DNA from: Medicago truncatula
Lineage: Eukaryota > Streptophyta > Magnoliopsida > Fabales > Fabaceae
DNA: 64,000 nucleotides
NCBI RefSeq assembly: GCF_003473485.1
Contig: NC_053045.1
Location: forward strand, 4,428,501-4,492,500
Reading direction: 5' to 3'
Part shown: positions 1 through 64,000 of the stretch, piece after piece
Layout of the letters: the number at the start of each line of letters is the position of its first letter
Numbering within the stretch: position 1 is the first letter of the stretch
Notes under the pieces: generated by a model
Seen by the model: only the letters and a program-made list of their open reading frames with translations
Database searches by the model: none
What the model was told of the DNA's origin: nothing
Program-made: the position numbers and the translations under genes

Positions 1-254
1 AAACAGCAAAACTAGATCCACCTCATTCTTTTGTGCCATGGGTGGTGGTGAACAATCAACCTATTGAAAAAGTTTGTCTTCTTTTCTCCTTTTTTTTTTC
101 CCAATAACTCACACACACAATTGGTCTAGTTTCCAAAAATACTCATCAAGATTATTGTTTGTGATGTTAATTTCAGGACTATGAAAATTTTACAGACTAT
201 GTTTGCAAGGCTTATAAAGGCGCTGCTATTCCAGCAGTTTGCAATGTTCATTGA
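1..254 (+). CDS. GILT-like thiol reductase, 3' end only (last two exons)
   Basis: Two exons are visible: 3-71 (enters from outside the window) and 177-254, joined in phase 0 by an intron with GT at 72-73 and AG at 175-176. The first encodes a stretch containing PHSFVPWVVVNNQP and the second ends YKGAAIPAVCNVH before TGA at 252-254. PW(V/L)xVN followed by a short tail with a DYVCKAYKG-type sequence is the C-terminal part of plant gamma-interferon-inducible lysosomal thiol reductase (GILT) proteins, secretory or vacuolar thiol oxidoreductases. The catalytic region lies upstream of the window. A complete related gene follows 0.7 kb downstream in the same direction, so this is a tandem pair. Confidence 0.8.
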
Positions 255-977
255 ATGAAAGTGAGAAATAAAGTTACGAGCAAATGATCCCTGCTGAATA
301 TATTACATCTATGATTCTATATATGGTGTACATCTATATCCTTCAAAAACAAAATCTATGATTCTATACAAAAAAATACATTAAATCTGTGATGATTCAA
401 TGCTATATATATAAAAAAAAATCTATGATTCTATAAAAAAAAATTACATTAAAACAATATAAATTTTTTGTCCTTATGAAATTATGAATATTTATATTTA
501 GTCCCTATATAAATTTTCTCCAATCTTAGTCTCTACTTTCTAATTTTTTTTTTTTACAAATGGTGAGTATTCTTAGTCATAGTATTTAGTCCCTGTAAAT
601 GCAAAATAAGGACCAATTTTAGACAAAATTTGTGTGGGGATTAAACTTAAAAGTTGTAACTTTATAAATGGTGAGTATTCTGAACATAACAGATTACTTG
701 GAATAACAAATTGACATATTCAACCCACTCATGAGGGAAGGAAGGGCCACAACCCTATGTGTCCCTCCTTCCATCCATCTAGCCTATGTGCATTGTACTA
801 AAAATCGACATATATTTTTGGATTGATGTATATTACACATTATTATTGGCACATTTAATGTAAAAATTATTTGGTCAATGCCATTATGCCATCCTACCTA
901 TAAGGATGGAGGTATAGCAATAATATATAAACCCTTTAGACTCGTATAGAGCCACCACACATCATAGTACATAGAAA
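255..977. other. Intergenic region with promoter of the downstream GILT gene
   Basis: AT-rich spacer. Between about 300 and 460 a short motif resembling ATCTATGATTCTATA recurs four times with variation. A TATA-like TATATAA lies at 924-930, about 50 bases before the GILT start codon at 978. No gene was seen. Confidence 0.5.
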
Positions 978-2719
978 ATGTCCTCACCAACTTCATTTCG
1001 GTTCCTTTCTTTAATTTCTTTGCTTTTGATTATCATCAATCCATCTCAATCTCATTCTTCTGAGTTCAATAGAAGAAATAATGGTGTTGTCTATGTTTCT
1101 TTGTATTATGAATCTTTGTGTCCATATAGCAAGGATTTCTTCTTGAATGTGCTTGAGAATTTTATTAAATTAGATGTCATGTCTATTGTTCACCTTCATT
1201 TGGTTCCTTATGGCAATGCTTTAACTATGGCAAATGGAACTGTATCTTGCCAGGTCTCAAATTTCCTTGCTTCCTCATAGCTTTATCTTATGTTCATTCA
1301 TATGTCACTGATTAGTCGATCTTTAAGTCGGATATCAAATTTTTCTTTAAAAGAAAATAGTATATTACGATGGTCTGCCTTCGACAAAATCTCACATTCA
1401 TGCAGTCACTATATCGATAATCGTTAGATCAAGATTCGACCATGCAAATTTCAAATTTATTTTTTAAAAAAGAAATTAAAATCTAAACCTTAAAATTTGC
1501 ACTGTTTGATAACGATCTAACAATCACCGTTATGGTGATCATATAAATGTGGGATTTTGACGACCGTTGGAAATCTTGGATTGCATCTTGAGTTGTTTAT
1601 AATTTATAAATATATTTCAATAGTTTTAACATTTTTTTCTACTTTTTATTTAAATATATGTAGCATGGTCCTGATGAATGCTACTATAATACCATAGAAG
1701 CATGTGCTCTTAAAACCTATCCAATGGTAAGGATTTTCCTTAGTAAACATTTTTTTTTTGGTATATTTAGTAAACATTTTTTAATATGATCTAAATGAGA
1801 TTTCTTCTATATATTTCTGACTTTTTTTGTTTGTTTTTGTTTTGTATTTGTCCTATTTGTAAATTTTGGAAGAGATTTAGTTTGGCATTCATCTTTTGTA
1901 TTGAGAATGGCTTACCTGCTACAAGCAAAAAACCAAGTTTATGGAGAACCTGCTGCAACCGTCTCAGATTGAACCCAAAACCCATTAAGAATTGTTATTC
2001 TAGACATGGAAATCAGGTCATTAATTTCATATCTCAATTTTTTGTCATCTATAAGACTATAACTCATTTAGTATTGAATGCATATTTATGTTAATTAAAA
2101 GTCCCAGCTCAACGGACAAAAATGCCGAAATTAAATGTATAATTTAAAAACTATTATTTTTTATTTTTATGGCAATCATGAATGTGTTTTGATAAAAAAT
2201 TATGAATGAGATTACTTTCGCGCATTTTGTTTTTTGGTTGCTTCGTAACATTAAGTTTTTACACGAAAAAATTAAGATTAATTTCATGTTTACTATTTCT
2301 AATTCCTTCAAAAATGTCTACTATTTCTAATTTTAGTTGATGATTCAAATTTTTATAGTTGTATGTGTGAATGCCTCTTACTAATTCTATGCTAAAATTT
2401 GACAATGCAGCTCCATAGACACAATGGTAGAGAAACAAATTGGCTAAATCCACCTCTTACTCACACACCTTGGCTCCTTGTGAATGGCCAATATGTGAAT
2501 GCTGATGTTAGTAACTTTTTTTTTTTTTCTTAACTAACATATTAATCTTTGATAACTTAAACACTTATATTTCTCTCCCTTATTAATATTCCTAATTCTT
2601 TTCTACAGTTTGGTGATCTCGTGAAATCTGTATGCAATGCCTACAAGGGTCCTTTGAGATTCAGAGCTTGCAAAAGATGGAAAGTGGAGAACATGTCTAA
2701 TAAGAGGGTGTTCCCATAA
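978..2719 (+). CDS. GILT-like gamma-interferon-inducible lysosomal thiol reductase
   Basis: Five exons in phase: 978-1253, 1664-1726, 1873-2016, 2411-2506 and 2609-2719, all with GT/AG boundaries and all phase 0, giving 229 residues, a normal size for the family. Residues 1-27 form a hydrophobic signal peptide, so the product should enter the secretory pathway. The active site is C48-P-Y-S51, with serine in place of the second cysteine of the classical CxxC. The family signature CQHGxxEC is read across the exon 1/2 junction (C91 to C98). Exon 4 carries a TPWLLVNGQ segment and exon 5 a CNAYKGP segment, both typical of plant GILTs. The exon 3 acceptor (AG at 1871-1872) is the least certain boundary. 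GILT enzymes reduce disulfides in acidic compartments; the CxxS form may be limited to mixed-disulfide chemistry (inference). Its last exon was later duplicated at about 9.6 kb. Confidence 0.85.
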
Positions 2720-3176
2720 TAACATTCTAGGGTTTTTTTAACAGTTGTTTTTATGTTTTTGTTTTAAATTTAGTGTTCCAAAGCATTTCCATTTTGAGTT
2801 TTAGTGTTATGAAGAATTTACGTTTCAATTTCAAATTAGACAGCAAATTATTATCAAATTTCAATGATTTTTACCTCGTTGATTTCATATGAAACTTAGT
2901 CGTTGATCATTGTTACGAAACGTGGCATCAATAGAAGGAATGAGAGAAAAGTTACTAACTCTTTTTATCGATGAAAATAGAATATTACAAATGAATGAAC
3001 ATATACCTTCTAATAAGAGGTGGTTACAACTATACTACTATATATACTGCTATATAATTAGTTCTAACCTATATCTTTAATATATGTACGTGGAATGTTA
3101 GAAACTTAGAAACTTAGCCAAGATCTTTCACATTATTTCCTTATGATTTTTTCTAACATAAGAGGATCCTAATCCG

Positions 3177-3603
3177 CAAGGCCGTTCGTACGAATCCGGA
3201 GGCTCGATTTTGTAAGTGAAAAGAGGCCCGTAATAAAATAAAAACGTATTTTTTAAAAGATAAATACAAGGTGCCGTATATATGCGATACACCCAAAGGT
3301 GAAAATCACTACCTTATACATGAGGAACCTCAAATCACCTTCCTAGAAAAAACACTCACCTAACACCAAAACCAAGATGACTATATTTTAATAGGCCTAA
3401 AACAAGACAACAGAAGAGGGAAGAAGAAAAGGGAAGTCAGATGGAGTGATGGTGATGGAACGCGTGAGAAAGAGAATATGGATTTTTTTTTTTAATGGGG
3501 TAGTACTTAGTAGTACTGCTGGGATATAATTTTTTTTTTAGGCCCATACCTTGAAGAGACCCGATTTCATTGAACTCCTTGCACACCCTAAGGTTCGGCC
3601 TTG
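3177..3603. mobile_element. hAT-like MITE, 427 bp
   Basis: Ends are short inverted repeats starting CAAGGCCG (left CAAGGCCGTTCG; right, reverse complemented, CAAGGCCGAACC). It is flanked by an 8-bp near-perfect duplication, CTAATCCG at 3169-3176 and CTAATCAG at 3604-3611. An 8-bp target duplication with CA..GG-type ends is typical of hAT transposons. The duplicated copy B reads straight through CTAATCGATGGAATGCC near 10311, with no insertion. No coding capacity; non-autonomous. Confidence 0.75.
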
Positions 3604-3704
3604 CTAATCAGTGGAATGCCACATATCAAACAACTTAAGTCAATACGGAAGTGCCATTTTGATTGACATATCACAATTTCTATGATATATTTGCCACCTT
3701 ACAA

Positions 3705-4813
3705 AAGGCAAAAGTTATGGTCCTTATGCACCGTGCATAAACACTTCACAACCATCAGATCTAGTGTACACATGTAATAATCCTAGGTTTCTCAAACTAC
3801 ACCAAATCAAACTTCATTTGTTTCAAACATTTCTCTCACTAAAACATAAAGCTTTCACTCTATCTCTACAATTTTCAACATTCTGGAAAAGAAAACGAAG
3901 AACTCAGATGAGTCTTCATCTCTTCCGGCCACACATGATGATTCCACTGCGGTGGTTGCCGGCCAGAGGCAGCGGCGGCGCCGTGCTGGAGAACCAAACT
4001 CACCCTTTTTAAAAACTAAAGCCATTTTTCAACATCCATTTTCGTTTTAAAGCCAAATCCGAACTCGGATCACGCAAAAACACAATGAGAAGGAGTAGAT
4101 CTAAAGATTAAAACACAAACGAAATTTTCTTTGCTTCACTTGCTGTTGAGCCGGTTCGCTCCTCTTCTTCCCTCGCATTTTCTTCTTCTTCTTCGATCTA
4201 GTGGCGCTGTGTTGATTGCTATATGTTACTGTTTCGTCACCGTTTGTGTTCACGGTTTCAGATCTTAAGTTGTTACTGGATTCGAAATCTTTGTGATGTT
4301 AGAGGGATTTATGGCTGAGAAACTGCTGGAAACCATTAAGTACATCTAATGGTTTTGGAGTACAACTGCTGGAAAACATTAAGTACATCTAATGATTTTG
4401 GAGTACAACTCACAGAAACCATTTCTTTCCTCCTCCTCCAATTGTGTCAGTCCAAAACTGAATGATGGCAATGGCTCTAGGTCCTTAGTTTTTTTCACCT
4501 CCTGGAAACCATTAAGTATATCTAATGGTTTTGTACTACAACTCACAGAAACCATTTCCACAGCAAAATAGTTTTGGCATAATTTTATACAAAACATACT
4601 ATAATAAGGACATTTGTGACTGTCATTGAACCAAATAACACTCTGAAATCATCATTGAACTAAAATGATAATTTTCGCGGTTGTAGTGTTGTTTCGTTTT
4701 GTTTCGTTTGGTTTCGCTTAGGGGTGTAGGAAACAATTATATTGAACTACCGGTTAATAGGCTGTGATTTATGTACAGTGCATAAGAATTTCCTTATGCA
4801 CCATAACCGCGAA
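3705..4813. mobile_element. MULE-like non-autonomous element, possibly carrying captured host sequence
   Basis: Flanked by identical 9-bp direct repeats ACCTTACAA (3696-3704 and 4814-4822). The ends are imperfect inverted repeats that share GTTATGGT and TTATGCACxGT blocks. A 9-bp target duplication is the hallmark of Mutator-like elements. The interior is unusual: 3905-4010 is GC-rich and reads as an open frame with DESSSLPATHDDSTAVVAG followed by a QRQRRRR run, and 4140-4270 resembles a 5' UTR or intron start. At 4320-4570 a block containing CCATTAAGTAYATCTAATGG recurs three times. This could be a Pack-MULE with captured gene pieces, but the donor gene was not recognised. Confidence 0.6.
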
Positions 4814-5213
4814 ACCTTACAATAGTTTTAGGTGTTAAAGACAGATCCATTATATTATTTTATAATAACAAACTGATCCATTCTTAAGCACAAAACCATC
4901 AAGGTACATTCTAGTATTTTAGTCTCAATTGACCAAATAAAACGAATTCAATCCAAACAATACTAAGTTTCCAAAAAGGTAATTGCTGCATATAGAGTCA
5001 GTTTTTCTATCACACTATAAAAGACTAATACCTCAAATTCGTCCTTGAATTTTGAAAAATTGATCAATTTCGTCTCTGAATTTTGCGAAATATCAAATTA
5101 GTCCCTGAATTTACAAAATGTCAATCAAACCAGTCCCTCCGTTAAGTTGGTCTGTTAATGGAGGTGACGTGTCACGTTAACCTCTGACAAAGCTTACCAC
5201 GTCAGATGCCACG

Positions 5214-7634
5214 TGTAACACCCCGTTTCCCAAAAATCAATTAATTAATAATTCATGCATCAGAGTAATACCCAAACGGGCATGTCACACTACATTTTCA
5301 AAATTTCTTAAATAGAATATAAAATCTATTTAATAAACGTCCTTCAAGTCATTATTAAATTTGCAGCGGAAAATTTGCCTCAAAACAACGATAGCAATAG
5401 TTTAAATCTCCATAATTAATCTTTGGCATAAAGCCTTATCAACATAAATTCAACAACCATAGGGCTACGTCAGCAATATTCAAATTTGATACATAGGAAT
5501 GAAAAACAATAAGAAAATCCCATCCCGTACGTATCAGAGCCCTAGACACTTTGAGCCACCACTTCTAATAAACTTCAATACCTACAAGTTACCCATACGA
5601 AGGGCAACAATTCCAAGCAGAAGGGGTGAGATTCACAAACAATAATAATAGATATATAAATCATCAACTTAATTAAATAACGTAATAAGCAACATATAAG
5701 TCAACAATAATATTCATACTTCTTCGACTTTAATAACTCTTACTAAATCAACCAACAACGACAACAACAACTCGACCACAACAACAATATCTCCCTCAAC
5801 AACAACGACCACAACACAACCTACAACAACGACAATATCACCATCAACGACAACGACAACATCATCCACTACATCAACGACAACGAACGACAGGGTACTA
5901 TTTTCAACTCAATGAATGACTAAGCATTCCGAGGCATAAGCCCCCAACAATTTGAATGATGAAAATTCCAGGGCATGAGCCCTCAACAGATTGAATGATT
6001 AACATTCCAGGGCATGAGCCCTCAACAGATTGAATGACAAGGCATTCCAGGGCATAAGCCCTCAACGGTTGAATGACGAGCATTCCAGGGCATGAGCCCT
6101 CAACAGATTGAATGACAAGGCATTCCAGGGCATGAGCCCTCAACAGTTTCCTAATCATGAAAGGACTCCACTTGTGTATATCAGCATACAACTCAACTAC
6201 GACAACGACAACATAGGCAACAACAACGACAACGACTGTGCATAATAACTTATGACTTACTCCCCAACTTGGTCAACATCAACAATCTATGACTCCGTTA
6301 CTTAGAACGACAACTTGCAACCTTACAACCTGAACCAACATCTTGTATAATCCAATTGAATGCATGTATGCATACACCAACAATCAGCAGCAAATCATAT
6401 TCAATCAACAGCAACATATAATAACAAGCAGCGAGACAACAATAATAATAATCATCATATACAACAAGTAGGACTCATATCAACATTTTTCATATTATAT
6501 AACTATCCCCTCATTGTTCATCAACCTAAGTCGACGTCATTAAACATTATAAACATCCTCTCTGAATCTCCGTATAATCAAGAATAACTTCTCCCCTACC
6601 TCATGGGTCTACTCATATCATCACGTGCGACAAATGATCGCAAAATCCTAAACAAGGCTTCTGAAATGGGACAACTCGCGAGGCGAGAGGCTCTACTCGC
6701 CATGGCGAGTTAGGGTAAACTACTCACCATTCCATTCTGACACCATTCCAAGTTCAATCTCATTCTAAAACTTTGCCTAATCATTAAGGTATATGTTCAG
6801 GCCCTCATAAACACCCAAGGTTAAACTCACAGCTCAAAAACACGAAATCTTGCAAGCTCTCTGCCCACACTCGCCACGGCGAGTAAACTTGCTCGCTATG
6901 GCGAGCTGCGAAATGCAACTCGCGAGGCGACCACTCCTGCTCGCGAGGCGAGCGATGATCTTCATCACTCGCTATGGCGAGGTTCATCACTCGGGAGGCG
7001 AGCGATGAATAACAGTACGGCCAGGTTACAGTTTTTCTCAAAAATTCACCCAATTCCATGGTTCTAACCTTAAAACTGATTCTAAACATCAATATATGAA
7101 TTATCTAAAGTCTGCTCATCATTCCTACATCAATTCACCCTAATTTCATCATTTAATCATCAATTCTCTCCTTAACCCTAATTCCCAATTCTCCAAATTT
7201 ATTCATAATCTTTATTAAACAGAATCAGAATTATATAAACTAAAATCATTGCAAGTTAGCCTCACCCTTACCTTAGATTGATGAATAATGCTTAACAAAA
7301 ATCTGAATTCTCCCCACTTGGCTCTTCTCTTGGCTTTTCTCCCAAAAACTGCTTCCACGTGAAAATGTTTTCTGACTGACAGTTACCAACTTTCCCCTAT
7401 TCTTAACTTCCCTCAATTATAACACTTAACTCCTTCTTAATTCCTTTAATTAAAATATAACCCCCAAAACTTCAATAATTACTAATTCCCACTTATTCTA
7501 TTAAATAGTAAAATAACTCATTTAATAAAATATAACACACCACATAATCAACATAATTATATAAAATCATATATATATATATATAAAAGACCTTAAATCG
7601 ACTAATAATAATTAAATAAAATTGGGGCGTTACA
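5214..7634. mobile_element. LTR-like element (probable solo LTR of a Ty3/gypsy retrotransposon)
   Basis: Begins TGTAACACCCCG and ends CGTTACA, the TG...CA ends of an LTR, and is bordered by a 5-bp target duplication CCACG (5209-5213 and 7635-7639). The insertion lies inside the left terminal repeat of the surrounding MULE, and the right repeat gives the uninterrupted sequence near 8966-8985 (reverse complement GATGCCACGCAAGC), so both ends are fixed to the base. No pol domains were found in its 2.4 kb, so a solo LTR is the simplest reading; gypsy assignment is inference. Inside are CAACAACGAC-type low-complexity sequence (5750-5890), a tandem repeat (about 5925-6150) and many CTCGCGAGGCGAG-like motifs (6670-7005). 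Confidence 0.75.
5925..6150. repeat. Short tandem repeat array inside the LTR-like element
   Basis: About six copies of a unit of roughly 38 bases containing CATTCCAGGGCATGAGCC and CTCAACAGATTGAATGA, some shortened. The open frame crossing it on the minus strand is a by-product of the repeat and is not called as a gene. Confidence 0.75.
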
Positions 7635-8312
7635 CCACGCAAGCAGGGACCAAACTGATTGATTTACACAAAATTTCGAAGGACGAAATTGATGGATTTA
7701 CACAAAATTTTCAAGGACCAAATTGATGGATTTTCAGAAAATTGGCAACGACTCTTTCCCTTCTTTGTGAGTAACGACTCTTTCTCCACTTCCTCATTAA
7801 AGGCTATTTCTTCCCCAAATATATAAATTTGGAACCCTAATGTTATAATTCCTTACATAGAGTTCAAAATCCCCAAAATTTCTTCCATGAATTGATGTAA
7901 TATTTCTTCCCCAATTCAAAAAACTTAGAACCCTAATTTTTTTGGTTAAATTTGAAATTCATAAATCAAGTGGTCTGCCTTGTAGATTCAGTGTTTAGAA
8001 TTGATGGGTGGTGCGCGAATGGGTCCTTGAATTATATTCATATCCATCATTTCGATCCTCAAATTAGTGAAAATACCATCAAATTGGTCCTTGAATTATC
8101 ATAACAGATATCAATGTGATCCTTTGTGCATACATTTGCTGAACAAAGTAAAATGTAAAAGACAAACACTTTGATTATAAAAAGACAAACATTTGCATTA
8201 TATCATAAGTCAATATTCGATGTTAATAAGTCATTACATAGCCAAAAAAACAACAGTACATAGCCAAAAAAGCATTAACTAAACTAGTCCAAAAACATAA
8301 TTAAAACATGCA

Positions 8313-8600
8313 TCACTGTTTTGGAAATCTTGGAGTTGGGATAAACTCCATGTATTGGGGTTGAGTAGAAGTGGATGGCCCGTAATTTGGATTTGGAACT
8401 CTAACAACATCCTCTTGTTGCACCTCAGTAGCAACATTCTCAACAACAGTTTCCACACTTGCCACATTACTTTGTACTTGTTCTTCAGACTCAGTGTCAA
8501 TCCAATTCTTTGGTCTCCTAGCCACACCTTGCTTTGCACAACTTCTTGATTATATGTCCCATCCAATTCTCAATGTGGAAGATGTGGATTGACATTCGCG
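8313..8600 (-). pseudogene. Remnant of a MuDR-type transposase C-terminus (zinc-knuckle tail)
   Basis: The unique core between the MULE terminal repeats (8022-8592) has, on the minus strand, CSKQG-like CAKQGVARRPKNWIDTESEE followed by a polar tail. Slightly upstream in another frame is PHCELDG. Together these look like the frame-shifted C-x2-C-x4-H-x4-C knuckle and basic tail that end many plant Mutator transposases. The rest of the transposase is absent. Assignment rests on motif memory and is an inference. Confidence 0.35.
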
Positions 8601-9536
8601 CACCACCCATCAATTCTAAACACTGATTCTACAAGGCAGACCACTTGATTTATGAATTTCGAATTTAATCAAAAAAAATTAGGGTTCTAAGTTTTTTGAA
8701 TTGGGGAAGAAATTTTACATCAATTCATGGAAGAAATTTTAGGGATTTTGAACTCTATGTAAGGAAGTATAACATTAGGGTTCCAAATTTATATATTTGG
8801 GGAAGAAATAGCCCTTAATGAGGAAGTGGAGAAAGAGCCGTTACTCACAAAGAAGGGAAAGAGCCGTTGTCAATTTTCTAAAAATCCATCAATTTGGTCC
8901 TTGGAAATTTTGTGTAAATCCATCAATTTCGTCCTTCGAAATTTTGTGTAAATCAATCAGTTTGGTCCCTGCTTGCGTGGCATCTGACGTGGTAAGCTTT
9001 GTCAGATGTTAACGTGACACGTCACCTCCGTTAACAGGCCAACTTAACGGAGGGACTGAGTTGATTGACGTTTTGTAAATTCAGGGACTAATTTGATATT
9101 TCGCAAAATTCAGGGACGAAATTGGCCGATTTTTCAAAATTCAAGGACGAATTTGAGGTATTAGTCCACTATAAAACTGATTAAGTGTGTGTTTGTTCCC
9201 GCGGTGGCACCGCACATTGAGACTGAAGTTTGAATTTCTAGCTTCGTAAAAGGTGCATACGACATAGGGACGCGATAATCAATGACCGAACACATACCAA
9301 ACAATTACTACGAATTGACATATTACAACAAATGCATGCTTAAGAAGGTAGCATAAAATACTTACACATACAAAAAAGATTTAGTATATATTAGGTAAAA
9401 TGAATGAATCAAAGAACTGGTTCGACTAACCAACGCTTGTTGGTTCAAATAAGATTGACTTTGGTTCTCCTTAAATAAGGTTTTGAATTCGAGTCTTGTG
9501 AATGAAAAAATAGCGTTGGTAGAACTTTATCATCTT

Positions 9537-10873
9537 TAGTTATATAAACACTTAAATTTCTCTCCCTTATTAACATTCCTAATTCTTTTCTACAGGTTGA
9601 TGATCTAGTGAAATATGTGTGAAATATGTATGCAATGCCTACAAGGGTCCTTTGAGATTCAAAGCTTGCAAAAGATGGAAAGTGGTGAACATATCTAATA
9701 AGGAGGTGTTCCCATGATAATATTCTAGAGTTTTTTTTTAATAGTTGTTTTTATGTTTTTGTTTTAAATTTAGAGTTCCAAAGCATTTCCATTTTAAGTT
9801 TTAGTGATTTTTACCAAATTAGCAGAGATATCATTTAATCTACTAATTTGTATCATTTGAGATTATGACATGGTAGATTAAAGAATGTGTCCTCTTCCAC
9901 ATAGATCCCACATTAATATCAAGTTATTAAATATTTATATGAAACATTAAATTCTAGCATGCTTTTGTTTTATTTCAATGGTTGTTACCTCGAGATTCTA
10001 GCATGTTCAATGATTTTTACCTCATTGATTTCATATGAAACTTAGTCGTCGAGGTCGATCATGTTGTTATGAAACATTACATTCATATAAAGAATGAGAG
10101 AAAAGTTAGAAACTCTTTGTATTAATGAAAATAGAATATTACAAATGAGTGAACAAATACCTTATAAGGTGGTTACACCTATATATATTACTATATGACT
10201 AATTCTAACCTATATCTTTAATACATGTATGTGAGATCATGTGGAATGTCAGAAACTTAGCCAAGATCTTCCACATTATTTTCTTATGATTTTTTCAACA
10301 TAAGAGGATCCTAATCGATGGAATGCCACATATCAAACAACTTAAGTCAATATGAAAGTGCCATTAAGGTCCATGCAGCATTTTCTATCAAATTTTACAC
10401 CTTTACTGTAGTCTAAATTGACCAAATAAAATGAATTCAATCCAAACAAGCTTAAGTTTTCAGAAAGGTAATTGCTGCATATAGAGTCAGTTTTTTTATC
10501 ACAACTACAGAACTGATTGTGTGTTTGTTCCCGCGGTGGCACTGGCACCGCACGTTGAGACTGCAGTTTGAATTTCTAGCTTCGTAAAAGGCGCATACGA
10601 CATTAGGACGCGATAATCAATGACTGAACACAATACCAAACAAGTGCTACGAATTGTCATATTACAACAAATGCATGCTTATGAAGGTAGCATAAAATAC
10701 TTTATATACAAAAAAGATTTAGTATATACTAGGTAAAATGAATGAATCAAAGAACTAGTTCGACTAACCAACGCTTGTTGGTTCAAACAAGATTGACTTT
10801 GGTTCCCCTTAAATAAGGTTTTGAATTCAAGTCTTATGAATGAAAAAATAGCGTTGGTAGAACTTTATCATCT
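9537..10873 (+). repeat. Tandem duplication copy B, free of insertions
   Basis: Matches the GILT last intron, last exon and 3' flank, then the sequence on both sides of the three insertions of copy A, and ends at ACTTTATCATCTT near 10873. It lacks all three transposons. Relative to copy A it has extra sequence around 9810-10010 and a deletion of roughly 190 bases near 10361, with CCAT(T/C)AAGGT microhomology. That deletion removed the equivalent of the 3705-4813 insertion site, so an empty site can be checked for the hAT and the large MULE only. Confidence 0.85.
9595..9716 (+). pseudogene. Duplicated last exon of GILT, non-functional
   Basis: After a preserved TTCTACAG acceptor the sequence follows GILT exon 5 (CNAYKGPLRF-type segment, then KVVNISNKEVFP), but an in-frame TGA and a short local duplication (GTGAAATATGT repeated near 9610-9630) break the frame early. 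No other GILT exons accompany it. Confidence 0.85.
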
Positions 10874-10947
10874 TCCGAGTCCACCCGACTCAACTCAAAC
10901 TGCACGGAGGGTCTAGATCAAAAAGAAAAAGAAACTATCTTGATTCA

Positions 10948-11772
10948 TCAAACATCTTTCTTCACATTCGTGCAAGGGATGTAAGGTGATGACCGTTGTT
11001 TCTTCTGTCCCGACTCTCTCGAGTTGCGCTGATGTTTCTGCAGATTTGTCGTAGTCGTGGAGCATGGCAGTACAGGGCTCTCTATAGCACAAAACTTATG
11101 CTTCATAGTTCTCCAAGGGAAGAAAGTTTCAAGACCACATCCCTTTGGAGAAGAAGAAGAACAAGAAGCATAAGCGTATGAATGTGAATGTCTACCTGAT
11201 TCTGATAAATAACATTCTGGATAACTACAAGTATTACAAACATTCTCTTCAAAATCACTATGAAAATTTAAAGCAGACGATGATGCAGCCAAAGCGGTTG
11301 CGTCCGGAAGAAAACGGTTGATCATGTAAGTAGGGGATTGGTAGCCACTGCACTCTGCAAGCTTTAACTTCAAACTATTATTGTTATCACTATGAGCTTT
11401 CTCTGATTTTCTTTGAACAATATCCAATGCTTCTGATAAAGAAAACACATCATCCATAGCATCTGAGTAAAGATCGTCATTATTGTCAATATAATCCTCT
11501 TCATCACAACCATTTTCTACATCAGATTGATCAGCCGCTTCTTTTCGTGGAAACAAACGATGGCAGGGTGGTAATTTCGAGCCATTCCTCTCTGTATCTT
11601 TCGGCTTTCCTGGTTCTTTCTCCCATGAAAACGGAACTCTTTCACTTGTCTTTTGAAATGTACCTAATGAACTTGATGACAAAGATGTGTCTGCAACGAC
11701 GGAACCAAGACGACGTGTTGACATAATTGGCGCGTTTAAGTTTAACTTTCTATGACGTTTGGAATGATTCAT
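10948..11772 (-). CDS. DUF688-type plant protein
   Basis: One uninterrupted frame of 274 residues. Near residues 45-60 it carries RVPFSWEKEPGKPK, the conserved N-terminal motif of the plant DUF688 family, whose function is unknown. The rest is polar and low in complexity: an acidic stretch (about 86-108), Ser-rich segments, and a late FFPWRTMKHKF motif also usual in the family. No signal peptide or membrane segment was seen; a basic start (NHSKRHRK) could favour nuclear location (inference). Upstream methionine options are out of frame. Its 3' end lies only about 75 bases from the end of the tandem duplication. Confidence 0.7.
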   Translation of the reverse strand: MNHSKRHRKLNLNAPIMSTRRLGSVVADTSLSSSSLGTFQKTSERVPFSWEKEPGKPKDTERNGSKLPPCHRLFPRKEAADQSDVENGCDEEDYIDNNDDLYSDAMDDVFSLSEALDIVQRKSEKAHSDNNNSLKLKLAECSGYQSPTYMINRFLPDATALAASSSALNFHSDFEENVCNTCSYPECYLSESGRHSHSYAYASCSSSSPKGCGLETFFPWRTMKHKFCAIESPVLPCSTTTTNLQKHQRNSRESGQKKQRSSPYIPCTNVKKDV

Positions 11773-13263
11773 AGTTCGGTTTCGAAAACCGACTTCTTAT
11801 TCTTCTTCTTCTAGTATGATGAAGTTCAATGACTAGATTGAGTATCTGAGATAAACTTAGGACAAAAGATTTTGTAAAAGTTGGTATTAGAGAAGATATC
11901 ACAACTAGTTTGTTGGGAGAATAAATAGTAGTAGTTGGAAATATGGATATCTCGTGAGAATAATTAAAACTAAGGTTTTGCTTTAAAGTTGTCACAGATA
12001 TGTTGAAAAGCACTTCCACGTGGGTAACACATAAACAAGGAGAAAAAACTTATGACAAGATAATTTCAGCTTACCCTTTATCAGAATGTGAAATTGCAGG
12101 CCCTTTTTACGTTTCTTTTTTTATTTTACCTTATTTTTAATCTCACTATTCACAAGTAACACAACAAAGAAACCAGGTTGAAAATTAAGGTTGCATTGCA
12201 TGTGAATCATAAAAGGAAAGAATAAAAAGTTTAAGAATGTCAGGTATACAACTATGCATGGTCGTCTTCGTCTCAATTAACATGGACATGTACCCAGCTA
12301 TATCCTTTCAAGTCCCTCGAGTCAAATCTCAACCACTGAAAAAATTGAACGGCCGAAAGATCAATGCTTCTACCGTTATATTAATTCAACAATTGAGATT
12401 TGACTAGAGGGACTGAAGAGTCAATATTGTTACTCGCAGATTGCAGAAAATAACAATTTGTTGAAATTCCACTGCATTATAGTGTTATAACACTCACTGT
12501 AGCCGCTATTTGATAATACTTTGTATCAACAGCAGTTGGTTTGTTCAAATTTTGCTATGCTACAGTGCTTCTTTGGACAACACCGGTCGGAGTCTGGTTG
12601 AGATATTTCAACATTTTACAAGGTATTGTGGGATTTTAAAACAATCTAAGTAAAGAAAAGATACAAAATAGAGAAGAAGAATTAAGCAGTTGAAAAACTG
12701 AAAACATAAAAATAACTAAGGATACAGCTTCACCAAAAAGAACTGATCACAAACATACATTCACCAGGGGAAATTGTGTTTTATACAACAGAGAAGTGAC
12801 AAAATGTTACAACACAATGCGTATTAACAAATGCTCAGCCAAAAATACAATGGTAGTAAAGATCTAAATCTTGGACTTACATAAATTGAATTTTCATATA
12901 CATGTTTTTTCTAACAAAGGAACTCTCCTCGCTATTTTTGAGCTGTTGTAGCATAATAGCTGCGATTCTGTGCACTAGCCATAGTTACATATATTTACAA
13001 GAAATCCTGCTCCTCTACTTTCCCTTTCTGTGTCAACCCAAATGAGCTTTCTAACTTTTCCTTTCTGAAATTCTGCTTCCACAAGGTCAGTTGAAAATTA
13101 TGGACCATACCTTTTGCTTGAGACAAAAGCTAAAACATATAAATAGCACTGATGATTTACTGGTCCTTCATGTTTTTTGAAAAAGTACATGTTGGCAAGA
13201 ATAGCCTTGTGTCCACAGGGAACACTTGGGAAAAACATGTATTCTTTCTAATCTCTGATTCTT
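11773..13263. other. Spacer between DUF688 gene and ETO1
   Basis: Contains the presumed DUF688 promoter and the ETO1 3' UTR region. Apart from the small hairpin element listed separately, no gene was recognised. Confidence 0.5.
12311..12414. mobile_element. Small hairpin MITE, 104 bp
   Basis: The ends are inverted repeats: left AGTCCCTCGAGTCAAATCTC, right (reverse complement) AGTCCCTCTAGTCAAATCTC, followed on both arms by AA and a related extension. No clear target duplication was found, so the superfamily is unassigned. Confidence 0.6.
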
Positions 13264-16200
13264 TCACTTTTGTTTCTTAATATCCTCCTGTGCTTTGTTA
13301 TAAGTCTCCAGCGTCTCGGCGTTGCCTGGATCAAGACAAAGGGCTGCTTCGCAGTCTCGGATGGAAGAAGCGAAATCATTTATTGAATGGTAAAAGGCTG
13401 CTCTAAGATTTAAGAGTTGAAGATCTGGCTTAAATTCAATGGCTCTTGAAAGCTCTTCGATTGCTTCAGCTTCTTTATGATCATCCATTAAAACTGGTAG
13501 ACAGAGTTTCCAAGTAAAAACATTATAAGCTTGTGTGTGTGCAGAGCAGATATACACACTGCACTAATTGGTTTCAAAGGTTCTATGCAATATTATGATC
13601 AAATTGGCCTATCGAGATATTGACGTAAACAAAAGTAATTGAGCATGAACCAAGAGCAACTCAGAACAAAAAAGGAAAAACAAACAGCAAAGGACCCCTA
13701 ATATCCTTAAACAGATATGTTGACATTGCATTTAGATATTTTCCAGAAAAGAAAAAGACATTGCATTTAGATAGTCTATATTGTTTCTATTGTTAATATA
13801 TTGTTTTTAGTGAAAGTATGTTTTCAAGAATTCTTTATTACCACTAATATATAATAACGCATAAGACCCGTGCATCATACGGGTCGGCGATCTAGTAAGT
13901 GCAAAATCTTTCATAAGTACACGCTAAACATGTAGCCTACAATAGTATGGTTTGATAGGCAAGTTGTGAAAAGAAAGTCTATCTACTGATCTACCAAGAT
14001 ATTCCTTCAACATTGAATGCATTGTCTGATGTTCACTTTCTATCTATGAAGCACTGACGCAGACACTGGATACAACGCTAACCGTCGACTGATAATAATT
14101 TGAGAAAATGAAATAATTTAATGAAGCCAAACGGGTCAGTGTTGGACACCGACACGTCTTCAATCTAAAGTGTCGGTGCTATATACCTTTCTACTTAAAG
14201 TTTATAACAAGATACACCTCATTTCGCATGAATCATGATTCTTAGACTTTGATGTTTCAAATAGACTACATTTCATTGGATCATTTAGTTTTGATGTTAG
14301 GGTTTTAATTTGTAAATTAAGGTTTTTGATATGGAACTTTCTTCTGTTGTTTATAGATTTAATTCTATTTTGGATTAGCTTATTACAGTGTTTGACTTTC
14401 CTGAGTCTATAAATAGACCTTCAGTGTAAACATTTGACACACTTCGTTTCTTGTAAAATATAGAGTTTTCTTCATTCATAGAGTATATGAAATGAGTCGG
14501 AGGAGCACTCTAGGTTATCAATAGAAAACCTTTCTAAGAGGGATATTATTGGTTACCACTGAGGCCTAGCGTAAGTGGTGGTGTGAGTGCAGTAATCCTC
14601 AGAGTACCAAGTTCGATTCCTAATCATCAAAAGAGGGATACTATGGTTCCTGTCCTACATTACTATGTAAATAATAGCATGGGATCAAAAATTGCAATGC
14701 ATCAAAAAACAAATGTAACAATAGATATTTGGAACACAAAAATGGCTTACAATCACAGCCACAGTTCCCTCCCTTCGCATCTCACAACCCAATAAAAAAA
14801 CAAAGAATAATTTAGCCCACTGGTATATGACTCACCTGCTGCCCTATATCTGTAAGGATAAGTCCTTAGAGGATCCAAATGTGTTGACATACTAAGATCA
14901 CTCTTTGCCATGTCACGACCACAATACTCCGACCGTTTCTCATAAGCCGATGCATTGTTCCAAGCCTTTTCTATTAGCTTTGTCATCTCATCATATGCAT
15001 CTTTGCTCTGTCTTTTAAGATGATATACACGCGCCAACCCCTGATGGGCTCGTGTATGCTTGATGTTGAGTGCATTCATGTAGCAGTCAGCTGCAAGGTC
15101 CAGCTTATCACAATCTACATACACACTCCCAAGATTATTTAGTGCCTACAATTAAAAAAAAACGACAAAGATAAATACACTACTTCAGCATTGAAATCAA
15201 GTTAATATGCATAATCCAGTGTAAAATATAGAGTGAACAGTCATTTTGATTCTTAAATGTGTGAGACACTAACCCTATAGTCCCTAAATGTATCAAAAGT
15301 GCAAAAACAACCCGAAGTGTATCTTTTATTAGTAATTTATGGACCAAACTGACTAAAGAAGGACACATTTAATTATGTTTTTGTAATTTTGATAGATTCA
15401 GGGACTACTGTGACAGTTTCTTAAACATTTAAGGATCAAAGTGCGTGTTTACTCTAAAATATATAACACTTACTTGCCCTTTACGAAGACCATCTGAAGG
15501 ACATCTAAGAGCTTCCTCCAAGAGATGGATAACATACTCTGAAGACTCAGAATCGAGATTTGTGTCAGCTAATGCATAAGCTTTGAGAAAGTAAGCTTCA
15601 AATGATCTTTGAATAGAAATTGACTCCTCCGCCTTTTCTAATGCTGCTTCACGATGACCGGTGTCATACAGTATCCATCCTTCATATACAAGCCTTTCAT
15701 GGTCAGAAGTAGAATGATTTCTAGCCAGACGCAAACTACGCATGGCTGCTTTTTGACAATTTAGCCTGCAAGATTCAGGAAAATCAACACTCACAATAAT
15801 TAGATTTTTGCATAAAATGATAAAGATATAAGAGACTAATTGGCTCCCCTAGTTGATAACAAAAAAGACTTTCTAAAAAAAGTTATAATAGATAAATAAA
15901 AACTAGATGAAAGTAGATAATAAAAACTAACAAAAATAAATTTGTGCTTTCAGTTAACAAGTACCCTCGAGTCTACCAAAGTAGATATCAACTTTCATTG
16001 ATTCTGCAGGCAGTGAATATAAATAAATAACAACAAAAGTACGTGGCCTGGATTAAGACTTACTACATAAAATTTAGTGTAGTTTCAAGAATGTCACACA
16101 CACAATAGCTACTTCATTGTTGACCCTGGCGAGCACACCATAAAAAAATTCTGCAGTTTCATTATTTTATCATAGTTCGTAACGATTTTTCTCCAAGTTT

Positions 16201-18450
16201 AACCTATTACAATGAGACTATCAAGTATAAACTGGTTTATTTAACAGCAAACAAATATCTGTTAAATCAGTGCAGAAATATGGCCAGTTAAAAATGAAAA
16301 GAAAAATCAAAATTATTCTATCCAGATTTATACATCACAACCCATAGTAGACAATTCCAATCACTGAAATTTCTTACATGGAAAAAGTTTATGAAGTCAA
16401 ATTAGTACAAGGATTACACTCACCGTAACAAAAGGAGAGATTGCCGAAAACGCAAGAGACTTTTCCCTGGATCATTTTCTAACATCTGGTGTACAACAGC
16501 CAACGAACCAATGTCATCGACAGAGGACCATCGGTCGTACAACTGCATCCAGCAATCAGCCAGATTGCACTGCTGAACAACAGGACTGAGTAGTTCTACC
16601 AAGTGATTACCATGCATATTTCCATAGAACATCATATAATTTGGATCCAATGTCAAAATTGCCCGAACATCTCTTAGTGCTCCTTCGTACTCCTCCATGG
16701 CAATCAAGAACCAAGCCCTCAATTCCAGACAGTCAGGAGAAAGTTTGAAACCGATTAATTTGTTTATTTCTGCAATGGCAGGTCCAATTCTGCTCTCCTC
16801 CAGCAAAGAAACAGCTCGGTATTTGTAAGGAAACGAAAGCGTTGGATCTAATTCGGTCGCAGAGATTAAGTCCATCATTTTCTCCTTCCCAAAACAATAC
16901 AAAGATCTTTCCTGATACATCCATCCAACAGGTTTATGGTCATTAATTAGCGAGTTCATAATCTTATATGCCGCATATGTATGACCGCGTCTATATTTGG
17001 CCCTTGCAACTCCGACTAACGAATAAACATGCCCTGCCTCCACGGCTACCTCAAACCAATGTTGTGCATCTTTGTATTCTTTTCTCTCAAACATAACAAC
17101 ACCAAATTGGTGAAATGCAAGTTGTTTCTCCCATCCGTCTTTTGCGCACTCTACTAATCTCTCCACGAGCATCACGGTTATGTTCGACCTCATCTCTTCC
17201 TCCATTGCAACTTGACTCAAGAAATAATACAGAACAAACGACGCATGCCCTGCCGCAGCAAGCCTATCCCTACCCTCTGGACTACAAAACAATTTCGCAA
17301 AACCCGAACACTGCAACGAAGCAGGTAGCTCCCTCAAAACCACCTGCAAGCAAGCCGCAACCAAAAGATACGCAGTCTCCTCAAGTCCATACTCAATGAG
17401 CAACAAGGCATCTTCCATGTCAGAAACCAGCGACGCCAAATATGTGTCGCAAGCACATTTCATCTCCTCGCAACAAAACCGGTTCGCCAAAGACAACAAC
17501 TCCAAAACCACATTAGGCTCAATCGTGGTCAAACTTTTAGTCCTACTAAAAACCTCGGCAGCCTTCATTGCCTCTACAGAAAACCCATTCCTTGAAAAAT
17601 TTATTGTCCCTCTCCGTGATTCTATGAATCCACCATACAACATTGTCTTAAACGGCCTCGAAAGCGAAGCCATATTGAACCTACCACACCTAATTTCATC
17701 ATCACCGATACAAAACGATATATCCCACCCTCCATCATCCTCATCCGGGGTAGAGCATTGTTGATCATCAAACATCATAAAATCCTCCTCCTCCTCATCA
17801 CAATCACGTAGACAACTACAAGGATCATAAACCAATTCTGGATCATACCCATTAGCAACCAAAGTAGCCTTAGGACATTCAATATTCCTTCCACAACAAT
17901 CCATCGAGGACGAGCCAATCAGCTCATCCTCCCTCCTATCATACCTGAGCCATGAGGCCAGCACGATTTTGCTGTGGACATCCACAGCATGTTGTCGTGC
18001 TGACCTTAGACTCCTGCGAAACAATTTCACATCAGACAATCCCTTAAAAATCGAACAATGCTCCAAATAAACCTCAGACCTCTCAACATCCAAACAATTC
18101 TCAATCTTATTATGCAATCCAGCCAACCTTTCTACAAAATCAACCGGTCTCAAAACCGGCTCAATCTTCGGCTCTAAAAGCTCTGTCATGGGCAGCCCAT
18201 AAGGCAAAAGAGATCCTTCAGCAACAACCTCAGACGGTGTCTGATTCGGTGTTGGGAAATTATGAAAATTATGAACAGATTTGGTTCTAAATGTTTGACT
18301 TTTAATATGATCATGAAGCTGTTGAAGAAGCTTTTCACCTATTCCACCGCTTCCTCCACCGGAAGAACGGTGGTGATAAACCTGAGAACCACCTTTGCAA
18401 CCATCCATGATCTTTAAACTACGCATTGTAGCAAATATATTATGCTGCAT
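13264..18450 (-). CDS. ETO1: ETO1: BTB-TPR adaptor that targets type-2 ACC synthase
   Basis: Four exons on the minus strand: 18450-16424, 15765-15474, 15145-14836 and 13493-13264, all GT/AG and in phase, giving 952 residues (the Arabidopsis ETO1 is about 951). The N-terminus MQHNIFATMRSLK is diagnostic of ETO1 rather than the EOL paralogues. An acidic linker (217-239) precedes a BTB domain (about 241-345), which binds CUL3; TPR repeats fill the C-terminal half, and the last exon encodes one (AEAIEELSRAIEFKPDL). ETO1 links type-2 1-aminocyclopropane-1-carboxylate synthases to the CUL3 ubiquitin ligase and so limits ethylene production. Introns 2 and 3 carry transposon relics. The frame is intact throughout. 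Confidence 0.95.
14559..14640 (+). mobile_element. tRNA-derived SINE-like fragment in ETO1 intron 3
   Basis: An A-box TAGCGTAAGTGG (14567-14578) and a B-box GTTCGATTCC (14611-14620) sit at the spacing of a Pol III promoter. There is no folded tRNA and no CCA context, so a SINE head or tRNA relic is likelier than a tRNA gene. It is antisense to ETO1. Confidence 0.5.
15231..15454. mobile_element. MULE-type MITE in ETO1 intron 2, 224 bp
   Basis: Flanked by an exact 9-bp duplication TAAAATATA (15222-15230 and 15455-15463). Terminal repeats: left GAGTGAACAGTCATTTTGAT, right (reverse complement) GAGTAAACACGCACTTTGAT. Related copies lie at 44591-45185 and 47784-48060. Confidence 0.75.
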
Positions 18451-18855
18451 TTTCTTCTTCTTCTTTCTCTCTTAGTTGAACAATTTTCAACTTTCACAAC
18501 AACACCAACAATTAAGAACTTAATATTAAAAAATTGTTTCTTTCTAAGGTGGTGGTGGTGACATTGGAAAGAAGAAGAGAAAAAAATGTTTTTTTTTTTT
18601 TTTTTTGTGGGGTTATCCCAGATTGTTGTTTTTCCTTTTTCCTATGATGTTTTTTTGAGAATGTTTTTTTTGGAGGAAAAAGGAAAAGCAGAAAATAGGA
18701 GGGAAAGGAATAAAGAGAGATGGAGGAGTGGCCAAACAGGTGTGTTGAGGTGGAGATGGAGGTGGCCGTTCAAACGGCCACTCTCTCTCTCTCTCTCTCT
18801 GTTTTCTGTGTGTAATTTTGCAGCTATTTTGTTATCTAAATCTAAATATATATGA
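18451..18855 (-). promoter_or_regulatory. ETO1 5' leader and core promoter region
   Basis: On the minus strand a TATATATTTAG box (about 18843-18853) precedes a GA-repeat leader (CT run at 18779-18801 on the plus strand), a small hairpin GGCCGTT-CA-AACGGCC (18762-18777) and a T/A-homopolymer stretch before the start codon at 18450. Long GA/CT-rich leaders are common in plant regulatory genes. Confidence 0.4.
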
Positions 18856-20436
18856 ATGTGAATTTGGCACTTATTTTCTATTTCTAATTTGTTTTGGAAT
18901 TTTTTTTTATCTAAAAGGAGAGATTAAGAAAGACAAGTATGCATTATGGATTGTTAATGCTTGCTATATATATTGATTGAAAACCAACTATGCATTATGA
19001 ATAGGTTACATATTTAAAGAATTTGAATTTATTAAATAAGTGGTTAGAAGTTCGATAACTCTTATATAAAGAAAAATTAATTAAGAGAGAAAATTTTATT
19101 TTATGTGTTTAATAGTTACATTTTTTTTGTAATGTAGTCTAATAGTTAGAATTTACTTTTTTTTTTAAGATAAATTAATTGGATGTTCGAAGTTCTGTAT
19201 ATAACAATGCATGTCTTTAAGATATGCTTATGGAGGACAATGAAGATTAAACAGTTATGAAAATTTCATCATAGTAATCCAAAATTATATATTGGCTGAA
19301 ATAATCGTATTCATTAGGTTGGACATTTTATTATTTTAAGAAGTGTGAAGATGAAAGATGCAAGTTATTTTTAATGTATGGGAAGGATACGTTGAGGTTT
19401 AATGAATGAGATCTAATTTTTATTATAAAAATAATGAGATGTAATTTTCATTCTGTTTTAAAAAAATGAGATAAAGTTACCGTCCAAATTTGATCAAAAA
19501 TAATTACCGTCCCATATATAAAACGAATGAGGTATTGAAAAACAAGAAATATTATATATATATAAAAAAAAAACTTGTAATCACATGTACTTAGTATCCT
19601 CCTAAGGTTATGTCCTCGTGAGTTTTTTTTTGACAATTATGTCCTCGTGAGTTGGCATGAAAAATGAATAAAATATAAGATCTTTCGAACCCCAGCCACG
19701 ACAAAAAACAAAAAATATTCCTCCTAAGACTATGTTTGGTAATATCGCTAACTTAAGTTTGTTTGATAAAATAGAAAATGTCGATAAAAAATTTCTCTCA
19801 TTGACTTATAGCCTTCTGGAGATGATATTTTAATTAGCATTTGAGTGTAAAGTTTTTTACATTTTCTTCAATCTTTAACCTTATTATTTTAATTTTATTG
19901 CTTTTTTATTCTTTTGTAATGTACACTAACCACCCACATTATACTTGATGTTATGTGTAACTTTCTTCTTCATATTGGAACCATTATATATGTGTTTTAG
20001 AAAATTGGTTTCTTTAGAGAGATGTGCGCTCCAGCACAATTCATTGTCTAACTTCCACCATCAATGGGTTCATATGTGATTTATCTTAGGTCATTTCTAG
20101 AATCAAAGAAACAACTAGAATTGATCCCTTCTTAGAGAGGTCTGAAGCCATATACACAACAAAAAACATTCGCACAAGCTCTAAAGAATGTTTACGACAT
20201 TCACCTTAGCCAACTACCTAGACTTATGTTAAAAGTGATAAGAACACATCACGATACCTATAGACCATAGAGAAGTATCTTATTTAGATTGTAGATGTGT
20301 AAACACAACCGACATGATCGTATTCTCTCGCTAGAAGGTACGACTTTATTGAGGGTCTATGCCTTGCGTGCTAAACTATCGATCCTATGAAATCCTCCGG
20401 AATATGTGATTTAATATCTTTTGGAAAAAACCCACT
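18856..20436. other. Gene-free AT-rich spacer
   Basis: No coding region or complete element was recognised; many A/T runs and short TATA-like repeats (for example 19553-19564). Confidence 0.5.
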
Positions 20437-20553
20437 TTGGTTGATCTGGTGGTATTGGTTTGGGACTTAAGAGTGTGATCCTCCTCGAGGTCTCAAGATC
20501 GATTCTCCCTAGTGTCAATTTAGGTGGGCTAATTTAGTTTATTCAAAAAAAAT
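20437..20553 (+). mobile_element. SINE-like element with A-rich tail
   Basis: A-box-like TTGATCTGGTGG (20441-20452), B-box-like GATCGATTC (20497-20505), then AGTGTCAATTTAGGTGGGC and TTCAAAAAAAAT. This order (Pol III head, body, A-rich tail) is that of a tRNA-derived plant SINE. Confidence 0.6.
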
Positions 20554-20959
20554 ATCTTTTGAAAAAGAATTTTATGATATAAATTGGACAAGCCTAGTCT
20601 TGATTCAACACCACATTTCACCGTAGAACTATTGTAATCTTGCATTGATTTCAATAAAATTTCTTGTTTCTATTTACTTGTTTTCTTTATTTTTGTTGGG
20701 TAGCTCATCAGTATGATAAGTAAGTAATCTCTTTTTGTCTTGAGATCATGGAAAGTAGTCATGTGACTAACTTTCCATAATCACATTCTTTTATTTTGTT
20801 ATGGAAATTCAAAACCTAATATAACTTTAGTGAGTCTAAGAAAAATATTAAGCAACGACCAAATCGCCGAGAGGTGAAGGTAGTTTCTTGAAATGCAAGG
20901 ACAGACAAAAGTTTTGAAGCATGAGATCAACATAGGAACTTTTGGGATGAAATGGGTAA

Positions 20960-21681
20960 TGTAACGCCCGAGGCTGACAAGGGAGGGGAGTGATCGTCGT
21001 TGCACAAGACATGAAAATGAGTGGCTCATAGCAGCTTCTAGGTGAACCGAATTCACATCAAAATGAGAGGGTTCATGAGGCCATGCAGGTATGAGACGGC
21101 ATGGTTAAAGGAATACATATAAGAATTGTTTGATACCACATATACCAACAAGATGCATCTTCTTTTTGGTAGCTCATTCTACAAGAACTCTACAGTTAAG
21201 TATGCTTGACTTGGAGCAATTTTGGGATAGGTGACCTTATGCGAAATTTCTCGAAAAGCGTGTGAATGAGGACAAAACACACTAAAAAGACTGTGTTAAT
21301 TTGTGGGTCAGTCAACAATACTTAAAGTCATTTGGGATGTTACAAATGGTACCAAAGAATACCTCTCCCAACACGTGGTTCGGGAACGAACCAAGCGGAA
21401 ACTAATGGGCATGTAACACCTGAGGCTGACGAGAGAGAGGAGTGATCATAATTGCGCAAGGCATGACAATGAGCGACTCATGGTAGCTTTTAGACGAACC
21501 GAATTCACACTGGAATGAGAGGGTTCGTAAGGCCATGCACGTATGAGACTAAATGTTTAAAGGAATGCTTATAAGAATGATTTGGTACTACCTACATGAA
21601 CAAGATTCATCTTCTTTTTGGTAGCCCATTGCATAAGAACTACACAGTTAAACTATCTTAGAAGTTATCTGGAATGTTACA
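20960..21681 (+). mobile_element. Cassandra-type TRIM retrotransposon carrying 5S-rRNA-like sequence
   Basis: LTR 1 is 20960-21344 (TGTAACGCCCGAGG ... GGGATGTTACA), LTR 2 is 21412-21681 (TGTAACACCTGAGG ... GGAATGTTACA), and the internal part is only 67 bases. Just after LTR 1 is TGGTACCAAAG, a decayed form of the initiator-Met tRNA binding site. LTR 1 holds, near 21188-21236, AGTTAAGTATGCTTG and GGGATAGGTGACC, matching the 5S rRNA blocks AGTTAAGCGTGCTTG and GGATGGGTGACC. Short LTRs with a 5S insert define Cassandra TRIMs. LTR 2 has lost most of its 5S part. Flanks GGTAA and TGCAA give no clean duplication. Confidence 0.8.
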
Positions 21682-21929
21682 TGCAATTAGGTTTAATATG
21701 TCGATCCAACATAAAAACCATGAAAATATGAAGTTATGTTGGTGAGGCACTTCTTTTGTTGCTAGAAATATAATATTTGATACTTTAGACATTACCTTAT
21801 CCTTAGGTAGTGTGTTCCTGAGGATTAAGCAAAAAATAGGATTTAAAATATTCGTTGTAGCGATTAACTCCAATGGTTCCAATGTGTTTTTATCAATTGC
21901 ATATTCTCAACCAATTTATCATCAATCTT

Positions 21930-22520
21930 ACAAAAATTCAAAAGCGCGTCTTAATTGTATACTTAGGATAGAAATGCAACATTGAGATTCTCACCTCCCT
22001 GCGGATTCAATACTTTTTTTATTACAACGACATACACATACACTTGCAGGTGTGTAAAATTTTTGGCGCTGTTGTTGGGGACTTGTTGAGAATCATGGTA
22101 AAAAATTTCTTTCATTTTATTTTGTAAATCTCTTATCTTTTCTGTTTTATTTAACTTACATTGTGTTTTTTTTCTTCAAAATTTATTGTTTTCTTAGCTT
22201 GGATGCGAAGAAATTGAAGCCTTGGGGCCAATGTCTGAGATCGAGAGATTCCTCCATCAAAGGATAAGAAAACAATCTTTAGTTTTTAAATGGCTGAATT
22301 TAAATCCTCAAATGATAAGGTAACTCCCACCATTGATGATCTGCATTCAAGTATTGTGGACCCCTATATACTAATAATTTTGAACTTAAGCCATCATTAT
22401 TGTCTATGGTGCAACAAAACCAATTTTCCAATGTCCCGACGAATGATCCAAATCTTCATCTTGCTATTTACCGAGAATATTACGACACTTTTGAAATGTC
22501 TAATGTCATAAGTGATATCA
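21930..22520 (+). mobile_element. Ty3/gypsy remnant: LTR 3' end, primer-binding site and decayed gag start
   Basis: TTTTTGGCGCTGTTGTTGGG near 22059-22078 is a slightly mutated form of the TTTGGCGCCGTTGCCGGGGA primer-binding site of Athila/Tat/Ogre gypsy elements. It follows a typical LTR end (CCCTGCGGATTCAATAC ... ACACTTGCAGGTGTGTAAA). Downstream, ALGPMSEIERFLHQ-like and MAEFKSSNDK-like stretches may be leader or gag relics. The rest is missing. Confidence 0.6.
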
Positions 22521-24228
22521 TACGACTTCAACTCTTCCCTTTTTAGTTAAAGGAAAAAGTTTGGGCTTGGCTACATTCATTGCAGTCCGTTTCCTTTTTC
22601 ACATGGGACAAGATAAGAAAACCCTTCCTAGCTACGCACTTCCCCCTTTCATCAACCGCTTCAATGAGAAATCAAATTACAAGTTTTTATCAATCAAAAA
22701 ATAAATACTTAAAAGTTTTCTTCATTCATTTGTCCACCTAATCACAATAACGATTCTAATTAGTGATTATATGTCGAGCCAAGTTATCATTTTTGAAAAA
22801 TCTGCTATTCAAAAAGAGTCATGCAAATAAGTACTCCTTTCTTCGACAAAATAATATTTATCCCCGTGAGCTTAGCTGGTCGGGGTTCTAACCCCGGCAC
22901 CCCAATTCTCCATATTTAAATGTGTGAGTTTTAGTCACTAAATAACATTTTGTTACCAAATCGTCGTCCAAATGAAGAACATTTCAAGGTGACATAATTC
23001 ATTTGGTAAAAGAAAATAATTCATATTTATTAAAGTGCTAAAAACAATTTTAATTTTTTGAAATAATTATTAAATTATAAACGAGGAATAGCAAAGTCCA
23101 AAAAGACGACATGCAATCAGAATTATTTTTTCTGTTAAATTTATTATTGATAATTAAAATAGTGTAAGTGTAAAGATTTGAGTGGTTGATAATGACAAAC
23201 CAACATTTTCGACAAAAAGTTACGGAACTGCTATGGTTATTTTATTATACCCTTCCCATGACTGAAAAGTTAGATTCATTTGTTTTTGGCCGTACTCCAT
23301 AGATTCATTTGAAAGCTACTACAACTACAAGAAACTTTTGTTTTAATTTGAGTCTAAGAAAAATTATTTTAAGCCACAAATCATTTTCAATAACTGTAAT
23401 TGTGTTTGTTTGAACTTTTTAAACTAATTAATTTTAAGTAGTATACGCACTTTAGTTACTCAATGCAACTCAACTTTTAGTGGTAGAATCCAATCATTCG
23501 GGTCATACCGATGTAATTTTTCTAAATTTAATTGTAAATATAATCACTTTAATTAGACTACTCTAGATCAATAATTGAAATCCTTCAAACTCTAAACGAT
23601 TTGTGAGTTGTGTAAAAAATGAGCTCAAAGAGAAGTTCATCAGCCAATAAGCTGGCATAGCCAACTATAATTAGACTACTCTAACTTTTTTCAAGATCAA
23701 AACACAAATATGCAAAGATATGAGAAGTTGGTATTTCAACTATGTCGATATTCCAATGGAATAAAAAACATATCTAGTCATATGTACAATTTCCATAAAT
23801 ATCATACTTTAATAGACACCGTCTTTCAAAAGTAGAAGTTCATGGTCCTCCTCATCATGTTGATCGAGACAATTACTTAGCCATTTTGAATCGACAAGAT
23901 AAAAAAAAATAATACTTGTGCCTCAAAACTCAACTCATATTTGTTTTTCATTGTTTTTGCCGAACCAACACATATCAAGTCAATGTAGACGTAAAGAAAC
24001 GTAAACTTCTACTTTAAAAAAATAAGAATTTCGAATAACTTTTACTTAGTAATCTATCGTCAACCACCTATCAAGAGTTCAAGAATGTTCACCAAAGAAT
24101 CAACCTCTAACTTAACCAGACTCCTAAACTTATACTACATTGCCTTCTGTGCTTGAAAAAGTTTGGACTAAACGTGGAAATGAGAACATCAAATTCATTT
24201 TTTGAGAGATTGAATGCCAAAAGCTTTT
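22521..24228. other. Gene-free spacer with a SINE fragment
   Basis: Apart from the SINE remnant at 22863-22965, I saw only AT-rich non-coding sequence. Confidence 0.5.
22863..22965 (+). mobile_element. Internally deleted SINE fragment
   Basis: CCGTGAGCTTAGCTGG is joined directly to CGGGGTTCTAACCCCGGC and CACCCCAATTCTCC. This matches a common Medicago tRNA-derived SINE with the A-box to B-box spacer deleted. Confidence 0.55.
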
Positions 24229-25644
24229 GAGTTTTACTTTTCCCAACCTAATCCTTTCCTCGCGCGCCCTTTTTTTTTTCCTTCCAATTTTACCTCTGGT
24301 CCGGATTTCGTTTTCCGGATTGTATTGTTAGAATTTTGCATATGTTTCCGGATTTGAAAATCCGGAATAATGTTTTAACAAAACTTTTGCAATTTTAAGC
24401 TTTACAATTCGTAAAATAAAATGCGAATAAAATAAAAAACAGAAATAAAAAGACACAAACATAAAAATAACTCATTTTATTAATATATGAACAATACATT
24501 ACAATAATTTTCAAGCTTTTTAAGCTTATTACATAAGATCCTAAATCTATTTCTAATATCATAAGAGCCTAATTCTAATCTCTTAAGATCCTAACCACTG
24601 CTATGTGATAGGACATAGCAGTAGGTTCCCTATTGGAGGGAAACCAGAGGAGGAGGGAAGAGGAGGGCGGGAATAAGAAAACAATGCCCCTGAGGGAGGT
24701 GGGGGGGGGGGGGGGGGGGGGTGCTCAAACTTACGCCCAGACAGACCAAGCTAAGAACCACACTGACCCACAGATGAACCGCACTTCGTTGCAGCGCGGT
24801 TCCATCCTCATTGACCGTTCATATAAACCCGGAAAGTTTTCAACGAGGCCCTTATCTATGAAAGGCCAACGATAGAAAACCATGGTTGTAGAAGGAAGAA
24901 GAGGAGGAGAGGGTGGGAGAGAATGTTGTGAGAAATGGTGGGGTTTGGAAGGCCATAAATGCAATCAAAAAACGTGGTAAAACGCATTTTTTTTTACTTG
25001 ACCACCGACAAAAACGTGTGGTGCAGACCACCAGCCATGACTGATGCATTCTGGAGTATAAAATCCGGAATGAACATCTGTTTTCCGGAATATATTTTCC
25101 GGATTAATGCGATAATGGTGAACGAGGGAAAAGTTGGCACTTCTTGTAGGGCAAAGGACGTTTCGGAATGTAAAATTCGGAAAGCTTCAGCATTGGATTC
25201 TTTTGAAAGAGAGTCATTAATGTGGGTTTGGACGGTTACAACCACTAACACGTTTTTATTGACTATATTAATGACCTAGGACTTGTTTTAGGCTATAAAT
25301 AGGCTTCCATCTTCAACAAATACCTTCATTCTTCACTTCACCTCTTTTCTTCCATTTTCTTCAAATGTTTTTAGTTTTTTAGGGGTGTCGGTGGTGTCAT
25401 GGTCATTGTTGACCGTTCATATGAACCCTGCAATAGCATTGCAGCTTGTGTGAGGTTCATATAACGGTCAACAGAGACCCATGACATCAAAGAAAGACAC
25501 AAAAAAGCACATAACATTTGGTCCGAATTTAATTTTCCGGAAATCGCTAACAATCTGGTCAGGATTATATAATCCGAACCAGGGGTATTTTTGGAAATTT
25601 TGAAGGGCGCGCAAGAAGACAACAGGGTGGGAAAAGTAATAGTC
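24229..25644. mobile_element. MULE-like non-autonomous element, about 1.4 kb
   Basis: About 100-bp inverted ends: left GAGTTTTACTTTTCCCAACC, right (reverse complement) GACTATTACTTTTCCCACCC, both continuing through GCGCGCCC and a GG(T/TT)CCGGA-type block. Flanks AAAGCTTTT and AAAACTTTT form a 9-bp duplication with one mismatch. The interior repeats TCCGGA motifs, carries a G run and a local inverted repeat (GTTGACCGTTCATATGAACC at about 25407 against GGTTCATATAACGGTCAAC near 25453). The open frames inside are short and look fortuitous. A related right end occurs at 51960-52081. Confidence 0.6.
24701..24721 (+). repeat. Run of 21 G residues
   Basis: An uninterrupted G homopolymer following GAGGGAGGT, within the MULE-like element. 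Likely G-quadruplex former and a likely spot for length errors in the assembly. Confidence 0.9.
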
Positions 25645-26569
25645 AAAACTTTTTGCTGATATATTCAACTAGAAAAGAAATGAGAACCTAACCGCTAAAC
25701 TTAATGGATCATAAATTTTAAATTTGGATTCGTAATTGATGCGCAATATTGGCATGCTTGGATGATTCACACCAATATTTGAATATTCACGTTAGACAAA
25801 ACAATCAACCATATTAGAGTGTCAATGACAGTGCATGAGAGGATGATTGTTCAATAGGACCTCTCAAAACTACTTATATTTTTTAAAAAAGTCAATAAGA
25901 AGTTACAATCCGATCAGGATTTACACACAGAAAAATTATCAAAAGTTTCGACTCAATCCGTTAAACAATTTGAGGGGCATATTGAGCAACCATCCCACAG
26001 GGTGAAGGGTGAAAGGTGAAATCATCTTGTGAATGGCAATTCTACGCTCTCTAACACGACATTTTCAGCACATCTTTTTATTGCTTAAAATTCAAATTGA
26101 TCCCACTAAATTTTGAAAGTTTCATATGAGACAACAAGAAGGAAATATTTTTCACTAATTTTTCACTAAGTGAAGTCGAACACATGAATTTAGTGAAATC
26201 GACTACAATTTATTTATTAATTAAATTAGAAATAGAGGTACTTCTTTCAAAGATTAAATTTGTTGTCCCTAAATCCCTCTTCATGGTTTGAACCTTGTAA
26301 ATATTTGATAGTTAAAACAAAACTAAAAATTCCAAACTAAGTAGGCTCTTAAATTCTCTATGTGGAATGCTTGCATGAGTGTAACTTGATCTGTACCAAA
26401 AAGAGGTTAACCATTGGAGTTGGAAAAATGAAAAATAAACAAAATTTTAATTGGGAGAAGATCCCTATACACACAACCACAATCTGACTATGACACCAAT
26501 GATCATAGTAAGAAATGTTTCAAAAGAGTAATTAAAGAAATTTACCAAAATCAATATGAAAATACAAAC
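25645..26569. other. Spacer downstream of the reticulon gene
   Basis: No genes or complete elements recognised; presumably contains the RTNLB 3' UTR at its right end. Confidence 0.5.
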
Positions 26570-29500
26570 TCAGCTCAGCTTTTTCTTCTCCAGAATCCAG
26601 TTTTGGACTCTGCTGATATATTTCTCATTTATTTTCCTATACAATTGGCATAATTTGTTGTAGCACTTCAAAACAAATGTATCAATGTAATCTTCATATC
26701 TTTCATAGAGTGCTGGTATAGTAAGAAGAATAAAGAGACCTGCCACATAGTCAAAACCACAACAACAAATTCAATATTTTTTTTAAAAAAATTGCTACTG
26801 CACTTTTCAAGAACTGGTACTAGTTCTAAGGGTCTGTTGTGATAAACAACTTAGTTGAGCGTTAAAGCATAAACAATTATTATATAAGTTCTTGTATATA
26901 AGCTATTTCTATAAAAAAAATAAAAATAAAGTCGAGTTGTTTTCATATAGCATTAGGCTTAGTTCCATAAGCTATTTAAACACTTGTAATGGAAGCGTTT
27001 ATCATATAAGTGCTTATGTATAAGCTATTTCTATAACAAAAGATAAAAATAAAGTCAAACTGTTTTCATAAGTTATCCTGGAGAGCGTATGGAAATAAGC
27101 TGAGAAGAACTTTGATTCATTAACATGTCATAAGCTATTTCCATATACTCTACCTAATAGTCTCATAAATGCTCAAGCTATTAGAAAAACTATAATAAGT
27201 CAATCCAAACAGGTTCTAAGTTTATTTTGATCAAATAAGAGAAACTTACCAGTGTATGCCAAGGTAAGAAAATCAGTCAAGCCACCAACAACAGCAATTA
27301 ACCAGAGGTATACAGCTACTTTCAGAAACAGCCTTGAGTCCTTACCAAGGGCAATATCTTGAGAAACTGAAAACAGATTATTAACTTTGGTTTGGATGAA
27401 AGCTGCCATTTCATTTGTCATTTCATCTGACAGATGCAACTGTGGTAGAGGTGGAGCAGGTCTGTAAAAAAAAAATACAATAGTTTAACATATTTTTGTA
27501 ACTTTTATTGATTAGTGTAAAACATTAATTGCTATTGTTAAGAGTCGCATATCAAATAATTATATGGCCTGAATATTTGTTATACTTGTACGTGCAGAGC
27601 AACCCTCCCCATGAGCTAGATTTTGAGGGTTGAGTTAGACCCAAATTCAAACTCTAATATGATATCAAAGTCTATCCTAGATTCATTGATTTGATGGGCT
27701 ACCCAAGTCATGCTCCAGATGTTTAGTTCTAGACATAAGGGAGCGTTGAGAGTCTACACTGAATTGTGATATCACCTGAGTAGTAGTTATGCTATAAATA
27801 TAAGGGTCTAACGGTCAAATCTCACCTGGTTAACTAGCTTGTGAATTGAGTTAGGTCCAAATCCGAATTTTATAAGCTGGAGAGGATACCTCACTTTACA
27901 ATTCAGTTTTGTAGAGTTGAGCCAAATTATAAGATGATATCAGAGCCTATTGAACATATTTTGGGCCACTCGCAATCACTTTGGTCATACTCTAAATGTC
28001 CAGTCTTGAACGTGAAGAGGTTTGACAAACTAATTTTGTAACAGAAGTTTCAGAGGACTGATATCATGACACCTAATCTTTGAGGAGACTAATTTAGCTG
28101 AGAAAATTATTGGGAGGATTGATGTGATGATGCCCTAATCCTTTGGATGCCAAGTGATCACTCAACATATGTCCATCAAGCCAATTCATTCATAGGTAGC
28201 CAATGTATATTATGTATTTACTGTGTGTAACAGGATTATATTAGTTTAAGGACTATTTTCTTTTACAGGTGAGATGCAAATAAAGTATCTATCTCACTTG
28301 AGAACCAAAATGAACTCTAACTAAATGGATGTAAGATCAAGCCACTTTGAAACTTAGTGTTATATCAGTTCCACACATTAGTTGATCTCGGGCATCGATT
28401 TCACTATCGGTCGGCTCACGTTACACCTTCACCAAATCAACTTAAAAAATCCTTAATAATTGATTTGAAATCGGACAACCAAGATCAATAACTAGGTCAT
28501 GCAGATTTTGGATCACATAGTTACTGCATGGAATCTGAACCCCTGATAACTATTGTCTCTTCAATCTAAAAAACATTGATATAGACTTACACCACAGTTG
28601 TGCAGAAAGCATTAAGTTTTCAAACTATTCATATTTCTTAAAACTTCAACAGCTAAGAATGTAAAATCTACAAACGCCATTAGCACATACAGTTTAAGCA
28701 TATAGTATACATTTTACACAAACTTCAACATCCAAATCATATTAAACCTTGGCTATAGACCAAGTAAACCCCAAATAAACCAAAAAAGAAAAATACTACA
28801 AATATTTTACAATTCTATATCAGAGTCAATATCAAAATTTGAAATGTAGATGATCAATAAACTCTTTGACAATTTAACACTCGTAGGCCATGTTTGGATA
28901 AACAATTTACTTAAGCGCTTAAAACATAAATGCTTTTCATATATGCGCTTGGGTATAAGTTATTTCTAAAGTAAAAGAGAAAATAAAATAAAATTGTTTT
29001 CTTATAAACTGTTTTCATAAGCTATCCTATAGAGATTATGGAAAAAGTTGAAAATAACTTATTAACACATCATAAGCTGTTTTCACAAGCTCTCTCAAAC
29101 AGACTAATAAGTTTTAAATTCACCGGATAAACTCAAACAAGTCGATCCAAACATATTGTTCAAACAACATAATGGAAGTCAAGGTGATCCAATTCGAAGT
29201 CAAGTATACTAAAAAGAAACATAAATTTGTGAGTTTTAATTATTTAATTACCTATTAAGAATTGCTGCAGATTTAGCCCAAAGAAAAAGAATAACAACAA
29301 GAAGGAGAAGAACATTAGAAACAAGAGACAAAAGAGTATAACCAGATCTCTCAAACACAACAAAAGCAGCTAATGTAACCAACAAGATCATCACAGTTTG
29401 ATTCTTCCTTCTCCATAGTATCAAGTCTGCAACTGCATTCAAACATCACATTGATTCAAACACAATTTCAATGTCAAAGATCACTTTTTTCAAAAATAGT

Positions 29501-29734
29501 ACTAAAAAAATGAAACAAAAATATATAAGCACTAAGCACAACCCATTTAGCTATTTGGATTTTAAATAGCATTAAATGAATATAAACAAAACAACAATGA
29601 GAATTTGAATGAAATAATGAATAAAGTTTAGAAATTTAATAAAAAAAGTATGAGAAAATGGTGTTACCTTGACCACTTCCAAGGATCTCATGAAGAGTTC
29701 TTTTTCTGTTGAATAATCTTTGAGATGAACCCAT
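26570..29734 (-). CDS. Reticulon-like protein (RTNLB family)
   Basis: Four exons: 29734-29668, 29432-29252, 27461-27250 and 26739-26570, GT/AG throughout and in phase, giving 209 residues. The start MGSSQRLFNRKRTLHEILG, followed by ADLILWRRKNQ, is characteristic of short plant reticulons. Two long hydrophobic hairpins (about residues 35-78 and 125-170) form the reticulon homology domain, which inserts in the outer leaflet of the tubular ER and bends it. The C-terminus is lysine-rich (LEKKKLS), as in ER-retained members. The frame is intact. Introns 2 and 3 are filled with repeats. The ATG in MGSS fits the family better than the upstream out-of-frame start at 29811. Confidence 0.92.
26831..27212. 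mobile_element. hAT-like MITE in reticulon intron 3
   Basis: The 8-bp GTTCTAAG occurs at both borders (26823-26830 and 27213-27220). The ends resemble TCTGTTGTGATAAAC and, reverse complemented, CTGTTTGGATTGAC, and the inside repeats CATAAGCTATTTCTATA-like blocks. Relatives lie at about 28886-29155 and 48130-48370. Confidence 0.5.
27590..28010. repeat. Dispersed-repeat relics in reticulon intron 2
   Basis: Blocks such as GAGTTAGACCCAAATTC plus ATGATATCAAAGTC (about 27633-27672) and GAGTTAGGTCCAAATCC plus GATGATATCAGAGCC (about 27848-27948) are two decayed copies of one repeat that resembles sequence next to a Met-tRNA binding site. A related piece lies near 31200-31300. Confidence 0.4.
28886..29155. 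mobile_element. hAT-like MITE in reticulon intron 2
   Basis: Left CATGTTTGGATAAACAATTT and right (reverse complement) ATGTTTGGATCGACTTG, with internal CATAAGCTGTTTTCA-type repeats as in the 26831 element. No clean target duplication was identified. Confidence 0.5.
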
Positions 29735-31598
29735 TTTAGGGAAGAAGATGATGATGATGATGAAGAAAGGGTTTGTCTCAGCAAAAAGCAGAGAGCTTTG
29801 AAATGATCCACACACAGAAAAGGAAGAAAACCAGTGAACTATGTTTTGTCTTTTTAATCTATTTTAGTATATAGTTTTGTTTTCTTCCCTCTTCTTTTTT
29901 ATATATATATATTTTTTATTTTCCTATTATTGTTTTGAATTTTATTGAAATAGTGGTCCCTGAATTATTAATTTCTTTTAGGGAAGGTTTTATGGTATGG
30001 TTTCAATTTTTCTTTTCCAGCCTAAAAGTGCAGTGTTTCTTTGCTTTTCAGTTTTGATGCCAACCAACTAACAATTTTCCTAACACAAAAACTAGGGGGA
30101 AAAATAGTTTAATTGGTATATACGGTTGGAATAAAAAAAAACCTATATACATTCATCTAATCACATCTCAACCCATAGAAAATTGTGCATATATTTCAGA
30201 AACTATATGATAAAGTAGCACAATAATGAAATATGATTTAATGCATTAAAACTCTTAAGTACATGTTTATTAGTGCAGCACGTCAAGAAGAATTGTGGCA
30301 AAGAACAGCGTTAAAGCAGAAGCTGTTGTTCATAACTTCTCACTATTCACGTCAATATCGCATCGGGATGTGAAATTGAAGTTCCACCTGCCGATCCAAA
30401 CAAGTGCTAAGTTAGTATTCTATTCAAATTGTGATAGTCTTTAGTTATGATTTGTTGCAATCATGGATCATAGGTTGTTCGATCAATATCAAACCACTCA
30501 AATTTCAACTTTATGGTTTAGCTTAATTTTATGCCGTTGGAGTATGAGCCGTCGGTTATAATCGAACAATCCATGATCTACAACTTTATCATTTTCATCT
30601 TTTTATAATTATTTTTTTACCTCAAGGAAAGCAAATTAGTGATTATTTAATACTAAGTTCTTTAATATTTCTATCCAAATTCTATGCGTCCAAAACATTT
30701 TAGACACGAAATGCATCAATGTAGTAAAAAATGGAAAAAAAAAAAAAAAAACTGAAAAATATTGATGAAATAATTTACTATTAGACGTTTATTTTTCTGT
30801 CTTTGATATAAAACTTTCGGTTGCAGTGGGGCTTGACTAAACTTTTCTAGGGGAGATCATTTTTCATTAGATGTCTTGTTTGATGAATAAAATGTGGAAA
30901 GTGCGTTGTGATTTAGGTAGAAACTGTGGGTGCGATATTAAGTATTTTTCAATAGATAGATGCAGTTTAACCATTCCAGTTGGTGAAAAAAATAATTCCT
31001 CCTTGCGTGTTTTTAAAGATATTTGTACATAAAGTAACAAAATCCTTAGTTCTAACCATAAAAAATTTAAAATAAATCTTTTTATCTTTTATGAAAATTT
31101 AATTATTAATCATCTGATTTCACTGCCTAAGAACCTCCTAACTCTTGCTTTACAAAGGTCACACTGACCATGGGGATGTTGAGATAGTGATCTGGCCTAA
31201 ATAATAGTTGCAAGTGGAAAGCAACTCTTACCTTATAAACCGGTTTTGTAATATTGAATTGAACTCGACCCAAATTTTAAAAGTCGAGAGTTCCGACGAT
31301 TACCACAAACAACTTTAACGGTACGGCTAGTGACATTGTCTAGACTATGTAAAAAGAGCTATCACAATCAGATGGAATTGGTAAAGGGTTTAAAAAACAT
31401 TGTCAAAACTTTATAGTTTCATATTCAAATAAAAATGTTGAAGGGTTTTCCTTACAGTTTATAAATTATGCAATTGATGTATACTGCACAGTACCATGAC
31501 CTTAAGCCATTGATGTATGTTTCGACCAACTAAACCGGTATAGTTTATTGTCCTCAATTGCAAAAACAAATCTGGTACAAATAAAACACAATCTTCTC
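29735..31598. other. Intergenic region upstream of the reticulon gene
   Basis: Holds the reticulon 5' leader (a GATGAT run near 29749-29764) and a TATA-rich stretch (29901-29912). A repeat relic lies at about 31170-31300. No other gene was found. Confidence 0.5.
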
Positions 31599-34500
31599 TC
31601 AAGGAGTATTTTCTTTATTCTGGATTCCACTTTGAGAGTTACCACCACCTAAAGAAGACGAGACTTGTTGGTTGTTTCTATCATTCGGAAGAGAACCAGC
31701 TTCAGTAGCTTCCACATGTTTGTTGCTTTCATCACTACTTGGAGGTACACTAGCTTCAATTGTTTCCACTTGTATACTCTTTTGCTTATCATTATTTTGA
31801 GGAGTACTGGCTTCAGCGAAATTGGTCATGGTTGGGGTTGAATCCATCAAACTAGCTGCTATAGCCGCCTTTAGATCCTCATCTTCCATGTCCGAAAACA
31901 TTTCAGCTTCTTCGCGTGAAAGAAATGGGTTTGAATGTTGTTGCCTTTCAACAGTTCTTTGTTGTTGTGGAGCCTGCTGTACTGCGTTGCAAGATTTAGT
32001 TATTCTCTCAGCATCTTCAGGTGAAAGCCATTGACCGAAACCGTTGGATTCAGAAGAGATGGGAAATTCTGTTGGGAAATTTCCTCGCACCAGGAATATG
32101 CTCCATCCAAAGCCTTTCAAAGAGTCGAGATATGCTGCAAGGTAAAATTTGGAAAGGTGCTGTGGAGCTGCATAGAGACTGTCAAAGTTATACCACTCAC
32201 CATTCACTTTGCGGATGCAAAACCAGTGATCTTGCAAATGACAAATGAAGGCATTTTCCAGCTCAGGGTCAATCTGGGCTGGCTCAGCAACTGGAGAATC
32301 GAGGGGAATGACTTGTAGGTCCCACACTTCCAAAGCCTTTTGTAAAACCTACAAGAAAGACTTTGCACAGTTAAGTAACTCATAAAATTGCAAAGGACAA
32401 AGTCCTAAACTAAATTGCCTGCCCAATAGAATATTGGATGTATGAAACATCTCAATAAACAGTTAAAAAAAAAATCTCAATAAACAGATACCATTACTTT
32501 AAACTAAGGGTTACACTGACAAGTGGGGCACTTGTTAAGGATTCAAAAGAGGAAATGATTTATAAATTTTATGTAGAAAAAGTTATTTTTTTAAGTTTCA
32601 AGGTGTTGAATACACAATTTCCAAGAAAAAAGTTTCTTCTTTTAACTTCTAAACAAGTTCCCCAAGGGCACTTGTTACCATTTCCCTTAAACTAATAATG
32701 TTTTCTCAGAATCTAAATCATACAAGGAAACAAAGGTGTAGCAACATGCAAAAATATAATTGTAGACCTTAATTTTAACAATAATATATAGATGAAAATT
32801 TCCTCTCCAAAAAAATTATAGATGAAAAATATACAGTGATAGAAGATGGACTTTGCTAATGATTCCAGACTGAGTGATGCTATATAATATATCAATTGTG
32901 TTGAATATAAGATTAGAATCCAAATAGAGGATGGACTTTGTTATTGGGTTACAACGTGTCAATTCATCCCAATAATTTGGGCCTGGTTCGCATGCTACTA
33001 AATGTGATTTCCTTCCAAGGAAATATCTGGCCCTTATCTAGCTCTTCAACCATTTCACGTGCTAATACAATTACAAAGAAATAACAAAATCTTAAGGGTA
33101 TGTACCTCCTAGCCGCAGGCCTTAAATCTATTTCAAATTATCACCTGCCCTCTTTCTAATCCCTTCTTATTAATATACAGCACAGACTAACCCTTTAACT
33201 AACTCACAAATCACTAACAAACATAACGCCGTATATATCGGTTCCCACTTTTGTTCAATTAAAACACATGAAATCTCGCAAGTTTTAACCATGAGGGCAT
33301 TGTGCGCATATACAAGGAAGAAAATATATATATATAGTACAGTACGGGTGCTAGAGCAAGAATATCTCTAAAAAGAGCTTCCTTGCAGGTCATGAAAGAG
33401 GTGTGGCCTTGACTGAAGTTGCAGGGGTTGGTCATATGAGAGTTGATTAAGTTTGCACAACTTATAGTCATAGATGAAAAAAATTGGATGATTCAAGGAG
33501 AGTAACAGAGTATAAATGGCTGAACTACAAGTTGTGATAGGGGTGGGTGCTAAAATCAGCCTAGAACATTCCTGTGCCAGAATTTAGAGGTGCCGAGTCA
33601 GAGAATGGGAACAACAAATTTCTTCTAGCAATGGAGGAACCAGCATGGACTCGGAAAGAAAATCAAGTGACAAGCGAAATGAAGGAGAAAGAAGAGGACC
33701 AAACCCCAGCAGAAGAGAAATAAAGAGAGAAATAAGAGTAGATTCAGTATGGCATCCTTTATCTTTTGGTAGGCCTCCTTTGTTTGTCGGCCATCAATAA
33801 TGTTATTTAGATACTAAAAATATTCATCAGCTATAGGGAAAAGGACATACTAGATATTTTCATAATAGATTTGAACATCATGTATTAAGAAATTTCTAGT
33901 TATATATTGATATCAGTGTTGGATATTGTGGGGTGTTGGAAATACAAAGCTATCCAAATCTTATCAAATTAAAAAAGCATGGTTATATTGGGAAGTTCTA
34001 TTTTGCTACGTTTTGATAATTAGGTTTTTCATACTAGCAGCTAGGCACCAGTCGGACTCAGGGCTAGGATGATCGTGACACAAACCTTAGAGATTAAGTA
34101 AGGTACAAACTAAGCATAAGCGACAGATGGCATACAGGAATAGACATAGGAAAGAAAAATATGGATAACACTGCAGTTTTAAAAGCACCGTTTGTTTCAG
34201 TTTTTTAATGAAAAAATAACTTTATCTCAAAAAGGATCACTGTTAAAAGTTTCTAGGCTTTTTTTTTTTGTTTAAGCTTTTACAACAATAAAAATTTGAG
34301 AAAAACGCGATTTTGATTGCAATTTAAAGTTACCAAAGTATCTGCTAAAAATTATAACTACCTTTTAAAACAAAACAAGATTTTACAATTGTACTTAACG
34401 TATATTAGCTTCTGCTTTACAAAATATAGATCGCTTTTTTAACACAATATTTTCGTAAGTTCTTTCAAAAGCTTAACAAAGGTGCCCCCAATGGTACGTT

Positions 34501-36437
34501 CTTCAAAAAGGATTTGAGAGGGAAGGGAAATGGGGAGATCAAGATTTTAATTAATATGAAACTCAATTATTCAGTTTCAATGTTGAATGTACAATACTAG
34601 TATTTGTTTAGTTAATAGTGCTGTTACAAAATGCGTGAAAACAAAATGTTACTAAACAAAGGTTATAACAACCATTTGTGAAGTATATAGCATTATAACT
34701 GAACTCCAGCCAAGAGAGTCAAAAACAATTCTCAAAAAATAAAAAAACTTGCCAACTGTTTCTATTTAATTGAAATCCAAATTCCTAACAGCCCAAAGAA
34801 GAAACTTTCAAAATAAAACAAAAAACATCACAGTCCTATTGTGAATTTAAGCTGTTTTTAAAACTCACCTATAATTTCACCAACACAAAAGAAAGGAGCT
34901 GAAGCTATAACACCAGGCATAATGAAACGTTGCCATTTAATTGACATGATATTCTCGCTATAAAAGTTCAAAAAGGAGGGGGTAAATGTCAAATGAAACT
35001 AGCAGTGTGTGAAGTGCTACTGCCGAAATTAATACATAACTGCCTAAGATATAACCTATATTAAACACAATTATTCGGTTTCAATGAATGCGTGCATGTG
35101 TACTATTTTTTTAATAGTATCGGTTACAAAACACGCATGAAAACAAAAGAGATCCGTATCTCGCATGGGTAACTAACTAGTACCCTCGCTAAATACAAAG
35201 CTCATAAAAACCATCTATGACGTATGCATATCTCGCATGGGTAACTTACAAGCTCCGTCACTACATACAAATCTCATAAAAACCATCTATAACATATATA
35301 GACATTAAAACTCAACAGCCAAATCAAAACGCACTATCACAATAACGCAACAATGAGACTTATTTGCATCAGCCATGCACATACACAACAAAAGAATCAA
35401 AAACAAAATTCCTCAACAAAAATAAAACTTAGAAACTGTTCCCATTTAAATTAAATCCAAACAAGCAACACAATATTCTAAAGCAACAAAGATAATAAAC
35501 CCAATCATGCCATGAATGTAAGCTGTTCTCAAAACTCACCTTTAATTTCATCAAACACAAAAGAAAAACTTCACAGATATAACTACAAACATTCTTTTTA
35601 AATAATCAATGTAGTCAAATTGCGCCTATAGCAGAATATAAACAAACCGCTATTTTCCACAATCAACGACAGGGTAAATAATGAGAGGTTTAAGTGTGCT
35701 GCGTCTCAGGAATCGTGGACTCATCAAGATCCCTAAAAACCCTAAAAACTTTAACAAAACTTATAGAGTACTTTCAAATTACAAACCAACAAAGTCTTTA
35801 CATCAACAGGTTTTTGCAGGATGCAACTAAACTAACCTTCTTATCAATTATCACTGTCTATTAATCAAATAAAAAAATCAAATTTAAATAATAATCAAGC
35901 AAATTCAAACAAAACCCAACATACATCAAAATCAAAATGATAATATAATATAAAAAACATGATAAAATACCAACTAAACTATCCTAATTAAACCGTTCAT
36001 AAGTATTTCTTATCAATTATCACTATCTGTGAAGCAAATTCAAAAAAAAAAAATGAAACTAAGCAAATTCAAACAAAACCCAACATACATCAAAATCAAA
36101 AACATGATAAAATTATTCGAAAAATCAATAATTGAATGAAATATAAGAAACAATAAGATGAAAAAAAGAGAATTTTGGGGAAGAAAAAAACCTGGATACT
36201 GAAATCACCATCAAGGGAGACGTTATGAGAGAACAAATCACCAGCGGCGGAGGAGTGAGCAGGCATCATCATCATCTGCCTCTCTTTGCAATCGAGATCA
36301 GAAGCAAGAGCAGCCAAGTCAAATTCAGAGAAAAACGGACCTTGAAGAACAGTGTTGACGCAATGAACAGCGCAAAGCTTCGATTCTTGTACCTCGTGAT
36401 ACAACATTCCTCCATTGCTTGCTCCTTCCATCATCAT
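31599..36437 (-). CDS. Ataxin-3-like Josephin-domain deubiquitinase
   Basis: Two exons, 36437-36192 and 32348-31599, joined in phase 0 (SIQ|VLQKALEVW) across a 3843-bp intron, 331 residues. The Josephin domain spans both: catalytic cysteine C22 in ESKLCAVHCVN, histidine H123 in QDHWFCIRK, and the third catalytic position in WYNFDS (N136/D138; the human Asn is Asp here). A ubiquitin-interacting motif, DEDLKAAIAASL, lies at about 238-250, and the tail is Gln/Ser/Asn-rich and disordered, without a polyQ tract. The protein should cleave ubiquitin chains in cytosol or nucleus. The upstream exon reads on into the intron for about 30 codons before a stop, so the catalytic domain depends on removal of the long intron. 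Confidence 0.92.
34530..35570. repeat. Diverged internal duplication within the Josephin gene intron
   Basis: Sequence at about 34545-34900 (ATTATTCAGTTTCAATG ... AAGCTGTTTTTAAAACTCACC) recurs diverged at about 35060-35565 (ATTATTCGGTTTCAATG ... AAGCTGTTCTCAAAACTCACC). The second copy contains a local tandem repeat of about 70 bases at 35150-35290 (ATCTCGCATGGGTAACT ... CTCATAAAAACCATCTATRA twice). Confidence 0.65.
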
Positions 36438-36654
36438 TGAAAATCGAATTCAATTGAATTGAACAAAATTGAATATGAACTAAACCCTAATTTATTCGTT
36501 TTTTATTTTATTTATTTTTTGCTTTTTGGATTGTGTTATTTTTTTTGTTGCAGAAGACGAGAAAAGGAAGAAGATTTGGAAATTAAAAGAGGTCTTAATT
36601 AACGGGTAAATGTAATTAATTAAGTTTTGACCGAAATAATTTTAGTAATTACTA

Positions 36655-36913
36655 CTTCCGTTCGTTTTCAATTGTCACATTTTGACATTTTACATAAACC
36701 AATATAGTCAATTTTTTATGCAATAAGTTGTACTTTTACTATAATGACCTTATTCATTTAATATTTCATTTCATATATTTATCTCTCCGCAATAAATAAT
36801 TAAGGATAATATTAGTAAAACAACATTTAATGTTGAATTGAACTTTGAAAGTGACAGTTAAATAGGAACAAAAAATTTCTTCAAAAGAGACACTTAAAAA
36901 GGAACGGAGGGAG
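36655..36913. mobile_element. Stowaway-type MITE, 259 bp
   Basis: Flanked by TA (36653-36654 and 36914-36915). Left end CTTCCGTTCGTTTTCAATTG, right end (reverse complement) CTCCCTCCGTTCCTTTTTAA. TA target site and CTCCCTCCGT ends are those of Stowaway (Tc1/mariner) MITEs. It lies about 220 bases upstream of the Josephin gene start. Confidence 0.8.
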
Positions 36914-36915
36914 TA

Positions 36916-38637
36916 ATAAAGATTTGTGTTTTTTTTTTTTTTTTATTTCTTTAATAAAAAGACAACATTGTCGGTTTTGTTAATTTTTGTTTTTGTTTAG
37001 GTGATGATGTTGTGTTGGCTTGGCTTGCTTCGTGTCAAATTTTGGAACATATGCATTAAGAGTGTTTTTTAAGTGCGAAAACACATCATAAACATAAACA
37101 AAAAAGTACAAGTATCATCAAACACATCATAAACTAAGTAAGTAAGCAAGCAGTTGAAAACACATGATAATGTTTAATCTATGATATTTAGACATTGAGA
37201 TGTTGAATAATTGAACTGATTTGAGCTACGAAAAAAATAGTTGGAGGTTTTGAATTTAAACACAGATAAAGAGTCAAATATTAATATAACAGACTAACAG
37301 CCGTAATATTTATCACTAAAAAAAGATAAAATATATACTATAAACTTGATGCACATAATTAAAATCTTGATGTACACGTTAAAATCAAAATGTAATAAGC
37401 TTCTAACCAAACGATTAGCTTAATTAGTTAATGAACTCCACCAAATAATGAATTGTTTAAGAGAATTTGAGTTCGATTCTTGACTTTACTTTTCTTCCAA
37501 TCGCAATGATAAAGACATGCTCTTACCAAAATTTGCAATTAATTAATAATATATAAACTTAAAATCTCTTCATAATTCAATATAACGGTTTCTCGCTCTA
37601 TACGTCCCATTTTTTTTCACTTTTCTAATATATATTTTTCTTATATTGTCTCTCATGTTTTTTATTTAGGGTCTGTCTAACATGTGTATACAATGTTAAA
37701 GATCGCATATTAAATACAAATTGTACAATTTCCAATATAATGTTAGTATTTTAAACTTATTAATATATGCAAATTTTGCATATGATAGAAAAAGTCTTTT
37801 ATTCAAACTCATAAACTACTTTTGTAACAAAAAAAAAAAAACTCATAAACTACTTTGATGACATACTATTTTTTAGATATCACAACTTTTTATAGAAACA
37901 AATATTGAAATTGGATAAAGAAGAAACGAGAGTTTGAATTGTGTTTCTTATTATAATACTCTCTTTTTAATGATAACCATTTGCAAGTTAAAAATCTTTT
38001 GACAAAAGCTTTTCTTAGAACATTTAATTATAAACTCAGAAGTTCTTTATCACTAAAAAATTATGGAAGATTTGATGTGAGAAAAAGCTTCTTCATTTTA
38101 TTTTCTGACAAAATTGTATATCACTAGTGCTCCTTAGTTTGATATACTAGGAGTGATTCTTTTACTAAAATCAACAAGAACCGTAAAAATGTTATATATG
38201 GCGCCTTTGTTAATTCCCATGAACATTTAGATTTACCATAATTTAAGAATACAAATACAAAAGTTGATTTCTACCTCCAATAATAATTCCCATGAACATT
38301 TAACTTACACACATGCAATCAGCAGATTTAAGAATGTGTTAACTATTTAACCTCCATATGAAAAGAGCAACAAACAAAACCTGAAATACTTAATTTGAGA
38401 AAAGAGATAAAAAGGGTAAAAAAAATAAAAAATAAAAAATATATCTCAATGAGTTACACTTCAAACTATGCCAAGTTCAATATCCAATGCAAGAACAATG
38501 ATGTAAATATATTATCTCACACTTCTCAAGCCTCAAGCTTCTTTCAAACTAGGATGATGAGATGTCTGGCATGCAATTTCATGCTCGTGTACTTCAAAAA
38601 ACCATCATATGGTTCTAGCACAAATCTAGTAACATGC
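36916..38637. other. Gene-free spacer before the resistance-gene pseudogene
   Basis: AT-rich, no coding region or bounded element recognised. Confidence 0.5.
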
Positions 38638-39035
38638 TCATTCAAATTTATTGAAAGTGGAGTACATATAACGTATTCTCCTCTGCTCTTGAAATTTTTG
38701 TTCAGGTGACAGAGGAAAATCAGGGTTGTTAATGAAACTGAAATCATCCTTATTGTTTTCTGGGTACACATATATGACAGACCACTTGAGAATCCTCTTA
38801 GTGGTCCGGTCGTGGTAGGTCATGACCCTTTTAGAATCACATGGCATGAGATATTCTATCTCACATAAAATCTCCACATGGTTCCACTCCTTCTCTGAGA
38901 ATATAACCTCCGATTTGCATTGTAAATCACAACTAAGTATTTGGTCAGTCATTTTACGCGTATAAAATATGTATTCACACGAAGTAGAGAGTTGCTTAGT
39001 GCCGTTGATGACTACATTGAACTTGACATCCAGCA

Positions 39036-39091
39036 CCATATTGTTGTCAAAATGCTTCAGCACCATATTGTTGTCAAAATGCTTTTTAGGT
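39036..39091 (-). repeat. In-frame duplication inside the TNL-B post-LRR domain
   Basis: A 30-base unit is repeated twice, giving KHFDNNMVL twice in a row in the jelly-roll-like domain that follows the LRR. The frame is kept. Confidence 0.85.
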
Positions 39092-41306
39092 TCTAAAATA
39101 CACCAAAGAGCTATCCTGGGGAATTTTTTTCGAAACCAAAAACACACTAGTGATTCATTGCTACAAAGCTTACCTGCAAATACTCTCACCTGAATATTCG
39201 AGTTAAATGAGAGATCAAAACGAAGCTTTTTAAGTTCATTCACAAGTTGAGTCCACGGAAGACTACATACTTCTATGACAATATTGGAGCTTATATTAAG
39301 AGAATACACATTAAGGAAGGACTTCCCATATTCATAATAAACACACATAGCATTTGTAAACACTTTTGGACTCACTTTTCCTTCGTCTTTTGATGATCGA
39401 AACCCCCTACAACCATATGTTGTTATTATCTCAAGTTTGGGCAATATGTAGTTTGGTAGCTGAATCATCCCTTGGCATCCCCGCAAGAACAAACGTTGGA
39501 GACCAACAAGATTTCCAATGGTAAAAGGTATTTGTTCTAGGGCAGTCTGGTCTAAATGAACATCTTTTATATTCTCCATCACTCCCAATACTTCTGGGAA
39601 CCTCTCAAGACGCGAGCAACCCCTTAGATCTAAAGTCTCTAAAGATGGCAAGTTGATGTAGGGAACCAAACTTTCTAGTTGGGTGCATCCTTGAGCACTT
39701 AATAACACAAGCTTATCAAGAAACCCAATTGATTCATCGATTTGAAATAAATTAGTGCAATAATCAAGACACAGTGCCCCTAAATTTGGCACTCTAGATA
39801 AACTACGTATTTCAGTAAGGAATTTGCAGCCTTCAAAATCCAGAAAGTTCAACTTCTCAAACACCTAAAAAAAAAAAAAAATAGAAGCCTCAAGTTGTTA
39901 GGTTTCAACTAGAAATAAACATTAGCTTAAGGCTAATAGATCATGTTTAACAAACGAATTTTTTTTAAAGAGTACTTGCCTTGAGTGATTCAAACCGTTT
40001 AAGGAAACTTTTAGGAAGGTTAAGTATTGCAAGATTCTTTGGATTGAAAATGAATGGTATAGAGGATGATTGATATCCACTCCAATCTAGCACTTTCAAA
40101 CTATTTGGTAGAATTCGAGGACCTCTGGAAAAATTTGCATTTCTAATTATAAGAATTCTCAAGTTCTTCATCTGCCCAAAGGCTTTTCCACACCATTTCA
40201 CTTTTCTGTCCTTGTGCAAGTCGGCGATTATGACTTCAATTGTATCAGTTCCCTTTCAATTCCAAATCACAATTTAAACACAAACTAAAGGTTGAGAATA
40301 TATCATCTCCATAGTTAGTCGTATACACAAATTTCTAAATCATAATGTCCTTTTCAGCTGGTAGTAATAAATTTCATCAAATAATTATAGTTGAGAATGG
40401 AAATCTAACAATTCCATAAGTTATGTATTAACTAATACACATTAATAAAAAGGAAAATTCTATGGTGAAGTCAGGAAAATGACTTTTCTGATGAAGTTAA
40501 CACTATAATATCAAAAATGTTCTGAATAACACCCCACTGTTTGTACAATGACATCAACTCTGTTTGCATGTTAAAGATGCCAACGATAAAATAGTACATG
40601 TAAGTCCAAGATGTTGCAAGCATCACTAGATGAATTACTATTTATCATGAATAAGTAATCAATAATTTAAAAATGAATCAAACATTAAAATTAAAAGTAA
40701 CTTTTTCAAAAAAGTCAGTTTCTTGACTGCACCGTAGAAGCTCCCTAATAAAAAAGTGTAAATATTGTAAGCAAAGAGGGGATATACCTTGTTTTCTTCT
40801 AAAACATGAACAATGTCATCACTAAACCATAATCTACAATCTACTGCGTTTTCCAGGCTCCAACATTGATTCCTGCCTCATGATTCCTGTCATCACTAAA
40901 CCATAATCTACTGTCAGTTAGCACTTGTATACCATTGTCCGCATGAAAACCATGTAAGTATAGTATTTCTTTGACATAACCTATTTCATAAGAATTGAAG
41001 AAACAAGCTATGTCTAGAAAAATACCCTTCTCATCTTCTTCCAAATCATCATAGCTAACTTTAAGAATATCATGGATTTCTTTATGAGGGACTTTTTCAT
41101 ATTTATCCAATGAAGATTTCCATACAGCTAAACTTTTTCCAAATAAGTGAGAACCTATCACCTCCAAAGCCAAGGGAAGACCGTGACAATAGGATACGGC
41201 ACGTTTTGCAATATCCACATAATCTGGATCAATTTGTTGTAACCAAGGGAATTTTCCTCATTTTCTCCGCCGACCCGGTTCACGACCCGCTAAACCCAGC
41301 CCACGA

Positions 41307-42345
41307 CCCACGACACGGAAGCATGCGGGCCCAAAAAATATATTTCTATAAGGCCCAGCCCGGTCGGTCGGACGGCGGCGTCGTCGTCGTCGCGCGGCTT
41401 ATATAATTTTGGCTAGCGCTCACTCTGTTCACAAAAGTGGGTACCCCAAGCCCACGACGCGGAAACGTGCGGGCCCAAAAAATATATTTCTATAAGGCCC
41501 AGCCCAGTCGGACGGCGGCATTGCGTGGCTTATATAATTTGAAGATTGCTTTTTAGGCCCCCCCAATATCTCTTTAGGCCCCCTAAAAATACAAAAATAA
41601 CCTTTATAATACATCCGGTAGTTACATACCGGTAGTGCATTTTAAATTTTCACATTTTACACCTTCGGTATGTACATACCGGAGGCACATTTACAAATTT
41701 TCGCTTTTATCGCATTATGTTATTTAAATGTACATGCTCTGCTATGTTGGAAAATTCACAAACTTTTGGTAGGGTGCATAAAATTTACAGAAATAAAAGG
41801 ATCAAACTTTTCATTGAATATGACAGAACTCTAAAAAAATTATGCAGAAACAATACGAGAGAGGAAGAAGCAAGGTTTACCTTCTAAATGATTGCAATTG
41901 AGTAAAGATTGACGCCATTTGTTCTATTAATTGTGATGAAAACACAACAAAAATTGGCCAAAAAACGCAAGGTATGGAACAATATTGAAGCTTAGAAAAT
42001 AACTCTTAAAAAACTGCACCATTTTATACAGATAACAACGTGGGTGGAGTACGGTATATATATACCGGAGGTGTAATTGAGAAATCGCAAAATGAATGTT
42101 CCTCCAGAACATAACTACGATAAACGTGAAAATTTGTAAATATGCCTCCGGTATGTACATACCGAAGGTGTAAAATGTGAAAATTTAAAATGCACTACCT
42201 GTATGTAACTACCGGATGTATTATAAAGGTTATTTTTGTATTTTTAGGGGGCCTAAAGAGATATTGGGGGGCCTAAAAAGCAATCTTCATATAATTTTGG
42301 CTAGCATTCACTCTGTTCACAAAAGTGGGTACCCCAAGGGCACAC
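41307..42345. repeat. GC-rich 144-bp tandem repeat, second unit interrupted
   Basis: Unit 1 is 41307-41450 (CCCACGACACGGAAGCATGC ... AAAGTGGGTACCCCAAG). Unit 2 starts at 41451, is interrupted at 41540 by the element below, and resumes at about 42298 to 42345. Both share GCGGGCCCAAAAAATATA and GGCTTATATAATTT; unit 1 also has a CGTCGTCGTCG run. Confidence 0.8.
41541..42288. mobile_element. MULE-type foldback element, 748 bp
   Basis: Flanked by a perfect 9-bp duplication ATATAATTT (41532-41540 and 42289-42297). Ends are inverted repeats of roughly 170 bases or more, starting GAAGATTGCTTTTTAGGCCC, with internal CCGGTATGTACATACCGG-type palindromes. The undisturbed target is preserved in unit 1 of the surrounding tandem repeat (GGCTTATATAATTTTGGCTA near 41397). 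Confidence 0.85.
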
Positions 42346-42560
42346 CCTTGAAAGTGATTTCCCACATATATAAACACTACTAGAGTGTGTGATCTACCCA
42401 ATGTGGGACATAAAATTTTCAATTCACACTTTACACTAGTTTCTACATCATTGTGTTACATTCCAATGTCTCCTCATAACAACTAGTATACTCCAAGTTT
42501 TTGCCAATATACACTAGTGTTCCAACAATATGTACTATGATCCATTTTAGAACTTTACCC
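42299..42560. mobile_element. LTR-like fragment beside copia pol remnant
   Basis: CCCACATATATAAACACTAC, GTGTGTGATCTACCCAATG and ATGTGGGACATAAAATTTTC are typical of a transcribed LTR region in legumes. Neither border could be fixed. Confidence 0.35.
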
Positions 42561-42696
42561 CTGAACCGTAATTCAATAAATTATACTGGTTACTTGTCAG
42601 TTATTATATGTTGTTTATGTTAGGAAGTTATATACTCCGTTTGTGTTAGGAAGTTACTAAAGGTGGTTACATTGTAATGAACATTCAGATCCGTCT

Positions 42697-43130
42697 TCCT
42701 ATGGACAACTCATGGGTCAACTCCTCTACCTTACTAACACTAGACTGGACATTTGCTTGGCAGTTCAACAACTTATTGAACATGTCTCAAATCCAATGGA
42801 GCATCACTATCATGCAGCAACTCACATACTCAAATATCTGAAATCATCCCTTGCAAAAGGAGTCTTACATCCTTCCACTTCTGATCTTAAGTTGAGTGCA
42901 TTTGCAGATTCTGATTCGGCATCATGTGCAGTAGTTAGAAAATCCATTACAGGGTTTTGTGTCTTTGGTTGTCCATCATTGGTGTCTTTGTTAGTCCATC
43001 CTTACACGGTTTGCTTCCTCCCTTGTGTGATTCAATGTTTGGCCTATTTGCTTAAAGAGCTCCAAGTTCCTCTCATTTCTCTTGCTTCTGTCTATTGTGA
43101 CAGTCAATTCAACCAAGGGTTTTTGCCTAA
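42697..43130 (+). pseudogene. Ty1/copia pol fragment (RNase H region)
   Basis: GQLLYLTNTRLDICLAVQQL, PMEHHYHAATHILKYLK and LKLSAFADSDSASC belong to the end of the copia reverse transcriptase and its RNase H. After GFCVFGCPSLVSL the frame collapses, although LLKELQVPLISLASVYCDSQ is still recognisable. No LTR borders or other domains are linked to it. Confidence 0.85.
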
Positions 43131-43144
43131 TTTGGCATGCGTCA

Positions 43145-43485
43145 ATATGGGTGATATGGAAGATTAGAAATATTAAAATTTTCAATGAAGGTGTTTAAGG
43201 GATTGATGACATAGTTGATTATATAAAGGTCTTGTCCTTGCAGTGGAGTTTAATTCGTTTAAAAAATCTGTCTTGTCTCTACTATGAGTGGTGTTGAAAC
43301 TCAAGGGATTGTCTTGTGCGATAGCTTAGTGCTTGACTTTGCTTTGTTTAGTTTTTTGGTGGTGTTTTATGTTGGGTTTGGGATGGCACATATATATTGT
43401 GCCTGTTTGTAGTTCCTTTCTTTGTCTTAGCCGTTCTTGTGTGCTATAACTTTTAATATGTTGTTTCAAAAAAAAAAAAAATCAA
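43145..43485 (+). mobile_element. LINE 3' end with poly-A, joined to the copia fragment
   Basis: VIWKIRNIKIFNEGVFKG, then after a stop IDDIVDYIKVLSLQWSL and SCLYYEWC, is the tail of a plant LINE ORF2 (family pattern WKxRNxxIF ... WWSL ... EWC). It is followed by a T-rich 3' UTR and a poly-A run at 43470-43482. Confidence 0.65.
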
Positions 43486-44255
43486 CAATCTATCTTACCT
43501 ACTATCCCACCTTCCACGAACGCACAAAACACCTAGAGATTGACCTCTAGGTGACAACTAAATTACCCATCAGCTAAAGATGGATAGAGTTACTCATGCT
43601 GAGTTGACACCAATCAAAATCATCTATATTAGTGTCAATCATCATAAGTCTATCCACTTTTTATTGATGGGTAACTAAGAATTTACCTCAAATTTTTATG
43701 TCAAAATAACACAACTCAAACAAAAGAGGGTTAATTGAAAAAACAAAAATGTATAACAGGATGGTGGGAAAATGCCACCCAGACATATTAGCAGCCTGAT
43801 ACAAAGCATCCCTCCATTTCTGCACCTTATTCTTCTCATCTCTAAACCTCACCTCATGTTTTGCAAAAGCCTCAGCATATGCTTCGTTTAGTTTTCGAAC
43901 ATGGGATGGATCCACATCATAAAAAAACCGGCAAAAACAACCTTCCTTGTAACTTTGAACACTCAAGGATGGTAACAAGTTCAGTCAAACAAAAAGTTGA
44001 AGATGCATAGTTAGTGGAAAAAACAGCAATGAAAATCCTAGATTATTTGATGGCTTGAAGAAGAGTATGTGTTATTTCTTCTCCTTTTTGAATTTCTTGT
44101 TCATCAAAGAAAGTTTTTATACCTCTTTGATTGAGAGAATTGTAGAGATTACCAGTGAAGTTGTTTCGGGTATCAATGCCTCTGAAGCTAAGAAAGACAT
44201 CATAAGTCCAGTCACAAGTGAAGGAAGACAAAGAAGGTTGCATTGGTTGTGCCAT

Positions 44256-44590
44256 GATACGAGAATGATGCCTACTTTAAGTTCTTTTTCTCTAAATCTG
44301 AAGAAATGAACGTGCTGCTTCCTTCAAGTTGACTTGACTATACTTTGGACTCTACTCTGCACTCAATTATAAACAACTTTTTATTTTTTAGATTTATTAA
44401 ATAAATAATATATATTTAACATGATTGCTGTTTTGAAGAAAGGTGGCACGGTCTTTGAATAACATTGCATATACATCATTTGTTTTTATTTTGTTTGATC
44501 TAACATACATCATTTATTTAATAAATATAAAAAATAAAACTTGTTTATAATTTTTCTTTAACGTACAAAATCAACATGAAATTATAAATG
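44256..44590. promoter_or_regulatory. 5' flank of TNL-B
   Basis: AT-rich sequence upstream of the TNL-B start; nothing specific recognised. Confidence 0.3.
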
Positions 44591-45185
44591 AAGTAATAGT
44601 CATTTTGCTCTTTAAATGTATAACGAATAACCAAAATAGTCACTCAATGTATTAAAATGGTCTCGAATTATGTACTACGTTAATCAAAATAATTTATTAC
44701 TCCCTCCGTCCCTCAATAGATGATCTAGTTGACTCTGACACACGTACCAATACATATGTTTTATCTTTGATATCTTCAATTCTCTACTAAAAAAATTATA
44801 AAAATTTTATATTTTAAAAATATTCATCGAGACGAATCCAACATCTTACATGATATTATTTATCTTTGTGAATTAGTAGAAAAATATGGTCAAAGTATGT
44901 CAAATCAATAATGTATATTGTCAACTAGGTCATCTATTAAGGGACGGAGGGAGTATGTTAAAATGTTTCGTTAACGTTCTCATATTAGTCTCTCAATAAA
45001 TTTACTAATTGTCATATGTATCCTTATAAGTACTTACTTCTAGTCATGTCGGTCCCTATATGTAAAGAGCTAATGTAACATTGAGACATTATTTTAACGT
45101 TAGAGACTATTTTATAATTTTGATTTATTGATGGACTATTACGGCTATTTGTTACAAATTCTGGTACCAAAATGACTATTACCCC
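44591..45185. mobile_element. MULE-type MITE with a nested Stowaway
   Basis: Ends share GTAATAGTCATTTTG in inverted orientation. AATTATAAAT is found next to both ends, a possible 10-bp duplication, but see rejected notes. It belongs to the same family as 15231-15454. Confidence 0.5.
44700..44953. mobile_element. Stowaway MITE, 254 bp
   Basis: TA at 44698-44699 and 44954-44955. Inverted ends: CTCCCTCCGTCCCTCAATAG and (reverse complement of the right) CTCCCTCCGTCCCTTAATAG, continuing to GATGAYCTAGTTGAC. Inserted inside the 44591-45185 MITE. Confidence 0.88.
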
Positions 45186-45395
45186 AATTATAAATTATCA
45201 AACTAACTTACAATTTGGGACAAATGTATTACAAGAGTAATATCAAATGATAATTACCCTAATGGGAAGGTAATTAATGTGAGAGTATCTACACTCATGG
45301 GAAAACAAGGTTTTAAAAACAGAAGTGAAACTCTGAGTATGGCTAGAATCATATTGATGATATAGTTCTTTTTCCTCCTTCGCCGATACAAATCC

Positions 45396-48300
45396 TCATA
45401 ACAGAAGGTCATAATGGTTTTTACCGCTGAACAATAGCCGCACAGCTTTTCTGCTAGAACCCTTTTTAAATTCACTTCCATACTCGGCAATCGGAATGAA
45501 ACCAGATCCCCAACCACCGCCTCTATGCTGCATTTTTAGTTTATATAGAGACAACATGATATGTTAGTATAGTAGATAAATTCTACAACCTTATAAAATG
45601 TTAGATAAACCAAATGATATAACTAAGTATTGTTTTTTAAGGCATACCTCATGCTCTGGTATATACACAATAATTGGCTGCTTACATAACTTTGACAGTA
45701 CCTGAAAGAATATGGACATTGGTCGGTACTTGAATTTTCATTCCCAGGGTTTTCACATGAGTTCAGATTGCATTCAGTTAGAAGTAATTTTCAGAATAAT
45801 TTTTTTCTACTGCAGAAAACAAGATTTCATAAGTTTCCTCTGTTGACTCATTGAGTCTTCTAACATTCACATCAGTTTAGATTGCATTTAATTACGTGTC
45901 AGCTTTTGATTTTGAATAATTAAATCTGATATAAACTCCAAATAAGAAAATCTATCTAGTCCTTAAAGAGATAAAAATGCAAGCATGGTTTTTAAGAAAC
46001 AAGATCACTAACCAGTAGTTCTGATTCTCCTCCCCAGAAATCAGGTTGGCCAATCCGCCTGCAGTAACTGCAGCAAAATAACACATCCAATCATTGCATT
46101 AAATACAAATTAGAAACAAACCTCAATATCTTAATTTTCTGTTAATGGTTTCTAAAACTCACCGCTGTAAAGGCTCATCAACCGTGACAGCAATGATGGC
46201 TTCTTCATATAACTTGCGATCTCCTACATTTTCACATATAGCTTCTTTGACTGCCATTCTTAGTTCATCTGTGTTATCATGGGCAAGTCAAAACATTGAA
46301 AAGGAAATGAAAACAAAGTGAATGGGAAAAATAAAGATTACAAGGCATAAAATATAAAATAAAAAGATACAAAGATAAGTATCTCAGCTCAATAGTTGAA
46401 CTGGAAAACTACATACACACACTTTCTGTTACATAATGAACAATTCCTTAACTGAAAGCAAAACAAACAAAAGGGGATCTTTAGCCATGTCTTATTGCTA
46501 GTATATCAGCACACCTGCATTTTCTCTCTCCTCGCGTTGGTTAAGAGCCATTCCCTTGTTGTGAGCCATTCCTTTGACCTGATTTCATCGAACCAACTGT
46601 TACCGCCACCTCTAAAATTAATTTGAACAACTCGCTATGGTGGAAGCTCAAACTAATGAAGGACTTGGTAACTTACATATAGCAGATTTGTATGGACTGA
46701 CAAATTTGGAACTGAACTTATATATTGCTGTGTGTGACTAACTATCGTCATGTCTTTTATAGCTTCAGTTCGCATGATACAAATTAAAAGTGTTGTCCTA
46801 CTTGACAATGTTTTTGTGGCTATTAATCTGGATTCTAGTTATTTCAGCTTTCAGAGATCAATCAAAATACTCCAGAAGCTTGTAAATAAAATCTAGGCTA
46901 AAATATGGTTTTGGTCCCTGCAAATATGCCTCGTTTTGGTTTTGGTCCCTGGCCCCACTTTTGTGATGATTTGCACACGTGGCACATGATGATTGAACCC
47001 ATTTATTAGAAAAATAGTCCCTGCAAAATCTTTTGATTTTTAAAAATGTCCCTGCAAAATATTTGACTGGAGGGACGATCTTCAAAAACAAAATATTTTG
47101 CAGGACCAAAAACAACAAAAAAAAATTACAGGGACTAAAACCATATTTTAGCCTAAAATCTAACCCTAGAATCAAGGCAGTTCAATAAGATTTACTTAAA
47201 TTAAAAACATTGAAACAAAAGATAAAAATTGATAAAAAGGTACAATATATTCAATCAGCACCCGCATTCAGTTACAAAACTGAAGAGGTGAAAAAAAATC
47301 TATAACAAAGGCATTGAAGATGGTACTTACCAGAGCACGAAACAGACACCTCCCATCCCCTGTAACCTTCTGAACTGAAAAACGCTCAAGTTTCTTCATT
47401 GCTGTAGACTGTCCACCACTATGAGAACATAAGGAGAGGCCAAACACAGCACATCAGAATTCTAAACCATTAAGAAAAGAGTTCAAATTTGCTCCATTAT
47501 TGATAAAGATACTTTTTTTAGCAGAAAAGACAATATTAGTGAACTTATATTATATATAGCAACTTAAATATCAGAAACATCTTGTTTTTTCTTTCCTTTC
47601 CTTAAAAGGCTTATATTCAACCCCATCAACCAAATCAGTAGTTCTGAAATCCCCCATAGGCCATAAGGATAAATTCAAGAAAATTTAACAAACAAATTTC
47701 CAGGGATAAGAATTTGAGGTAAATAGATATACCATTTTCTTTCCCAACAAAGGATCAATAAAATATAATAAGAAAGGATAGCCGAGTACTGGTCATTTTA
47801 GTCCTTAATGTGTGAACTGTGTCGCCATAGTCTCTAAATATATCAAAAGTATCCTTGAGTTTATCTTCTATTAGTTTTTTATAGATCAAGTTGACTAACA
47901 GAAGAATATTTAATAACAAAACTAACTAAATAATGGCACATTCTAGTACTAAATTGATCCACGGAAGAGGCATTCAATGATTCTTTTATAATTTTGATAA
48001 ATACAGGGACTATAGTGTCATCACCTAACACATCCAAGTACTGAAATGGTCGTTTAATCTAAGGTATATTTTAAGTCTCTACGAAGAATTGTGAAACTAA
48101 AGGCCTCGTGTGAAAGATTCCTTTCTATAGCAAAAGGAACTCACTCCTGTTTGGATAAACAACTTATTTTCAGCTTATAGCACAAGCGATTATGTATAAG
48201 CTATTTCTACTGCAAAAGATTGTTTCCGTAGCAATAAGCTGTTTTCATAAGCTGAAAAAAAACTATCTTCGAAAACTTACAAAAATAAGCTGAAAACAGA

Positions 48301-48764
48301 TTATAAGCAAGACATAAGTTCTCTCAACCAGTCATCGTAGTAGATAAGCTCAAATAAGTCTTCAAAAAGACCCTAATTACACATTCATGCAAAGGTAATG
48401 AATTTCATTTCATAATAACAAGAACCAATAACCCAAAAAAGTGAAATTAATAAAGATTGAATTTTTTTGAAAACAATTACTCACATTGACGAACCAATTC
48501 TAGCGAAAAAGTGAGTACTACAATTTCCAACACCAAATAAGCTTGAATTCCGATTAAATCGAGAAACAACTGAAGCAACCGGTGAAGAAACAATCTCAAA
48601 TTTTGCTGTACCATCTTTCAACTGCTTAAGAATGTTATCATCATTCTCTGAGTCTGAGGATTCAAATTTCAACAAAACGATTAGCGGTGTTAAAAAATTA
48701 GGGTAAGAATTAGTGATGAGAACTTAGAAGTTGTGAAGTTACCGTTGAGAAGCTTTTGCGCCAT
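45396..48764 (-). CDS. OTU-domain deubiquitinase, OTU3-like
   Basis: Eight exons in phase: 48764-48743, 48653-48485, 47418-47331, 46578-46515, 46268-46163, 46067-46013, 45701-45648 and 45527-45396; all GT/AG, 229 residues. The OTU catalytic residues are D85 and C88 in TGDGRCLFRAL, with histidine H224 in GKNHYDLLL at the C-terminus. Conserved blocks include KGMAHNKGMALNQREERENA, IGQPDFWGGESELLVLSKLC, PIIVYIPEHE and GFIPIAEYGSEF. The N-terminus (LKQLKDGTAKFEIVSSPVAS) and the length match my memory of Arabidopsis OTU3. OTU enzymes cleave ubiquitin chains. At the exon 2 acceptor two AGs six bases apart could give a two-residue variant. The gene is intact although it lies between two resistance-gene relics; introns 2 and 3 carry MITEs. 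Confidence 0.93.
46896..47153. mobile_element. MULE-type MITE in OTU gene intron 3, 258 bp
   Basis: Perfect 9-bp duplication TAAAATCTA (46887-46895 and 47154-47162). Inverted ends GGCTAAAATATGGTTTTGGT and (reverse complement of the right) GGCTAAAATATGGTTTTAGT, then GTCCCTG. Confidence 0.85.
47784..48060. mobile_element. MITE in OTU gene intron 2, same family as the ETO1 intron MITE
   Basis: GTACTGGTCATTTTAGTCCT on the left and, reverse complemented, CGACCATTTCAGTACTTGG on the right; shares AGTCTCTAAATATATCAAAAG with 15231-15454. No clean duplication. Confidence 0.5.
48130..48370. mobile_element. hAT-like MITE relic in OTU gene intron 2
   Basis: TGTTTGGATAAACAACTTAT and TATGTATAAGCTATTTCTA blocks as in the two reticulon-intron elements. 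Confidence 0.45.
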
Positions 48765-50440
48765 GGAGTTTGAGGAATTGGAACTGGGAGAGGAAAAAAA
48801 CTTCCTCACTCTATGGAGAAGGAAGGATGTAATCCAGTGTGTCAGTGTATTGAACTTCTGTCACCAAAATTTGAATAACATTTTTTTTTTTTTTTTTTTA
48901 CTTTCGCAATAGGTTTTGATCCACCAAGGTCGACTACGAGCTCATTGCCACTCGAGCCCAAACAATTTAGTTGAATAACAAATTTTCAATCAAGTGATTT
49001 TAGGTAGTTGACTTTTCTTTTTGTTCGTCTAAGATTTTTATTGTTTTGTTTATGGTAACAAAATGAACTCATTTTATTAATTAGTATTGTTATCAATAAA
49101 AAATTTGAGAATTAATCATACATATAGTCATCTTATCTAATCTATAACGGACTATATGTTTTTCTATTATAGAACTCAACCAACGAGTTTGAACATAAAT
49201 TAAAAAATGGGGAAACAATCTCTAATGATGAAACTATAAGGAAACAAATCAGGACGTAAGTTAGTGAAACTATCAACCATTACTTTTGAATCAAGTTCAA
49301 TTATAACATTTCTTTTGTAGGGAAGTTCAATTATATCATTGTTAAGCCATAACTCGTGAATCTATTTGATAGTTTGCAATAGACCAAAGGCCTCCCCCTC
49401 CTTGTATATCTATGAAGTATCCTCTAAATATCTATGAAGTATCATATAAGTATCAGATAAAATATTTTTTAAAAATTAAAATAATTAATTCTGGTACTTC
49501 GTGGGTACGTATCTGCGAGTACCCGTGAAGTATCGGTATACGTATCTAATACGGATACGTCTCTATTTTGGAGTATTTAGGCTTCATAGCAAGCGACCCA
49601 ACACACAGAAGGGGGTGTTAGGTGCCCAAAAACTTCAACTAGGGCGCATGGCGCATGGAAATGAGGCGTCTGGCGCCTGACACCACACACATATCTGCGT
49701 GATGCATGTGCCTTGCAGCCCAAAGCGTTCTTTTGTGACTTTTATGTGGAAGAAAACCCACGTTTTTAGCCCAAAATCAAGTGGAAACTTTTTCTATAAA
49801 TACCTCTTTCCTCATTCACAATTTCTCATTCAAATCGGTTCAAGAGGAAGGCAAGCACTATGAGTTTTCAGGGAGGAGTTTCTCTCTCCTCATTTCAAGT
49901 TTTTTCTAGGGTATGTTTTATTTCTTTTGTAATTTATATTTAGTTCCCATGAGTAACTAATTAAATCTTTTTAGGCTAGGGTTCTAAAATGAACCTCTAT
50001 TTTATTTGTTGGATATTTATTTAATTTAAAGTCTTTATTCAGTTATTTTATGTTCGCTATTTAGTTTAACTATCATGCGTAAGATTTGTCTTCTTTGGAG
50101 CATAACCCTGATTTAGGCACTTAGATAGTGACATGACCTAATATTGATACTTATATCTTGATATTTATATTCTTCTAACCAGAAAGTAATTAATTATTAA
50201 CCAGTGAAATAAACTGAAAGCGAGAGTACCCTGATAGTAAGTAATTAGGAAGGTGACATACTTAATTTTGATGAACATATGCTGAAATTAAGTAGTTAGT
50301 AATTAAGGAAACTACAACTTCACGATTTAAATCAGTCCAATAACTCCATTCTCTTTCCTTAGTAAGGTAGACGGTGATAGGATTGCACGTTTGTAGAACT
50401 ACTAAGAGAGAGAGTGTGCTATGTACTCTAACTTATTATC
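48765..50440. other. Gene-free region with an LTR-like segment
   Basis: No gene. From about 49590 to 50430 there is LTR-like sequence: a TATAAATACCTC motif (49795-49806), then CTCATTCACAATTTCTC and GAGGAAGGCAAGC, as in a transcribed LTR. Borders and pol are missing, so this is tentative. At 49395-49450 ATCTATGAAGTATC recurs. Confidence 0.35.
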
Positions 50441-50444
50441 ATAT

Positions 50445-50755
50445 CGGTCTATATATAAAAAGATTTAATGTCAACATTGAGACACTATTTTAATGTAGAG
50501 ACTATTTTGATTAACGAAGTGCACAATCCGAGACTATTTTAAAATTTTGATTCATTGAGGGACTATTGCGACTACTCGTTACACATTCGGGTATCGAAAT
50601 GACTATTACCCCAATTATAAATTATCAAACTAACTTAGTGTTCCTATGCCGCCAAAGTTTACGGCTCGAAATGACTATTACCCAAATTATAAATTATCAA
50701 ACTAACTTAGTGTCCCTATGCCGCCAAAGTTTACGGGAAGCCAATATGGTTTGTG
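50445..50755. repeat. Partial MITE copy with 75-bp tandem duplication
   Basis: The right part of the 44591-45185 MITE recurs here, followed by two tandem copies of CGAAATGACTATTACCC ... GTCCCTATGCCGCCAAAG (about 50597-50671 and 50672-50745). Confidence 0.65.
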
Positions 50756-50779
50756 ACTAGGAATTAGCTACAATGCATA

Positions 50780-51140
50780 TTGGCTTACCTCTTAAAATGT
50801 GCTATGAATTGTTAAAAGTTACGGGAAGAGGTTGTGACTTTTGGTAGAATTAGGCGGGAGACTTATTCTTGTAACCCATTGATATCTCTTTTGTAACGTT
50901 ACTCATCATATAGTGGAACGGATGGCTGCTCTCTCCCCCAGACTAGGTCAATTTGGACCGAACTGGGTCAACAAATTCTTTTGTGTTCTCTTTCTTTTCT
51001 CTCGCAGTTTTCTACTTTTGGCTTGTGATTATAATTGTTTCATACACTTTGTTTTTGTTGCTTGATTATTCCTTGCTTCACACATCAAGTTGTTATTTGT
51101 GTGAGTTTTCTCATCGAATTCGCAACAATTTATAACACAA
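50780..51140 (+). mobile_element. Copia-like LTR fragment
   Basis: CTAGGTCAATTTGGACCGAA, CTGGGTCAACAAATTCTTTT, CTTTTGGCTTGTGATTATAA and the CATCGAATTCGCAAC end read like the 3' part of a legume copia LTR. The expected primer-binding site does not follow. Confidence 0.45.
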
Positions 51141-51144
51141 ATTA

Positions 51145-51460
51145 GAAATTGATAATCAGAGTATTTACAGCAGATATTGTTTGAGAGGCTCCAGAAGACA
51201 AATATGACATTGGTTTGGAACAAGTGCAGTATGAAGAAGCCATAAGACAAAAGTAATGGTGATAGCCATAAGAAAGCTATAACGGAACTTCAATGCTTTG
51301 GCCGCTAGAGATCTGATTCAACTTTCTATCATATGGAAGAAGCAATGTCATTGACCTTGCATTTAAAAGTGTGAACTCGTACACATTCACCTTCCTGCAA
51401 AGCATTGGATTCGTAATCAAAAACCTTTTTCCCTCTACGTGGCGAACCTTCGCATAGAGA
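51145..51460 (-). repeat. Orphan duplicate of the TNL-A 5' flank
   Basis: Matches the upstream flank of TNL-A (56500-56730) in the same orientation: TACAGCAGATATT, GCTAGAGATCTGATTCAACT and CAATGTCNTTGACCTT all recur in order. No TIR exon follows on its gene side, where copia-like sequence sits instead. Confidence 0.7.
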
Positions 51461-51467
51461 CCGAATA

Positions 51468-52081
51468 ATGTGTCTAGCACATGTGAATGATAACCATTTT
51501 ATGATGGTATATTTGACGGATGATTGTCCAATTCCTCCCACTTCCGTGCTATGGAAACAACATCGTCAAGAAGATGCAAAGTCATGGGATGAAAGATATG
51601 TCGATAGAATGATTGCCTATAATGAACTAAGTCGGGCAGAAAGTTTTGTGTTAATAGGAGATGATGATTTGTACCATGTCGAAAACCTTGACCCTAAAGA
51701 GAACTTTGCTACTCATAAGAAGGTTGGATATGGAGTCAAGATTGAAATGATGAAAGCCTTGGACTTGATGATTGTAGCATATACCTCAGGGTGGATTAGT
51801 TGAAATGTATATTGTTAACAACTACATAATGATTTTTTTTAATGTAATGATATTTATAATGATTTTTTGATTTAATTATAAGCTTGTTGTCTTTTGTATA
51901 ATGAAAATTTGTTGAATTCAGAGACATGAAACCATTGCAAGAAGTTTGTTGGAATCTAGGCACATTTTAGATTATAAAATCCGAAAAATCGTTCGTATTT
52001 AAGAATCCAAACAAAGGGTATTTTTGAAGAAAAAAAAAACAGGGCATGCAAAAAACTCATTGAATAAAAAAAGTAATAGTC
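51468..52081 (+). mobile_element. 5'-truncated MULE: C-terminal OTU-like reading frame plus terminal repeat
   Basis: A frame at 51468-51803 (111 residues) contains NDNHFMMVYLTDDCPIPP and WDERYVDRM, a pattern I associate with the C-terminal OTU-like domain of some plant Mutator-type transposases; the family call is inference. It is followed at 51960-52081 by a terminal repeat like the right end of 24229-25644 (AAGGGTATTTTTG, GGGC-rich block, AAAAAGTAATAGTC). The transposase itself and the left end are missing. Confidence 0.5.
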
Positions 52082-52506
52082 CAATATCAAATGCAGCGAT
52101 GTTTGATTCAATTTGCTCACAATATTTGGATCCTTCAGCAAGAATGAAACAAAAAAACTAAGCCCAACAAAGGGCAGAGATGAGGTGGGGAAAGATCAAC
52201 AATCCTTTGTTGTCTTGTACTCCAACCACTATGGAACACTACTTCCAGAATAAACATACGGTGCTTGATAAGAAGAATTGAATGCTTGATAAGAAGCAAA
52301 GTAATCTTTCAACATAACTTTCATCATACTTATGTTCCAGTGTCGATAAATGTTGATATGCAAACATCATCTAATTAATCTGTAGATTCAACCAAATATG
52401 TATGAGAGAAAGTTCTTCAAAGTTCAATTCAAGCAATTCCAAAAGTTAATCATTTTCTTGTTTTCCTTTAATTGTCCAGCAACTGTTGAAGGGAACAATA
52501 CAGCAT

Positions 52507-55500
52507 TCAGTGACTTATAGTGAACAAGTAGAGTTTCACAAGCTTGCCAGGACAGAAAATAGATGGATGGACACTTTCCAACTGAGGACAATCTTCAATA
52601 TGCAATACATTCAGATTTTCAGCTTTTGAAAAGTTAGGTAACTCCTTCAAGAATCCTGAATGTGATAGTTTAACTTCTTTTAAATTAACTAGATCCGGCT
52701 ACACAAAAAAAAAGTGATATATATAAGCTTAAGTAGTTAATTTACAATAATTCCTTGAATTAAGATAAATTTCATCTGAAAGACACATATTCAATTACCT
52801 GTACTCCACACCAAAGCTTTTCCACTTTACTATAACGCAAGTTCAATATAACAAGATTCTCTGCAGAAAAGTTCTCTGGGAATGATTTTAGAGGGTAACA
52901 TACCCAACGAAGATATCTTAGATCATTTGGAAAAGATTGAAGCCCTCGAGGAAGAAGATCCAAACAGTCATTATCGTACCCACCAAAAAAATTCAAAAAT
53001 TTCAGGTTGGTCATCTTAGCAAATACATGAGGGCTTAACTTCAGCATCCAAACTGATGACAAGTTTACACGTATGCTTCTAATAGCATCAGTACCCTACC
53101 ATTAATGTAAAAGAAAAATTACAAATCATTGAAAGCCAAATTTGTAACCAAAATGACATATGTTTCTAAAAAGTTTCTAAAAACGCCATTATATTTTTTA
53201 CCTTGTCATTTTCCAATACATAGCAAATGTCATCAGGATCCCATAACCGACTTTGTTTACTAGGGTCTTTAATAGATTCTAGGCGAACAACCTCCCGACC
53301 CATCTTTTGTTGAAAGTCATGCATAGATATTACATTATCTTCAGAAATAGTAATAAGAGCTTTATCTTTCAACCTTTCTAACCCAACGGCCACTGAATTA
53401 TCACTTTCATAATCTTTCAATAAAAGTTTCATGTAATCCACTTTCAAATTCAACCCATTGAAGAAACATGCAATATCTAAAAAATACTTTTGCTCTAAGA
53501 GATCAAGATCATCATAACTGAGTCTCATTACTTTATCAATTTCTTGAATTGGCACTTTTTCCAGTTTTTCTAGTTGATAAACCCACGTTTTCTTATTATG
53601 TTTTCCACGAAACATATGACCCAAAACTTTAAGAACTAATGGAATTCCTTTGGCATAATCGACCACCTTCTTTGATAGATCGTAGTACTTAATTTCAAGA
53701 TGACTTTCTTTAAAGGCATTCAAATTGAAAAGCGCAAGTGCATCGCTAGAATTCAATACCCCAACTTCATATACATCATCATCATCAACTTCATTAGCAA
53801 TAAGTACTTGCTTATCTCTAGATGTTACAATGATTCTACTATCGGATCGAAACCAATCAAGAGTTCCAAATAACATCTCTAGCAGACCTTCTTCCTTAAT
53901 ATCATCAAGAACAATAAGAACCTTCATACGGTCAATCCTTCTATGAATATTATTAGACAACCCATTTGATGAATCGATTTTCACATCTTCATTTAATAGG
54001 TTAGAAAAAAGCATTTCTTTTAAAAATGTTATTCCACGACTTTGTAATCCCAAACTCACATTTGACATAAAACAACAACCATCATATTCAGAACAAATTT
54101 GGTCAAATAATTCTTTTGCAATAGTTGTCTTGCCAATACCGCCCATACCCCAAATTCCAATAACACGGACCTTTCCCGACTCTTTGTTTAACAATGAATT
54201 CAAATGTGCAATTGGTTTGTCCATTCCAATAAGTCCTTTTGAGTACTTACCCAAACTCATCAACACAAAATTGGTGATTTCTTCCAGCAGCTCAGCATCA
54301 TTCCTATTGATTGATGGATGTAATGAGAAATCTCAAAATAGTGTCCTTCTTATAAGGAAAAGACAAACACTTTCATCAAAAGTAAGAAAATGTATTGGTT
54401 TTTAACGAAAATGTATTAATTGGTCTAGTTTTATCACAAAATTCAATAAACCAACAAAAAGAATGTCATATTTAATCTAATCCTTGTTTAAAAAAGGTGC
54501 AACATTTAATATAAAAGGAAATATAACTAACTAATAATAAGGTTTAAATGTAATTTTGGTATCTATTTTGAAAAAACTTCAACTTTGGTCCCTCTATTTC
54601 TAATTACACAATTTTGGTCCCCCAATTTAGATTTCTTTTTTACCAACCCATTGTTTTTACCATCCAATTTAATGACGTGACAATAAATTAGATGACCTTT
54701 GTCAAAAAAAAAAAAATTAGATGACCTAAAATGAAAACAAATGGTCTAATTGCTCATAGTCTTAAAAAACTAGGGATATAAAATGATTTGTGACCATGCA
54801 TAGAAAGCCAAAAAAAAAAAAAAAAAAAAGATCAAATAAAATAATACAAGGATTGTATTGCCCTGTAATCAAATTGATGGTTAAAATGATGACTTAATTA
54901 CATTTTTGGTCCTCGTGTTTTGGCCTACTCACGAAACTGGTCCTGCCATTTTAAAATAGAACAAAACAGTCCTTCAATTATCATTTTTGTTGCATTTTTC
55001 GTCCTACCCCCCATTTTATTCTCCAAAAACGCAGAGAAATGACAGTTTTAGACCTATCCCCTATGCTCAACCATGAAATAAACAATGAATAAAGCATGTG
55101 GGTACAAAGAATCCACTTTATTCAACACACTAACAAAAAAAAAACTCTAATTTCTAAGATATGTTTCAAATTAGGTTTTTTTTTGTTTATGTGCTGAATA
55201 AAGTGGATTCCTTGTGCCCACATGTTTTATTCCTTGTTGATTTCATGGTTGAGCATAGGGGTGGGTCTAAAACCGCCTAAAACTGTTATTTCTCTGCGTT
55301 TTTGAAGTTTGAAAATAGGAGGTAGGACGAAAAATGCAACAAAAATGATAATTGAATGACCATTTTGTTCTGTTTTAAAAGAGCAGGATCAGTTTCGTGA
55401 GTAGGCCAAAACACGAGGACCAAAAGTGTAATTAAACCTAAAATGATATGTTGTTCAAATTTTTTTAAATGGAGGACCAAAATTACGCAACTAAGAAATG

Positions 55501-56400
55501 GGGAACCAAAATTACACAATTAAAAAATGGGAAATGATAACCGATGCCTTCGGGGTACGGGTTAAGGATATGAAAAAGGAAATTATATAGTAGTTAATGT
55601 ATTGAAATTGTGTAATTAATTTATAATAAAGTCAAAAACAATTTTCTTTTATGTAATAATTCCCTTTTATGGTATGCTTAACATGTGCTCCGTAGGCACC
55701 GGTTAGCATGACCCTTAAAAAATAGGATGTCGTTATGACAAAATAGGAGAACTATAATAATGCATTTAAGCCTAGTAATTAAGCATGCATTCAAATAAAA
55801 CATGTGTACTCATTCTCATTTAAGATACTCATTCTCATAGTATATGTACTATATATATATGGAGAGAATATCAATAAAACACAAAATTAAATTATGGGTT
55901 AAAAGAACTAACCGGAAACTTGATGATGTAAATCCCACCAAATTAGCTGATATTTTCAAAGTGTGTCTCCATATCTTAACCTCAGATGAATTATACCTTT
56001 TTTCAAGTTTAACAAATGCATTTTCATAACTCTTCTTTTGATATCGTACATTTGTAGGATCTACCTCGTAGAAAATAGGTATTACAAGTTGTCCATATTT
56101 CTCTCTGCACTCAATTATTTTTACAAGTTCTTCTAAACACCAATGTGAAGAAGCATAGTTTTCAGAGAATATGACCAATGAAATGGATGATCCTTCAATT
56201 GCTTCACCAAGTGAATGTGATATGTCATCTCCTTTCTTAAGTTTGTAATCAACAAAGATATTTATTTGTTTTCGAATAAAAGCCTCATACAATTTGCCAA
56301 GAAAGCCGTCGCGGACATCATTTCCCCTAAAGCTTACAAAAACATCAAACTTTGATTTAGGAGTATTGTTTGACATTGCTTTTTCTGCTGCACCCTTCAA
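52507..56400 (-). CDS. TNL-A: TIR-NBS-LRR resistance protein with a short LRR
   Basis: Four exons in phase: 56400-55913 (TIR), 54303-53202 (NB-ARC), 53095-52799 and 52698-52507 (LRR), all GT/AG, 692 residues. TIR about 17-160, with DVFVSFRGND and the putative catalytic glutamate E91 in SSHWCLEEL. The NB-ARC has P-loop GMGGIGKTT (215-223), kinase-2 KVLIVLDD (290-297), RNBS-B SRIIVTSR, GIPLVL in place of GLPLAL, and MHD at 490-492. Exon 3 starts GTDAIRSI, as is usual. The LRR ends soon after ESVHPSIFCPGKL in FTISH-stop, far short of a 1000-1200-residue TNL, with no post-LRR domain. All motifs needed for nucleotide binding remain, so a truncated signalling protein is possible. Intron 1 carries a foldback element. 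Confidence 0.88.
54543..55535. repeat. Older diverged inverted repeat in TNL-A intron 1
   Basis: AATTACACAATTTTGGTCCC near 54602 faces, in inverted form, GGGAACCAAAATTACACAATT near 55500, enclosing the foldback element below. It looks like the remains of another element; the edges are vague. Confidence 0.35.
54891..55438. mobile_element. Foldback MULE-type MITE in TNL-A intron 1, 548 bp
   Basis: Perfect 9-bp duplication TAAAATGAT (54882-54890 and 55439-55447). Almost the whole element is one inverted repeat with arms of about 260 bases (left GACTTAATTACATTTTTGGT; right, reverse complemented, GGTTTAATTACACTTTTGGT) and an AT-rich centre near 55140-55180. Confidence 0.88.
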
Positions 56401-57944
56401 CTTGTTAACAAAACAGAGGTATTGGACTCTTCATAAATATTCTTCGTTAAAAACATGCATGTCGATAAATCTTAAAAGTTTTTCCTGTATTAATTGGAAT
56501 CAATAAGCAGAGTAATTACAGCAGATATTATAAATTAAAAGATTACATGAAATGGATAGAATCATATTAGCAAGCAATTACTGACCTTAAATGCTTTGTT
56601 TGCTAGAGATCTGATTCAACTATTTCTCATATATAGATAGAACAAACAATGTCCTTGACCTTAAATGCAGTTTAAACTAGTATATATCAACACTCCCACG
56701 CAACATTGGACTTGCACTTTCCTTTAAATTTAAATATATTAAAATATTAATAACTTCTTCTTTTTTCAATAATGGTGGCTGAATTTCCATTATGTGTCTT
56801 CTTGTCGGGCACTAAACAAATGTAATGATACCATACTTTTACTTTAATGTGTGAAACTTTCTTCTCATCTTTCCTAAGAAAATATGGTTTTATCATGTAT
56901 GAAACTTGTTTTGTATTATCTATAACCGTGTGGACCGCTCACTAAATAGTATCACTGAAATAATTTGATGACAAATATACATGAATGAGTTTTTCTGTCA
57001 CAAACACAATTATTACATTGGCATCTTATTTGCCTCATAATCCAATTTTAGTCTCAAATTCTCATGTGTTGAAAAACTTCTACATTAAGAATTTAATTAG
57101 TACACACTTGTGGTTGTACAATTATCTTACCCATTGATTCAATGATGTGCTGCCACATGAAAGTACGTATAAGATAATAAATTGAAACTATCCAATCACA
57201 GTTGAAAATATACATAATATGATTGATAAGGGGAGGAGCATAAAGAGAATGAACTCATCGCAAAACCAAATCAATTGGTGCATTTAGACTCATAATTAAT
57301 TCTGGTAGCAAACAAGTGTGTGATTCCATAAAAACAAAAACAAAACCAGTAAACCATTTCTTCTTAGAAAAGGGCAATCCGGTGTACTAAAACTTCACAA
57401 GATTCGGGAAGGGGTCCCACCAATTTGTGTATTCTACGCAGCCTTACTTTGTTTTTTTACAAAAGAGGTTGTTTTAAGGAATTTGTGACCTTTCAATAAC
57501 GTGACAACAACTTTACAAAAGAGGTTGTTTTACTAAAATTTCATGTTTTGTCATAAGATGGAGAAAAAGTGTAGAAATTTCATGTTTTGTCTTATTTATA
57601 TCCTTAGGTAAGAAATGCCCAAAATGCCCTTTTCTACACTCTTTTTCAAACTAAAATATCCGATAAAATATCGTAAAAGTTTTAAGCGAAATATTTCATT
57701 TTCCATAGTCTGTTGAAATAATATGTTTCAGTCCCGAAAAGTCTTATTCACAATTACCATTTGTCCTTCCCTAAAAAATTCCAAAGATAAAATAACTTAT
57801 ACTAAATTTTTACATGCGGGGTATTAAATGTATCATCCTTTCTCCACTAATTCAAGTAACACAAACTTTACTTCACTTTATTCATTTGTTAAACCTTAGC
57901 TCCAACTTCAACTTATTCTCTTCTAATTACTACAAAACGTATTT
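56401..57944. other. TNL-A upstream region and gene-free spacer
   Basis: Includes the 5' flank duplicated at 51.2-51.5 kb. A sentence-like repeat AAATTTCATGTTTTGTC occurs twice at about 57536 and 57574, next to ACAAAAGAGGTTGTTTTA twice (57459, 57513). No gene seen. Confidence 0.45.
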
Positions 57945-58480
57945 AACTTTAGGTCTATCAGAAGGTAAAGGATCAACACAATGTAAAGCCAATTTCATTC
58001 TATTAAGCAATTCATCTCCTATGGACGGTGCATCCCTCATGAGTTCAAAATCAAACACTTCATTAATCCATTAATCTTTAACTATAGATGCAACATATTG
58101 ACGCAACTCCATGCCATTGGTCGGTTCTCCAAGCGGTTTACCAGTTAAAATCTCCAAAAGGATAACAAAAGCTGTAAATATGGGTCGTTGTGGTAGGTTT
58201 CTTTGTGGTTAAAATCTCTGGTGCATTGTAGCCAAGAGTTCCTTTTATAGCAATGACGTTTTTGTTGGCTGAAGTTGTCATTATAAGAACAAATCTGCGA
58301 TGTGAGGATTTGTTTACTCATGTAATAGTATGTCGCTTGAGGTGAGCATCTTTTCATCCTTGTTTTCCATTCGGCGATAATTTCAGGTCCGTTAGCTGCA
58401 AGTATATGTTCAGAAATATCAGAATAAGAAGCATTGTCATATAAAAACAATCCTAAGAAAATAATTTTGAACATTTTCTA
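57945..58480 (-). pseudogene. Receptor-like kinase C-terminal fragment
   Basis: On the minus strand, pieces of a kinase domain follow in order but in different frames: [20 protein letters not shown] (APE and activation-segment end), then after a frameshift [19 protein letters not shown], a stop (VKD[15 protein letters not shown]) and [16 protein letters not shown]. These are subdomains VIII-XI of a plant LRR receptor-like kinase. The N-lobe, membrane segment and LRR are not present. Confidence 0.8.
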
Positions 58481-61400
58481 AATTCAAAATATTGTTGTTT
58501 AAAATATTTAATACTAATATTCTTCCATGTTCATGTACCAATTCTTGTAGTATTAGGATATAGGGTAAAGTAAAGGCTAATGTTATATGAGTCTTCACTG
58601 AGTTTATATATATAAATGATGATGAGTAGAAGCACATAATTCCCACTATTCAATACTAAGACTTAAGATAGAGAAGAACAAAAGAGTGTTGGTTGGCAGG
58701 ATCTAAATCTATGGAGAAGCAAACCGTAATTTGAAATCTTGTTGAAACAGGCACCTTATTCGGCGACTCCTTAAACAAATAAATATTTTCACTTACAAAT
58801 TTGGTCGTAATTGTTAATATAAATCACACTTGGAGGAGTAAAGGTGAACTACTGCTGGAAATCTTAAGTGTTTGGTGATAACTCTCATTATCATTAATCA
58901 ACTCTGGGTTAAAAATCAAACACTTGCAAAATTAAATCTAAGTCAGTCATCATCATAAAATAACCCAAAAACACATTTATTATCATTATCACCAACCACA
59001 ACTCAAAAACAACACAAATCTCAAAAACTAAGAAATGCATTTCATCTTCAACATAAAAACAAATCCTTCCTACATCCTTCGCTTTTCTTCTTTAGCCCAT
59101 AATCATACCCAACAATTGCAACCAAAAAAATTAAAATATGCAAATCTTATAAAAAAAAAAAAATCCGGTTGTGTTTATCAAAGTGTGCAGGTTTCAAAGC
59201 AATAGAAATATTGTTAGCGCATCAATGGTGTTTTCTCTATAGAACTAGGTGGATAAGCCAATAGAACAAGGTAGATAAACTGTCAAAACTGGAAGACAGC
59301 TATAACCTGATTTCTAGATTTTGCATCAGGAAGAAAAAGAACAATGGATTTGAACAATCTCTACAATTTTAATGGTTTTTTTTTTTTTTTTAAGAATTGA
59401 GAGCATTGTAAAATGGAATGTAATCTGAGAATTAAAAAAACTTCAAACTTGTAGGTTTATAGATTCCTTAAAAAATATATTTTCTGAATTGTAGATGAAT
59501 AATAAATCTAATGGGTTTGGTAGCAATTCAGTTATCATTATCTTAAAAAAAAAAAAAATAATAAATAAAATACATTCAATTTATGGGTGATTAGGTGTGG
59601 ATGATGAATACTAATAAGATTTGGTGGATGATCTAATTTTAAATTAAAGGTCACAAAAAATGGTCTAAGTTGGACCAATCTGATTGGTGCTCCAAACTAA
59701 ACGCACTCGTATTTCATAACTATAAAAGTGTTGTACTAAAATAACTATAAAAGTATTATATTCAGTTGCCTTTGAATTTGACCAAATCGTTTTTTAACAC
59801 TAAAATCAAGTTGGTAATCAATGTATTGAGTTGGGTTATGCAAAAAATGTTGAATTCTACACACACACAAAATCAATATACATATTTGTACTACATGAAC
59901 ATTCAAAAAAATCATAAAATGCAAATATTTAAATTGAACAAAACATATCATTTAATGTTTTCCTTAAAAAAAAAAATCATTTAATGCTTAAAAATTTTCC
60001 ACAATTTGAATCACATCAAGAAGGAAATACATATTATCCAAAACTTAATTGAGTTGGATTAAAATGCTTGTTTGATTGGTTTGGATGATATGACTCATGA
60101 GTTTACTGATAACCGACAAATTTGTAGATTATCATGTTGCACTCATCATCCATAATGAACAAGAAACTGAGTGAATGCATGACCTAAAGCATTTAATTTG
60201 TGACTATTAAGGAATTTATGGTTTCAATTAGTTTTTAGTGTAGTTTTATCATTTTGAACGAGCAATGCTTGGTTTGGATGTTTGATGAAACAGGGTAAAG
60301 AATTGCACTAGAGATCTAGGGAGCTACGACTTGGAATCAGAGAAGCATCGTTGAAGGTATGGAAGGATGTAGTGCACGAGATCGCCAGTCAGGTCATACT
60401 ATTATAAGAACTCATGGGACCCTTCTTATCTTTGCTTAATGAGTAAGTTCTATGGGCTGACACCAACTATTGACAGTACAAGGAATAAATGAATATGTCT
60501 TAACGTTGATGGGATAAGACAAGGACAAGTCATAGAAGAAATGACCAAAGGGTACAACTTGTAGTGGTTGACCTTGTACTATATAAGGACAACCATGTGG
60601 TAGTGCTAGGGGTCCGAAACTTTACACTTGTGAATTGAGCGGCCAAGTCCAACTAGGGTTAGCAACACTAGACTTCTCACTTCATCTCATCTTCTCCGTA
60701 GATGAGCATGAGTGCTAACTCTTAGTGACTTGGAGTTATGATTATCTAGGTGATGTTTCAAGCTCAAATCTTTCCTTATTAAATTGAAGTATATTACTAG
60801 CTCTATTTTATCTATTAATTTAGATTTTCATCTTCGTGGATAAGCTCATCATGAGCTAAACCCCTTCTTGTAGTTTAGACATGATGAGGTTATGATATTC
60901 TTTGCTTTAGATTTATAAAATTATAGCTTCGTGCTTATTTCAAACAAATTGTTTTAACTCAAGATCTTTAAAAGTGAAAATTGATCTCTTTTGCTTTTTG
61001 TGTTATAGTTCTATGAGACCGAAAGGGTAAATGAATGAAAAATGTTTGTTTGATATGACTTACGTCCCTATGTACTAAAAGGTGACGGGAAAAAGAGAGG
61101 TTGTCAGGAAGCCATAAAAAGCTATAATTTTGTAGATCGTAGCAAAGTTTTGCATAACCGATTCTTTGTTTAAACCACATTTTTACCTTTGAAAATTTCT
61201 GGAAAAAAAATAATTGTTTTCACAAACCTTTATCTTTATTTTATTGTTAAAACAAATGATTTATTTTATTTTCTTACAAACAAGTTTTATACTGAAAAAC
61301 TATAAAAATTACTATAGATCCATTGTATTTGTGAGATCGTTATCTTTTTATACTATAACTTTAACAATATATATTTACACTTGGTCTTTCCACCATTTAA

Positions 61401-62055
61401 TACTCGTAAAGTTTTAAGAGACACCGTAAACTCGTAACAACGAACGCCTCAAAGTTCTCATACTCACCATGCCTGTACATTGTGAAGAAAAAAACTAGCA
61501 AACATAGAACTAACTCCCAAATCACACCAAAACATAGAAAACTGGAATACCAATCATTATGCAAACGTGATAATATGCAAACGACATATACTAATATATG
61601 TTCCTTTTAAATCACATGTTACTATTACGACAATATATTAAACACACATTAATTGTCCATAACACAATACTAAGCTTAGTCCAGTCACACACCAAACTAT
61701 TTTTCAACCTAAGTATTGAAGTTATTCTTATAGATGGTGGGGTTAAAAAGAAGGTTTGTATCCTATACACAATTCAACATAATCATGATCATAATGTATG
61801 TATAAAAAAGAACAATCACTACAAAGTAGGAAAAATGATTATGAATCCAGTAAACATTAAAATCCAAGGTTTATAATATTATTATTTGTTGTCTTACAAT
61901 TATCTTAGGGTACAAATTTATAAATTCCAGGCTTATGAAACTAGGGGAAAAAATAGAATAATTGGTTGCTAGGTATAGTATATTGCACATTTATTATGCT
62001 CGCACAATAATTTTTTCTCCTTTGTGCTTGTACTCATAGAACCGGTAAAGCTTTG
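58481..62055. other. Long gene-poor region
   Basis: Mostly AT-rich with homopolymer tracts. From about 60280 to 60900 the sequence is LTR-like (TATA motif CTATATAAGG at 60579-60588, then CGTAGATGAGCATG and GTTTAGACATGATGAGGTTATG), possibly a gypsy LTR remnant; no borders or coding parts were found. I saw no genes. Confidence 0.4.
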
Positions 62056-62247
62056 TCACCCGTATTTACACATTTCATCAATGCACTTATAACCAATTGG
62101 ACAATCGGCATCATTTTTACATTCAATAATTTCTGAATAATGTGTCTTACCACCACATGCTTCCGTTGTGACAAAAAATAAGAAAAGAAATAGAATCATA
62201 ACATAGACAAACTTGAGAAGTTCAACCATATTTTTTCCTCTTTCCAT
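62056..62247 (-). CDS. Nodule-specific cysteine-rich (NCR) type peptide
   Basis: One frame of 63 residues. The signal peptide core LLKFVYVMILFLFLFF is close to the strongly conserved NCR leader; the true start may be the second methionine (MVELLKFVY), 6 codons in. The mature part has the 4-cysteine pattern C-x5-C-x5-C-x4-C (CKNDADC, then CIDEMC) plus one extra cysteine just after the likely cleavage site. NCR peptides are made in infected nodule cells of inverted-repeat-lacking-clade legumes and drive bacteroid differentiation, each member having its own role. On the minus strand a TATTATAAAG box lies about 30-40 bases upstream of the start. Most NCR genes have an intron after the signal exon; none is apparent here. 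Expression is not known. Confidence 0.8.
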   Translation of the reverse strand: MERGKNMVELLKFVYVMILFLFLFFVTTEACGGKTHYSEIIECKNDADCPIGYKCIDEMCKYG

Positions 62248-63589
62248 CTATAAAATAGCTTATGATTTGATATCTTTATAATAGTATATAAAGTTGATGC
62301 TCTCCTAAAAAAATAATTAAATAGTTGCTCTCACTTAGTTGTGAAAACTCTTAGTAATATTATAATCATTATTATTATATATATTCAAAGTATATCAGTG
62401 TGTTTTGTTTTGTTTGTCCCTTTAGAATACCTAATAAGGAGGTCAACTAATAGTAAAGGAAAATATTTAACCTTTCATGATAGTAAAGGGAAAATTTTCT
62501 TTTAAATCTTTTATAAAAAAAACCTAATTTTTTATTACTTTTTTAACCTTTCATGATAGTAAAGGGAAAATTTTCTTTTTGGTCAATGGTAAATTTATTT
62601 TTTGGAATAAATAACGAATGAGGTGAGAACATGTTTATGCACAAGTACAATGCTTTGTAAGATCATTTTTTGTTAATAAAATCATTGAATAAGAAAGAAT
62701 GCATATTTAAATTTTTAATTTCATGATTTATTCTACATTATCATTCACATCAATTATGTAATTCACATTGATTTGCAAAATAAATTGGTACTGAATATAA
62801 ACAGAAATTGTTTTTCAAAATGATTCATATATATATATATATCATAGAACCATTTTTTGAACTAAATGTTTAAATGACTGAGTGGGATTAAAATGGAAAT
62901 TAAAACGATAATAATGTGTATACTTGGATATATGATTGCGTGAATGGTCTGACGTCTTTACTAAGGAAAATGCTTGTTGGCACGAGACCACCAAGCACGA
63001 CATGCAACAAATGCATTGTGACCCTTGGATTGCAGCACTTTTATTTCTCTCTCATCCGTGTGGTTTGTTTCGATGGCTGTTACATGTGTCGTGGGTTTGT
63101 CGTGCATGCATAGTATCGTGCGTTATAGCATTGCTCCTTTACTAAATTAAGGCAAAAAACTGTATCGTAAATATTGGTTTTGAATGTATTTATTTTCAAT
63201 TATGAATCTTTTTTTTTTTTTTTGAGAGAAACGTGTTTATAGCATTTCATTAATCATAATAGTTTCAATACAATTGTCATAATAAACGGCGGTTATGTGT
63301 TTGTGGTTATGTGTGTTTTGGACTGTCTGTCTGTGTATGATAAATTGTGCTAAGTTATAGAAAGTCAGTGTTACTAGGATCGGAGATCCTATTGAGAGAA
63401 CCTTCTCTATTTATGTGTTTTTCAGTGAACTCATTCAAATATCTCTTCTCTTTCCATCCACTACTAGAAGCCAGCTTCCAATAGTATATTTTCGTATAAA
63501 ATATACTATCCTATTAATCACCTTTATCCTAGACAAAAATATAGCTTTTTTTCTTGCGCCTTCATCTTTTATTCCATTTACTCAAAAAA
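62248..63589. other. Gene-free spacer upstream of the NCR gene
   Basis: Contains the NCR promoter side and a direct repeat of CCTTTCATGATAGTAAAGGG (62471 and 62548). No gene was recognised. Confidence 0.45.
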
Positions 63590-63878
63590 ACAAAACAATC
63601 TTTATTCCAACAATAGAAAATGTAGCTGCTGAGAATGGATTGGCATGTGCAAATCAACCATACTTGGCGTGAAGGAAATAGAAGTGCCGATTGGCTTGCT
63701 AATTTTAGCATTTCTGTGAATTATTTGAATTTGATTATTTTGGAGACTCCTCCTATTGAGCTTCGAAAGCTCATGTTTGATGATATTTCCGGGGCTTGCA
63801 TGCCTAAGAATATCCGGTTAATTTCGTAGTTTCTTTTCTTTTGAGCTTTGCCCTCTATTGTACCCAAAAAAAAAAATT
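63590..63878 (+). mobile_element. 3' end of a non-LTR retrotransposon (LINE) with RNase H tail and poly-A
   Basis: HTWREGNRSADWLANFS is the conserved end of the RVT_3 RNase H domain of plant LINEs (family pattern REGNxxADxLAN). The frame stops at 63829 and is followed by a short 3' UTR ending TTGTACCCAAAAAAAAAA, which resembles the usual poly-A end. Upstream parts of ORF2 are missing, as expected from 5' truncation. Confidence 0.75.
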
Positions 63879-64000
63879 GTAGCTTCCATTATTCATTAGA
63901 ATCAGTTAAATTAGCTCTTGATAAGTAGTTTACAAAATTTAATCAAAATTGTAATGTTTTTTAACGGAAAAATCATTTAAAAGTGACTTTAATTATCTAT
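63879..64000. other. Right edge, nothing recognised
   Basis: AT-rich; no feature seen. Confidence 0.4.

Follow-up and report, generated by a model that had tools for sequence, protein, structure and literature searches.

The window analysed here, 64,000 nucleotides from Medicago truncatula, raises the question of how two neighbouring copies of one gene end came to differ in their content of transposable elements, and in which order the duplication and the insertions took place. The gene concerned is recognised by its open frame, the GT/AG ends of its introns and a Pfam match:

978-2719, + strand: GILT-like gene, 5 exons, 229 aa, CPYS motif
978-1253, 1664-1726, 1873-2016, 2411-2506 and 2609-2719, + strand: exons of the GILT-like gene

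A GILT thiol reductase combines a GILT domain with a CXXC or CXXS motif, and the predicted protein carries both the domain (PF03227, E 3.8e-27, residues 40-143) and CPYS. Intron 1 contains a weak foldback (1381-1563, 183 bp, 68% self-complementary) that is perhaps an old MITE. Upstream of the gene, the end of a frame at 178-255 (VCKAYKG...) resembles by eye the last exon of GILT and may belong to a second, tandem GILT gene truncated at the edge of the window.

When 9537-12500 was compared with 2000-9536 by BLASTN, five collinear pairs of blocks with 82-93% identity were found, which on the strength of this alignment are one tandem duplicate containing the last exon of the GILT-like gene and its 3' flank only. 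The doubling of this segment that was proposed in a preliminary description of the locus is borne out by these blocks, with 79 differences at 1045 aligned sites.

2545-9536, + strand: copy A of the duplicate, carrying the insertions; ATCTT at 2545-2549 and 9532-9536
9532-10874, + strand: duplicate copy B, without copy A's elements; ATCTT at 9532-9536 and 10870-10874
2558-2806 (A) and 9545-9806 (B): block 1, BLASTN
2860-3174 (A) and 10006-10316 (B): block 2, BLASTN
3604-3658 (A) and 10311-10365 (B): block 3, BLASTN
4920-5014 (A) and 10409-10503 (B): block 4, BLASTN
9168-9536 (A) and 10504-10874 (B): block 5, BLASTN

The sequence ATCTT thus stands three times, at the left edge of copy A, at the junction of the two copies and at the right edge of copy B, and its presence at all three junctions is a possible 5-base microhomology, a match of this length being weak evidence. 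The exon in copy A is the last exon of the GILT-like gene itself. Its counterpart in copy B reads VDDLVKYV before a stop and contains an 11-bp repeat (GTGAAATATGT, present twice), and because of the repeat and the stop we regard it as an orphan exon.

Copy A carries the full load of elements that had been ascribed to it (a hAT-type element, a MULE-like element and a large MULE with an LTR), and each of them has direct repeats at its ends:

3177-3603, strand unspecified: short element of hAT type, 427 bp, with CAAGGCCG (8/8) as terminal inverted repeat
3705-4813, strand unspecified: MULE-like element of 1109 bp; its subterminal inverted repeats, around GTTATGG, are imperfect
5023-9166, strand unspecified: large non-autonomous MULE of 1723 bp, or 4144 bp when the LTR is counted
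5023-5213 plus 7640-8021 (left) and 8593-9166 (right): terminal inverted repeats of the large MULE
5214-7634, strand unspecified: solo LTR, 2421 bp, TGTAACACCCC...GGGGCGTTACA, in the large MULE's left inverted repeat

Transposons of the hAT type are recognised by an 8-bp target duplication and a short terminal inverted repeat. At 3177-3603 the terminal repeat is perfect and the flanks, CTAATCCG (3169-3176) and CTAATCAG (3604-3611), agree at 7/8 positions, for which the chance is about 8e-4. Copy B reads CTAATCGA once at the corresponding site and then continues with TGGAATGCC as in copy A, with no visible footprint and no traces of the element; because the site in copy B has a single target, the insertion is placed after the separation of the two copies. 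In its shortness, its 8-bp terminal inverted repeat and its 8-bp target duplication (7/8) the element resembles a hAT-type MITE, but it differs from one in that its tips occur only once each in the window: no second copy of either 25-bp tip was found there when up to 7 mismatches were allowed.

For MULEs a target duplication of 9-11 bp is expected, and the large element is flanked by a 10-bp direct repeat, CACTATAAAA (10/10, at 5013-5022 and 9167-9176), with a chance of about 3e-6. Its inverted repeats are ~575 bp long and match over 191 bp at 94.8% and 388 bp at 96.6% identity (BLASTN). In copy B the site is represented by CAACTACAGAA, present once, again with no visible footprint and no traces of the element. 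A MuDR-type transposase of their own is a feature of autonomous MULEs only; two of the four central frames of at least 60 aa were scanned and gave no Pfam match at E 0.1, as would be expected of a non-autonomous element. The 30-bp tip was found at both ends of the MULE, with three further 22/30 matches that all lie within it; a 14-base stretch of the tip recurs with 2 mismatches at 45726, the only one of 7 matches outside the MULE. The long repeats and the 10-bp target duplication are those of a non-autonomous long-inverted-repeat MULE, from which the element departs in being broken by an LTR inside one of its inverted repeats.

That LTR shows the TG...CA ends and the 5-bp target duplication of its class (TGTAACACCC...GTTACA; CCACG, 5/5, at 5209-5213 and 7635-7639), the duplication having a chance of about 1.7e-3. 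The right inverted repeat of the MULE contains CCACG once, in the uninterrupted sequence GATGCCACGCAAGC, and so provides the empty site of the LTR. The claim that the LTR came after the large MULE therefore holds, in that only one of the two inverted repeats is divided by the LTR and the other runs on uninterrupted. A placement of the LTR in the centre of the MULE would be incorrect, as it is situated within the left inverted repeat; it is also single. Neither of its 40-bp ends recurs in the window (ungapped, at least 72% identity), for which reason it is read as a solo LTR, and self-BLAST of 1-14000 gave no long direct repeat of it.

Del elements are also known as Tekay. According to PMC4029996, the Del elements of sorghum and maize most often have TGTAACACCC as their U3 end, type A U5 ends bear GGG at -8 to -10, and the eudicot Del elements included there are all of type A. 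The LTR at this locus begins with TGTAACACCC and bears GGG at positions -8 to -10 from its end, and together with the 5-bp target duplication these features agree with a solo LTR of the Del/Tekay type whose internal region is gone. Its length is unlike that of the M. truncatula subgroup: PMC4029996 gives mean LTR lengths of 2131 bp (sd 34) for Del elements of M. truncatula and 2397 bp (sd 30) for one subgroup in G. max, so that 2421 bp is 290 bp above the former and nearer to the latter. A tandem array of a 39-bp unit (5.9 copies, 5913-6146) lies inside the LTR.

The MULE-like element is bounded by an exact 9-bp direct repeat, ACCTTACAA (3696-3704 and 4814-4822), which has the length of a MULE target duplication; at least 9 shared bases were seen in 13/5000 pairs of shuffled flanks and in 149/20000 random pairs of 35-base stretches from the window. 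The arms of its inverted repeats are interrupted and lie 9 and 6 bases inside the element ends, and its right tip occurs once in the window. At this site copy B can be aligned either to the left flank, in which case the alignment crosses the target repeat, or to the right flank, and the two alignments tie at 13.5 each. Shuffling gave p values of 0.017 for the left flank and 0.0075 for the right, and 0.065 for the best score against the whole element-free segment of copy A; for sub-stretches chosen post hoc the values were 0.003 (left) and 0/2000 (right). In one of the two tying alignments copy B is without 1242 bp between two occurrences of CCAT, the MULE-like element included. Because of this further indel and the tie, the site in copy B cannot be read at base resolution. 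The before-and-after sequence that the preliminary description had expected for every element is thus available for the hAT-type element, the large MULE and the LTR, but not for the MULE-like element, whose insertion into copy A was most likely also later.

The two copies differ by more than their insertions. With the elements removed, each target copy being retained once (A as 2557-9536, B as 9537-10873), copy A measures 1273 bp and copy B 1337 bp. These lengths are close, as had been noted, but the agreement is partly coincidence, with indels that cancel each other. In the element-free alignment 24 gaps remain, 13 in A and 11 in B, and copy B is not simply copy A minus its elements, some large indels persisting unexplained. 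One of them is the following:

9807-10005: B-side stretch of 199 bp that faces 53 bp of copy A (2807-2859)

TGATTTTTACC stands twice around this stretch, at 9805-9815 and 10011-10021. Similarity between the 53 bp and the 199 bp was not significant (p 0.09) and the idea that they are related sequence was dropped. No convincing second copy of the 199 bp was found elsewhere in the window, the best other matches being those at 2858-2878 (21 bp, E 0.01) and at 30647 (28 bp, E 0.03). Around the MULE-like element, copy B is short of 96 bp or 124 bp present in copy A, depending on which of two alternative alignments is taken.

The relative order of the events can also be approached through divergence. 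Between the copies, K2P is 0.0812 +- 0.0092 (57 transitions and 24 transversions, 81/1061 sites), or 0.0803 (54 and 25, 79/1045 sites) when the bases of copy B that overlap between blocks 2 and 3 are counted once and the right-hand target copies are left out; divergence is not significantly heterogeneous across the five blocks (p 0.16). The inverted repeats of the large MULE have a K2P of 0.0396 +- 0.0086 (22 differences at 573 sites), which is significantly lower by Fisher's test (p 0.0027 with the 1061-site count, 0.0026 with the 1045-site count). In the comparison proposed in the preliminary description the repeats are thus less diverged than the copies (0.040 < 0.080), and the large MULE therefore arrived after the separation of A and B. 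The value of 0.040 is itself a rough guide, as the repeats of a MULE may differ at insertion, which would make the element younger, or undergo gene conversion, which would make it older. At a rate of 1.3e-8, as used in PMC7251063, the copies would have separated ~3 and the MULE repeats ~1.5 million years ago, which again is a rough guide only.

We favour, with a probability of roughly 0.87, a history in which the duplication came first, the upstream copy then received the insertions and the LTR arrived after the large MULE. A segment of ~1.3 kb, the GILT last exon and its 3' flank, would have been duplicated in tandem, perhaps by way of the ATCTT microhomology, and the downstream copy would have decayed to an orphan exon. 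The upstream copy, as the real 3' end of the gene, would later have gained two elements downstream of the stop codon, one of hAT type and one a MULE with long inverted repeats, and most likely the smaller MULE-like element there as well. A Del/Tekay retrotransposon would then have inserted into the large MULE, within its left inverted repeat, and recombination between the LTRs of the retrotransposon would have reduced it to a solo LTR, as the single LTR with its intact target duplication suggests. The sequence itself shows that the segment is duplicated, that the elements have direct repeats at their ends, that the hAT-type element, the large MULE and the LTR each have an empty site, and in which order the elements are nested. 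The proposal that the duplication preceded the insertions is sustained by the single targets in copy B in the case of the hAT-type element and of the large MULE, but not for the MULE-like element, and what these sites establish is strictly that the separation of A from B came first.

This distinction matters for a very improbable alternative, in which unequal exchange joined two haplotypes, one filled and the other empty, so that the insertions would precede the tandem arrangement. The empty sites and the divergence between A and B date the separation of the sequences and not the tandem junction, and are in that respect compatible with it, but in our judgement ~8% divergence with 24 gaps seems high for alleles of one species. 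It is highly improbable that copy B once had the elements, or the MULE-like one at any rate, from before the duplication and lost them afterwards. The preliminary description had named traces of the elements in copy B as the observation that would speak for such losses. There are none at the sites of the hAT-type element and the large MULE, where a single target copy without visible footprint stands in B, and the inverted repeats of the MULE are less diverged than A is from B; at the MULE-like site the two alignments tie. The additional indel of copy B at that site, and the tying alignment that lacks the 1242 bp, do lend some weight to an earlier presence of the MULE-like element alone and its loss from B together with flanking sequence, an event that we consider unlikely.

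Within the favoured history, in which copy A was filled after the duplication, it might be asked whether the distribution of the insertions reflects more than chance. The observation that one copy collected every transposon is correct for the three DNA elements, but three of three independent insertions would fall in one of two near-equal targets with a chance probability of 0.25; the LTR does not count as a fourth independent event because its target occurs in copy A only. Copy A forms the 3' end of a transcribed gene, and if its chromatin is open it might have been a better target than the orphan copy B, a reading that is compatible with the favoured history and would add a bias to it. All three insertions lie in A, and MULEs are described in PMC6446971 as prone to insert in or near genes, but given the chance probability above we regard such a bias as improbable. 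In its more specific form the bias would mean that all three DNA transposons were drawn to the transcribed copy, or tolerated in it, and none entered the adjacent, near-identical orphan; this we regard as quite improbable. If insertion bias were true, the pair would represent a sequence-controlled test of chromatin-guided insertion, and many such pairs together could test the preference of transposons for transcribed flanks over near-identical silent sequence.

Empty paralogous sites (related empty sites) serve to verify transposon insertions. The present locus is like such cases in that the sequence before insertion, with a single target copy, can be read from a paralogue, but unlike them its empty and filled copies are immediate neighbours, and a clean site is lacking for one of the three elements. 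The locus is an instance of a known process, duplication followed by transposon insertion, in the ordinary turnover of a plant genome, with nothing new in kind, and by itself it opens no new question. Its value is as a clean worked case of relative dating, with three of the four insertions readable against an empty site within ~8 kb.

Other features of the window were noted in passing. In 1-14000 there are 36 reading frames of at least 60 aa, of which nine were scanned with Pfam: GILT and DUF688 passed the cut-offs, five of the nine frames had no Pfam match, and weak matches to NA-iREase2 and TrbK fell below the cut-offs and were dropped. The DUF688 match (PF05097, E 3.7e-15) is in a 282 aa frame on the - strand at 10948-11796, adjoining copy B. 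Inverted-repeat arms of 188 bp (95%) spanning 762 bp at 41534-42295 represent a probable inverted-repeat element. Finally, a foldback of 542 bp at 54894-55435, 85% self-complementary and with TAAAATGAT near both ends, is probably a MITE.
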